This document shows, piece by piece, positions 1 to 64,000 of a stretch of 64,000 bases of DNA. Source of the stretch: Rhizophagus irregularis (lineage: Eukaryota; Glomeromycota; Glomeromycetes; Glomerales; Glomeraceae). The position numbers and the translations under genes were made by a program. Where the stretch lies: NCBI RefSeq assembly GCF_026210795.1, contig NC_089433.1:3993001-4057000 (forward strand), in the 5' to 3' direction. Numbering within the stretch: the stretch's first letter is position 1; every line of letters starts with the position of its first letter. The notes under the pieces were generated by a model. The model saw only the letters and a program-made list of their open reading frames with translations. It did not search any database and was not told the DNA's origin.

Positions 1-53
1 CAGATAACAAGAGGCAACAGACCACGGCTTTTAGTATTCTATTCTTCCGGCTA

Positions 54-621
54 CCAATTAGTCACCAACCGGCATATGCATGATAGGTGGTGATTGACCT
101 TAATTTTATAATGTATTAAAATGAACGCCGATTGATGACATTTTTATATCCTGCCATCAATCGGTCACATGCTGGCTGATGACTGATTGACAAAACAGTC
201 ATTAATCGGTCATTTGGTTAAATAAATATGCCGAAACTATTAGTTCTGGCGTTTTTTAAATGTAAAATTACAAAAAAAAATGCCGAAACTAATAGTTCCA
301 GTGTTTTTATATGCAAAATCACTGAAAACTGATGGTTCTGGTGCTTTATATGTAAAATTACGTAGTTCGAAAAAAAATTAAAGAAAAATCCAACTGAACG
401 GAATTGAACAGGCCTAATAAATTCGACCTGTAGATGATGACCCAATGATGCCTGATTGGTTGATATTGACAATTAGTCATCAGTCGGCTACTAATCGTCA
501 TATAACTGATTGGTAACCGATTGGAATTAACACCTGATTGATGACTGATTGGTAACTGATTAAAAGAATCAGTAACTAATCAGTTACCAATCAGTTATAT
601 GACCGATTGGTGGCCAATTTA
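54..621. repeat. Repeat-rich block with imperfect inverted ends
   Basis: The stretch is built from variants of words such as ATTGATGACTGATTGGTAAC in both orientations. Its two ends are roughly complementary (ATTAGTCACCAACCGGCATA at the left, the complement of a diverged copy at about 597-621). Inside are three degenerate direct copies of a unit of about 45-50 bp around GAAACTATTAGTTCTGG (about 233, 284 and 325). A 16-bp perfect hairpin (arm TGATTGGTAACTGATT) lies at 546-593. A non-autonomous DNA transposon is the simplest reading, but no target duplication is clear. The minus-strand reading frame here is repeat-encoded and not a gene. Confidence 0.4.
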
Positions 622-716
622 TTATATTTTGACCTGTGCTTATAAATAGTAAGTTCATTTTTGGTCTTTTGGGATTGGAACTTAATTTTCTTTAACTAAC
701 TATATATCTTTTTTTT

Positions 717-1445
717 TTGGTCGGACTTTCACTTCTTTTTTGGGCTTTATGGTTTTTTTTCTTTCCTATTATGTTTATTGTTTCTTTCTTTACCATTTCG
801 TCTCCTATCATTCTTTTACCATCTCCATTTCGTTCCACATTATTTTTTCATCTCTATTTCATCCTATATCATTTTTTTATTACAATTTTGTTCTATATCA
901 TCATTTCATTCCTTTCATCACCATTTCGTCTTTATCATTTTTTTCTATCCCCATTTCATTCTATATCACATTTTCATCATCATTTCAACCCATACCGTTC
1001 CTTTAATCACCTTTTTGTCTCCTATTTTTCTATCATCATTTCATTTTATATTGCTTTTCATCATCATTTCATTCCATATATACTGTTCTTTTCATTGCTA
1101 TTTCATCTGGATCATCTTCTATTATTCTTTTCCATTACCATTTCGGTTTATATCACTTCATCATTATAATTTCATCCTCATACCATTCCTTTCATCACCA
1201 TTTCGTTCTATATCACTTTATAATTTTCTTTCATCACCATCATGTCCTATATCATTTTTTCTCTATCATCACTTCATTCTATATTGCTTTTTCTTCATCA
1301 TTTCATCCTATACTTTTCTTTTCATTGTTATTTTGTCTCCTATTGTTTTTTTTCCATTATCATTTCATCCTATATTGTTTCTTATTACTATTTTTATTCT
1401 TTTTTATTTCTTATACTCTTTTTGCCATTATTATTTATTTGACTG
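717..1445. repeat. Pyrimidine-rich degenerate minisatellite
   Basis: For about 730 bases the plus strand is almost entirely T and C. It is made of imperfect units of roughly 23-28 bases centred on CATTTCATCCTATATCA or CACCATTTCGTTCTATATC. Open frames arise on the plus strand because the unit lacks stops, but their products are repetitive F/I/S/H strings without domain features. I read it as a minisatellite, not coding sequence. Confidence 0.6.
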
Positions 1446-2164
1446 GGGTGTTCTTAAAAATTAAAGGTGTACGCAATTTTTTATTTTTTAGTCAGTTGTA
1501 TAAAAAAATTACACAAATAAAATAATTAAGTTTCATTAATTAATTATAATCACGTGATACTGGTGCTAACCACCATTGGTGGTAAATAGCAAACTTCTTA
1601 TTATATATATTTAAATAAATTTTTTACAAATAAATATTATATAATTATTAATAAATATAATTAGACTTCCATAGTAATATTTCATATAGTTACATCATAT
1701 AAAATTTCTCCTTATAATCATACCTTTGGGAAAATCCAATTTATATACTTATTATATAAAAAAACCTTTATATAATTACATCATAGTAAAAGCGAGCCTC
1801 TATATAGTTACCAATTTTTATAGAACCAATTAGATAACTATATAAAGATCTGACTGTACTAATAATAATATATAAAAAGTAAAATTATAAAACTGGTTAT
1901 TAATTAAACTTACTATATATTTTAATATATATAATGATTTAAATAATTAATATAATGTATATTAAATTTTATAATTGCAAAACTGGTTAAATTTATATTT
2001 AATTATATAATTTATTATAATAAATGGTAAACTTTATTAATTACTATGTAAAAATATGTCTAAACCTTTTACAGTTTTACCAGTTTTGTCAGTTCGCAGT
2101 TTCGCAAATTTTAAATTTTTTAATAAAATGTTTCAACTAGTTTCGATTTCAACAATTGTCTAAA
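1446..2164. other. AT-rich gene-free stretch
   Basis: Nothing recognisable is seen here beyond runs of A and T and short TATATA tracts. No open frame of note and no inverted repeat with matching ends was found. Confidence 0.4.
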
Positions 2165-2562
2165 CTACTTAGTTTCGCCCAGCAACCTTAGTTATTCCAT
2201 CCATCATATTTATAACTTTTTGTACATTTTCTCCATTATCTGATATAAACTGACAATATGCACGTATTTCTCCATTTTCACTTTGTTTTCTAACAAAATA
2301 TTCCCATACCCAACTCACTTTTGTTTGTGGTTTAGTCATTGTAGTAGTTAGTTTAAAGGGATTTGGATTATTTGATATTTGACTTGTTAATTCAAGTACA
2401 GTTAACTTATTTTACTAGCACTTATCATCCTTTATTTTCCAAGTGTCCTAGATAATTTTTTAGGTCATCCTCTTTTTAGTATTAGAGCAATTTCTGTAAC
2501 TTCATCACTGGACTCTTCATTTTCACTTAGAGTAATATAATCTTGAACGTTACTGTTTTCCA
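2165..2562 (-). pseudogene. BED-type zinc finger / hAT transposase 5' remnant
   Basis: Read on the minus strand, a start at 2562 opens MENSNVQDYITLSENEESSD, an acidic head, then a basic KRG*PKK motif in which one stop replaces what would be the R of an AT-hook-like RGRPKK. Further on, at about 2344-2165, comes SWVWEYFVRKQSENG followed by a single C-containing strand. This S-x-V-W-x-Y-F beginning is characteristic of the BED zinc fingers at the front of hAT transposases, which are abundant in Rhizophagus. The second cysteine and the HxxxH part are not readable, several stops intervene, and no DDE/hAT core follows. It is a decayed 5' piece. Confidence 0.5.
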
Positions 2563-2639
2563 TAATTTTATGAATCATTTTCCACTATTCAAAAATATGT
2601 TTCAAGTGAAATTACAAAAAAATCCAAGAAAATGATTAC

Positions 2640-3035
2640 AGTATTTATTTATTTTGGTTAGGGTTTAGGACTACATTAACTAACTGTACTTAAATTTATA
2701 AATAAAAAAATAAATGCTATAAATAAATTTTTATATCAATCCCACGAAATTTAATTGTTATAAATTTAATAAATGCCACGAATTTAGTAGTTAATTAAAT
2801 GCCATATATTTAATTAATTAAATGCCACATTAAATTAAATGAATGCTACGAATTTTATTTATTAAAAATAATCTACAGTAAAAAAAATTTAAATAATTTT
2901 ATCCAGATTTCAGTTTCTACCCAGATATATCCAGATTTTTATCCGAGTCAGATAATCCAGATAGAAACCGGATATTTTTTTAATTTATCCGGATGACGGT
3001 TTCTGCCCGGATCAAAACACTAATCGTGAGGAATC
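2640..3035. repeat. Degenerate short tandem repeats
   Basis: Between about 2700 and 2860 the word AATGCCACGAATTTAATTAA recurs four or five times with changes. From 2895 to 3025 a second set of words (TTATCCAGATTTCAGTTTCT and TTATCCGGATGACGGTTTCT) forms two diverged direct copies. No coding potential is visible. Confidence 0.35.
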
Positions 3036-3040
3036 TAGCC

Positions 3041-3235
3041 ATGTTCTGAAAAAAATCGTTTTTGTATTATCTTACGATCTATTGGTCCAATTTCGACAAT
3101 CTTTTTTTTATTTTGTAGAGGGCGTGGAGAGCTACATGACAAAAAAATGTTCATTGAAATTGAATTACTGGATCACGAGAAAATCGCAAAAAAATGATTT
3201 TTTTATTTTCCCCGAATTTGAATAGTGACTTTCAC
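3041..3235. repeat. Hairpin repeat related to the insertion at 49.5 kb
   Basis: The sequence TTATCTTACGATCTATTGGT..CCAATTTCGACAAT..TTTTTT, followed by ACAAAAAAATGTTCATTGAA..ATTGAATTACTGGATCACGAG, forms a long imperfect hairpin. The same unit recurs several times inside the element at 49461-50242. It is therefore a dispersed repeat, probably a fragment or solo unit of that element. No ends or target duplication could be placed. Confidence 0.45.
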
Positions 3236-3711
3236 TACTTGTTATATTGATCACGAATTAAACTATATTCTTTATTTAAAAATTACTTTGTAATTTCTTT
3301 TAGTTGGTAAGTTATTTATCTAATTCTATTATTACTTATTATATAATACTTACATATAATTTAAACTAACTAAATTCTTTATTTAATAGATTGTAAGTTA
3401 TAACTTATAAGTTATTTATTTAATTCTATTATACTTATTGTTAAATATTTTCATATAATTTAAACTAATTAAATTCTTCACTCAAAAAATTATTTAATAA
3501 TGTAGCTTGTAGGTTGTTGTTATTTTTATTGTTATATATTTTATATAACATTTATTTGTTAACTGTATTCTTTCATCACTTAAATTTCTATTACTTTAGT
3601 TGGTAAAGAGATATATTACCTTAAATTCCTATTTAAATTTTAGAGTAAGTGTTAATTTTAATCTTAAATTTTAGTATAAATTTTATTATAAACTTTAATT
3701 ATTTAAATTTA

Positions 3712-4930
3712 AAGATTTGGAAAAAGTGGAAATACAATCATAGATAAATTTATTCTTGAAGAAAAGTTAAAATGGATTCCTTATAATAAATTTAAAGATG
3801 TTGAATATCTTAATAAGAGAGGATTTGGTACTATATACAAAGCTATTTGGTTAAATGATGATAGAGATGTAGAAGTTATTCTTAAAAGTCATAATAATTT
3901 AAATGAAAATTTAATTGAATTTTTAAATGAAGTATGATAGTATATTATTTATTTTTTTAATTCAATTTATAATTTATTTATGTTAATATATTATTATTTT
4001 TTATAGTGGAAATATTTATGAAAGTTGAGGAAACTTAAAAGAAAAATTGAAAGTTGTTGGAATCAAAAGTTATATATGTTGTATAGCATTATTTCTGGAC
4101 TTAATTTTATATATAATCAAAATCTTATTCATTGTGATTTTCATGATGGCAATATTTTAAATCATAATAAGAGTAATATCTATGTTAGTGATTTAGGATT
4201 ATGTCAACCCGTAAAATCATTTTTTGTACCATTTATGGCTCCTAAAGTTTTAAGAGGCAAACCTTATACCCAGCTAGTGATATATACAGTTTTTCTATGA
4301 TTATGTGGGAATTTACATCTGGAATACCACCATTTGACAATATAGCACATAATATTCAACTTAGTTTAAGTATTTGTAAAGGTGAATGTCCTGAAATTAT
4401 TGAATATACTCCACAATGTTATGTAGATTTGATGAAAAAATGTTGGGATGAAAATCCATTAAAAAGGCCATCTTCTAAGGAAGTATTAGAAATTATTAAA
4501 AAGTGGATTATCTTCCTTTTAGCAAGAAAATTAAAGATATTAATAAAGAATTAAAATACAATATTCTGGATTCATGAATGCACTAATTGAGCATAATAAT
4601 CTTGTTACTGAATCTCATCCACATCCTTGTTATACAAGTCGCTTGCTTAATTTTACTAGTGAAAATTTGAATAAAATTCCTGAAAGTGAAATGCTAGTAA
4701 GTGAAGATTTGAATGATTATATAATTAAAGATTTGAAGTCATTAAGTATGTAATATATTATATATAAAAATTAATCTTGCAAATTATTTTTGTGAAATTA
4801 ATTTTATTTATTTAAATATTTATTAAAACAGATGAAAATACTAGTAAAAAATTGAGACTTGAAAGTGAAGATTCACAAGATAGTGCAAAGATAAATGAAA
4901 TGCTAGTAATAAATGAAGATTTGAGTGATG
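3712..4930 (+). pseudogene. Protein kinase (TKL-like) pseudogene
   Basis: The order of kinase motifs is clear: a glycine-rich loop relic (NKRGFGTIY), the lysine strand (VEVILK), an intron with donor GTATGA after FLNEV (about 3932-4006), the catalytic loop HCDFHDGN, DLG in place of DFG, APK in place of APE, and the C-lobe signature CWDENPLKRPSSKE. The segment between the lysine strand and helix D is much shorter than in the family. A one-base loss near 4270 shifts the frame between RGKPYT and MIMWEFTSGIPPFD. The C-terminal tail after about 4540 is in another frame (ESEMLVSEDLNDYIIKDLKS) and continues after a second intron at about 4830. Such kinases form huge families in Rhizophagus. This copy is unlikely to be active. 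Confidence 0.75.
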
Positions 4931-4939
4931 TATGGTTAA

Positions 4940-5530
4940 TTTAAAGTCATTAGGTATTAAATATAGTATGATATAAAATAAATTAATTTTGCATGAAATT
5001 AATTATATTTATCTAATTATTTAGATATTACACAAATAAAATTAATGCTTTAAAAAAGGTTTATATCTAATTTTTTAAATAATGTTTGATACACTACATT
5101 AAACAAAATAAAATTGTTTATTTTATTCTTTTTTGATTTATATAAACAATAAGTTTAAGTAATAAGATATTTTAAAGTTTCTTAGTTTGTAATTTAAATA
5201 ATTTCTTTTTTTTATATTTTATCCAAAATATTAAATACATGTATTCTTCTATTTTTATAATTATTTAATTACTAGTAAATATTTTATAACTTTCTTAATA
5301 GTTTGTAATTTGAATAAATCTTTTTTTTAAAAAAACTTTTTCAATTATTAAATCAAAATAATAAGTAGCCACAATTAGTAATAATTTGTTGATCATTTAC
5401 TTTTAAAAAATCATTAATTAAATTGAAGTTTTTTTTCAATTTTTACTTATAGAATTTATTACAAAAATATTGTTTTTTAATAAAATATTTTAAAACATTT
5501 AAAAGTATCTTTAATTAAAAATAAAGTTGC
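4940..5530. other. AT-rich gene-free stretch
   Basis: Poly-A/T tracts and no supported open frame. Nothing recognisable is seen. Confidence 0.4.
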
Positions 5531-5784
5531 AGGCAAATTTGGCTCAAAATGACTTAAGGGATACAGCATATATATATATTGTTATGAGCGAGATGAACCA
5601 ATAAATATTGAACCCTCATGAATATTTGAATACTGTGGCAAATTTTAAATTGATAGATATGATTTGTAAATAAATTAGCATGAAAAAGAGGATATGTGCA
5701 ACAATATACATTATTAATAAACATAAAACAAATCATCTTTTTAAATAAATTTAATATTTTAGTAAAGGTTAAAAATCTAGATAA

Positions 5785-6985
5785 GATTGAGAAGGAACTC
5801 TTCCCACCGATCATTCAGACCAAAAATTTTAGGATGAAAGAAAAAGGCAGAAGAGTTCAAAAGTGCTTAGAGAAATTTATTATTTTACACATTTCAACAT
5901 TACCAACTGTTTATTCATTCTTTTACAAACATTTTGATATGAGGTTTAGAAGAAGTTTGTTAAAAGGTCTTAAATTTTTTTGACAAAAAATTTATTTCTT
6001 GCTGTCAACTTAATGGTAGTGACCCAAAAATAGCTAGGAAGGGCTAGGTGTTGCTCCAAATAAAATTTTGTCAGTAGGTGATAATTGAGGCTTGGAAAAA
6101 TAAAAGAAAAGTTGACCTTTTATAGTGAAGAAGTTCTTTGGATAGCTTGGAAATAGTAGTTTTTTGGGAGTTTTTTGTTACAAAAATTTTTTGTTGGTGC
6201 AGAAAAAATTTTGGCATGCAGATGGAATCTAAAAGTAGTAACAGAAGATTCAGTGAGGAACTAATTGGATTACAAGGAAATGAGGTGATTTACTGTGGGA
6301 CAAATTGTGGCAACAAATTTATCTGAGAAAGGGATCAGCCATATCCACAGTAATCAGGTGAGAGAAAAGTTTACGAGTTTTAGTTTCAGCTTGGGTGGTA
6401 GCAATGTAAATAAATGTAGACAAACAGTTGTTTTGTTCAAAGAAATACAAAAAGCTAATATTGTGCAAGTCATTGTGAATGGATAAAGTTACTATGGAGA
6501 ACGCGCTTTTTGGGAAGATGTATGCTCTACTGTGGGATCTAGCCAATTCTTCAGTGGAAAATGCTCTTTTCGGGAAGATGGATGTTTCACTGCGGGATCT
6601 AGCCAATTCTGTGATGACTGGTTTTAAGTTTTGAAAGAGAGGGTAGAAATAGAGTAGTTTTTGTGATTTTATTTTCTTTTTTGAGAAGTATGAAATGCGT
6701 AAGGAAAATGGTAGTTGTTAGTAAAGTATCTATGGGGAGTTTGATGGAGTTTAACATTGGCACTAATGCTTGGTTAAAAAGTTGTTAAATCAGGCATAAA
6801 ATAGTTAATGTTAAATTTATTTTTTCTTTTTTTGAAGTTGGGTTTAGTTGTAGTTTTCTTGTTTGTATGTTTCATTTTTGTTTTTAATAGATAGATACTT
6901 TATTAGCAGATGCACATCGTCTAGAACATGATGTGCCATTCAGCGATCATCATGTTATTAATAAAGTTTTTTTTAAAAAAAAAAA
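5785..6985 (+). mobile_element. Poly(A)-tailed retroposon with 14-bp target duplication
   Basis: The insert ends with AATAAA (6960-6965) and a long A tract and is bounded by the direct repeat AAAAATCTAGATAA (5771-5784 and 6986-6999). The flanks rejoin to match the uninterrupted 3' flank of the neighbouring BTB gene (about 9785-9885), which serves as the empty site. Tail plus variable-length duplication points to LINE-type target-primed insertion. Inside there is no reverse transcriptase. Readable peptides are short, including a twice-repeated ENALFGK..M segment from two direct copies of about 60 bp (6493-6611) sharing GGGATCTAGCCAATTCT. It is either a 5'-truncated LINE, a SINE-like element or a retroposed transcript. 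The parent is unknown to me. Confidence 0.65.
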
Positions 6986-7027
6986 AAAAATCTAGATAAT
7001 CAAATATAATCTAAAATAATGCCAAAA

Positions 7028-8538
7028 TCATCTCTTTATAATTTGAAATACTTCATAATCTTCTATAGAAAATTGATCTTCAGTATCTCTTATCTCCCTT
7101 TCATATGAATACTTTTTACAATTACTAAAATTATAATCTTTAGATTCGCCATTATAAGAATATATATTAATATCATCACCAAAACGTGGACCACAGACAT
7201 TGAGATAAAAAACTGCAGAGGTTGTATTTTTTATGTTACTAATAATAACACTTTTAATATCCTTTTCTTTAAAAGAAAAAATAAAACTATCTTTAGTTTG
7301 ACCCAAGTATTAGAAGTTTCCCATTTTAAAGGATTATATCCACCAAGAATTTCTTCTGTTCCTTTTACTTTAATAAAAGTAATAGTATTATATTTATTAT
7401 CACATAATTCATGAAATTTTTTAGGTGTAAATCCATCTCGGCTCCCTCTTAACAATAATTGAAACCTGTATGGTAAATATAATTCTCTTAAATGAGCAAA
7501 ATTATTACTAACATCTATTTTATCTATCCTTCTTGAAAAAGTTGATATAATACTTAAATTATTAATAATACTTGAATCAATTATTCCATCAATTTTAAGA
7601 TCCCTTGGAAGTAAAATATCATCAGTTGGTTTACTATTAGGATCCAAATGAGAATTTAATACATCTTCATAAAGTTGATTTTTTAAGAGTTTTTTATAAG
7701 GACGAACTCTTTGTAAAAAATCTTTGGATGAAAAACTAAAAAATCTAATAAAGGGTAAATAATGTTGTAAATTATTTTCCATTGTTTTAAATTCATCATC
7801 TGACCAAGTAGTGGGATCAGGATTAAGTGTAGGATTTTGTGCAAGTCCCCATTTTAACACATGTTCCCAAACTTCAATTTCCTTCATTTGCAAATCATCT
7901 CTTTTAATTAGCTGGATTAAAGACTTTTCAGAAAGTGAAGTGAAATCAAGTGATTTAAATATCTTCTCTGGAGACTTTACCATAAAATCTGTGCAATACT
8001 GTTGAAGTTCTAACAAAGAATTTGATTGAAAGCTTGTTCTATGAATAAGTTCAAAATGTTGTTCCATCCACTCGGTTTTATTTTCAATTAAATATTTTTG
8101 TAAATAATCAACTAATTCTTGAATAAGGAGTTCATCTGCAGCTAATAATACTTTAAAAATTTCTGAATTATCTTGTTCGTTCAATGAAAGAATACCACAA
8201 TAAATATACCTATACAAAAAATTGAATTTCAAATATGAATATCTGAATATCTGAGATTATGAAATTTATTGCATATAAACTTACTTTAAAATAATTTGAA
8301 AGACTTCGGACATTATATTTGATAATTTAATATGAGCTAAAGCATTATCTTTATTCTTTTTATTAGAAGCCAAGGTTCGTCGTAAATATGGAGAACGGTA
8401 ACACAAAATATTCATATGGGCACGAAAGATTTTCACATTAGGGTCTTCTCCGACTTCAATTGTAACGTCATAATATTCATCATCCGCCAATAATTCAATA
8501 AAATTTTGGCTTAGTTTTGAAAGAAATTTTGTTGACAT
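7028..8538 (-). pseudogene. BTB-BACK-TLDc protein, frameshifted copy (copy 1)
   Basis: Exon 1 (8538-8285) encodes the start of the BTB domain (MSTKFLSKLSQNFIELL). A short intron with GTAAGT donor and TATAG acceptor leads to exon 2 (8209-7028) with the rest of BTB, the BACK domain and the TLDc domain. The junction restores K-Y-I-Y-C-G, matching all paralogues. Near 7302-7304 the run of C that reads GGGG on the coding strand in copy 2 is one base short, shifting the frame inside TLDc between NTW and GQTKDSFIFSF. The rest of the domain, through DYEVFQIIKR, is intact in the new frame. Either a recent pseudogene or a homopolymer sequencing error. The predicted role is a Cullin-3 substrate adaptor; TLDc function is unknown here. 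Confidence 0.85.
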
Positions 8539-9875
8539 TATTATTGTTTATAATTTACAAATTTGTGAAAGAGTGAAAAAACTTGTTACTTGTTACCGTA
8601 TAACCGTATTTATTAATGTTGATTTTTTACAAATATGACTAAATTGAATGCATGAAATACTACTTCTATTACGTCATAATCTGCAAAAGAGGACAAATCA
8701 AATTTGAAAATTGGATTATATAAGCGGATCATCATCGGATAAATTTTATAGTTCGGTAACAAATTTTTAAATAAAAACTTCGTCTAATTTAAAAATTGGA
8801 TCCCACTCTTCTTGTAAGAGTATCGCTTTAATCATATCTTAAAAATTTTAATTTATAATAGATAGACTTTTTAATATGGATAGATGTACGATACCATCAA
8901 AAGTTCAAAAATAAATTGAATAGTTTATGATATATTTTAATTGTTAAAATATTTCATAACTTAATATATTAATGGTAAAATAATAATATAATGAGAGTTT
9001 GACAAAATAATTCGTTAGAAAAGAAATAAATTCAATAACATGAATTTATTATCATTTATTTTACTCTAATGTTTTAAATTCGTTAAATTAATAATTCAGC
9101 TATATTTTTTTTCACTAAACCAGGATGGTTATGTAACACCGAAATAGAATTTTGGTCAGAAATAATGAACATCTCACTACAAGAAGAAAAATTTAACGAA
9201 TAATTAAAGAATAAAAACAACATCCATTTATCAATAAATATCACATATTTATATGAAAATAGATTTAATATTCTTGTACCAAAACTCGAGGCTATACTTT
9301 AAATTCACTTTTAACCATTTGCTTATAAGATGCGTTTATGAAATAGGTGAAAACTTGATAAATTTCAAAATTATTAACATATATTTAAAACATAATTTTA
9401 CTTACCATTAATTTATGTTGTTAAACTTTCCTTAATTGATGGATAAAGGAATAAGCCACTAATAAATTTAAGGCGATAGAAATAAAGAACGGCTAATTGA
9501 ATATTTCAAAAAATTATGATAAAAAAAAATTAAATCACAAGATTAACCGTGTTTTTGATTATTCAAGGTCGGATAGGGTGGCACAAATACGCTTTAGAAG
9601 AAAGTTCCAGAAAAACGCATCGTCATATGTATACGTATACACATTACACAAATAACACAATCTCTCAAGCTGATATAAAGCATGATATACGATATTTACA
9701 TATAATGTTTGCGGTGCAAAATTATAACCCATGTGACTATCTGACATTGAGAAAAAATATATGATAGAATAATGTACGTTATAATTAACATAAAACAAAT
9801 CATTTTTTTTTTAAAATCAATTAATACTTTAGTAAAGTTAAAAAAAAATCTAAATAAGCAAATTTAATACTAAAC
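8539..9875. other. Intergenic stretch between the two minus-strand BTB genes
   Basis: It covers the promoter side of copy 1 and the 3' flank of copy 2. No conserved open frame is seen. The last ~100 bases (9785-9875) match the 3' flank of copy 1 and act as the empty site for the retroposon there. The open frames at 9549-9798 on both strands have no family resemblance. Confidence 0.4.
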
Positions 9876-11400
9876 TCATCTCTTTATAATTTGAAACACT
9901 TCATAATCTTCTATAATAAATTGTTCCTCGGTATCTCTTATATTTCTCTCATAATAAGAATTTTTACAATAATTATGATTATAATTTGCAAATTCATCAT
10001 TAGAATATAAAGTAATATCATTTCCAAAACGTGGACCACAATAAGCACTACAATAAGTTGCATATTCTGTCTTTACTATGTTACTAATAATTGTACTTTT
10101 AATATCCTTTTCTTTAAAAGAAAAAATAAAACTATCTTTAGTTTGACCCCAACCACTAGAAGATTCCCATTTTAAAGGATTATATCCACCAAGAATTTCT
10201 TCCGTCCCTTTTACTTTAATAAAAGTAATAGTATTATATTCATCATCACATAATGTATGAAATTTTTTAGGAGTTAATCCGTCTCGACTTCCTCTTAATA
10301 ATAATTGAAATTTATATGGTAAATATAGTTCTCTTAGATGATCAAATTTATTATTAATTACCATCTTATCAATACGTCGTGAAATAGTTGAAATAATATT
10401 TAAATTATTAACTAAATTTGAATTAATAATACCATCAATTTTAATATTTCTAGGAAATGAAATATTGTTGGTTACTTCACTATCAGGGTCCAAATAAGAA
10501 TTTAGTAAATCTTCATAAAGTCGACTTTTTAAAAGTTTTTTATAAGGACGAACACTTTTTAAAAATTCTTTGGATGATAAACTAAAAAATCTAACCAAGG
10601 GCAAACAATGTTGTAAAGTATTTTTCATGCTTTTAAAATCATCATCTGACCAAGTACTAGGATCTGGAAGAAGTGTAGAATTTTGTGCAAGTCCCCATTT
10701 TAATACATATTTCCAAACTTCGATTTCTTTCATTTGTAAATCATCTCTTTTAATAAGTTGAACTAAAGATTTTTCAGGAAGTGAAGTGAAATCAAATGAT
10801 TCAAATATTTTTTCTGGAGATTTTGACATAAAATCTGTGCAAAATTTTTGAAGTTCTAATAAAGAGTTTGATTGAAAGCTTTCTCGATGAATAAGTTCAA
10901 AATGTTTTTCCATCCATTCAGATTTATTTTCAATAAAATATTTCTGTAAATAATCAACTACCTCTTGAAGAAGTAGCTTATTCGCAGCTAATAAAATATT
11001 GAAAATCTCTGAAATGTCTTGATCATTCAATGAAAGAATACCACCATAAATGTATCTATATAAAAATTTAAATTTCGAATTTAGAATTCGAATATCTGAA
11101 TATCCGAGGTTATGAAATTTATTGTATATAAACTTACCTTAAAATAATTTGAAAGATTTCGGGCATTATGTTTGATAATTTAATATGAGCTAAAACATTA
11201 TCCTTATTCTTTTTATTATTTTTATTAGAAGCCAAATTTAGTCGTAAATATGGAGAACGGTAACACAAAATATTCATATGAGCATGAAAGATTTTCACAT
11301 TAGAATCCTTTCCAACTTCAATTGTAATATCATAATATTCATCATCTTCCAGTAATTCAATAAAGTTTTGACTTAATTTTGAAAGAAATTGGGTTGACAT
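9876..11400 (-). CDS. BTB-BACK-TLDc protein (copy 2)
   Basis: Joining exon 1 (11400-11138) and exon 2 (11055-9876) gives an intact 480-residue protein. The intron has a GTAAG-type donor and ATATAG acceptor, phase 2. BTB occupies about residues 1-120 with the conserved AHMNILCYRSPYLR core, BACK about 125-235 (IKRDDLQMKEIEVWKYVLKW) and TLDc about 315-480 (FQLLLRGSRDGLTPKKFH; GPRFGND; DYEVFQIIKR at the end). A three-residue KNN expansion sits in the lysine/asparagine loop of BTB. By family, BTB-BACK proteins bridge targets to Cullin-3 ubiquitin ligase. The TLDc partner is inferred from sequence only. This is the intact partner of the frameshifted copy 1 downstream on the same strand. Confidence 0.9.
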
Positions 11401-12664
11401 AATTTATTTATAATTTTTTTTTAAAAAAATAAATATAAAACTGTGTTTGATATTGAACCTGGAAAGAAGGATTGTAAAAAAAAAAACTTTTTTTTTTTTT
11501 GATTATTTTAAACGTTTCAAAATTACAAATTGTGATGCACGCAGGTTCACGTAACGTAACATTGTGTTGTATCCTATCATCCGCCTAAAAGTAATACCAA
11601 AAAAAAAATATTTTTCCGGATATGAATGGAATATAGACGCATATGACATTTATAATAACTGATATTAAATTTGTGAGTAAAATTTTTAATAATAAATACT
11701 AAATCCAAAAATGCATTAATCTAAACAGAAAGTAAAATTCAAAATTTTATACTAAGGTTACCTCCATTAAGAAAAAATTATACTGCAGTTCAAATCCGGT
11801 TTCAGATGATAGTTTTACTCGCAGGAATTGGTGCGATTTGTAGGTATCGTATATTATCGATGACATTATTCGGTATTAAATGATCAAAATTTATTATTAA
11901 TATTTCACCGATAAATATTTAAATATTTGAGTGAATTATTAAATCTATATAATAATTAATTCAATATTTCTAATAATAAACGTTCATAAATTGATATTAG
12001 GATGAGCTTTATAAGAATTCTTTGAACAAGTTCCTAATCAATGTCGTAAAATGTGTTTTTAGTTTGGAATTAATTAACCAGGAACCGTGTGATGACCAAA
12101 AGATTGTCAAAAGTTCTGACAAAAAATTGTTCCGACAAACTAACTTATTCAACGATTAAGGTTTATTTATCAAAAGTATCAAGCTTCCCCATATTTTTTT
12201 TTTTTAATATGAAAACATAAAATTTTTATGTTATTGGTCAGTCTATTAGGATCATGTTGATTTTGATGAACTTTAATATAATGGGCTTATGACTAAATAT
12301 CAATATATTTGCAATCATATAGGCTAATATTAAATACATCAAAACTCAATATAAACATCTAATTATACTTTTTACTGTAAACTATCAGCATGATCTTGTC
12401 TGACTACTGACGCAATTCTAATATTATGTTAAATATGATTTACTTAATAGTTACTAAATTTTTTTTTTTTTAAAAAAAATACTAAATACCCTTAATTTAA
12501 AAGAATTTTAATAAAAACATTACGTGATACGAGGAAGCAATTGAAAATTTTGAAAAAAAAAATTTGTAAAATCGTAATAATATTGAAAACCTTGAAACGA
12601 AACATAAAGAAAATTCACAGAATAAAATATCTAAAATATAATTAAGGGGAGCTTATAAATAATA
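11401..12664. other. Gene-free stretch upstream of BTB copy 2
   Basis: Promoter side of copy 2 followed by AT-rich sequence. An A/T-tract (about 11416-11505) precedes the start codon. No coding sequence recognised. Confidence 0.35.
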
Positions 12665-12749
12665 TTATTTACTGATCTAGTTTAGTATATAAATGGTCAT
12701 CATCCTTTCGGATGATAACCCATTTATATACTACTAGACTAGTAAATAA
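12665..12749. repeat. Near-perfect long hairpin
   Basis: The two halves (TTATTTACTGATCTAGTTTA at the left and the complement of ACTAGACTAGTAAATAA at the right) pair over almost the whole 85 bases, around a tiny loop at CATCCTTTCGGATGAT. Related AATTAAG words flank both sides. The shape fits a fold-back MITE, or a transcribed hairpin. No target duplication is clear. Confidence 0.55.
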
Positions 12750-13042
12750 CTAATACTTAATTTTGGAATGTCTAAATCTGGAAAATAATCTTTAATAACC
12801 TAATGGAACAATTTATCCCATAGAATTTTCAATATTTGAGCAAGAATATCAATGGTTGATACCTGGATGCTTATTCTAGATAGACCTGATTTTAGCGATG
12901 AATAAAGAATCTATCTTACATTATGTTACACAAAATTCTTGCATGAAATATCAATTTAAAGAGACAGTCTGTCCTTCATCACAAGATGAAGAAACAGCTA
13001 TATCCATTATAATCAAAAATTCAATTACATACGGTTTATTTA

Positions 13043-13216
13043 TCGCCGTTTTCAAAATGGTGTACGCAGTTTATTTGTGATTGTATATTCGAATACCAAT
13101 ATTCGCCCGGTTTTCATCCGTTTTTTTGTCCATATTACGTCCGGTTTTCGTCCGGTTTTCGGTTTTCTTTTTTTTTTATTCAAATTTAACTGCGTACATC
13201 ATTTTGAAAACGGCGA
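13043..13216. mobile_element. MITE with TA target duplication (174 bp)
   Basis: The terminal inverted repeats of about 29 bp begin TCGCCGTTTTCAAAATGGTG; the right end is the near-exact complement. Both ends are flanked by TA (13041-13042, 13217-13218). The middle is a run of CCGGTTTTCGTCCGG words. TA duplication suggests mobilisation by a Tc1/mariner-type transposase. It lies about 600 bp upstream of the F-box gene. The short plus-strand frames on either side merely run into it. Confidence 0.75.
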
Positions 13217-13363
13217 TAATGACTTCATTTAAAATTGATAAAATTTCAGAAAATTTTTTCGATTTTTAATTCTCGAAATTTGATATTGATTATAATGATC
13301 CTTATAAACAATAAAAAGAATTATAGAATTAGATAACGGATAACATGTTATTTTTGATTCCGC

Positions 13364-13460
13364 CGTTGAGTGGTTTTTCGCACCACCTGCACTTTCCATA
13401 AAAAAATTGATTAATAAATAAAAACAAAATAAATATGGAGTAACCAAAGAATTTAGATTT
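13364..13460 (+). pseudogene. Relic of an F-box gene 3' end
   Basis: The words CCTGCACTTTCCATA, TTGATTAATAAATA and ATGGAGTAA...TTTAGAT occur here in the same order as at the extreme 3' end of the intact F-box gene (about 15155-15265). This short piece looks like the leftover of a tandem F-box duplicate. Only about 90 bases are recognisable, with gaps, so the call is tentative. Confidence 0.4.
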
Positions 13461-13808
13461 AAACTTAAATGAATACTGTATGGATTTTAAAATATAAATA
13501 CTAGACACAAATATTCATTACTACAATCACGTGTTTAATAATAAGCATCACAGGTTATTGTAAGACCCTGTTTGATCGTCATTATGGTCGCATGGTATCA
13601 CTCATGGTATCACGGTCGCACAGCACAATTTAATTTGTCCGGAATTTGGTTCCGGTATTTATTATTTTATTTATTTGTTTATTTTTTTTTTTTAAAAAAA
13701 AATAATTTTGACATTTTGATAAAATCATATTTAAAATTGTCTTAAAAAAATTTTTAATTATAAAAGTATTTATTCTAAACCATTTTTCATTATTTTTGGA
13801 TAAAAAGG

Positions 13809-15299
13809 ATGGAAAAACTCAATAAAGATATTCTTTTATTAATATTTGAAGAATTACAAGTCGATTCAAAATCACTCTTTTCTTGTCTAATGGTCAATAG
13901 AATTTGGTGTGAAACGGTAATTCCGATTTTATGGAAAAATCCCTGGTGCTATGAGATAAATTATAGTAATAAAAATTATTTATTTATGATCATTGCTTCA
14001 TATTTATCTGATGATAAAAAAGAATTCCTAAAAAGACAAGGAATACAATTACCATCAGTTTCATTTCAACCACTTTTGTTTGATTATTTATCATTCTGTA
14101 GAAGTATTAATGTAATTACTTTGAATACTATAACTTCTATAACTTCTATTGGTTATAATCAATTTCTTTTACAACAAGAATTTTATTGTCTCTTTATGAA
14201 GAAATTTTCAGAGTTGAAGTGTTTAGATATGAATTTACTTAAACACCAAATATTTTATTTTCCAGGAGCTGAAAATTGTCTTGAATCATTATGTGAACTA
14301 AAATGTGATACATCTAATGATCCTTCATATTTTTATGGATTGGCTCGTATTTGTCAATATATACAGAGACTCATCATTGTTAATACAGTACCAAAGTCCA
14401 ACTCTGGAATTGTTAAATTAATTGAAGTTCAGAAGAATTTAAAATATTTTGAATGGACTGATGATTTTGATGTTGATTATTATACAGATAATCATTATAA
14501 AGAAACCTTTCTTGAATTAGAAAAAAAGGCAGGTTTTCTTAATCATCTTAAACTATTTTTCCTATATATTGATAGTTTTGATTATTATATAATAATGAAA
14601 GGATTACTTCCAAAACTTCATAATATAAAAACTTTAAAATGTAATGAATTTAGTTATATTAATTACAGTATATTGAAGACGTTAGTCTATAATGACATTG
14701 AAGTCCTTGATATAGATTATTTTACAATAAGTGAAACTTTAATCATAATTGAAAATAGTGGTGGACATCTTAAAGAAGTTTCATTAAAACCTTACGATTT
14801 TATATTTGATGATGATAATTTTAGTGATAAATCTCTCATTTTTATCCGTAAAATTTATGAAAATTGTCCTTTGATTGAATATCTATCACTTGCACTTTTT
14901 CCATCAAGAAATCATTTCATTGAATTTGAAAAATTATTACAAGTTTGTCAAAATCTGAAGTCATTATTATTAATTACATCAAATTATTATACTTACGAGA
15001 CTGAAGAAGAAATTTTAGAAAATAGAAAAGAAATATTAAAAATATTAATTAAATCAGCACCAATTAATCTAAGAGAAATTAGATTTTTTGATGATTTTAA
15101 TTTCTCTTTGGAAGTCTTGGAGGAAGAATTATTAAAAAAATGGAGAGACCGACCTGCACTTTCCATACTTACATCCAATTCTATTTATGAAGGAGAAGAT
15201 TATAAAAATTTGATTAATAAATATAAAAATAATGGAGTAATTAAAAGTTTTAGATGTGAACCTATTATGAACGTAGAAGATATGAACTTTAAAATATGA
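13809..15299 (+). CDS. F-box protein with LRR-like C-terminal region
   Basis: A single uninterrupted frame of 496 residues. The N-terminus MEKLNKDILLLIFEELQVDS, followed by LFSCLMVNRIWCETVIPILWKNPW, is the typical F-box plus C-W-x-P-W extension of the large Rhizophagus F-box families. The remainder has spaced leucine-rich segments (LKCLDMNLL, LHNIKTLKCNEF, EVLDIDYFTISETL, CQNLKSLLLI), as in degenerate LRR solenoids. F-box proteins recruit substrates to SCF (Skp1-Cullin1) ubiquitin ligases; the target is unknown. The start is the first ATG and fits family N-termini. It complements the BTB genes as another ubiquitin-adaptor-type family. The flanks carry MITEs on both sides and a relic of a second F-box copy upstream. 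Confidence 0.88.
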   Translation: MEKLNKDILLLIFEELQVDSKSLFSCLMVNRIWCETVIPILWKNPWCYEINYSNKNYLFMIIASYLSDDKKEFLKRQGIQLPSVSFQPLLFDYLSFCRSINVITLNTITSITSIGYNQFLLQQEFYCLFMKKFSELKCLDMNLLKHQIFYFPGAENCLESLCELKCDTSNDPSYFYGLARICQYIQRLIIVNTVPKSNSGIVKLIEVQKNLKYFEWTDDFDVDYYTDNHYKETFLELEKKAGFLNHLKLFFLYIDSFDYYIIMKGLLPKLHNIKTLKCNEFSYINYSILKTLVYNDIEVLDIDYFTISETLIIIENSGGHLKEVSLKPYDFIFDDDNFSDKSLIFIRKIYENCPLIEYLSLALFPSRNHFIEFEKLLQVCQNLKSLLLITSNYYTYETEEEILENRKEILKILIKSAPINLREIRFFDDFNFSLEVLEEELLKKWRDRPALSILTSNSIYEGEDYKNLINKYKNNGVIKSFRCEPIMNVEDMNFKI

Positions 15300-15434
15300 A
15301 TCATTGCCACGCTTTTAGTTAATTCTTTTATATTAGAAATTAGTATGTAGAGTATATAATGTATTAGCCTATTAGGTTCTTTTTATTTATCGCCATTTTC
15401 GAATTAGTGTGATCAGTCACATTTTTGCTATTTA

Positions 15435-16016
15435 TAGCCGTTTGCAAAATTGTGTAGTTAGGCGTCGATCATAATATCATGGAAAATTCCCAGATTTCCA
15501 ACTTATCATTGAATAAACTTCGTAATATTAAAGATTTCCCCAGATTCCCTGACAAATATTATTGCTATATTACTACCAAAAACCATAAATAAAGTTAAAA
15601 ATAAATTCTACAGCTAAATTTCGATCATTTTAAATGAAATTTAACGGCTTTTATAAACAAAATATTTAGTATGCCTCCAGTTTATAGTGAGGATTTAAAA
15701 ACAACATATAATATATTTTCGGTGCTTAGTTATTATACATTAACATTTTTTTTGTTGTAAGTCAATTCCACAGTATAAACACATTCGGCACCCAAAGCAG
15801 TTTCCTTGTTTACTTAAGTTTAGTATATTGTGTATCAGCTATTATTTTTTTTATAATTTGGATATAATTTAAGAAATTTGAGTTTGATTTTATTTTGGCT
15901 TATAAAGTTTAATTTTGAGCTAAATTTAGTTAATGATCTTGATTTTTTGATTTCCCGATTTCCTTTATACATACATGTGATAAAAACCACTGACTACACC
16001 TTTTTGCAAACGGCTA
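15435..16016. mobile_element. MITE-like element with inverted ends (about 580 bp)
   Basis: The left end TAGCCGTTTGCAAAATTGTG and the right end, the complement of CACCTTTTTGCAAACGGCTA, form imperfect terminal inverted repeats of about 28 bp. TA is found on both sides (15433-15434, 16017-16018). The inside has no recognisable coding capacity. The ends resemble those of the 174-bp MITE at 13043, so both may belong to one superfamily. A third similar terminus (TTTATCGCCATTTTCGAATT) lies just outside at about 15384 and may be a solo end. Confidence 0.6.
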
Positions 16017-16018
16017 TA

Positions 16019-16560
16019 AATAAAATGTTGAATTTCGAAATTACAAAAATAAACTATCACGTGCAATCATAAATTTTATTTGTTCTACGTAATTCTAAGC
16101 CACTGTTGTATCACTTTCATTATAATTTTTTATCGTGGTCACGTTCATTTTGCTACTAGTAGCATATAAACAATTCCTAATTTGACTCTGGAGATTCACA
16201 ATTCCCAAAACAATTACTATAACGTGTAATAAAAAGTTTTTATTTTTCACAGGTAAACTCAAATGTTAATAATTGAATGGTAAAAAATAGTTATACCCTT
16301 TTTAAATTCTTTCATAAAAAATTTTTTTCATGTTATATATCCATGAAAATAAAATTATATAATGTCATATGATGTTATTAAAAAAAAAGAAAAAAAAAGA
16401 AATAATTCTCAAAATAGGTCAAACTCATATAACTTACAAGCAAAAAGCAGGCTGGTTGTATATTTACAATGGGGTTAAATAATCGAGGCATTGCCACATA
16501 TCATTCCTAAGGTAGAAATGATAAGATGATTTTTTTCCAAAAAAGTATCAAATAATTTTA
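16019..16560. other. Gene-free stretch
   Basis: AT-rich with an A/G tract at about 16380-16402. Nothing coding is recognised; it separates the MITE from the 3' end of the monooxygenase pseudogene. Confidence 0.35.
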
Positions 16561-18093
16561 TTAATACAAACAAAAAATTCTATAAAAGTTTATCATAGCG
16601 TTTATAACCTTCAAAATGCTATCTCTAATTATGATGCCAAAAGGTCCAAGTGGCATAGAAGTCTTAAATGTGGCAGTTCTAGATTTTAATATGTCAGCAG
16701 ATGTTCGCTTTAATATTTCTTTTTCATAAAAGAAATATTGCTGTCCGTATATTTAAGTAATGCTTGAGAAGGTTTATCAGCATCTTGAATAGCATTATTT
16801 GCTCCTAATCCCAATATAGGACTCATAGCATGAGCAGCATCACCTAATAACACAACTCGGCTACTTGTCCATGATTTGATAGACATTGGATCAATATCTC
16901 GCATCATTCTTCATTGTACAGGATTATAAGTTTTAAATGGAAACTTTATTGGATCATTTGGAATTGTTTTAGGTGCCAAGTCCATAATTCTATTAATAAA
17001 TCAGCCAATTCACAATCTGGTCTTAATGTTCGAATTAATCGTTTAACATGTTCGATAACTAATGCAGGATCATTATCATCAACTTTAACTTTATCGGATT
17101 CAATATATATGAAGCTGTGCAAATTTACATCAACGCTATCCAATTCGGAGAGATAAGAATAGACTAATGTTACTCTATAATGAGGTTCACTTTTCTCATC
17201 TTGTTTGATTGGTATTAAGCGTGTCAGCATAAGCGTTGAATCTCCTTTTGTTCCAAGAGCTTTACGGACCAAAAAGTTTCCATGGATTTTATTTGCCTTG
17301 TCCATAAGATGTTGAGGTACGGAAACATCCGCACTAACATGGGTTATTCCATAATCAATGATTTGTAATTCGGGTAATTTGTGTTTTCGTATTAATAGAA
17401 AAAAAATGTTTGTTATTTAAGAATAATTCAAATAATAGATATTATTTAAAAAAATCTTATAACTTACTTGGAGAATTAATTCCATCTGTGCCAACTAAAA
17501 TATTACAAAATTCTTGTGAACCATCTTCAAAAAATACCCAAACTCCTCCTTCAGTCTCTACATATTTAATACATTTTTTATTCCATTGAACTGGTACGCC
17601 TTCTAATAAAACATCTAAGTCTATTACGATAAGTGATAATTGATGATAGGCCACGAGATATTTTTGCAATTTCATAAACATCTTTAAATGGTTTAGTTGG
17701 AGGGGTAAGTAGAACACTTCCTATTTGATCAGTGATAGTTATTCCATGAGTTTCTACACCAGGAATGGGATTTGGTATGGCTTTTGGAAGGTTTGAAGCG
17801 ATTGAGGATGGAACACAGTTTAAAAGAGATCGAGCTCCATAATTGGACAAGCCTATATGATATCCTTGCCATCGATCTAATACGTGACAGTATGAGTGAG
17901 TTAATTTTAAAGTTTTTAACATAATATTTAACTAGAAAATTAGAAATTTTTATATCTGTAGGACTAGTTGCACGTTCAAAGATTTTTACGTTGAATTCTT
18001 TTTTGTCCTTGTTCTTTATTAAGGCATGATAGAGTTAAGTCCTCCTAGACCTGCACCGACAATAATAATTGTTGGAATTTTTTCTTGTTGCAT
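16561..18093 (-). pseudogene. FAD-dependent monooxygenase, broken
   Basis: The minus strand contains the dinucleotide-binding start (MQQEKIPTIIIVGAGLGGL, GxGxxG), then FNVKIFERATSP, RWQGYHIGLSNYG, VYEIAKISRGL, WVFFEDGSQEFCN-ILVGTDGINSP, the long middle region VRKALGTKGDSTLMLTRL, and the second FAD motif RVVLLGDAAHAM with GLGANNAIQDA. This order is that of p-hydroxybenzoate/salicylate-hydroxylase-like flavoproteins. The pieces lie in different frames: shifts near 18045, 17610, 16960 and 16720, and a stop replacing W in VQWRMM near 16911. An intron at about 17380-17465 keeps a GTAAGT donor but shows no good acceptor. The C-terminal tail reads to a stop at 16561. A former oxidoreductase, now non-functional. 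Confidence 0.8.
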
Positions 18094-19130
18094 TCTTAAT
18101 GAAATTATGATTTGTGTAAAAATTCAAAAATTGTTATGATTAAAATTTTTAATGTAATTTAAATTTGTTCTGAAAAAATCGAGAAACATTTTTCTAGCGG
18201 ATTTATTTATAAGAAAATAAGGTCTTTGCCAAGAAAAAACGAAACAAACGTTAACGTAACTTTATCGTTGCGTAATTCTTTTTTAAGTTATTGTATTAAC
18301 GTTTAAGTATTGATCAAGAATAAATTTTTACCATTGCCGATATTTATCCTATTTCGTTATTTCTGTCCCATGAAAAATTGCTATAAACGTCACATGCCAA
18401 GTCAAGTGTAATGTCGTATAACTATTTTCTAGAAATAAATGACATCATTATTTAATTTTAATTTCTCGGAAAATTATTTTACCATAAAATTTTACCACGA
18501 AATTTCTGTGGTAAATTGTAACAAACATTATCAAAGAAAATTTCTTGATTGTAAATAATCACCTACATGAATCTTATTATTATATTATTATTTAATTGAT
18601 TATTTACGAAAAATGTAATTATATTAATACTTCTTATAATAATTAATACAAAGTAATTAAACTATTATTGACCATTTTTCCGAACTAACTTGTTATAATA
18701 CATTCGAACTAACTCGTTACTCGTTATAATTATTTAGTATCAAACATACTATATATTTACGATTACATGAACCATATTCTATAAATTTCTAAACTAGTTC
18801 TTGTTTCAATTAAATTCTTTTACAACTTCCTTTCAATCTCGTTTTAATTCATCCATACTAATCATTTCATCCAACATTATGATCAGAATTGAAATGACAA
18901 AGATCCGTAGATAAAAGTGATGGCGCAAGCTCATTCCTACACATAACATGGCGGCTTTTTATAAATGAAGAAAAATTAAATTATTATACATATTAATTTT
19001 AATTTTACAAATGTGTAATTAATTATAGCTTATATCTTTTACGAATTCAAAAATTTGAACCAGTTGTTCCTTCAAGAGACTTTATAATAAAGAAGTAAAA
19101 AATTAATATTTTAATAAGAGTAATATTTCG
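18094..19130. other. Gene-free stretch
   Basis: Upstream side of the monooxygenase pseudogene, AT-rich. No coding sequence, repeat array or hairpin stood out. Confidence 0.35.
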
Positions 19131-19139
19131 TAGGATTTA

Positions 19140-19450
19140 CGTAACGGCAAACCTGCAATAGAGATACTTCAAACGTAATCTGCTGTACTTCTACATATTC
19201 ATCTGGTTTCGTCACTTTTATTAATTCACCAATAACAAAAAGTCCATTGATCTAAATATAACGTGGTTCGATATTTAAATAAGTCAAATCAAAATGATTT
19301 TCTTAAAAGATAATCCTTACAATATATCAACATGGATAAGATTTAAATTATTAGATATAATTGATGCGAGAAATAATTTTTTCTTATCAATGACGATAAA
19401 TGCCTCATTTGATAATTCTAAGAGAAATGTTCCAGCTCCAATCTATATAT
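19140..19450 (-). pseudogene. Possible eroded gene fragment, unrecognised
   Basis: The minus strand reads two peptide stretches with normal-looking composition: IGAGTFLLELSNEAFIVIDK (about 19440-19320) and, in another frame, FVIGELIKVTKPDEYVEVQQ followed by ITFEVSLLQ (about 19250-19150). The stretch between contains stops, and I do not recognise the family. It may be the relic of a host gene, or chance. Another weakly coding-like minus-strand stretch lies at about 19665-19750. Confidence 0.25.
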
Positions 19451-19754
19451 ATATATATATTATACATAGTATAATTAGTACATCTAAAATTTGAATCTCC
19501 TTGGAGAAAGAACAGATTTATTTAAATAATTTATATGTTCTTTGTTGAAGTTGATGCTATTTCTTGTTCTCAAATTTTTTTTACATAAAAATCCGATCTA
19601 TTCCAAAGCCATTTTCAACGTGTCTATTTTTATTAAAATTAGAAACTGATTTAATAATCTATAGAAAAGATTCGATAATCAATTCCAATCCATACGGTGA
19701 GCAACCATGTGGGTATATAATGATTAACCATTTCGAAGATATTTGGTAGAAGTA

Positions 19755-20320
19755 TAATGGAACAATCTTATAGGAAACATTAAATAACTAATAACTTTAA
19801 ATTGTGTATACAAAAAATAAATAATAAAAAATATTGTTATTATCTATTTATCATTATCATTTCATATAAATTTTAATGTAATGAGTTTGTAATACTAAAG
19901 TCACGTAATAATAAATTTGACCGAAGATCGAGCGGTATTAAATTTATTTTTTCTAAAAATAGTTAAATGAAATTAACTTTGCCAAAGTTTCAGATTCATT
20001 CTCTGACAAAACTCTCAGGTTTTGTCTACTACATTAACAAGGGACTATAGAAAATATAATAAATTATTGAATGCAAACAAAACAATCATATTTATAAACC
20101 TATAAAATAAGAATGTTTTCTTAAAAAAAGCTCTTAGATCCTAGTACTTAAATTTAGAATTCATTTTTTCATAAATAAATCAAATCAGATGATTAATAAC
20201 ATTCAAAAAATTTTTCAGCGAAATTTTTTTGCGATTTATCAAATACCGAAATATAAGTTTTAAGGAGTTCAACTTATATCGAAAGGTTTTAAAGGTATTT
20301 CAACTTATAAGATTTATAAC
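19755..20320. other. Gene-free stretch
   Basis: AT-rich, no supported coding region. From about 20330 the sequence begins to resemble the upstream region of BTB copy 8 (about 35330-35580), so the promoter-proximal part probably starts there. Confidence 0.35.
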
Positions 20321-20329
20321 GTGGAAGAC

Positions 20330-20629
20330 GATTTGGTTTTAATTTCGTTTGTTGTCGCTACAATATTGGCTCTGACATATACTGTAATTCATGATAACTG
20401 TAGAATTTGGGCAAAGTACACGTCTTGTCAAAAGAAATGGACGTCAATCAAAATAACTATAATTTTTTTTTTTCGTTTTAAATAGATAGATCGGCACTGA
20501 CGCCGACATTATGTAATGACCAAAAAAGGAAAAAGACTTTTCATATATAGTTTGGAGTCCTATTGTTGTACAACATTTAATTATAATTTTTTTTTTCTTT
20601 TTATTTTTTTTAAAAAAAAGACGAAAAAT
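20330..20629 (+). promoter_or_regulatory. Upstream region of BTB copy 3 (T-tract/A-tract class)
   Basis: Words shared with the upstream region of copy 8 include CAATATTGGCTCT / CAACATTGGCTCT, CGCCGACATTATGTAATG / GGCCGACATCGTATAATG, and TTGTACAAC close to the gene. Directly before the ATG is a T-rich tract changing to an A-rich tract (TTTTTTTAAAAAAAAGACGA), seen also before copies 8, 10 and 11. It is a conserved 5' module; its function is inferred. Confidence 0.5.
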
Positions 20630-22156
20630 ATGTCTAATCAATTTTTTTCGAAATTAAGTCAAAATTACATTGAATTATTAGAAGAAGATGAATATTATGA
20701 TATTACGATTGAAGTTGGTGAAGACCCTAATGTAAAAATTCTCCGTGCTCATATGAGTATTCTATGTTGCCGTTCTCCGTATTTACGAAGAATTTTGACT
20801 TCTAATAAAAAGAATAAAGATAATGCTTTAGTTCACATCAAGTTACCAAATATATCACCGGAAATCTTTCAAATTATTTTAAAGTAAGTTTGCAGACAAA
20901 TAATACATAATTTTATTATTATAATACCAGCAAATTTTATTCATATTCAAATTCAAACTTCACATTCTTAATTTAGATTTATTTATGGTGGTATTCTCCC
21001 ATTGAATGGGCGAGATAATTCGGAAATTATTAAGATTATGTTGGCTGCGGATGAGTTTCTTCTTCAGGAACTTGTTGATTATATACAAAATTATTTAATT
21101 GAAAATAAATCCGAATGGATGGAACAGAATTTTGAACTTGTTCATCGAACAAGTTTTCAATCCAATTCTTTATTACAACTTCAACAATTTTGTACAGATT
21201 TTATGGTAAAATCTCCAGAAAAAATATTTAAATCACTTGATTTCACTTCACTTCCTGAAAAATCTTTAGTTCAACTTATTAAAAGGGACGATTTACAAAT
21301 GAAGGAGATTGAAGTTTGGGAACATGTATTAAAATGGGGTCTTGCACAAAATCCTACACTTCTTCCAGATCCTAATACTTGGTCAGATGATGATTTCAAA
21401 ACAATGGAAAATACTTTACAACATTGTTTATCTTTAATTAGATTTTTTAGTTTATCATCTAAAGAATTTTTACAAAAAATTCATCCTTATAAAAACCTTT
21501 TAAAACGTAAACTTTACGAAACTTTGTTAAATTTTCATTTGGATCCCGATTTTGATTCAACTGACAATATTTCACTTCCCAGAAATCCTAAAATTGATGG
21601 AATTATTGATTCAAAAATTGTAAATAATTTAGATATTATTTCAACAATTTCAAGATGTATTGCTGATGTTAATAGCAAAATTTCGCATGTCAGAAAATTT
21701 CATTTACCGTACAATTTTCAATTATTATTAAGAGGAAGTCGAGATGGATTTACACCTAAAAAATTTCACGAATTATGTAATGATATATCTCATACCGTTA
21801 CATTTATTAAAGTAAAAGGAACAGATGAAATTATTGGTGGATATAATCCGTTAATATGGAGGAGATCTTCTGGTAGTTGGGATAAAACTAAAGATAGTTT
21901 TATTTTTTCTTTCAAAAATAATGATGTCAAAGATGCAATTATTAGTAATATAGAAAATATAGATTATGCAATATATTGTCGATATGACCATGGTTCGCGT
22001 TTCGGTGATGATATTGTCATGCATGCTTCTGGTGGGGAATGCGCATATTACAATGATATTCGTTGTAAAAAGGTGCAATATAATAAAAAGATAAGAGATA
22101 CCGAGGGTAATTTTTCCATAGATGATTATGAAGTATTTCAAATAGTAAAGAGATAA
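20630..22156 (+). CDS. BTB-BACK-TLDc protein (copy 3)
   Basis: Exon 1 is 20630-20883 and exon 2 is 20977-22156; the intron starts GTAAGT and ends TTTAG, phase 2 inside codon 85. The result is 477 residues: BTB (about 1-120), BACK (about 125-235), TLDc from about residue 315, with FQLLLRGSRDGFTPKKFHEL at about 332. The start MSNQFFSKLSQNYIE is chosen because it aligns with every paralogue; the frame upstream stays open but is not conserved. The protein ends DYEVFQIVKR. From 21308 on, its sequence is repeated at 24017, so the last ~280 residues are identical to those of copy 4. A Cullin-3 adaptor role is inferred from BTB-BACK. Confidence 0.92.
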
Positions 22157-22159
22157 GGC

Positions 22160-22410
22160 TGCTCCAAGCCAATTCTTTGTTTAACATAACATAGGGGCCC
22201 CAATCTAGGGGGGGGGGAGGGTAATATTGGCCAAAATTTTGACCAAAAGAGTGAGCAAAAATTTTGGATGATAATTCCGGCCAAGACTTAAAGATTTGTA
22301 TAATTCCGGCCTAAATTACATGTATTTTTTTTACATAAAAAATCCAAAAACAGGGGGGAGGGGGTTATGTTAAACGAAAAATTGAATTGGTGCGGCCTAA
22401 ATGCAGTATT
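22160..22410. mobile_element. MITE-like element downstream of copy 3
   Basis: GTTTAACATAAC at 22179-22190 and its perfect complement at 22364-22375 form the core of inverted ends. Outside them the match continues loosely (CCAATTC-TTT on the left, complement of AAATTGAATTGG on the right). The inside holds two copies of ATAATTCCGGCC and two long G-runs. The word ATTCCGGCC also occurs in the intron MITE at 23423. An identical copy lies in the second duplication unit at about 24869-25117. No coding content. Confidence 0.5.
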
Positions 22411-22917
22411 ATCAAATAAGTTGTATCGATCTTATTTGAAATGAAATAAGAATACTTTTATTAGATTATTATTTAATATGTTTCACTTTATAAACATTGT
22501 ATTTGTGAAATCTTTTAACTCGACTCTAAATTAACATTTCATTTGTTTCATTTGTAAATTAAATTATTATCATACTTAATAAATATTTCTAAAATTCCAT
22601 TAGGAAAAAAAAACCTTCGATAAATATGGCTCCAATTCTCATATCTCGAAGTTTTTTAATATATATTTATACAGTTGACTTTCATCAGTTTTTTCTTTAG
22701 CAAAACTTTTGAGAATGATCAGTGGAAAGAGTTCTTTTCCTGATTAAAAAATATATTCATTACAACGAAGGATAAAAAGATAAATGATAATTAGTCGCTT
22801 CCTTATGATTCCAAAAGGAATCAATTAAATTATTTTAACCAAATGGCCAAAAAGTACGTAATTTATGATTCGATCGAGAGTAAATACTCTCATCAGCTGA
22901 TCGCAGTACTTGTCCTA
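22410..22917. other. Intergenic stretch between copies 3 and 4
   Basis: It holds the 3' flank of copy 3 and the distal upstream region of copy 4. Near 22878-22893 is the perfect inverted repeat GAGAGTA-AA-TACTCTC. No gene is seen. The stretch repeats at about 25117-25624. Confidence 0.4.
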
Positions 22918-22980
22918 TGGCGCAGTAAAATTCTATTTTGGAAAGAATTACGTTAATACTTATTCAATTTAACCATATCA
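22918..22980 (+). promoter_or_regulatory. Conserved upstream block of BTB copy 4
   Basis: The block begins TGGCGCAGTAAAATTCTATT and continues through TTGGAAAGAATTACGTTAAT to AATTTAACCATAT. Nearly the same 60-odd bases occur upstream of copies 5, 6 and 7, at 80-130 bases from the start codon, although the surrounding intergenic sequence has diverged more. Conservation and fixed position suggest a core promoter or transcription-factor site. No experimental link is known to me. Confidence 0.55.
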
Positions 22981-23110
22981 ACCACACCTGAAACAATTAC
23001 TACAATTACTTTCAAATAAGTAAACGATAAGCATAATAAATTTACACAATATTAACCACAAATTATTTTTTGAGTCGACGCTACCTCAATTTCAATTTTA
23101 AATATAAATT

Positions 23111-24865
23111 ATGTCAACGCAATTTCTTTCAAAATTAAGTCAAAATTATATTGAATTATTAGGAGATAATGAATACTATGATGTTACAATTGAAGTTGGT
23201 GAAGATCCTAATGTAAAAATCCTTCGTGCACATATAAATATTTTGTGCTATCGTTCTCCATATTTACGACGAATTTTAGCTTCCAGTAAAAAAAATAAGG
23301 ATAATGTTCTAGCTCATATTAAGTTACCAAACATATCACCTGAAGTCTTCCAAATTATTTTAAAGTAAGTTTTATTTATAATAAATAAATTTATGCGTAT
23401 TACATAATCAAATATTCAAATAGGACCCCGAGCTATACATAAAAAGGTAGGGTAAAGGTTTGCGTAGAATTGACCAAAATAATCATGTAGATCTTTCCTT
23501 TTATAGATATTCCGGCCGGAATTTATTTCCCTTTTTAGACGCTGACTGGCATTATCATAATTCCGGCCCTGAAAAAATGCGTAGAGCTAATAGTAATTTT
23601 TTTTTGACTGCACCTTACCTCTATATATATAGCTCGGGGTCCTATTCAAATACTAAATTTAAATTATTAAATTTTTGTATTATAGGTATATTTATGGTGG
23701 TATTCTTTCATTAAATGATCATGATACTTCAGAAATTTTCAAAATTTTATTGGCTGCGGATGAGCTGCTTCTTCAGGAACCAGTTGACTATTTACAAAAG
23801 TATTTAATTGGAAATAAATCCGAATGGATGGAACAAAATTTTGAACTTATTCATCGAACAAGCTTTCAATCAAATTCTTTATTACAACTTCAACAATTTT
23901 GTACAAATTTTATGGCAAAATCTCCAGAGAAAATATTTAAATCACTTGATTTCACTTCGCTTCCGGAACAATCTTTAGTTCAACTCATTAAAAGAAATGA
24001 TTTGCAAATGAAAGAAATTGAAGTTTGGGAACATGTATTAAAATGGGGTCTTGCACAAAATCCTACACTTCTTCCAGATCCTAATACTTGGTCAGATGAT
24101 GATTTCAAAACAATGGAAAATACTTTACAACATTGTTTATCTTTAATTAGATTTTTTAGTTTATCATCTAAAGAATTTTTACAAAAAATTCATCCTTATA
24201 AAAACCTTTTAAAACGTAAACTTTACGAAACTTTGTTAAATTTTCATTTGGATCCCGATTTTGATTCAACTGACAATATTTCACTTCCCAGAAATCCTAA
24301 AATTGATGGAATTATTGATTCAAAAATTGTAAATAATTTAGATATTATTTCAACAATTTCAAGATGTATTGCTGATGTTAATAGCAAAATTTCGCATGTC
24401 AGAAAATTTCATTTACCGTACAATTTTCAATTATTATTAAGAGGAAGTCGAGATGGATTTACACCTAAAAAATTTCACGAATTATGTAATGATATATCTC
24501 ATACCGTTACATTTATTAAAGTAAAAGGAACAGATGAAATTATTGGTGGATATAATCCGTTAATATGGAGGAGATCTTCTGGTAGTTGGGATAAAACTAA
24601 AGATAGTTTTATTTTTTCTTTCAAAAATAATGATGTCAAAGATGCAATTATTAGTAATATAGAAAATATAGATTATGCAATATATTGTCGATATGACCAT
24701 GGTTCGCGTTTCGGTGATGATATTGTCATGCATGCTTCTGGTGGGGAATGCGCATATTACAATGATATTCGTTGTAAAAAGGTGCAATATAATAAAAAGA
24801 TAAGAGATACCGAGGGTAATTTTTCCATAGATGATTATGAAGTATTTCAAATAGTAAAGAGATAA
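23111..24865 (+). CDS. BTB-BACK-TLDc protein, chimeric (copy 4)
   Basis: Exon 1 is 23111-23364 and exon 2 is 23686-24865 (477 residues, phase-2 intron in codon 85). The intron is 321 bases instead of about 90 because a 220-bp MITE sits in it. The first ~200 residues equal those of copy 5; from residue ~202 on they equal copy 3. The switch lies in the shared 20-base block 24017-24036 (residues about 196-202, in BACK: IEVWEHV). BTB, BACK and TLDc are all complete, ending DYEVFQIVKR. It is an intact hybrid produced by recombination between neighbouring paralogues. Whether it is expressed cannot be told. Confidence 0.9.
23423..23642. mobile_element. Intronic MITE with 10-bp target duplication
   Basis: The ends are GGACCCCGAGCTATA and its perfect complement TATAGCTCGGGGTCC, with weaker pairing further in (to about 34 bp). 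Both ends are flanked by TATTCAAATA (23413-23422 and 23643-23652). The same intron of copy 7 carries a single TATTCAAATA directly followed by the same intron tail (30611-30655), an empty site. A duplication of 9-10 bp is typical of Mutator-like elements. Small size and no coding content make it a MITE. The splice sites are untouched, so splicing should still work. The short plus-strand frame across it is spurious. Confidence 0.85.
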
Positions 24866-25624
24866 GGCTGCTCCAAGCCAATTCTTTGTTTAACATAACA
24901 TAGGGGCCCCAATCTAGGGGGGGGGAGGGTAATATTGGCCAAAATTTTGACCAAAAGAGTGAGCAAAAATTTTGGATGATAATTCCGGCCAAGACTTAAA
25001 GATTTGTATAATTCCGGCCTAAATTACATGTATTTTTTTTACATAAAAAATCCAAAAACAGGGGGAGGGGGTTATGTTAAACGAAAAATTGAATTGGTGC
25101 GGCCTAAATGCAGTATTATCAAATAAGTTGTATCGATCTTATTTGAAATGAAATAAGAATACTTTTATTAGATTATTATTTAATATGTTTCACTTTATAA
25201 ACATTGTATTTGTGAAATCTTTTAACTCGACTCTAAATTAACATTTCATTTGTTTCATTTGTAAATTAAATTATTATCATACTTAATAAATATTTCTAAA
25301 ATTCCATTAGGAAAAAAAAACCTTCGATAAATATGGCTCCAATTCTCATATCTCGAAGTTTTTTAATATATATTTATACAGTTGACTTTCATCAGTTTTT
25401 TCTTTAGCAAAACTTTTGAGAATGATCAGTGGAAAGAGTTCTTTTCCTGATTAAAAAATATATTCATTACAACGAAGGATAAAAAGATAAATGATAATTA
25501 GTCGCTTCCTTATGATTCCAAAAGGAATCAATTAAATTATTTTAACCAAATGGCCAAAAAGTACGTAATTTATGATTCGATCGAGAGTAAATACTCTCAT
25601 CAGCTGATCGCAGTACTTGTCCTA

Positions 25625-25687
25625 TGGCGCAGTAAAATTCTATTTTGGAAAGAATTACGTTAATACTTATTCAATTTAACCATATCA
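25625..25687 (+). promoter_or_regulatory. Conserved upstream block of BTB copy 5
   Basis: Same block as at 22918-22980, identical because it lies in the duplicated unit (GGAAAGAATTACGTTAATAC core). Confidence 0.5.
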
Positions 25688-25817
25688 ACCACACCTGAAA
25701 CAATTACTACAATTACTTTCAAATAAGTAAACGATAAGCATAATAAATTTACACAATATTAACCACAAATTATTTTTTGAGTCGACGCTACCTCAATTTC
25801 AATTTTAAATATAAATT

Positions 25818-27575
25818 ATGTCAACGCAATTTCTTTCAAAATTAAGTCAAAATTATATTGAATTATTAGGAGATAATGAATACTATGATGTTACAATTGA
25901 AGTTGGTGAAGATCCTAATGTAAAAATCCTTCGTGCACATATAAATATTTTGTGCTATCGTTCTCCATATTTACGACGAATTTTAGCTTCCAGTAAAAAA
26001 AATAAGGATAATGTTCTAGCTCATATTAAGTTACCAAACATATCACCTGAAGTCTTCCAAATTATTTTAAAGTAAGTTTTATTTATAATAAATAAATTTA
26101 TGCGTATTACATAATCAAATATTCAAATAGGACCCCGAGCTATACATAAAAAGGTAGGGTAAAGGTTTGCGTAGAATTGACCAAAATAATCATGTAGATC
26201 TTTCCTTTTATAGATATTCCGGCCGGAATTTATTTCCCTTTTTAGACGCTGACTGGCATTATCATAATTCCGGCCCTGAAAAAATGCGTAGAGCTAATAG
26301 TAATTTTTTTTTGACTGCACCTTACCTCTATATATATAGCTCGGGGTCCTATTCAAATACTAAATTTAAATTATTAAATTTTTGTATTATAGGTATATTT
26401 ATGGTGGTATTCTTTCATTAAATGATCATGATACTTCAGAAATTTTCAAAATTTTATTGGCTGCGGATGAGCTGCTTCTTCAGGAACCAGTTGACTATTT
26501 ACAAAAGTATTTAATTGGAAATAAATCCGAATGGATGGAACAAAATTTTGAACTTATTCATCGAACAAGCTTTCAATCAAATTCTTTATTACAACTTCAA
26601 CAATTTTGTACAAATTTTATGGCAAAATCTCCAGAGAAAATATTTAAATCACTTGATTTCACTTCGCTTCCGGAACAATCTTTAGTTCAACTCATTAAAA
26701 GAAATGATTTGCAAATGAAAGAAATTGAAGTTTGGGAACATGTGTTAAAATGGGGTCTCGCACGCAATCCTACACTTCTTTCAGATCCTAATAATTGGTC
26801 AGAAAATGATTTTAAAACAATGGAAAATACTTTACAGCAATTATTATCTTTAATTAGATTTTTTAGTTTATCATCCAAAGAATTCTTAGAAAAAGTTCAT
26901 CCTTTTAAAAATCTTTTAAGACGTCAACTTTATGAAGATTTATTGAAATCTCATTTGGACCCTATTAGCGACCCGAATAACAGCATTTTACCTCCTAGGA
27001 AAATTGGAATTGAGAAAATAATTGATACAAAGATTGTTAATTTAGAAATCGCTTCAACTATTTCGAAATGGATTGACAAAACAGCTATTGTTGTTAATAG
27101 CAAATTTGATCATTTAAGAGAATTATATTTACCATATAAATTTCAATTATTATTAAGAGGAAGCCGAGATGGATTTACACCCAAAAAATTTCATGAATTA
27201 TGTGATAATATATCTCACACTGTTACATTTATTAAAGTAAAGGGAACGGAAGAAATTCTCGGTGGATATAATCCGATAATATGGAATTCTAATGGTGGTT
27301 GGGGTAAAACTAAAGATAGCTTTATTTTTTCCTTCAAAAATAATAACGTTAAAGATGCAATAATTAGTAATGTTACTAATGATCTCGCAATAAATTATTG
27401 GAATATACATGGACCATTTTTTGGTGATGATATTATTATATATGCTTCTGGTGGTGAAAACACAGATTACGATTGCATTTGGTGTAAAAAGAATCAATAT
27501 GAAAAAAGGATAAGAGATACCGAAGATAGATTTTCTATGGATGATTATGAAGTATTTCAAATAATAAAGAGATAG
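25818..27575 (+). CDS. BTB-BACK-TLDc protein (copy 5)
   Basis: Exon 1 is 25818-26071 and exon 2 is 26393-27575, giving 478 residues. The promoter, exon 1, intron (with MITE) and first ~200 residues are identical to copy 4. From 26744 on the sequence is its own: KWGLARNPTLLSDP in BACK, and KTAIVVNSKFDHLRELYLPY before TLDc. TLDc keeps FQLLLRGSRDGFTPKKFHEL, GPFFGDDI and DYEVFQIIKR. It is probably the original neighbour whose 5' half was copied into copy 4. Role as for the family: BTB/BACK adaptor with an uncharacterised TLDc end. Confidence 0.92.
26130..26349. mobile_element. Second copy of the intronic MITE
   Basis: Identical to the element at 23423-23642, in the intron of copy 5, with the same TATTCAAATA on both sides. 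It was copied as part of the tandem duplication, not by a second insertion. Confidence 0.85.
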
Positions 27576-27816
27576 TAAATCCCTCGATATTATTTGAAAT
27601 AAAGAGTACTTTTAAAGATTACATAAATATTAAATATTAAATATGTTTTATAGTGGTTTATGTAAAACCTTTCTACTTGTTAAAAGTATTGTAATTTTTT
27701 CTATATTTCTTTTTATAAACAACGTCATCAGCCTTGAATACTTCGTTAAATTTCATCGATTCAAGAGTTAAGATATTTATTATTAAAAATTATATTCATT
27801 ATGAGTGAAGGATTAA

Positions 27817-27915
27817 GCAACCAATTTCTTTAATTTATCATTAAAAATAGCAACCAATTTCTTTAATTTATCATTAAAAATAGCAACCAATTTCTTTAAT
27901 TTATCATTAAAAATA
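27817..27915. repeat. Three perfect tandem copies of a 33-bp unit
   Basis: The unit begins GCAACCAATTTCTTTAATTT and is repeated three times without change at 27817, 27850 and 27883. A single related word (CAATTTCTTTATCATTAAAA) stands at the matching place upstream of copy 7 (about 29997), so the triplication arose in the upstream region of copy 6. It is about 70 bases before that gene's conserved promoter block. Confidence 0.85.
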
Positions 27916-27983
27916 ATCCGTCTCTTCTTATTAAATTTAGCCAAATGACAAAAAGTACGTGATTGAATGATCAACGTTGTGCC

Positions 27984-28046
27984 AATGGCGCAGTAAGATT
28001 CTATTTTGGAAAGAATTACGTTAATACTTATTTAATTTAACCATAT
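27984..28046 (+). promoter_or_regulatory. Conserved upstream block of BTB copy 6
   Basis: TGGCGCAGTAAGATTCTATT followed by the GGAAAGAATTACGTTAATAC core, 82 bases before the start codon. A second shared piece, GCCGATTTTTTTAGTTGGAC then GCCACCTCAATTTAA, lies between it and the ATG and is common to copies 6 and 7. Confidence 0.55.
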
Positions 28047-28127
28047 ATGAGACGGTGAGCTTTATAAATTTACACCCGCCGATTTTTTTAGTTGGACGCC
28101 ACCTCAATTTAACTTTAAACGTAAATT

Positions 28128-29634
28128 ATGTCAACCCAATTTCTTTCAAAATTAAGTCAAAATTATATTGAATTATTGGAAGATAATGAATACTATGACG
28201 TTACAATTGAAGTTGGTGAGGATCCTAATGTAAAAATCCTTCGTGCACATATAAATATTTTATGTTACCGTTCTCCATATTTACGACGAACCTTGGCTTC
28301 TAGTAAAAAAAATAAAGATAATGTTCTAGCTCATATTAAGTTACCAAATATATCACCTGAAGTCTTCCAAGTTATTTTAAAGTAAGTTTATCTGAAAATA
28401 AATTTTAATATTTTTGACAGTACTATAAATCTAATATTTATATTAATTTAGATATATTTATGGTGGTATTTTCCCATTGAACGACCATGATAATTCAGAA
28501 ATTTTTAAAATTTTATTAGCTGCTGATGAACTGCTTCTTCAAGAACTGGTCGATTATTTACAAACATATTTGATTGAAAATAAATCCGAATGGCTGGAAC
28601 AACATTTTGAATTAGTTCATCGAAAAAGCTTTCAATCCAATTCTTTAATAAAACTTCAACAATTTTGTACAGATTTTATGGCAAACTCTCCAGAGAAAAT
28701 ATTTAATTCACTTGATTTCACTTCGCTTCCCGAAAATTCTTTAGTTCAACTTATTAAAAGAGACGATTTACAAATGAAAGAAGTTGAAGTTTGGGAGCAT
28801 GTAATAAAATGGGGTCTTGCGCAAAATCCTACACTTCTTCCAGATACTGATACTTGGTCAAATGAAGATTTCAAAATAATGGAGAATACTTTAAAACATT
28901 GTTTGCCCTTGGTTAGATTTTTTAGTTTATCATCCAAAAATTTTTTACAAAAAGTTCGTCCTTATAAAAACCTTTTAGAACGTCAACTTTACGAAAACTT
29001 ATTAAATTCTCATTTGGATCCTGATAGTGAACCAATTGACAATATTTCACTTCCTAGAAATATAAAAATTGATGGAATCATTGACTCAAAAATTATTAAT
29101 AACTTGAATATTATTTCAGTAGTTTCAAGACGGATTGCTAAAATGGTTATTAATAATAAATTTGATCACTTAAGAGAATTGCATTTACCCTATAAATTTC
29201 AATTATTATTAAGAGGAAGTCGAGATGGATTTACACCTAAAAAATTTCATGAATTATGTGATGATAGACCTCACACTGTTACATTTATTAAAGTAAAGGG
29301 AACGAAAGAAATTCTTGGTGGATATAATCCGATAATATGGAAATCTTCTGATGGTTGGGGTAAAACTAAAGATAGTTTTATTTTTTCCTTCAAAAATAAT
29401 GATGTCAAAGATGTAACTATTAGTAATATAGAAAATGCAGATTATGCAATATATTATTATTATAGAAATGGTCCGCGTTTTGGTGATGATATTATCATGC
29501 ATGCTTCTGGTGGGAATTACACAGATTACGATGAAATTCGTTGTAAAAAGAAGTATTATGAAAAAAAGATAAGAAATACCGAGAATTATTTTTCCATAGA
29601 TGATTATGAAGTATTTCAAATAGTAAAGAAATAA
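28128..29634 (+). CDS. BTB-BACK-TLDc protein (copy 6)
   Basis: Exon 1 is 28128-28381 and exon 2 is 28452-29634 (478 residues). The short intron has GTAAGT and TTTAG ends and phase 2 in codon 85. BTB: AHINILCYRSPYLRRTL; BACK: IKRDDLQMKEVEVWEHVIKW; TLDc: FQLLLRGSRDGFTPKKFHEL, GPRFGDDI, DYEVFQIVKK. The intron lacks the MITE present in copies 4 and 5. Intact, and close to copy 7 in promoter and BACK sequence. Confidence 0.92.
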
Positions 29635-29639
29635 ATGTA

Positions 29640-30160
29640 GTATCTTTTTACCAAATAATCTTATTTAATAAAGAATACCTTTATTAGATTATTTAAATAT
29701 GTTGGAAATATATTTGTGAATAGATTTTTAAGTGGACTTAAATTATCATTTTATTCATAAATTAGATCATTATCAAATTCCTAATCTTGTACTATATGAA
29801 TATGTGAAATAATGTATGTGTTTTATGTAAAACATTTTCTACTTGCTTACTAAAATTATTATACCTTTTCTATATTCCTTCTTATGGACAACATCGGACT
29901 TGAATTCTTCGTTAAATTTCAATATTTTAAAATGGTATTTGTTATTAAGAAATATTTTCATTATGAGTGAAGTATATAAGCATTATTTGCATAGAACAAT
30001 TTCTTTATCATTAAAAATAATTCGTCGCTTCTTTTTTATCCATAATGAATTAATTTGACCAAATGACAGAACCAAAAAGTACGTAATTGATGATTCCGAT
30101 CAAGTAATACTCGTACCATGAATCTTCAGCTGATCGCATTACTTGAGTGTAGTACCCGAG
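29640..30160. other. Intergenic stretch between copies 6 and 7
   Basis: 3' flank of copy 6 and upstream region of copy 7. No gene is recognised; the short plus-strand frame at 29843 has no homologue among the paralogous intergenic regions. Confidence 0.4.
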
Positions 30161-30163
30161 AGC

Positions 30164-30230
30164 GCCAATGGCGCAGTAAAATTCAATTTTGGAAAGAATT
30201 ACGTTAATGCTTATTTAATTTAACCATATC
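30164..30230 (+). promoter_or_regulatory. Conserved upstream block of BTB copy 7
   Basis: Contains AATGGCGCAGTAAAATTCAA and the GGAAAGAATTACGTTAATGC core ending AACCATATC, 81 bases before the ATG. Just upstream lies CAGCTGATCGCATTACTTGA, which resembles CAGCTGATCGCAGTACTTG before copies 4 and 5, a second candidate site. Confidence 0.55.
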
Positions 30231-30310
30231 TGAAACGATGAACCTTATAAATTTATACCCGCCGATTTTTTTAGTTGGACGCCACCTCAATTTAATTTTA
30301 AACATAAATT

Positions 30311-31829
30311 ATGTCAACACAATTTCTTTCAAAATTAAGTCAAAATTATATTGAATTATTGGAAGATAATGAATACTATGATATTACAATTGAAGTTGGT
30401 GAGGATCCTGATGTAAAAATTTTTCGTGCACATATAAATATTTTATGTTACCGTTCTCCATATTTGCGACGAACTTTAACTTCTAGTAAAAAAAATAAGG
30501 ATAATGTTCTAGCCCATATTAAGTTACCAAATATATCACCTGAAGTCTTCCAAATTATTTTAAAGTAAGTTTTATTTATAATAAAAAAATTTATATGTAT
30601 TACATAATCAAATATTCAAATAGGAAATTTAAATTATTAAATTTTTGTTTTATAGGTATATTTATGGTGGTATTCTTTCATTAAATGATCATGACACTAC
30701 AGAAATTTTTAAAGTTTTATTGGCCGTGGATGAGCTGCTTCTTCAGGAACCAGTTGATTATTTACAAAAATATTTCATTGAAAATAAATCTGAATGGATG
30801 GAACAACATTTTGAACTTATTCATAGAACAAGCTTTCAATCAAATTCTTTATTAGAAGTTCAACAATTTTGTACAAATTTAATGGCAAACTCTCCAGAGA
30901 AAATATTTAAATCACTTGATTTCACTTCGCTTCCTGAGAAATCTTTAGTTCAACTAATTAAAAGAGACGATTTACAAATGAAAGAAGTTGAAGTTTGGGA
31001 ACATGTATTAAAATGGGGACTTGCACAAAATCCCACACTTCTTCCAGATCCTAGTACTTGGTCAGATGAAGATTTCAAAACAATGGAAAATACTTTAAAA
31101 CATTGTATACCCTTAATTAGATTTTTTAGTTTATCATCTAAAGATTTTTTACAAAAAGTTCGTCCTTGTAAAAACCTTTTAGAACGTCAAATTTACGAAA
31201 ACTTATTAAATTCTCATTTGGATCCTGATAGTGAACCAATTGACAATATTTCACTTCCTAGAAATATAAAAATTGATGGAATTATTGATTCAAAAATTAT
31301 TAATAATTTAAATATTATTTCAGTAGTTTCAAGATGGATTGATAAAATGGGTATTAATAATAAATTTGATTACTTAAGAGAATTGTATTTACCCTACGAA
31401 TTTCAATTATTATTAAGAGGAAGTCGAGATGGATTTACTCCTAAAAAATTTCATGAATTATGTAATAATAAACCTTATACTGTAACATTTATCAAAGTAA
31501 AAGGAACGGAAGAAATTCTTGGTGGATATAACCTTTTGAAATGGGAATCTTCCGGTAGTTGGATTAAAAACAGAGATTGTTTTATTTTTTCTTTTAAAAA
31601 TAATAATGCTAAAAATGCAATAATTAGTAATATAAAACATACAGATTATGCATTACTTTATGGTATTGTCGGTGGTCCATATTTTGGCGATATTGCTATA
31701 TCTTCTAGTTATGATGATATGAATTATAATTTTATTTCTTATGGAAAGAATTATTATGAAAAAAGGATAAAAGATTCTGACGGTACATTTGCTATGGAAG
31801 ATTATGAAGTATTTCAAATTATAAGGTGA
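30311..31829 (+). CDS. BTB-BACK-TLDc protein (copy 7)
   Basis: Exon 1 is 30311-30564 and exon 2 is 30656-31829 (475 residues). The intron is the MITE-free version of that in copies 4 and 5. All domains are present: BTB with AHINILCYRSPYLRRTL, BACK with IKRDDLQMKEVEVWEHVLKW, TLDc with FQLLLRGSRDGFTPKKFHEL. TLDc is more diverged toward its end (GPYFGDIAISSSYDD), and the protein stops at QIIR, one residue shorter than most. Intact. Confidence 0.9.
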
Positions 31830-31834
31830 CGAGT

Positions 31835-33725
31835 GTATTTATCTTAAAAATATTATGAAATTTACACGTATAATTAACAAAAAAAATATATATATAAGAA
31901 AATTATTATGTTTGTTCAGACATTAAATAAGAAGTTATCCTAAAGGAGTGTTAGGTTTCAAATAGAAACTTAAATTTAGAAAATTTCCTTAAATAAATGA
32001 TGTATTAAAAGATTTTTTTACTATTATCAATTTTAGTTTTTCTTAAATAAATTAGATTTTGAATCTTATACAAAACTCCATCTTTTTTCGTATATTATCG
32101 AAAATTCAAAATCTCTATATTTTGTTTTTTAAGAATTGCTAGATACAGATAAAAATTTTAATATTTGATTAGTTTATAGGTAGGATAGGTATTTAAGTAA
32201 AATAAAATCTTCAGTTATTTTTATAAATTTATCATAATTACTTTGTTTTCGCATAAATAAATTATTATATTTTTTCTGACTAATGCTGTGAGTGTAACTT
32301 ACAAGTTTCGTCAAAGGATGATTTCAAACTTAGCGAAATCAGTATTACCAGATCACTTAATATTCTTAAACTGATAAAAATTCTGAATTAGTTTAAAACT
32401 GATGAAATCATTGAAACCTTTTATTAATATTTTTTTATATTATTTACTAATATTAAAGAATTAATAATTCTAGCCATATCCAGAATAAAAAATAAAAAAA
32501 ATTATTCAGTTTTAGAATAAAATATTTTTCCGTGTCCATCCATTATCAGAATTTTTAAATTACCTTTTACTACTATTTGCATGTTATAAAATATAAAATT
32601 ATGATTAATTTTCTTAAAAATTATATTTCAAAATACAACAATTAAATTTATATATATTACTAGATCACGGTAAATAGACATCACAATCTTTTATAAAAAT
32701 GTTAATTGACTCAATCGAGTTCATTAAAATGCTTAGATTATAGCAAAATCATCTTTTTAATGATCAATATTAACAGAGTTAGTATAGCTTAACAAAATAT
32801 TTAGATATAATTTAATTAAAATCATCCTAATTTTGATCAGATTTATAATTATTTATACGGTGACGTAATTTTTTACATATTTACATATATTTCAAAAAAT
32901 CTGTAATATAATTTGTTCTTTATAATATAAAATGATTGTAGCATATAATTTTATTGTTATTTAAGTACGATCAACTTATTCACTTATAAAACTTATTAAA
33001 AACCACCTTTTTCTTCAACCTTTTTCTTAATGATCTTCAATCAATCGTTTTCTTCAATGATCTACAATTGACAGAAAACCGCTCAAATCATCATTTAAAT
33101 TATTTTATTAGTACAAAAATGAGTTGAGTTTACAATATAAAAAAACTATTGTTACTTTAATGTAAGAAATTTTTAATTGCCTTTTTAACTATTACTTAAG
33201 TTATCATTATTATAAAAAAAAATAAAAAAATTCCGTTATTTAACGTATTTAACGTCAATCTATAAAAAGATATGCACATTGTTGATTGGTGATACTTGTG
33301 CACAATGATATCACTATTTGATTAAACGGCCGATAATATATAATTAAGGCGTTATAGATAATCATGCAGGGGACACTTGAGACACTTTACATGCATAAAT
33401 AGTACAGTACATTCTGAATAAATATAATGTGCATTTTTCTTTCTGTCAATAAAAATTATTGTTAACAAAAATTTAAAACATTTTCGTTACTTGGAATAAA
33501 AATCTTTAAAAATTGAAATTTAACAAGTTAGAAATTTATTATTGTTCTCAATAATATTATTAACTTGTCTGTAACTTTATAAACTTACGAGATTTATCTG
33601 TGACTGATTTTCCAAATACTAATCACGTGTCAATTGGATAACTGAATACGAACTAGTTATTAATTTTCGCTCAGATATTTACCAAACTCGATTTTTCTAA
33701 TAACAACAAACTAAAAAAAAAAATT
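31835..33725. other. Long gene-free AT-rich stretch
   Basis: About 1.9 kb without a supportable coding region, between BTB copy 7 and the GTPase gene. Poly-A/T runs and short direct repeats only. Nothing further is seen. Confidence 0.4.
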
Positions 33726-33729
33726 AACT

Positions 33730-34419
33730 ATGGATAATAGAAATGTATTAGTAGTTGGCGGTACTGGTTGTGGTAAATCTGTTTTATGTAATGTACTAAC
33801 TGGCACTGATGAATTTAAGGAAGGAAATTACACAGTTAGCGAAACTCAAAATATTCAGATAAGAAGTTTTGATTGGAAAAAGATTAAATATAGTGTAGCT
33901 GATACTGTTGGGATTGGTAATATTAATCTAACTACGAAAGAAGTTTTGAGTAGTATAATAGAAAAAATTAATTCGATGTCGGAAGGAATAAGTCAGGTTT
34001 TACTTGTGACTGACGGAAGATTCTTAAAAGAAGAAATAGAAATATACGATTTTTTGAAGGAGATTTTTAAGGGCGGCTTTGTTACTATTGTGAGGACTAA
34101 ATTTGCTAGCTTTCAAAATAAAGATGAATGTGAAAAAGATATTAAAGCAATGCTTGATGTCAATAAAAAAATTGCTAAAATAGTTAAATCATGTAAAGTC
34201 ATCCATGTGGACAATCCTCCAATAGATATTAAAGCATATGAAAATAATAGTGATGATGATGAAGACGTAGTTACTATTAATAGAATAAATGGCAAAAGTA
34301 GAAATAAGTCAAGAGAAAAATTATTAAGCCACTTGGAGCAAGTATGTCAAGACGATAAATTAAAAATGGGGAAGAAATTTTCATTTAGCAAAATAGTCAA
34401 GATAATTAAAAAAAATTAG
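33730..34419 (+). CDS. AIG1/IMAP-family-like GTPase
   Basis: A single frame of 229 residues. The P-loop GGTGCGKS lies at about residues 10-17, SETQ is a switch-I-like threonine/serine region at about 38-41, and the G3 motif is ADTVGIG at about 56-62. After that comes LLVTDGRF and then IVRTKF, which stands where the family's R/K-x-D base-recognition motif would be but lacks the aspartate. The C-terminal third is acidic then basic (NNSDDDEDVV, KIVKIIKKN) and may bind membranes or partners. The AIG1 fold binds GTP and is linked to immunity and membrane events in plants and animals. Many relatives exist in Rhizophagus. A short A-tract precedes the ATG. Confidence 0.8.
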   Translation: MDNRNVLVVGGTGCGKSVLCNVLTGTDEFKEGNYTVSETQNIQIRSFDWKKIKYSVADTVGIGNINLTTKEVLSSIIEKINSMSEGISQVLLVTDGRFLKEEIEIYDFLKEIFKGGFVTIVRTKFASFQNKDECEKDIKAMLDVNKKIAKIVKSCKVIHVDNPPIDIKAYENNSDDDEDVVTINRINGKSRNKSREKLLSHLEQVCQDDKLKMGKKFSFSKIVKIIKKN

Positions 34420-35280
34420 ATGAAAATACGAATTTGTTCAATATTAAAATGAACGCTGTTGCGGACTTCTTAATTTTAAATTTTAAATAATAAAACAATG
34501 TTTTTTAATTGTAAATTTTTTTTTTTTTGAATTAAATTGGTACTTGAGAAATATGTGTGGTTACATGGTTTGAGGCTCTAAGCAATGGTTTTCGTATGGT
34601 TCGATCGAATAGATATTTTGTATTATCATTTTGCATTGAATATTATGGCAGAGTTAAAAATCATAATTTTGTCGAAATAAGATTTCAATCTAGGTGGGTG
34701 CAATTATTATAATACACGTAGACTAGCGCATTTATTTTATTTTTTTTTTTAATGGTCGTAAAAAAAGAGGGTTAGAAACTTGAAATGATAATTCATATAT
34801 AAGTCTTATTTAAGAACGATTTTTTTTAAAAAAAAATAAACTATTAGAATTGCAAAAAGTAAAATCAAGAATGGTTTCAAATTTTTTTTCCAACGGAAGT
34901 AATGTATATCATACTTACTAAACGAGTTACTTCGACAATGTATTTTTAATAAACTTCTTGTTCTACATATCTGTATGCAATTAATCAAATCAACTACTTT
35001 TCTTAAATAAAAAAAAAATTACTAAACGAGTGGAGTTACACTAACAGTTATATTCAAAAAAAGTATATTATTTTGTATTTTTATTGGAAAAGACATGAAA
35101 AAATAAGTAAAAGTCATAGCAGATATAGTAGAAGACGTATTTATTCTATTTATCACAGTTTTATACTTACATCAATACATCATGATGAACACGTGCAGAA
35201 GTTAACAAAAAAATTTTTTTTTTTTATTATTATTAATAACCGACAAGTAAAACTTTGTTAGTTAGTTTTAGGTTTGAAAG
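34420..35280. other. Gene-free stretch
   Basis: AT-rich with several A/T homopolymers. The small frames at 34806 (minus) and 35073 (plus) show no family features and are not supported. Confidence 0.4.
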
Positions 35281-35329
35281 ACGGAAACGTTAACTTTTGG
35301 GTCATCATTTATTTTAGCTTCGCCCACAA

Positions 35330-35648
35330 CATTGGCTCTAGCAAAATATTGCAATTCTTAATACCGAGTAAAGTGCATGTCTCAAGAGATTTTGCCTAAA
35401 AATTAACGTCATATTAAGGAGATCAGCACATATTACTATCAGCTCTTCAGGGCCGACATCGTATAATGCTGCTTGGCATTATCAAAAAAAGGAAGACTTA
35501 CATAATAGTTTGATCATTCTACGCAAAATCTGAGGATCTGACCTTTTATATATAAGTTCGGGCCTATTGTACAACCGCACAAGAATTTAATTTAAATGAC
35601 CCCTTTTCCATATTTGAACCTTTCTTTTTTTTAAAAAAAAAACTAAAA
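35330..35648 (+). promoter_or_regulatory. Upstream region of BTB copy 8 (T-tract/A-tract class)
   Basis: Shares CAACATTGGCTCT, AAAGTGCATGTCTC, GGCCGACATCGTATAATG and GGCATTATCAAAAAAAGGA with the region before copy 3, in the same order. It ends in a T-tract/A-tract (CTTTTTTTTAAAAAAAAAAC) directly before the start codon. Confidence 0.5.
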
Positions 35649-37166
35649 ATGTCTACTCAATTTTTTTCGAAATTAAGTCAAAATTACATTGAATTAATAG
35701 ATGATGATGTATATTATGATATTACGGTTGAAGTTGGTAAAGAACCTAATGTAAAAATCCTTCGTGCTCATGTTAGTATTCTGTGTTGCCGTTCCCCATA
35801 TTTACGAAGAACTTTGACTACTAATAAGAAGAATAAAGATAATAATTCTTTAGCTCACATTAAGTTACCAAATATATCATCGGAAGTGTTTCAAATTATT
35901 ATAAAGTAAGTTTGCATACAAGTTTTTATTATACTAGTAGAATTTTCATATTCAAATTCAAAATTCACTTTTTTTTTGTATAGGTATATGTATGGTGGTA
36001 TTCTTTCATTGAATGGCCAAGACAATTCTGAAATTCTCAAACTATTATTGGCCGCTGATGAATTACTACTTCAAGAACTTGTTGATTATTTACAAATTTA
36101 TTTAATTGAAAATAAATCTGAATGGATGGAACAACATTTTGAACTTATTCATCGAACAAGCTTTCAATCCAATTCTTTATTACAACTTCAACAATTTTGT
36201 ACAGATATTATGGCAAACTCTCCAGAGAAAATATTTAAATCTCTTGATTTCACTTCGCTTCCCGAAAAATCTTTAGTTCAACTTATCAAAAGAGACGATT
36301 TACAAATGAAAGAAGTTGAAGTTTGGGAACATGTATTAAAATGGGGTCTTGCACAAAATCCCACACTTCTTCCAGATCCTAGTACTTGGTCAGATGATGA
36401 TTTTGACAGCATGAAAAATACTTTACAAGATTGTTTATCTTTAATTAGATTTTTTAGTTTATCATCTAAAGAATTCTTGCAGAAAATTTGTCCTTATAAA
36501 AAACTATTGAAACGTCAACTTTATGAAAAATTATTAATTTCTTACTTGGATCCTGATATTGACCAAACTAGCAATATTTCACTTCCTAGAAATCTTAAAA
36601 TTGATGGAATTATTGATTCAAAAATTGTAAATAATTTAAATATTATTTCAACAATTTCAAGATGTATTGATAATATTAATAGCAAATTTTCATATGTCAG
36701 AGAATTTTACTTACCGTACAAATTTCAATTGTTATTAAGAGGAAGCAGTGATGGATTTACACCTAAAAAATTTCATAAATTATGTGATGATATACCCCAT
36801 ACTGTTACATTTATTAAAGTAAGAGGAACAGATGAAATTATTGGTGGATATAATCCGTTAATATGGAAATCTTCTAGTGGTAGTTGGGGCAAAACTAAAG
36901 ATAGTTTTATTTTTTCTTTCAAAAATGATAATGTTAAAGATGCAATAATTAGTTATATTACTAACGATATATGTTATGCAGCAAATTATAAGAGTATACA
37001 TGGACCATTTTTTGGTGATGATATTGTGATATATTCCTCTAATGGAGATTCTAGAGATTATGATAATATTTGGTGTCAAAAGAAGTATTATGAAAAAAAG
37101 ATAAGAGAGACAAAAGACAAATTTTCTATGGATGACTACGAAGTATTCCAAATAGTAAAGAGATAA
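35649..37166 (+). CDS. BTB-BACK-TLDc protein (copy 8)
   Basis: Exon 1 is 35649-35905 and exon 2 is 35984-37166 (479 residues). One extra asparagine lies in the BTB loop (NKDNNSLAHIK). The intron acceptor is GTATAG, phase 2 as elsewhere. BACK reads IKRDDLQMKEVEVWEHVLKW; TLDc reads FQLLLRGSSDGFTPKKFHKL, with S for the usual R after RGS, GPFFGDDI and DYEVFQIVKR. Most like copy 3 in promoter and in the linker before TLDc (INSKFSYVREFYLPY). Intact. Confidence 0.92.
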
Positions 37167-37189
37167 ATAATATTATTATATTAAATGTA

Positions 37190-38230
37190 TTGGTTTTATT
37201 TATTTTATTTAAAACAAAAAATATTTTAGTATTAGATAATTCAAATTTTAAATATGTTTTACTTCCATTAAATAAATTATTGAACGCGCTTAAAATTGCT
37301 ATTTTTATAATTATTATATTGTATTTACGCGTGAAAATAATGCTGCATCTTGTGTTGTTTCATGTAAAACTTTTTCTACTTACTAAATGTACCATAATTT
37401 TTTTTATATATTCCTTTTTTATGATATCACAGCCTGAATTTTTTGTATAAATAACTTTCTTATTTGCCTAATTTTTGAGTTTCCATTAATTTAAAGAGGT
37501 TAAGTTTATAATTTGGCAAATATATTCATTATGAGTGAAGGATTAAAAGATAGATGAATATTATTTATAGAGAACCGATTTCTTTAGTTTTTATCATCAA
37601 AATAATTATACGATCGCGATATTATTTATATATTTGTTTCGCAGTATGACTTCGGTCAATGATAGTGTTCCAATCACCCGTTTATATTCGGATATCCGTC
37701 ATCCGTCGGATAAATTAGATAGATCGGATGAACATTTTGTTAACGGATCGGATAACAGACTGAAGTCGGGCCATCCGTCAAGATCCGGAACCCTTTTATC
37801 CCTTATAAAATATTTTCCTATAAATATATAAATTGGTAAAAACTTGAATTAGACACATTCTTGTAATATATAGACAAAAATATATTGAGATGGCGTTTAT
37901 TTTACATAAGAATAGAAAAATAAAATTGGTTTAATAAAAGAGCGTTCATTGTTTAAGAATTTTTGATAGTTCATATTGTTATTTTTAAGGTTTATATTTC
38001 AAAGGACTATTAATGATAATACTTTTCCAAGAAATTACTTCAAAATTTTTTGCTAATCTCCAAAACTTTATAATAAGATAATCCTATTTCTGGATATTTG
38101 AAATTTCGATAAGAAAATAATACCTTTCCTTAAAATTATTATTAGCTTAACCTACTAGTCTATTCATGATTATAATTATGGGATGTGAATTATACTTTAA
38201 ATTAAGTAAAGTTATTATTATGTGTGTAAA
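37190..38230. other. 3' flank and intergenic stretch with an ATCCG-rich patch
   Basis: No gene. Between about 37650 and 37800 the sequence is rich in ATCCGTC / CGGAT words in both orientations (GGATATCCGTCATCCGTCGG), resembling a small palindromic repeat element. The rest is AT-rich. Confidence 0.4.
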
Positions 38231-38241
38231 CTAGATTACCA

Positions 38242-38802
38242 TAAAATATCGCCAACAAAGGATAGAATGGCGAATGTATCTCCAAAATATGAGGATTTGA
38301 AAGATATTTTTGTGAAATGTGGAGAAGAGATGGAATGGGAAGCTATAGAAAAGGCTGCGGTAAGTAAGACAGAAGTGGATGCCGAAGGATGACGTACGTG
38401 TTTTTATAAAAGAAAGCGTCGTTTGCGCGGCGGAATCACATGAAGTGATACAAAAATTTACTACGTTAAACGATGAGTTTACAAAGCGCGTTAAGGAGAC
38501 GGATCCTAAGAATATGAATGAAAAAAGAGCAACCAAGAGCCAGGAAAAGATGTACAAGAAAAGATAGAGGGTGGAACTAGTGTGAATCATATTTTGAAAG
38601 ATCCTAGTTGAAGTTACGTATTTTACGTTATAAAAATTCCCAACAAGAAATAGTTAAGATTATGTTTAATGTATTAGTTTAATTTAGATAGATTCCTTGT
38701 TGACATGATGCTTTTGCGTCCATATTTTTTGCGTCCATATTATAATTGTTTATGTAATAAATTTTTATAATACTAATAAAGGGTTTTTACCAAAAAAAAA
38801 AG
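38242..38802 (+). mobile_element. Poly(A)-tailed retroposed gene fragment
   Basis: It is flanked by GATTACCA (38234-38241 and 38803-38810) and ends with AATAAAG and an A tract. The 5' part encodes MANVSPKYEDLKDIFVKCGE followed, after a frame change near 38375, by MPKDDVRVFIKESVVCAAES and so on to a stop at 38567. Codons are clearly richer in G and C (GCG, CGC, ACG) than those of the surrounding genes. The 3' part looks like a 3' UTR. Direct repeats plus a tail suggest LINE-type retroposition of a transcript or a short non-LTR element. I do not recognise the protein. Confidence 0.45.
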
Positions 38803-38980
38803 GATTACCAAAAAATAAGTAAAATAATTGCAGATCAAGTCGGACCCAAAGGTGCCACCTGTAAATACTGTAAGAGGTGGAATTATTCAACACTATTTTA
38901 AGTTGTTTTGTAGAAGGTATGTTAAAAAACTAAAAAAAAAATTTTAATCTAAAGGATATTGGACTCAAAGGGTGTTACTG

Positions 38981-41172
38981 TTTAGAAGAAGGCCCAGCAT
39001 CTGTGGAGTCCAATACGAGATGTTGGACGGGCAATTTTGCGGTCACGTTTTGGATTTGAGTTGTTGGTGTCATCATAGTTGGGAAACCAATCATTATCGA
39101 TATGTTGAAGCACGTTAATATCAGCCTGAGGTATAAGTTTAAAGCATGTCTTTTTGACTGATTGTAAAATTTCATAGTTATGTAGATTTGAATTATTAAT
39201 AGCCATCCTTTTGTTATTACTGGCTAATGCGCAACTTGGACAGGTCAATGCACGGACGAGATTCCATAGGTTCAGTCGCATCGTATGAAAGTAATTGTTC
39301 AGGACGAAAACGTTCGTCAAAGATTTCTTTAAAATTTGTAACAAAATTATTAAATTCACGTTCAAGACGTGCACGAGTCTTACGATTAGTGGATCTTTCA
39401 CTTCTACTTTTGAAACTGTTCATTCGTTCATCATAGAACGTATTCATCATAGTGATATTGTAGCGAAACGATCGATCACGTGACCAAAATTCGGCCTAAT
39501 CACGAGGTGACGATAAATGTTCGAAATGTTGCATATGTTGCATATATGTAACATATCAAATATGTTCAACATATCAAATATATGCAACATATCAAATATG
39601 CTTAATTTATTTAATATATTTAATATATGCAATATGTTAGATATTTTTAGTCTGGTATTTTTACATATATATAGACCTGTAATTAGATCTGTAGTTGAAT
39701 GAAGTTCAAGTAGAAGAGTTTTCTTAATAAAAATGGTTCTAATGATTATATTAAATAAACTGTTGTTTGAATTTAACGAAATATAAATTTGTTATCCTTT
39801 ATTCGTGTTGGGAGTATATGCCGACGTACAGTGCTATACTACACGTCTGATTGGATTGTTTATTAAGTGTTTATACATATAGTTTATTTATTGATTATAC
39901 CCGTCTATCTATATACCTTCTGCTTACCCTTTTCCATTTGTTTACGTTTTAAATGCTAAAGAACTGGCTATAACAATATCCTCAATTCGACGGTCACGAA
40001 ATTGATTACGAAAATCGTAATATGATTGTGAAGAAATCGTTGAAGCACGAGCTAAAGCCACATAGCGCCTTTTATTCAATAACTTTAGAATTTCAGGATG
40101 AGGAATAATAGTGGTGGCGGGTCCATCGAAGATTCCAGTAATATGCACTGTTGGCGAATTATCTTGTGCTCTAAAAGCAATATTGCGGGAGGCATTCTTA
40201 AGCGTCCAAAGAGGTGTTTTAAAGGGATATCTTCCTCTAAATGCGATGAGATGTTTGATAATTTTAGATATTTTAAATGTCGTATTGGTTTAGCGATATA
40301 TTGAGATTCTAAAAACAAGAATCGGTGTTTTCGAGCTTGAAAAATTCTAGTGTCCAAGTTAGAATTTCCAGAACCAATTGGTGCTTTAAAGATCCTACGA
40401 CAATGACGTTCAAAACGTTCATGTTTTTTCTTTGTGCGCGCATTAGATTGAGATAAACGTTCGAATCCATTCAAAAATTTTTTGTACATATAACGAGATC
40501 CTTGGTCGATGACTTTCTTTAAACCATTAGAGCGGTAGGAACATTATAACTAATGCCCAAGCGGTTGGAGTAAATACGTTGTTTCTTTGGAACGCAAACT
40601 CTATTGGCATGCGAGATTATACTATAAGATGATGTATCATTAGGAGATTTTGTTTATGATGACGTGTATTATGAAATAGTTTAGTAGAAAAAAATCTTTT
40701 TTGATGATTGCCACATGCAAATCTAACGTTAGACATTACAAAAGGGCAAGGAACGTTACAAATATGTGGTGTAGAAGGAGTGTTGACGATTCCATTATTT
40801 TTGATATCTATATTATATGGGCAAGGAACAAAAATTCCAAAATAAAATCTATATTTTTTATGTGAAATTAAAAAATGTTCGTGTAATATTATTGCGCTCT
40901 TTTTTATCTAGGGCACGTGACTGTAAAAATTTAATTCTTTCTAGCAATTTTGATCGTATTAAGCTTAAGAATTTTGATTGTATACTGCGTGGTAAGGGGA
41001 AAAAATGCGTGAGCATTATACTGATTTGGTATTTGTCATTGGGAAATTTGCTCGTGGATTTATACCGAAGGGGAGTAGTCTTTAATAGATAATCATTTGT
41101 ATGGGATTTCATTGGTGTTTTGATGTCGATCGGCAGGCTCAAAAAAGAAACTTTTGAGCGGCGGAAATTCAT
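38981..41172 (-). pseudogene. Unrecognised eroded coding stretch
   Basis: Several minus-strand frames in sequence have protein-like, arginine-rich composition and more G+C than the neighbourhood. From high to low coordinates: a lysine-rich part at 41172-40858, a Cys/His part (ICNVPCPFVMSNVRFACGNH, about 40780-40710), an R/K-rich part (41-residue stretch near 40490-40370), VHITGIFDGPATTIIPHPEI (about 40150), an R-rich helix-like segment at 39450-39290, and a final CPSCALASNN part ending near 38981. The order looks like one long protein or element that is broken in several places. I cannot assign a family; a mobile-element protein is possible. Confidence 0.3.
39525..39650. repeat. ATATCAAATATG-type simple repeat
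   Basis: The words CATATCAAATATGTTCAACA and relatives are repeated about five times, with inverted pieces. The frames on both strands here (repeats of FDMLHI or SNIFNI type) are repeat products, not genes. Confidence 0.6.
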
Positions 41173-41179
41173 AGATCTT

Positions 41180-41786
41180 GTTATAACCAGTTTTTTTTCT
41201 TGTTTTCACGTGAAATTTTTCAGGGACACCAGGAGAGAATTTTTTCCCAGAGGAAAAGTGATAGGTTTTGAAAAGGACATATAAAAAGAGTGTAAAATAT
41301 ACAATAAAAGTATCTTTTTATGATAAGATTAAGTTTGTATAATTGTAACGTAAAATGACGTTGTAAAGTGTTGAACTCTTTAAAATAAAAATAATGTAAC
41401 GGTCAATAGTATGTTAAAATGTTTGTCATAAAACTTCACCTTTCAAGAAAGGTCGTATAATTCTTTTAAAGGTTAAAAACGTTTACCATATGTATATACT
41501 ACAATATTTGGAGTGCCAGTATCGGTAGATTTATTCGCATTTGGGTTGAGTTTTAAGCGAAAAATAAAATTTAAAAGGTGTTGAAGTTAAAAAAAACTTT
41601 TACTGCGCCATTATATGAATTTTTCACACAAAGAGTTCCCGGTACGTATCATACTAACCATACTAACCAAATTTGACATGAACACAAAATAACAGGTGCT
41701 CGTGTAATATTACATGCATTATAAATTAACTTGCAAATCCATAAATCCATGGTTTTCTGTATTTTGTAAAATTATAAATATAAAAC
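41180..41786. other. Upstream stretch of BTB copy 9
   Basis: No gene recognised. It lacks the conserved blocks found upstream of copies 4-7 and the T-tract/A-tract of copies 3, 8, 10 and 11, so copy 9 has a promoter region of its own kind. Confidence 0.35.
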
Positions 41787-43288
41787 ATGTCAACTCAATT
41801 TTTCTCAAAATTAAGTCAAAACTATATTGAATTACTAGGAGACGATGAATATTATGATATTACAATTGAAGTTGGTGAAGATCCTAATGTAAAAATCTTT
41901 CGTGCGCATATGAATATTTTATGTTACCGTTCTCCATATTTAAGACGGGTTTTAGTTTTAAATAAAGAGAATAAAGATAATATCTTAACTCATATTAAAT
42001 TATCAAATATATTACCAGAAAATTTTCAAATTATTTTAAAGTAAGTATTATATAAATTAAGTTTATTTAAGTAACTCTAATATTCAAATTCTAACTTTTA
42101 CACTTTTAATATAGATATATTTATGGTGGTATTCTTTCGTTAAATGAGCAAGATAATTTAGAAATTATTAAGGTTATGTTGGCTGCAAATGAACTACTTC
42201 TTCAAGAATTAGTTGATTATTTGCAAAAATATTTAATTGAAAATAAAACCGAATGGATGGAACAACATTTTGAACTTATTCATAGGACAAGCTTTCAATC
42301 AAATTCTTTGTCGGAACTTCAACAATATTGTGCAGAATTTATGGCAAACTCTCCAGAGAAAATATTTAAATCACTTGATTTCACTTCACTTCCTGAAAAA
42401 TCTTTAGTTCAACTTATTAAAAGAGATGATTTACAAATGAAAGAAGTTGAAGTTTGGGAACATTTGTTAAAATGGGGTCTTGCACAAAATCCCACACTTC
42501 TTCTGGATCCCGATACTTGGTCGGATGAAGATTTCAGAACAATGGAAAATGCTTTACAACATTGTTTACCCTTGGTTAGATTTTTTGGTTTGTCATCTAA
42601 AGAATTCTTACAAAAAGTTCGTCCTTATAAAAAACTCTTAAAACGTCAACTTTATGAAGATTTATTAAATTCTCATTTGGATCCTAATAGTGAACCAACT
42701 GATGATATTCTACTTCCAAGGAATCTTAAAATTGATGGAATTATTGATTCAAAAATTGTTAATAACTTAAATATTATTTCAACCATTTCAAGACAAATTG
42801 ATAAAATGGTTATTAATAATAAATTTGACCATTTAAGAGATTTATATTTACCATACAAATTTCAATTATTATTAAGAGGGAGCCATGATGGATTTACACC
42901 TAAAAAATTTCATGAATTATGTAATGATATACCTTATACTGTTACATTTATTAAAGTAAAAGGGACAGATGAAATTCTTGGTGGATATAATCCAATAATA
43001 TGGAAATCTTCTCGTGGTTGGAATAAAACTAAAGATAGCTTTATTTTTTCTTTTAAGAATAATAATGCTAAAGATGCAATTATTAGTAATGTAGAAAATA
43101 CAAAATGTGCAATTTATCATGGTAATAATAATGGCCCATGTTTTGGCGATGATATTGTTATATTTTCTTCTAAAGAATCTACAAATTACAGTACTATTGT
43201 TTGTAAAAAATCTTATTATGAAAAAAAGATGAGAGATAAAGATGGTGTGTTTTCAATAGAAGATTATGAAGTATTTCAAATCACATAA
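41787..43288 (+). CDS. BTB-BACK-TLDc protein (copy 9)
   Basis: Exon 1 is 41787-42040 and exon 2 is 42115-43288 (475 residues), intron GTAAGT to ATATAG, phase 2 in codon 85. BTB: AHMNILCYRSPYLRRVL; BACK: IKRDDLQMKEVEVWEHLLKW; TLDc: FQLLLRGSHDGFTPKKFHEL, with H for R. Near the end GPCFGDDIVIF, and a shortened C-terminus EVFQIT. Intact and fairly isolated within the cluster. Confidence 0.92.
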
Positions 43289-43299
43289 GGATAAGTATA

Positions 43300-44640
43300 T
43301 GTTTATTTTTAGATTTTAAATGTCATTGATTTAAAAGATATCTATTTTATATACAACATTATAACTGATAACAAAAATGATTGTTCTAAGTACTACGGTA
43401 TATTATGCAATAAAGAAGTTACCGGCTCATTACTGAACAAATATAATAGGAGTATATAATTATTATTGGATTTCTATTAAAAACAAATTTTTGAAATTCA
43501 ACATCTCCATATTTTCACAAATCAAATATATTGCCGTTGTAAAATAAAATTTAATAAATTTTCCTTGATGATTAAAGATTAAGTAATAAAATGACACAAA
43601 TTTGCGTAGTTATTAAATAATTGTAAAAGCAAATAAAGATTCAAGATTTATTTTTAGAAGTTCCATAAAAATATCAGTTTATAAAACTTTTGGTAAAACC
43701 TCTTTTCCATAAGTGATACAGTAAATGAGTATGAATACTGAAATATTAAAAAATATTAGAATGAAATAAATTTTAATCTTTGTATACATATAATATTAAC
43801 TAATATAGCGTACTCTTATTAGTATTTATGATAGTTATCATCAGTCAATCCGTATGTGCACATTTTCGATATAATAAAGGTTAGAAGTGGAATTTTTTTT
43901 CTATATTATGTATTGAAATATCTTCATGTACGTCTAATTTACAATAATATCAATTTAGAGTTTATCGCATTTTCAATTTGTAATTTTGTAGCGTTTTATC
44001 CATTCTAATATTCCTATTGACAACGTACATTGATAATAAATTCAATATGAATATACTTACTGTATGACTGTACGTATAACAAATTACATTGATTAGGCCA
44101 AGTAAATAAAATTATTCGTTTCTCATGACTGGGCGGGTCATGTAAATGTGACGAAAAGATAAATTTTATTTTATTTGGTCATGTGATTCTGGTTTGACCA
44201 ATAATAATCATAAAAAAATAATTTTTTTTCCCACTGTGACCTGGGCTACAAATTTATTAAATCTCTAGAAATAGGCTAAATTTTTTTTTGAAAAATCATT
44301 TTTTTTCCGGGCGGCCGGGTTAAATTTACAAATTTAGAATTTTTTTTTCATGAGAAATGAATAATTTTATTTCTTTGGCCTTATATAGAAACACTAAAAA
44401 ATGACTATCTTCTAGAATACTTTGTAAAAAAATCCAACGGATAGATTCAAAAGCGCTCATATTATTTATGAAGCTAAATAAATTACTGTAAATTCTATAC
44501 CAAAGATATAATGATTGAAGATTAACATTTTTAGATCCTAAGCTTAATTTGAAATAATTCATAATTTTTTTCTAGTTTTTTTTTTAAATCATACTTAAAA
44601 TTTCAATTACTATTTTTGATTTAGTTTTCTTTGAAAATGT
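43300..44640. other. Gene-free stretch
   Basis: About 1.3 kb AT-rich intergenic DNA with one GC-richer spot (GGGCGGCCGGG near 44311). The minus-strand frame at 44326-44562 shows no family features. Confidence 0.4.
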
Positions 44641-44669
44641 TTAGATGAGGTTATTAAAATTAGGATTAA

Positions 44670-45284
44670 AATGGTTAGTGGGAATCATTGAAAAGTTTTC
44701 ATCATAAGTGTTATAAGATCCATCGTCATGAACCAAATCATCATGAATATAAAAAAATTACTTATTAGGCTTTGAATTGCATAAAAAATTTGTATAAAAG
44801 GCTGAAAAATGAGAAAATGTCAATTCTCGAAAATATCTCGCATATTTACATGAAAAAAGGGGTACAATTTACTCTATATTTTTCTTTAAAAAATAAAAAT
44901 GCATTTGCTGTACATCACGTGCTCATTTTTTTTTGTTAAAACAAACAAATTGAAATATTACAAGAATTCCTGATTCTTCATTGGTGGAAGAAATATATTA
45001 AAAATATGAGTATAATGAATTATAATTTATTATTACATCATCTTTATCACTATCCTTTTTGACGGGTTGATTTAAAATATAAATACGATAATTTATAAAA
45101 GAAGTTCAATAAAGGGTTATTCCATTTAAACCAATGAGATAGATCATAGATGACTATTATTTTGTAGATTTCACGCTATTAAAATTTTTATGGTAAAATG
45201 GCTGCAGATTAACGTATTGTACAAGATCCGCTGTACAACATTTATTACCTTTTTATTATTCTTTTAAAAAAAGACAAACGAAAA
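44670..45284 (+). promoter_or_regulatory. Upstream region of BTB copy 10, duplicated before copy 11
   Basis: From GGTTAGTGGGAATCATTGAA to the ATG, this region closely matches 47795-48405 before copy 11, including TTTGCTGTACATCACGTG, AAAGGGTTATT, GGCTGCAGATT and TGTACAACATTTAT. It ends in CTTTTAAAAAAAGACAAACG, the T/A-tract class. Copies 10 and 11 were therefore duplicated with their regulatory regions. Confidence 0.6.
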
Positions 45285-46818
45285 ATGTCTACTCAATTTT
45301 TTTCAAAATTAAGTCAAAACTATATTGAATTGTTAGGAGATGATGAATATTATGATATTACAATTGAAGTCGGAGAGGATCCTAACGTAAAAATCATTCG
45401 TGCTCATATGAATATTTTATGTTATCGTTCCCCATATTTACGACGAGCTTTAGTTTCTAATAAGAAAAATAAAGATAATGTTTTGGCTCATATTAAGTTA
45501 CCAAAATTATCACCTGAAGTCTTTCAAATTATTTTAAAGTAAGTGTACAAATAAATTTAATATTATAATAGCAAGTTTTCTATTATTTAATATTGAAATT
45601 TTAATTTAATATAGATATATTTATGGCGGGGTTCTTTCATTGAACGAGCAAGATAACTCAAAAATTATTAAAATTTTATTGGCTGCAGATGAATTACTAC
45701 TTCAAGAACTAGTTGATTACTTACAAGTATATTTAATTGAAAATAAATCCGAATGGATGGAACAAAACTTTGAACTTATCCATCGTACAAGTTTTCAGTC
45801 CAATTCTTTAATACAACTTCAACAATTTTGTACGAATTTTATGGTAAACTATCCAGAGAAAGTATTTAAATCATTTGATTTCACTTCGCTTCCTGAAAAA
45901 TCTTTAGTTCAACTAATTAAAAGGGATGATTTACAAATGAAAGAAATTGAAGTTTGGGAACATTTGTTAAAATGGGGTCTTGCGCAAAATCCCACACTTC
46001 TTCCAGATCCCGATACTTGGTCGGATGATGATTTCAATATAATGGAAAATACTTTACAACATTGTATGCCCTTGGTTAGGTTTTTTAGTTTATCATCTAA
46101 AGAATTCTTACAAAAGGTTCATCCATATAAAAAACTCTTAAAACGACAACTTTATGAAAATTTATTAAGTTCTCATTTGGATCCTGATAGTGAACCAACT
46201 GACAATATTACACTTCCAAGAAATATTAAAATGGGTGAAATTATTGATTCAAAAATTATTAATAATTTAAGTATTATATCAATTATTTCAAGACGGATAG
46301 ACAAAGTGGATGTTAACAATAATTTTATTCATTTAAAACAACCATATAAATTTCAATTATTATTAAGAGGAAGCCGAGACGGATTTACACCTAAAAAATT
46401 TCATGAATTATGTAATGATATACCTTGTACTGTCACATTTATTAAAGTAAAAGGAACAGATGAAATTCTTGGTGGATATAATCCAATAATATGGAAATCT
46501 CATGATTCTGGTTTTTGGGCTAAAACTAAAGATAGCTTTATTTTTTCTTTTAAAAATAATAGTGTTAAAGATGCAATCATTAGTAACGTAGAAAATAAAA
46601 ATCATGCAGTGTATCATCGCTCTATTCATGGTCCACATTTTGGAAGTGATATATTTATAAGTTCTTCTACCGAATGTAAAGATTATGAGAAATCTTTTTG
46701 TAGAAAGTATTTTTATGAAAAAATGATAAGAGATATTAAATTTACCGAACAACATTTTCTTATAGAAGAATATGAAGTATTTCAAATTACAAATAAACTA
46801 GGTAACGGTGACCGTTAA
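45285..46818 (+). CDS. BTB-BACK-TLDc protein (copy 10)
   Basis: Exon 1 is 45285-45538 and exon 2 is 45615-46818, 485 residues, the longest intact copy. BTB: AHMNILCYRSPYLRRAL; BACK: IKRDDLQMKEIEVWEHLLKW; TLDc: FQLLLRGSRDGFTPKKFHEL, GPHFGSDIFISS, EYEVFQITNK. The linker before TLDc is a few residues shorter (NNNFIHLKQPYKFQ), and the C-terminus is extended by LGNGDR, because the stop used elsewhere is passed. Sister of copy 11. Confidence 0.92.
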
Positions 46819-46829
46819 ACGTCCAAAGC

Positions 46830-47180
46830 GGGCGTCACGCTGCACATTTTTCCAAAGTGAAATCTTATTAGTAATATTATCTTTATTGTCAAACTCAATT
46901 GTTAAAGTTTTTTATTGATAAATAGTTTAATAAAATAATTTAACATAATTATAAATTAAACACTGAAATTAATAGAATGTAATTTTAGACAATTTGTAAT
47001 AATAAATAAAAGTTTGTTAATTGAAAATTAATCGTTTTTCTTCAGACAATCTCTCTTGTAAACTTAATGCGTTGAAGTCTTTCAAACGAAAATGGCTTAA
47101 AAAGTACATCATCAAGAGCACAGACCCTGGAAATTGCCACAATTTTGCGTTAAGATTTTAATAACTAAAATAAACCCTAT
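46830..47180. other. 3' flank of copy 10
   Basis: AT-rich, no gene. Contains GTCCAAAGCGGGCGTCACGC immediately after the stop, a GC-rich spot of unknown meaning. Confidence 0.35.
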
Positions 47181-47189
47181 AAAAATAAG

Positions 47190-47745
47190 TGTCCGGAAAT
47201 TGTCCAGAAATCGAATCTAGAAAATTTGTCTAAATAATTGTCCAGAAAATGTCCAGGTACCATGTCCGGAAATTGTTCCGAAAACACTCATTTCTGCCAC
47301 CATCACTATAATTGCTCTTAACTTAAAACTTTATATCATAGATATATAGTATTCTTGCTTGCTCATTAGTATGACAAAGAAGGTTATGGATGTCAGTTTT
47401 GTGCTTTTTGCGTTTTTTTACAAAATTAATTTATCCTTTTTTTGGAAATAGCGCCCAGAATTTGTCCGGAATTTTTTCATGTCCAAAATTTGTCCAGTTC
47501 AAATTATCTGAATTTTTACTATAACCAGAATTTATCCAGGTTTATCTGTCCGGAATTTGTCCAAAATTTTATACTGGACAAATTCTGGATAAATTCTGGA
47601 CAAATTCCGGATATGTCAAAATTTTAAGTATCAAATTTGTAGCAAAAAAATAGACATTTTCCGGACAATTTCTGGACATGCCAGATTTATTCTGGACCAG
47701 TTTCCAGACATTTTCATAGACATTTTCCAGATGATTATTTTTTTA
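47190..47745. repeat. TGTCCGGAAATT word array with orientation switch
   Basis: Variants of TTGTCCGGAATTT / TTGTCCAGAAAATT occur some 20 times. Left of about 47570 most are in the TGTCC orientation. Around 47574-47612 the complement (GGACAAATTCTGGATAAATT) takes over, then the orientation mixes. The result is a set of nested inverted repeats. No coding sequence. It could be a decayed fold-back transposon or a self-amplified palindromic repeat. Confidence 0.55.
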
Positions 47746-49460
47746 TTGGGCATGTTTTAAAATAGGCAAACAACAAAAACAAATGGGCTAATTGGTTAGT
47801 GGGAATCATTGAAATGTTTTTATTGTAAATGTTTTAAGATCCGTCATTATGAAACAAATCATTATGAATATGAAAAAATTATTTACTAGGCTTTGAATTG
47901 TATAAAAAGCTGAAAAATAAAAAAATTAAATCTCGAAAATATCTCTAATATTTACATGAAAAAAGGTGAAGGCACAATTTACTCTATATTTTCTTTAAAA
48001 AATAAAAATGCATTTGCTGTACATCACGTGTTCATTTTTTTTCGTTAAAACAAACAAATTGAAATATTACAAGAATTCCTGATTCTTCATTTGGCGAAAG
48101 AAACATATTAAAAATACAACAATAGGTGAGTATCATGAATTATAATTTTCTTGTTATATCATCTTTATCACAATCCTTTTTACGGGTTGATTTAAAATAT
48201 GATTTATATGTCAATAAAAAGAAGGGCAATAAAGGGTTATTTTCATATAAACCATAATTATTCGTAGATTTCAAGCTAAATTTTTATGGTAAGATGGCTG
48301 CAGATTGGCGTATTGTACATGATCCACTGTACAACATTTATTTACCTTTTTTTCCATAATGATTTTTATCTTTTTTTATTCTTTTTAAAAAAAGACAAAC
48401 GAAAAATGTCTACTCAATTTTTTTCAAAATTAAGTCAAAACTATATTGAATTGTTAGGAGATGATGATTATTATGATATTACAATTGAAGTCGGAGAGGA
48501 TCCTAACGTAAAAATCATTCATGCTCATATGAATATTTTATGTCATCGTTCTCCATATTTACGACGAGCTTTAGTTTCTAATAAAAAAAATAAAGATAAT
48601 GTTTTAGCTCACATTAAGTTACCAAAAATATCACCTGAAGTCTTTCAAATTATTTTAAAGTAAGTTATTATACAAATAAATTTAATATTATAATAGCAAG
48701 TTTTATAATATTTAATATTAAAATTTAACTTAATATAGATATATTTATGGCGGGATTCTTTCATTGAACGAGCAAGATGACTCAAAAATTATTAAAATTT
48801 TATTGGCTGCAGATGAATTACTACTTCAAGAACTAGTTGATTACTTACAAGTATATTTAATTGAAAATAAATCCGAATGTATGGAACAAAACTTTGAACT
48901 TATCCATCGTACAAGTTTTCAGTCCAATTCTTTAATACAACTTCAACAATTTTGTACAGATTTAATGGTAAACTCTCCAGAGAAAATATTTAAATCACTT
49001 GATTTTACTTCACTTCCTGAAAAATCTTTGGTACAACTTATTAAAAGAGACGATTTACAGATGAAGGAAATTGAAGTTTGGGAACATGTATTAAAATGGG
49101 GACTTGCGAAAAATCCCACACTTTTTCCTGATCCTAGTACTTGGTCAGATGACGATTTCAAAGCAATGGAAAATACTTTACAACATTGTTTATGTTTAAT
49201 CAGATTTTTTAGTTTATCATCTAAAGAGTTCTTACAGCAAGTTCATCCTTATAAAAAACTCTTAAAACGTCAACTTTATGAAGATTTATTAAATTCTCAT
49301 TTGAATCCTGATAGTGAACCAACTGAAAGCATTTCATTTCCTAGAAATATTAAAGTAGATGGAATTATTGATTCAAAAATTATTAATAATTTAAATATTA
49401 TTTCAACCATTTCAAGACGTATTGATAAAATGGTAATTAATAATAAATTTGACCATTTAA

Positions 49461-50242
49461 TTGCTAATTCGGTTAAGATCAGCAGTGTCCTACTATGTAA
49501 AATTGGGGAAATTGGTGCAAATAATAAAAATAATTATCATATGATCTAATAATCCAATTTTGATGAACTTTTTTTTGTTCTGTAAGTCTGGATTACCTTT
49601 ATAAAATAAAAATAATTTCATTGAAATTGGACCATTAGATTGTGAGATAATCACAAAAACATATTTTACTGACAACGATCAGATTCCATTAATAACAAAG
49701 CAGACAATTATCTCCTAATTCAGTGATCCAATTTCGATAAACTTTTTTTTGTTATTTAGATCTCAATAATCTCTACATAATAAAAGAATTTTGTCAAAAT
49801 TGGGCCTCTAGATCATGAGATAATTGCGAAAACATATTTTGCCAGACGATTTTTAGATTCATGATATGGCAAAATATATCTTTGTGATTATCTTCCGATC
49901 TAGCAGTCCAATATTGACAAACTTTTTTTTATTGTGCAGAAGAGGTTAAGACCTAAAAGACAAAAAAAAATTATTGAAATTGGATCACTGAATTAGGAAT
50001 CAATTCTTTTTTTATGATTTACTAAAATTTAGTCATAATAATAATATGAAATACTTTTTCACGATTTTCTTATAATTTAGTATTTCAATTTCAATAAATT
50101 TTTTATTTTATTGAGAAAATCAAGATCTATAAAACAAAAAAAAGTTCATTGAAATTGGATCATTGGATCAAAAGATAATTATTTTCTTTTTTTGCCCCGA
50201 TTTTACATAGTAAGACACTGCTGATCTTAACTGAATTAGCAA
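49461..50242. mobile_element. Non-autonomous DNA transposon, TTAA or TA target site (782 bp)
   Basis: Terminal inverted repeats of about 43 bp start TTGCTAATTC(G/A)GTTAAGATC and continue through AGCAGTGTC and TACTATGTAAAAT. Flanking TTAA is present on both sides (49457-49460, 50243-50246); the family sequence without insertion reads CATTTAAGAG. TTAA would suggest piggyBac-like activity, TA alone a mariner-like one; both fit. The interior consists of about four diverged hairpin units, each with GATCCAATTT-type and AAATTGGATC-type arms around an A/T-rich spacer. A related unit lies at 3041-3235. No transposase is encoded. Confidence 0.8.
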
Positions 50243-50572
50243 TTAAGAGATTTGTATTTACCATACAAGTTTCAATTATTGTTAAGAGGGAGCCGAGATG
50301 GATTTACACCTAAAAAATTTCATGAATTATGTAATGATATACCTTGTACTGTTACATTTATTAAAGTAAAAGGAACAGACGAAATTCTTGGTGGATACAA
50401 TCCAATAATATGGAAATCTCATGATTCTGGTTTATGGGCTAAAACTAAAGATAGTTTTATTTTTTCTTTTAAAAGTAATAGTGTTAAAGATGCAATCATT
50501 AGTAACGTAGAAAATAAAGATCATGCAGTGTATCATCACTCTAATTTTGGTCCACATTTTGGAAGTGATATA

Positions 50573-51502
50573 CAGTGGTCGAAAAAAGTCCTCGGAATTA
50601 CAAAAAAATGCAAAAAATGAGCAACCAGTGATCAGAATTGCTTCAAATTTTGCAGATTTATTACCAAATGTGTGAATATTATGCATACAAAATTTCAGCT
50701 GTTTATCTTGCTTCTTTGTCTCGCAATCGTTTTTTTAAAGTTCAAAAAAATAAGTCATCAAAAATTTAACCTACAAAAAATCTGAAATTCTGATATAATA
50801 TTCAAATTGAAGTTTATTAAAAATTGAACAGTTATAAATCATAGTTTATGGTATGATAATTTTAACAAAAAAAATTTGGCCCTTTATTATTTGTTAGTTG
50901 TTGAGAAAATTGGAATCAAATTTTATCCACCACAATTGATCGCAACTGTTTTCTACCCTTAAAATCAATTGAAAGAACTAAAATTCATAATCAAAGTTAA
51001 ACTATAATAATTATAAAAAAATTATTGTAAAAACTATTTAATAATAGATTAATATTAAAAAAAAATTATCTATACAAATAATTTTAATGTACTATGATTT
51101 TACTATTTTAATTTTAATGACTTTAGTGCTTTTGAGCCAATTTTTAATCTCACTTTACAGAAAACTAACTGATTAAACTATAATCAAATTTTTTTAATAA
51201 ACTAATTAGAAATATATTTTTTTACGTTTATAATTTTTTATTATAAGTATACAAGCTGATTTTTAGTAACTGAACGCAAAATGTTAATCATTTCAAGTTA
51301 TCGTATTGCTTAAATTTTTAATGATTTTTTTTTGAACTTAAAAAACCGATTGTGAGACAAGGAAACAAGATAAATGGCTGAAATTTTGTATGCATAATAT
51401 TCACACATTTGGTAATAAATCTGCAAAATTTAAAGCAATTCTGATCACTGGTTGCTTAATTTTTGCGTTTTTTGTAATTCCGAGGACTTTTTTCGACCAC
51501 TG
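50573..51502. mobile_element. Long-TIR mariner-type element (930 bp)
   Basis: It begins CAGTGGTCGAAAAAAGTCCT and ends with the exact complement, with TA on each side (50571-50572, 51503-51504). The inverted repeats extend for about 195 bases with few differences, including GATTTATTACCAAATGTGTG. CAGT ends with TA duplication are the Tc1/mariner hallmark. The ~540-base centre is AT-rich with no transposase frame, so the element is non-autonomous. It interrupts TLDc of copy 11. The high match of the two arms suggests a fairly recent insertion. Confidence 0.9.
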
Positions 51503-51659
51503 TATGTATAAATTCTCCTACCGAAAATAGTGATTATGAAGCTGTTCTTTGTAGAAAGTATTTTTATGAAAAAATGGTAAGAGATATTAATTTAAACGAC
51601 AAATATTTTTTTATAGAAGAATATGAAGTATTTCAAATTACAAATAAATAAATGAAGTG

Positions 51660-52320
51660 TTTCGTTTTTATTTGAAACAAGGATATCTTAAATTACTTTA
51701 TTGTATGCGCTATTATCGGGCAATTATTATGGTTAATATGGTTAATATCATGTTTTCTAATATCTTACGTGATGACATTATGTTTACTTAAAAGGATAAG
51801 TTAAAAAAGTCTATCGGTAGTTTAAAATTGTATACGGGACATTAATTTCCGTGGTATAAACCAGTTATTTCATGATCAGCCTCGGTCTCATTATCATCAC
51901 GTCACCGCCGTGATGATCAATGTATCGTTAAGTTGTTAAATAAATTTATCGTACACTTAAGTTGCTGTTATAGAGAAGAAATAGAAAAAATATTATGAAT
52001 TTTCTTAACCTTTATTAGATAAAAAGAAATAATGTTGCAAGTAAAGTCCTATTCATATCTTTTTTATTTCGAATTTGATTAAAAAAGATTCCATCTAACT
52101 CGTGAAGTTTAATTATTTTTATAAAAAAAAAAAAGAAATGCTATAACGTTCGTCCAGAGTTTCAGATGGTAATGAGAACATATACCTCAATTATTTTACA
52201 TTACGTTTGTTGAAAAATATTTATACAAATAGTACATTAGTTTAACTACTATACGACAAACATGTACTAGTTGTTATTATATAAATTATATTTATGTACA
52301 AAAAAAAATATTTTTTTTTT
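51660..52320. other. Gene-free stretch
   Basis: Between BTB copy 11 and the transporter gene. AT-rich, with a long T/A tract at 52303-52324. No gene seen. Confidence 0.4.
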
Positions 52321-52324
52321 TTTA

Positions 52325-53343
52325 CTATCTTCTCTTGTGACTTAAATCATATACAGGTAAAGTGAAATAAGAAGTTTCGAGGGTTATTAATTCAGCAAAA
52401 GCATTATACCAGGCCATTAATGAGGTTAATATACCGAATACACCACCAGCTTTTGTTAAGCCATTTGGTCCTTTTACATCTTCGCTAAGTTGGTAAAATT
52501 TCCCTAATGTAAGTAAGACCATTGCAGTGTTTAAGAAAAAGAATAATAACAGAGTTGCTCCATTTGTTTTGAGCGCCGCTAATGTCAAAAGGAACGTAAC
52601 TGTTAAGTTAAAAAAAAAAAAAAGACGAGCTTTTAGTAAAAATGATAAAATGTATATATGAGTCACGTGTATAGAATATACTTACAGATAGTCCATGCTA
52701 ATAAATATATTCCAACTAAAAAAAAATTAGTAATGATTAATTTGATATCAAAATTTATTTTAATGAAGAAAAAAAACTTTATTTACTAGCATGATCAACT
52801 GCAAAAGGATCTTCGGGTATGTAAAAATCTGTAAGACGAAAAATGAAATTTGAAGCGTAAGAGAGCCAAAAAGCACCAAAAGAACCAGCAGCGGTGGCAC
52901 CAAAGGTATTTCCAGCTTTAAGATGCCACAATCCTGCTATTAATTGTACTAGACCACCATAAAATAATGCCAATCCTACTACAATATTTGGAAGTTGTAG
53001 GTAATAGGATCCAGAATTATTAATCGACAATACAAATGTTGTTAAAGCAAATGCGCATAACCCTATTAATTTAAATACAAAAAAATTATGGATGAAATTA
53101 GAAAAGCTAAAATTTTAATTTAGTTTAATAAGGAATATTACCGTTCCCACTTAATTGTTTGTTAGGGGTATTTAAACATAACTTTTTCAAAAAAAAAAAA
53201 TAGAAGGGTGAAAACGTTAAATAAACAATTAAGTTGGAATGGTTTATTGATCACATGCCAAGTGGACCAGAGCTAGCGACTTTTGGTGAAGTGTCTTCGA
53301 ATGTTCTGAATTCACCACTTTTTCCTTCTTCAAGAGTCGTCAT
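52325..53343 (-). CDS. GPR1/FUN34/YaaH-family acetate transporter, paralogue A
   Basis: Four exons: 53343-53259, 53062-52787, 52715-52686 (30 bases) and 52599-52325, joined in frame to 221 residues. Residues 1-28 are a polar cytosolic head. Then comes SSGPLGLCAFALTTFVLSI, the family entry motif (N-P-x-P-L-G-L type) leading into helix 1. Helices follow through VVGLALFYGGLVQLIAGLWH, TAAGSFGAFWLSYA, AIGIYLLAWTIFTFLLTLAA, TLLLFFFLNTAMVLLTLGKF and GGVFGILTSLMAWYNAFAEL, six in all. The C-terminus is LPVYDLSHKRR. The family moves acetate/succinate or ammonium across plasma membranes. Intron 1 is GC-AG (exon ends CTTG, intron starts GCATGT); introns 2 and 3 are GT-AG. Confidence 0.9.
53141..53242. 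repeat. Inverted-repeat segment in intron 1 of transporter A
   Basis: Arms of 20 bp, CCGTTCCCACTTAATTGTTT and AAACAATTAAGTTGGAATGG, enclose about 62 bases. On the plus strand the inner part starts GTTAGGGGTATTTAAA and ends AAAACGTTAAAT. In paralogue B the inner part is reversed relative to its flanks. Confidence 0.85.
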
Positions 53344-54045
53344 TTTTGGTTCGTTATTGTCGGTATACTTTGATATTTAAGGAATTATAGATGTTAATAA
53401 TATTTTCAGAGAAAATTAAGAATAGAGAAAAAAAAGGTGATTTTATAACAAATTCATACATTCTTTTTGTGACATCGGAATTCGGAAGTTCTTTTTTTAT
53501 TCCTTCCGTAAAAGATAATCAAAAAAATTTTTATTTTGTAATACAAAAGAATATCACCCCCGTCATGTTCGATTTTCGCATTAACATTTTTGATTATTAA
53601 ATCGTGATGATCACATGCGACAAATGATCAAATGACCAGATTAACATCCTATTTTCAGCCAATTATTCCCTCACTTGACACCACGTGTATAGATGAACTA
53701 TATAACATGATTATACGGATAAATAAATAAATAAAATAAATTTAAAAACCTTTTTGTGAAAGATCTCAAATCTATTTATCTGTTAATAATTTTCATTTTT
53801 TAAACTATAATTCTGGCCGGAGTTAAAGTATAAATTTTTACCAATGCTATTTTAACGTCATGTACAAATTTAAGTCTTCAATTATTATAGTAATACGATT
53901 ATTCAATTAATGGAGATTCTAATGTAGTACGGGTATGAATATTACTTCATTAAGAGCTATAATAAATTTAATACAGCTGAATGTATAATAATATATTGTT
54001 ATCTTTTTGTTATAAAATAATTATGTTGATTTTGTTTATTGAGTA
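53344..54045. other. Upstream region of transporter A
   Basis: Matches the upstream region of transporter B (60779-61480) in many blocks (ATATTTAAGGAATT, TTTTCAGAGAAAATTAAGAA, AAAGGTGATTTTATAACAAA, TCTAATGTAGTACG). No other gene. The small plus-strand frame at 53391 lies in this promoter and is not conserved. Confidence 0.45.
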
Positions 54046-54049
54046 TAAG

Positions 54050-54320
54050 AGCTTTTTAAAGTTTTATTGGTCCTTTGGCCGTGAATAAGTTTAATTATTT
54101 GATTATTTATAAAAGTATTTGTCAAAAATAAATAAATAGATAAATAAATAGATATAAATAAACAGATAAATAATTCGAATGCATGGTCTTTTTCATTGAA
54201 CAGGTTAACTTTAACAATTTATATTAAAACTAGACAACAATTTTTTGGATCCTAATTGGGTAATTTAGAACTAACCAAAAAAGTACTTAAAGGCTTTGAT
54301 ATGTTTAGAAAAAATTCATC
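54050..54320 (+). pseudogene. Relic of a BTB gene, exon 2
   Basis: Words such as TTTTTAAAGTTTTATTGG, GGCCGTG, GATTATTTATAAAAGTATTT, CGAATGCATGG and GAAAAAATTCATCC follow the order of BTB exon 2 (for comparison copy 7, 30706-31160) with large losses. The same relic occurs next to transporter B (about 61480-61690), so it was already decayed, or at least present, before that duplication. Confidence 0.5.
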
Positions 54321-54654
54321 CTAAATTCCTAATATCAGATATAGAATTATTGAATTAATTATTATGTGTATGTATATACATTATATAATTACTTTCAAAT
54401 ATTTAAATAAAAATATTACCATATTTATCGTAATAATGTTATCGATAATCTTACGATGATAATACAATATCTACCTTAAAAGGTAATGTAAAGAAGTGAA
54501 CAGTAACATAATTTTTTGTTTTTTAATGGAAAAAGATAACCTTTAAATAAATCCCTTGTTAATCAGTTCAATCCCAATAACCACTATTTTCTGGTTAGAT
54601 TTATAATCCATTATTTATTATTTATTATAAAAAAAATTTATTGTATTTAGGTAT

Positions 54655-54935
54655 TAATAAGATTATCAGGATATCCGGATAATCGAGAAAATGGAATTTG
54701 ATTTTTAGATTACTTTTGACTAGATGATAATCCTAATAGTTCGATCGCAACTAAGAAAAATGGATAAAAAACAATATCACGTAAACTTACAATTTGTGAC
54801 ACCGTTAATTTTAAAATTTAGAAACGAATCAAATTTTGAATTTTTAATCATGTTTAAATAATTATGGCGTATATTACGTGAAACATTGAAACAATCCATT
54901 ACTACTAAATAAGTAGCACAATGAATTTTTTTTAT
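54655..54935 (+). promoter_or_regulatory. Orphan BTB upstream region
   Basis: Matches 62530-62765 before BTB copy 12 (ATATCCGGATAATCG, GATAATCCTAATAG, ATCGCAACTAAGAAAAA, ATTACGTGAAACATTGAAA, CTAAATAAGTAG), but no BTB exon 1 follows. It marks the place of a lost BTB gene in this half of the segmental duplication. Confidence 0.5.
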
Positions 54936-54939
54936 CTTA

Positions 54940-55735
54940 TGTCATCTTTAAATACATCTATCTTCAAATACATCTATGAAATTAAAGTCATTTAGTCATT
55001 TTCTATTGCGATCTGCAATGTGCGTTTGATAAACCGATATTCCAAACCTTGTTTTAGAGTGCAGAATCTTCTTTACCAAAAGCGGTACATACAATAATAA
55101 AACTAGAAACGATCACCGAAATGACTAAGTGTTCTAATTTTGATTGGTTTTTTTGTAAAAATTCTATTAATCAAAGCAGAATTACTGCTGATCGGTTACG
55201 ATCACGTGCATTCATCTTTGGAACAAAAATGAATTGGGTGATAGGTGAGGGGCTTTGGCCGAGTATCGAACGATGCTTGGTCTGGCTAATCCACTTTGAA
55301 GGAGGTTGTCTTAGGTAGTTTCTTTTTTAGATGCAATGTACACTTTTAAAACTGTTTCATTCTCAACTGTTGGTCAATATTGGTTGTCGTGTATGTGCGT
55401 CGCCGTTCCTTCATTGAAACTTAAAAATAAAAAAAATAAAAAAAAATAAAAATAATAAATGATTATTGGTGGAATATCTCACCGATTCACTGACAGGGTC
55501 ATTTCGGACAAGGGAATTTAGGATTATATTTAGGTAAGGAAATTAGGGTTAGGATTAGGGTTAGGTTAAGGTTAAAATAAGTGGTGAAATAACGGTAAAA
55601 TGTTCCTGTCGGCGAAATTATAGTGAAATGAACCAGATCCCAAGAGTATTTTATTTCAATCATTCGATTTCATACCATTTCCTAAAAGTCTTTAGTTATA
55701 AGAAATGAAAGAAGAAATATGTACCTCAATAGGGT
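54940..55735. other. Gene-free stretch with a telomere-like patch
   Basis: No gene. At 55541-55576 the plus strand reads AATTAGGGTTAGGATTAGGG then TTAGGTTAAGGTTA, a short TTAGGG-like tract. The frame at 55121-55318 has no recognisable features. Confidence 0.4.
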
Positions 55736-55870
55736 TTTGCACAAAATCTTACATTTGATAATCCAGATCCAAATAACTGGACAGATGATGATGGAATATT
55801 CTCTGCAATAGTATTTATCTTTAATACAATTATTCATCTTCTCTTTGATCAATCTTATATTTCTTAATGG
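55725..55870 (+). pseudogene. Relic of a BTB gene, BACK region
   Basis: GGTTTTGCACAAAATCTTAC, GATAATCCAGATCC, AAATAACTGGACAGATGATG correspond to the BACK-domain stretch coding KWGLAQNPTLLPDPNTWSDD in the paralogues. It reads GFAQNLTFDNPDPNNWTDDD, then degenerates. It is the remnant of the gene that belonged to the orphan promoter at 54655. Confidence 0.6.
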
Positions 55871-55879
55871 GATAATAAA

Positions 55880-57375
55880 TTATCAAATAGTTAACTTTCG
55901 AAAAATTAGGTAATTAAGATTTATAAAATTATAAGAACCAAAATCTTGTGTAACTTAATACGAATCCGAGGTATTAATAATTTGAAAATTTTTTATTCAA
56001 ACAATATAGAAATATCTGATGTCAATATGCCATTATACAGTGTCTATCACATTTAAATAAAATAATTTTTAACAAACATGATTTTTATTTGATTTTTATT
56101 TTCAACTTTCTGCACCATAGTTAACATCAAATTACGACAACGGGAATTTTCATGTTACCTTTGATTCAATAGATTTCATATGTCAACTGAAGTATCTTCT
56201 TTAAGGACATCTCTTTTATAAATAAGTTCATAAGAATAATAAAATTAATATTACACTATTATACATTATTATATAATACATTTCAATTTAAGCAGATCAA
56301 TTAGCGGTGACGAAGTCACCGCACATTAGAATCCTCTAGTTTTTTTTAAAAAAAGAGATTTAATATTATCAAGATCAGATTTTTTTTTATCAAGATTCAA
56401 GATTTTATTTCCTTTATGAAACAAATCTTGTAACTGATTAATGTAGGAGAAATGATTCTAGTGATATTACGCAATTTATAAATAAAAAAGTTTTTTTAAT
56501 TTGATGGTAGTTTAATAGTTTAATAAAAAGATTCATATTACTAGTTATTGGAATAAATAATTTTCGCATTGATTCAATATTGTATTTTTCTTCATTAATT
56601 TGGTGAAAAAGTAAATTGGCTTCTTATGATTAGATATGAAAAAAAAAATGATACCGAGATATGACTTAAATTTAAACGAAATGCGAATAACAATAAATGA
56701 ATTAAATGTCATTAAGATCTTTGTGAATTTGAACGACTTTAATTTTGGTTCTCAATTCAAGGCACTACTCATTACTCGCTAGTCGCTACATTGCAATACA
56801 ACAATAAATTTTTACGAATAATCAACTGTATAATAATATAATAATTTATTTAAAGTGTTAATAAATGAAATTATTCAAATTACAAACTACTCTATTCTTA
56901 GTGTTTAAATAATTCTAAATAAAATAAAAAACGAAATATATAAAAAATTGTAAATCAAAAATTTAGATAATTTATTATTTCAAGTGATGTAGTACAATGT
57001 CTCGATTGTTTAAAATAATCATGTCGGACATAAAATTATACTATTTTAATCACTAATCCACTTAATATATAATGGGAAATTTTAAATATATTTACATATT
57101 AATACACTACTAACAGCTAATATAAATAAAACTATAGGCGCGATATACAAGCTCCGCACATAATCAATTGCAGAATCACATGAGATACGATCATTTTTTA
57201 CTTACGAGTCGCGAGTCGCGATTTTTTTACTTGTAAACAAGTATATATATACTCTCAACATATATATATACCATCAGTTTTCTCCAAAAAAAAAAAAAAT
57301 ACTCACCTTTTCAGAACGTTCTTTCCAAAAATGCCCTAGAGTCCGAATATAACAAATAATAAATACAGTAATATG
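55880..57375. other. Gene-free stretch
   Basis: AT-rich. The only structure is a perfect hairpin GCGGTGAC-GAA-GTCACCGC at about 56305-56323, followed by a T/A-tract, and ACGAGTCGCGAGTCGCG near 57205. No gene recognised. Confidence 0.4.
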
Positions 57376-57445
57376 GTTGTGTTTTACGTTTAACAACCTT
57401 TGTGTTTACCTACACCCTTCCTTTCGCAAGAAAATTCCCATCGTA

Positions 57446-58230
57446 ATGTCTTCTTCAAATAAAAAATCGTCTCGTGAAGTCTTATTACATTTATGGAATA
57501 ACGGTATTCATAATGTAAAAGAATTACATAGGTTAACAAACATCCAAAAGTCCACTATTTACGATAATATAAAAAATTTAAAGAAAATGGGACTATAAAG
57601 CATGCTGGAGACCCAAAAAGATTACCACAAATGTCTCCCGTGCACTTGGTCGATTTGTAAGGCATGATACGTCTCTTTTCACAAGAACTTTGGAGAAAAT
57701 ATAGGCGTAGAAGTATCGTATAGAACCGTTGGAAGGCATCTTTCAAGTATTGGTTGTGTAAAAAGACTGCCTAACGCAACCCCTATGCTGACCAAAACAT
57801 ACAAGGTAAAGCGTGTGGAGTGGGCAAAAAAAACATATTAATAACCAATGGGATAAAACTGTTTATACTGATAAAACTTCTTTTCAAATCTTTAGAAACA
57901 CCGTTGAATGATGGTATAAAGGAGAAAGACCAGTTTGGTGTATGCCTAAAGATCGTACGAAGATTATGGCATGAGGTGGATTCTGCGTGAAAGGAAAAAC
58001 AAAATTATTTTTGTTTTAAACAAATTATGAACGCCAAATTTTATGTGGATTGTGGAAATTCTTCGTACACATATTACTGAGATCTTCCAGATGCTTGGTG
58101 ATCGTTGGTGCTTCCAACAAGACAACGATCCCAAGCATACCAGCCGTCTTGCAAAAGCCTTTCTTAAGGAAAATGTTTCAGTAGTGTAGCATTGAGCATT
58201 GAAACACTAGGCAACAGACGGAAGCTCTCT
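57446..58230 (+). mobile_element. Tc1/mariner-type transposase, broken
   Basis: The N-terminus MSSSNKKSSREVLLHLWNNG with ELHRLTNIQKSTIYDNIKNL is a helix-turn-helix DNA-binding domain. After a stop at 57598 the frame changes give VSYRTVGRHLSSIGCVKRLP, then WDKTVYTDKTSFQIF with the first catalytic D, and FQQDNDPKHTSRLAKAFL with the second D, typical of DD34D/E transposases. The third acidic motif (PDLNPIENLW type) is not readable. At least four stops and two shifts separate the parts, so it is inactive. I could not find terminal inverted repeats around it. Confidence 0.8.
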
Positions 58231-58303
58231 GAATGGAGTATTGCTGGTTTACTAGATGTGTGTAAAATGGCTAGGAGACTTTAAAAGAGGTGTGTATTTT
58301 TTT

Positions 58304-58502
58304 ATTTGCAAAGTGGGTAACTTCCTAAGCTAAAATTAGAACGGATAACTCATTTGAGTCGGGGAGTTCACAAATTTTACTTAGGAGGGTACTGGATTTG
58401 TTTGCTTGGGTTGGGTAAGGGTGAACAAAGTGGGTAACTCCTAGGAAAATCTAGAACGGATAACTCAATTGAGTCGGGGAGTTCACAAGGTTGACTTAGG
58501 AG
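58304..58502. repeat. Two direct copies of an ~80-bp repeat
   Basis: AAAGTGGGTAACT-CCTA, then AGAACGGATAACTCA and TTGAGTCGGGGAGTTCACAA, ending ACTTAGGAG, occurs at about 58308-58387 and 58425-58502. After it, AGGAGAATTATCTGCT (58500-58515) is the approximate complement of AGCAGATAATATCCTA (about 58634-58650), enclosing a T-rich tract. This looks like debris of a repeat element rather than a gene. Confidence 0.5.
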
Positions 58503-58509
58503 AATTATC

Positions 58510-59780
58510 TGCTTTTTATTTTATTTTATTTTTATTTTTATTTTTTTATTCCCTTTTTTTCTTTTTTCTTTTTTCTTTTTTATCTTTTTTTATTTTTTTT
58601 TTATTTCTCTTGTTCACTTGATAACCAACTCAAGCAGATAATATCCTACTTTGTTGTTAGTAAAGTCTGCTAATTCTAAAGGAGGAATTGGCTATGTCTT
58701 CTTTATGATTAAATAAAAATTTAGCACACTATTAATAATTTTTCTTTCTCATAATAGGTAAATGCAGTGATTTACAATCACTGGTAGAATGAAGAAATTT
58801 CAATTCTAAAAGGAATAATATTTGGTAAATAATTAATTTGAAAATTATTTTAAAAACATTATATATATATCACGCATTTATCTTTTTTCTTTTTTCTAGT
58901 TCATATTATAATTAACTCGGATAAAATTCTTATGGCTTTATTGAAAGAAATTTTCCAAAAAAAGACAGCTATGCTAATTTGGTATGACATGTGAGATAGA
59001 TATCCACTCTGTTGACCCGGTCACCTACGATAACTAATTTTTAACTTCTTTATGGGTAACCAATAAAATTGCTTTAAATTATGTTTATAGAAGTGAAAAG
59101 TATATTGATCTAGCACACATTTCTAACAATATTTGCCAAAAATCATTTTATTAACAAACGTTTATACTAGGGTTGGATTGGTTCGGTCTGGTCTAGTCCA
59201 TTTATCTTTCGGGGCAGTTCTTTTGATCATTTGTAAGACCGGTCCTTAATGGTTTCAAATTTATTTTTATTTATAACGTCGGTATTGATTATTGATCAGC
59301 AAGACAATGAAACATAACAGGCGCACTAAATCTTGACATTAATTTATAAGTCTCATACTTTACCTTTTTAAAGCATCAATAAGGAATCAAATGATATCGA
59401 TATTACAAAAAATTGAAATATGAAAATTTTAATAAATCAAAATGAAAAATTGATTAATAATAGGTATTTTATTAGTCGAAAATTTTATATAATCGATCAC
59501 AGCCCTCAAATCCTGGATCGAAGACCGTTGAAGACCGGTCCTAGTAAGATTAGTTCTTTCTAGGACCGATCCAATCCTAAATTTTCAGCGTAAATGTTTT
59601 ACCATCATACATATTTATGTCGTAATTATTACTAATAGATTTTTATCATTTATTAAAATTAATATAAAATGAATAAATTGGTTTAACTAGTTTGCAGTAT
59701 ATGTATATATGTATTTTTTTTTTACGGTAAACATGTACTAATTTGTCATATAAATTATATTTATGTACAAAAAATTATTT
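58510..59780. other. Gene-free stretch
   Basis: T-rich tract at 58515-58610, then AT-rich DNA. Near 59180-59240 and 59500-59580 GGTTCGGTCTGGTCTAGTCC and GACCGGTCCTAGTAAG-type words are roughly inverted relative to each other, perhaps the ends of a decayed MITE (about 59160-59585). No gene. Confidence 0.35.
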
Positions 59781-59781
59781 T

Positions 59782-60778
59782 CTATTTGTTCTTACGACTT
59801 AAATCATAAACGGGTAAAGTGAAATAAGAATTTTCGAGGGTTATTAATCCAGCAAATGCGTTATACCAAGCCGTTAATGCGACAAATATACCGAATACAC
59901 CACCAGCTTTTGTTAAACCATTTGGTCCCTTTATATCTTCATTAAGTTGGAAAAATTTCCCTAATATAAGTAAGATAAATGTGATATTTACGAAAACGAA
60001 TAATAACAAAGATGCTCCATTTGTCTTGAGCGCCGCTAATGTCATAAGGAACGTAACTGTTAAGTTAAAAAAAAAGGAGCTTTTATTAAAAAAATGATAA
60101 ATATATATATGAGTCGCGTGTATGAAATATACTTACAGATTTCCCATCCTATTAAACTTATTCCAACTAAAAAAAAAATATAGTAATGATTAATTTGATA
60201 TCAAAATTTATTTTAAGGAAGAAAAAAACTATATTTACTAGCATGATCAACTGCAAAAGGGTCATCGGGTACCACAAAATCTGTAAGGTTAAAAAGGAAG
60301 TTTGCAGCGTAAGAGAGCCAAAGAGCACCATAAGAACAAAAAGCGGTGGCACCAAAGCTATTTCCAACGGTAAGATCCCACCATCCTGCACATATTTGTA
60401 CTATCCCACCATAAGTTAATGCTAATCCTACTGTAATATTTGGAAGTTGTAGGTATGAGGATCCAGCATTATTAATCGATAATACAAATACTGATAAAGC
60501 AAATGCACTTAACCCTATTATTTAAACACAAAATTATGGATAAAATTAGAAAAATTAACATTTTGAATTTAGATTAATAATAATAAATATTCCCGTTCCA
60601 ACCTAATTGTTTATTTAATGTTTTCACCCCTTCTATTTTCTAAAAAATTGTTTAAGTGCCCCTAACAAACAATTAAGTTGGAATGGTCTATTGAACACAT
60701 GCCAAGTGGTCCAGCGCTAGCGACTTTTGGAGTGACTTCTTTGTCTTCCCCACGTTTTCCTTCTTCAATAGTTGACAT
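59782..60778 (-). CDS. GPR1/FUN34/YaaH-family acetate transporter, paralogue B
   Basis: Four exons with the same structure as paralogue A: 60778-60703, 60514-60239, 60166-60137 (30 bases) and 60056-59782, giving 218 residues. The head is MSTIEEGKRGEDKEVTPKVA; the motif is SAGPLGLSAFALSVFVLSI. The middle helices are more altered than in A (VGLALTYGGIVQICAGWW, TAFCSYGALWLSYAANFLF). The C-terminal half (LAALKTNGASLLLF, KAGGVFGIFVALTAWYNAF, LPVYDLSRKNK) is close to A. Intron 1 again uses a GC donor (CTTG then GCATGT) and TAG acceptor. A product of the same segmental duplication; both copies look functional. Confidence 0.9.
60593..60686. repeat. Inverted-repeat segment in intron 1 of transporter B
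   Basis: Arms CCGTTCCAACCTAATTGTTT and AAACAATTAAGTTGGAATGG. The inner part reads ATTTAATGTTTTCACC...GTGCCCCTAAC on the plus strand, which is the reverse complement of the inner part in paralogue A, whereas the flanks are in the same orientation. Confidence 0.85.
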
Positions 60779-61475
60779 TTTCGACTTTATTGTCGTTATA
60801 CTTCGATATTTAAGGAATTTTAAAAGTTAATATTTTCAGAGAAAATTAAGAATAGAGAAGAAAAGGTGATTTTATAACAAACTTTTTATAATTCATACAT
60901 TTATTTTGTGATATCAGATATCGGAAGTGCTTTTTTTATTCTTTCCGTTAAAGATCATCAAAAAGAGAAAAAATCCCGCCTTTTAAATCTCGATGATCAC
61001 ATGTGACGAATGATCATTTATCAAATGACCCAGATCAACATACTATTCTCTTGACGATGAAAATATGTTTTTTCTCCGAAACTATAAAAGAATGTCCTTC
61101 ATAGTAAGGATGATAAGCAAATATATCGTGTCACATCAATGTTAAAATATAAATAAGCATAGATAGGCATTAACAAAAACGATATTTTTACAAATATTTG
61201 AATATAATTTTAAATATTCGTTACTTTAATGATCTTATTATAAAATCATATTAACAAGATGATTTACTTTCTCACTATCGTTTATCATAATTGCATTTAA
61301 AATATAAATATAAATAATCATCAACACCGAATTTAAGTCTCTAATTAATATCATTGGTTCAATGGTGAAGATTCTAATGTAGTACGTGTATGAATATTAA
61401 TGTATTACGAGCTATAACAGTTTAATATAGTGTATACTGATATATTATAACCTTTTTGCAATATATTATTATCAT
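60779..61475. other. Upstream region of transporter B
   Basis: Block-wise similar to 53344-54045. No other gene seen. Confidence 0.45.
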
Positions 61476-61479
61476 TTGA

Positions 61480-61690
61480 TTATTTATAAAAATATTTGTA
61501 AAAAAAAAATATATGAATAAATTTGAACGAATGAAATTTTGCTTGTTTTAACATAATTTTTTTTATTCAATTTTCGCTGATCCTGGTTAGATAACTTCGA
61601 ACTAACAAAAAAAATACTTAAAGACTTTAATTGAGATTAATATGTTTAAAGAATTCTTGCCAAAAACTCATCCTAATAACATCTTCAAAT
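61480..61690 (+). pseudogene. Relic of a BTB gene, second copy
   Basis: GATTATTTATAAAAATATTT and TTTAAAGAATTCTTGCCAAAAACTCATCC-like words (the second corresponds to the family's SKEFLQKVHP segment) recur in BTB exon-2 order, matching the relic at 54050-54320. Heavily decayed. Confidence 0.45.
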
Positions 61691-61699
61691 ATGGAAAAT

Positions 61700-62525
61700 A
61701 TGGAATATTGAATTAATTATTATCATTTTATATGTATACACATATATTATATAATTTACTTTCAACTATTTATCAGTAAAATTTTAATGATAAACTTGAT
61801 TATTTAAATAATAGATGTTTACCATTTTTATCGCAATGACGCTATCAATAAAATTTCATACATTACGACGGTAAACATAATGCAAATAAAGAAGTTTTGC
61901 GAGTAAACTAGCAATATATACAGTATATATACATATATAATATATATATATATATGTTTAGAAAGGATAACCACCTTAGTACAAAATCTCTGACCGAATT
62001 TTTACCGTTAATCAGTTCAATCCTAATAACAGGTTTAGATTTATAAAAAATTTTAAGATGGATGTTACGTGAACTATTCAAAATCAAGACGATCATCCCG
62101 TCATAATATAAACCGACATCAATTTATAAGCCCAAAATTCAAAATATTATCTCAACATTCGACACTTATTATCCTTTTGAAAATTATATTGTAGATTAAT
62201 TAGGTAGATTAAAAATAAATAAAAATTATATCTTTATGATACAAAAAACCGCATTTTTATTTAATAAAAAAATTATTTTTTTCTAACTAATAAACACTTA
62301 TAAACATTAATAATAATAATAATTAATTTTTGAATTTTTAAAAATCTTTGCATATTAATAAAAATATTAATTATTAGGAAGTATTACAAAACATAACATC
62401 TATAAAAAAGAGTAATAATTTAAAATTAAAGGAAAAAAATAATAAATGTCGGGATAATGAGTGCCGGGTTTTGAATTTTCAAGATTATTATTTGTCCCAG
62501 ATGCCACATAAAAATATGCGTTCTT
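61700..62525. other. Gene-free stretch
   Basis: AT-rich, with a TATATA microsatellite at about 61913-61957. The part at 61960-62045 matches 54540-54610 in the other half of the duplication. No gene. Confidence 0.4.
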
Positions 62526-62529
62526 CATT

Positions 62530-62812
62530 CAGGGATTAAAAGAATTATCGGGATACTCGGATAATCGGGAAAATAGATTATTTTTTTGGATTACTTACTT
62601 TTGCCGTGATAATCCTGATCAAACGATCGCAATTATGAAAAAAAAAGTATCACGTGAAATTTTGGAATTTTAATGCAAAAATTATGACGTAGATTACGTG
62701 AAACATTGAAATAATCCCGTTACTAAATAAGTAATAAAATTTGTTTCACAATGGTTTTCATTTTACACTTTCTTTTTATTGTTGATTTTTTTTTTATTTT
62801 AAAAAGAAAATT
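62530..62812 (+). promoter_or_regulatory. Upstream region of BTB copy 12
   Basis: Shares blocks with the orphan region at 54655-54935 (GGATAATCGGGAAAAT, ATCACGTGAAA, ATTACGTGAAACATTGAAA). It ends in a T-tract changing to an A-tract (TTTTTATTTTAAAAAGAAAA) just before the start, like copies 3, 8, 10 and 11. Confidence 0.5.
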
Positions 62813-64000
62813 ATGTCATCACAATTTCTTTCAAAGTTAAGTCAAAATTATATTGAATTATTAGAAGATAATGAATATTACGATATTACGATTGAAGCTG
62901 GAGAGGATCCTAATGTAAAAATCCTTCGTGCTCATATGAATATTTTGTGTTACCGTTCTTCATATTTACGGCGAACTTTGACCTCATATAAAAAAAATAA
63001 GGATAATGTTTTAGCTCATATTAAATTACCAAACATATCGCCTGAAACCTTTCAGATTATTTTAAAGTAAGTTAATATACAATAAAAATTTTATATAATA
63101 CCATATCCTCAAATTTTCAAATATTCAAATTCGAAATTCAAATTTATTGTATAGGTATATTTATGGTGGTATTCTCTCATTGAATGAACAAGACACTTCA
63201 GAGATATACAAAATTTTATTAGCTGCGGATGAGCTGCTTCTTCAAGAGCCAATTGATTATTTGCAAAAATATTTCATTGAAAATAAATCTGAATGGATGG
63301 AACAACATTTTGAACTTATTCATAGAACAAGCTTTCAATCCAATTCTTTATTAGAGATTCAGCAATTTTGTACGGATTTTATGGCAAAATCTCCAGAGAA
63401 AATATTTAAATCACTTGACTTCACTTCGCTTCCTGAAAAATCTTTAGTTCAACTTATTAAAAGAGATGATTTACAAATGAAAGAAATTGATGTTTGGGAA
63501 CATGTGTTAAAATGGGGACTTGCACAAAATCCTACACTTCTTCCAGATCCTAATACTTGGTCAGATGATGATTTCAAAACAATGGAAAATACTCTACAAC
63601 ATTGTTTACCTTTAATCAGGTTTTTTAGTTTATCATCCAAAGAATTCTTAGAAAAAGTTCATCCTTTTAAAAACCTTTTAAACCGTCAGCTTTACAAAAA
63701 TTTATTAAATTCCCATTTGGATCCTGAGAGTGAACCAACCGATGATATTTCATTTCCTAGAATTATTAAAAATGATGGAATTATCGATTCAAAAATTGTT
63801 AATAATTTAAATATCATTTCAACAATTTCAAGAAGAATTGATAAAATGGTAATTAATAATAAATTTGATCATCTAAGAGGATTATATTTACCTTACGAAT
63901 TTCAATTATTATTAAGAGGAAGTCGAGATGGATTCACTCCTAAAAAATTTCATCAATTATGTGATGGTAAGCAATACTGTTACCTTTATTAAAGTAAAAG
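62813..64000 (+). CDS. BTB-BACK-TLDc protein, cut by window end (copy 12)
   Basis: Exon 1 is 62813-63066; exon 2 starts at 63155 (GTATAG acceptor) and runs past the window. BTB: MSSQFLSKLSQNYIELLEDN, AHMNILCYRSSYLRRTL; BACK: IKRDDLQMKEIDVWEHVLKW; the beginning of TLDc: FQLLLRGSRDGFTPKKFHQL. Near 63970-63977 the frame changes: the family's Y-T-V-T-F-I-K-V-K is readable only one frame over (AAGCAATACTGTTACC, apparently two bases short). This would truncate the protein at about residue 374, so the copy may be a fresh pseudogene. A read error is also possible. Confidence 0.8.

Follow-up and report, generated by a model that had tools for sequence, protein, structure and literature searches.

How does a short stretch of an intron come to read in opposite orientations in two paralogous genes whose surroundings are otherwise collinear? 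Two tandem genes of Rhizophagus irregularis raise this question in an unusually well-bounded form, as the stretch that appears reversed is enclosed by inverted repeats which themselves occupy the same place in intron 1 of both. A sequence-only reading of the locus had proposed that the part inside the repeats is inverted between otherwise collinear paralogues, attributing this to recombination between the arms and naming a mobile element inserted twice as the alternative. We examined these proposals computationally in the window, that is, the whole stretch of 64,000 nucleotides that was analysed.

Both genes lie on the minus strand, in tandem and in the same direction, with a start-to-start distance of 7.4 kb (Table 1). 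Their predicted products match Pfam PF01184 (E 2.8e-62 for paralogue 1 and 1.9e-59 for paralogue 2), and paralogue 2, the sole copy searched against the PDB, matches the succinate-acetate permease SatP (5zug; E 4.5e-17). The duplicated block covers at least 52252-53525 and 59723-60964, which BLASTN aligns on the plus strand over 1292 columns at 81.5% identity. The flanks are collinear across this alignment, as expected of a microinversion, and so are the exons, the intron 1 flanks and the outer ends of the arms. The remaining four introns (introns 2 and 3 of each paralogue) measure 71-86 nt. Two other readings of intron 1 were considered and set aside: a stwintron or mini-exon, given that the joined protein aligns with the family without a break at the junction, and an alternative 8-nt exon in copy 1, whose GT donor is missing by eye from copy 2. 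The window as a whole is AT-rich (26.5% GC) and contains a tandem array of related genes, the sole copy of which to be scanned (28447-29631) carries BACK and TLDc domains; arbuscular mycorrhizal fungi such as R. irregularis are described as having expanded BTB/POZ and Kelch-like families (PMC8647823).

Table 1. Features of the two paralogues and of the hairpin in their first introns (window coordinates; arms are named as they read on the gene strand).
Feature	Coordinates	Strand	Description	Basis
Paralogue 1	52325-53343	-	GPR1/FUN34/YaaH family, 221 aa	Predicted model: reading frame and splice sites
Paralogue 1 exons	53343-53259, 53062-52787, 52715-52686, 52599-52325	-		Predicted from frame and splice sites
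Paralogue 1 intron 1	53063-53258	-	196 nt, GC-AG type (GCATGT...TAG)	Predicted splice sites
Copy 1 5' arm	53223-53242	+	AAACAATTAAGTTGGAATGG; 0 mismatches	Pattern and repeat search
Copy 1 inner segment	53161-53222		62 bp, inverted relative to 60613-60666	BLASTN and alignment
Copy 1 3' arm	53141-53160	-	2/20 mismatches to other arm; 2 to AAACAATTAAGTTGGAATGG	Pattern and repeat search
Paralogue 2	59782-60778	-	GPR1/FUN34/YaaH family, 218 aa	Predicted model
Paralogue 2 exons	60778-60703, 60514-60239, 60166-60137, 60056-59782	-		Predicted model
Paralogue 2 intron 1	60515-60702	-	188 nt, GC-AG type, also starts GCATGT	Predicted
Copy 2 5' arm	60667-60686	+	Identical to 53223-53242; 0 mismatches to AAACAATTAAGTTGGAATGG	Pattern and repeat search
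Copy 2 inner segment	60613-60666		54 bp, reverse complement relative to 53161-53222	BLASTN and alignment
Copy 2 3' arm	60593-60612	-	2/20 mismatches to other arm; 2 to AAACAATTAAGTTGGAATGG	Pattern and repeat search

The opposite orientation of the inner parts is borne out by direct comparison. Aligned in inverted orientation, they match at 48 positions and mismatch at 5, with 10 gap columns (score 52, against a top score of 13 among 5000 dinucleotide shuffles); aligned directly, they yield 32 matches, 21 mismatches and 10 gap columns (score -37). Between homologous sites, then, the inner part matches the reverse complement and not the direct sequence, as in a microinversion. A better direct match had been named in advance as grounds for abandoning the inversion, and the direct alignment proved far worse (32/53 versus 48/53 matching positions). 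BLASTN gives the same picture: 104 columns align on the minus strand (81.7%, E 1.5e-23) inside the 1292-column plus-strand match. Flipping the inner part of copy 2 computationally raises the alignment score of the region (intron 1 plus some exon at either end) from 176 to 265. When 14,212 windows of 54 bp, taken in 9-bp steps on both strands, were compared with the inner segment, the top scores were those of the segment itself (86, 62, 50 and 8) and of the other copy on the minus strand, off register (22 and 16); the top score outside both hairpin copies was 6.

The inner part is held in a hairpin that occupies the same position in intron 1 of both paralogues, spanning 102 bp in copy 1 (53141-53242) and 94 bp in copy 2 (60593-60686). 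The earlier estimates, a segment of about 95-100 bp with an inner part of about 60 bp, are refined by these values and by inner lengths of 62 and 54 bp; the 20-bp arms stand as described, except that the left arm on the plus strand differs from the right one at 2/20 positions in each copy. With up to 3 mismatches allowed, the 20-mer AAACAATTAAGTTGGAATGG has four sites in the window, as against 0.02 expected, and a count of four was reached in none of 100 shuffles. When extended, the arms reach 24 nt at 88% identity, 56 nt apart, in copy 1, and 23 nt at 87%, 48 nt apart, in copy 2. The window has five inverted repeats with 20-nt arms, no more than 2 mismatches, a spacer of 20-100 and arm GC of at least 25%, both hairpins among them; each of 20 dinucleotide shuffles has none. 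Three further inverted repeats in the window thus belong to the same class as the hairpin.

As RNA, the hairpins fold at -19.8 kcal/mol (copy 1, z -3.4) and -27.9 kcal/mol (copy 2, z -6.4), each beating all 200 of its own shuffles; the gap between the two energies is due in part to arm mutations and loop length. A search of 52000-62000 against Rfam found no match up to E 1. The arms start 16 nt past the donor and finish 78 nt ahead of the acceptor, and without the hairpin intron 1 has the same length in both genes (196-102 = 94 and 188-94 = 94 nt). A length of 94 nt, set against the 71-86 nt of the other introns, suggests that the hairpin is an old insertion in an intron of near-normal length, and the layout further suggests that arm pairing holds the splice sites of intron 1 near each other. 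As the hairpin is kept and 94 nt lie outside it in both genes, the flip was probably neutral for splicing.

Where the exchanges took place can be narrowed down from variants on either side. At one site near the outer end of the arms, the variant goes with its flank in both copies (gene strand: CCATTCC in the 5' arm, GGAACGG in the 3' arm). The nucleotides that adjoin the arms on the inner side move together with the loop, GTTAGGGG following the 5' arm of copy 2 and its complement CCCCTAAC preceding the 3' arm of copy 1. The inner edges of the inverted repeats abut the inverted part, a further feature of microinversions. Since the outer-arm variant is tied to the flank and the inner bases moved with the loop, both exchanges occurred inside the arms; judged by these variants, both points fall within the 17-bp arm core AAACAATTAAGTTGGAA, with a single site setting the outer bound. 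Of the two arm mismatches in each copy, one is common to both and is located beyond the exchange points, and the second, not the same in the two copies, is probably a later mutation, so that the 17-bp core may once have been perfect.

The age of the reversed part is informative as well. Mismatches amount to 5/53 in the inner part and 12/130 in the rest of intron 1, arms included (gap columns omitted from both; Fisher p = 1.0). The inner part therefore sits at the level of its flanks, and later mutation masks its state at the birth of the inversion. Equal divergence is what a single segment of a single age would be expected to display. Such equality between the inner part and its surroundings argues for one ancestral segment, which, as far as the sequences can tell, was very probably flipped in place in one paralogue. 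With just two copies to compare here, an odd number of flips greater than one is also possible.

Further cases and further copies were sought throughout the window. A scan of 71 paralogue alignments of at least 200 columns (71,245 columns, counting overlapping pairs; 28,861 windows, each spanning 16-100 columns at an identity of at most 0.7) recovered one microinversion, the intron 1 hairpin, and no second; as the scan required a score gain above 25, very short inversions would escape it. Minus-strand matches nested in collinear ones were also sought with BLAST, which yielded five candidates, one of them the intron 1 hairpin. Three others match 3031-3201, a relative of the repeat-rich stretch 49457-50246, to parts of 49542-50179, and do so in either orientation at nearly the same position; they were read as repeat structure and not as microinversions. 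The same goes for the inverted pair 49694-49839 with 50049-50192, which lies inside that repeat-rich stretch and whose arms were also found by the inverted-repeat search; within 3000-3250 there are no inverted repeats of at least 30 nt. BLASTN of the two 131-bp hairpin regions against the window (E 1e-3) returned both copies and one weak match (12460-12495; 39 columns, 79%), and no dispersed copies of the segment besides the two hairpins were found in the 64 kb.

Beyond the window, a degenerate arm pattern found one viral and two bacterial stretches in public collections, with one arm each. With up to 5 mismatches allowed, no second arm was present in the roughly 130-160 bp around one of them, and by eye none was seen near the other two within about 150 bp on either side; lacking a second arm, all were taken as chance matches and not as relatives. 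Patterns spanning the junction of arm and inner part had 0 matches in viral contigs, where the exon 2 protein of paralogue 1 gave 15 pattern matches and 0 relatives.

Several other histories could in principle leave two paralogues with opposite loops, and the same observations bear on all of them. If a MITE had inserted twice independently, at the same place and in opposite orientations, the 20-bp arms could serve as its terminal inverted repeats, and the AATA that stands near each arm in both copies, 2 nt beyond the gene-strand 5' arm and 1 nt beyond the 3' arm, could be counted in its favor, cheap as such a motif is at this base composition. Yet the insertion point is identical in both paralogues, the window holds no extra copy of the segment, and a whole element inserted backwards would have brought its own arms with it, at odds with an outer-arm variant that (at one site) goes with the flank. 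Because the flanks are shared, that variant is flank-bound and the inner part and flanks are equally diverged, two separate insertions are unlikely, and the alternative offered by the sequence-only reading is one we now regard as highly improbable. An active, reversible DNA switch, driven by a recombinase or by the hairpin and still flipping to alter splicing or expression, would account for a segment seen in both orientations between inverted repeats, and the two predicted hairpin energies do differ. Against such a device, the flip leaves the splice sites, the arms and the hairpin unchanged, the arms are short and closely spaced, and the 71 paralogue alignments contain no other flipped segment; moreover, the private arm mutation of each copy falls in the same gene-strand 3' arm, which speaks weakly against frequent exchange. 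The sequence holds nothing that would require repeated flips, and we accordingly give a working switch very little credence. It is likewise very unlikely, if a shade less remote, that the hairpin is a recurrent inversion hotspot, such that both orientations of each paralogue's segment would be present among the nuclei of one culture. Short-read assembly is liable to error at short inverted repeats, and a short segment might have been placed backwards in one gene; ordinary reads should span a feature of 94-102 bp, however, and 5 substitutions and a length difference of 8 bp separate the inner parts, so neither was copied from the other. An assembly artefact is thus exceedingly improbable.

For the in-place flip itself, an identical product could come from any of three routes: the arms may have crossed over, a polymerase may have switched template at the hairpin, or a break may have been mended by microhomology-mediated break-induced repair. 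Homologous crossover between the 20-bp arms after the duplication would place the breakpoints inside the arms, as observed. However, arms of 17-20 bp fall below the minimum of 50-250 bp given for eukaryotic homologous recombination in PMC8755829, and the persistence length cited in the same paper, about 145 bp, exceeds the 54-62 bp of the loop, an argument made in that source for inversions under 33 bp and extended here. With arms so short and a loop so stiff, crossover is the less likely route and holds a small share of the in-place reading; inversion at the arms, as originally proposed, is upheld, and its recombinational origin is disfavored. Loop inversions have been ascribed to template switching (PMC8794818), a process that, as presented in PMC8755829, makes imperfect arms perfect, is difficult to invoke for longer imperfect repeats and is allowed for longer perfect arms; the repair route is proposed there for all of its cases. 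The arms today are slightly imperfect, at 2/20 mismatches per copy, which counts against template switching. As the arms are long (17-20 bp) and their core may originally have been perfect, template switching and repair are ranked above crossover, and the likely cause is, for the two jointly, a replication or repair accident at the hairpin. A hairpin need not underlie every inversion, since at the inversion hotspots of avian introns, as PMC3123225 describes them, neither stem-loops nor motifs were found.

The flip in place may thus be pictured as follows. A hairpin-forming segment of about 95-100 bp already resided within intron 1 of the single ancestral gene, as its position, flanks and arms are shared by both paralogues. 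One copy then had its loop reversed in place, either following the tandem duplication or at about the time it occurred. This could have happened by a template switch, the polymerase jumping from one arm to the complementary arm, copying the loop backwards and jumping back, or through the mending of a break in the loop by microhomology-mediated invasion of the wrong arm. The reversed product, with the same hairpin and the same intron length outside it, was probably tolerated as neutral.

Rearrangements of this kind have been described elsewhere, and the likenesses and differences help to place the present one. Among the matches listed from the open-access literature, judged by titles and the beginnings of abstracts, none reports a microinversion in a fungal intron. 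Symmetrical fungal (stw)introns and introner-like elements (PMC8469720) likewise bring inverted repeats into fungal introns; their repeats, as described, are 45-55 nt long and stand at the intron termini, where intron 1 has none of that size, its 20-bp arms lying 16 and 78 nt from the splice sites, and its segment has no further copy in the window. The RNA hairpins with template-switch inversions in PMC8794818 resemble ours in that the loop is reversed and the stem kept, unlike ours in that their loops are typically 4 nt, with some of 7-8 nt, far shorter than the inter-arm part here, and in that the intron 1 hairpin is without an Rfam match. Closer are the small inversions of chloroplasts (PMC3123225), in which a palindrome presents its loop in either orientation and which may recur, although those reside in organelle DNA and ours in genes with spliceosomal-type introns. 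Closest in form are the microinversions known from primate genomes (PMC8755829), where a segment flanked by inverted repeats that abut it becomes its own reverse complement in place between collinear flanks. The cases described there have inner parts of 17-33 nt and are seen between species; here the inner part is 54-62 bp, the comparison is between paralogues of one genome, about 9% divergence has accrued since, and the setting is a fungal spliceosomal intron. What the locus adds is a base-resolved microinversion between paralogues, in which variants on either side confine the exchange points to 17 bp, and, should relatives display repeated flips, a countable marker of template switching in this genome. 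The flip in intron 1 is a new example of the kind described in primates and chloroplasts, an ordinary type of mutation.

Across their ungapped sites, the two tandem GPR1/FUN34/YaaH transporter genes, paralogue 1 (52325-53343) and paralogue 2 (59782-60778), have diverged more in their exons, which differ at 97 of 657 sites, than in their introns, which differ at 24 of 331 (Fisher p 6e-4), the latter count being made with the inner part of intron 1, the mutually inverted segment between the hairpin arms, aligned inverted. Estimates of dN and dS are 0.167 and 0.193 by NG86, and 0.163 and 0.220 by YN00. Since divergence at synonymous sites also exceeds that of the introns, two readings are possible: the paralogue exons may be under relaxed or diversifying selection, and the introns may have been conserved or converted.

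The predicted first introns begin with GC in place of GT, a replacement kept in both paralogues. Besides the two intron 1 hairpins, the window holds three strong inverted repeats with 20-nt arms, of which the first two listed overlap each other.

Predicted intron 1 donors and additional strong inverted repeats
Feature	Position	Strand	Basis
Intron 1 donor, paralogue 1, GCATGT	53253-53258	-	exon model
Intron 1 donor, paralogue 2, GCATGT	60697-60702	-	exon model
Inverted repeat, 20-nt arms, 0 mismatches, spacer 67	497-603		
Inverted repeat, 20-nt arms, 2 mismatches, spacer 20	540-599		
Inverted repeat, 20-nt arms, 1 mismatch, spacer 23	47549-47611		

Between the transporter genes lie a brief interstitial stretch of degenerate TTAGGG-like units (55540-55575) and what we take to be a transposase remnant (57449-58280), by eye of Tc1/mariner type.

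Within the gene array, 20938-24864 and 23643-27574 are a recent tandem duplication; these overlapping stretches, set ~2.7 kb apart, align to each other at 94.2% over 3944 columns. Two parts (48734-49549 and 50240-50620) of a gene that resembles its BACK-TLDc neighbours flank ~790 bp (49457-50246) containing numerous nested inverted repeats, with arms of up to 104 nt (81%) and an outermost pair of 69 nt (86%). Related sequence also occurs at 3031-3201, and the 49457-50246 stretch looks like an inserted foldback element.
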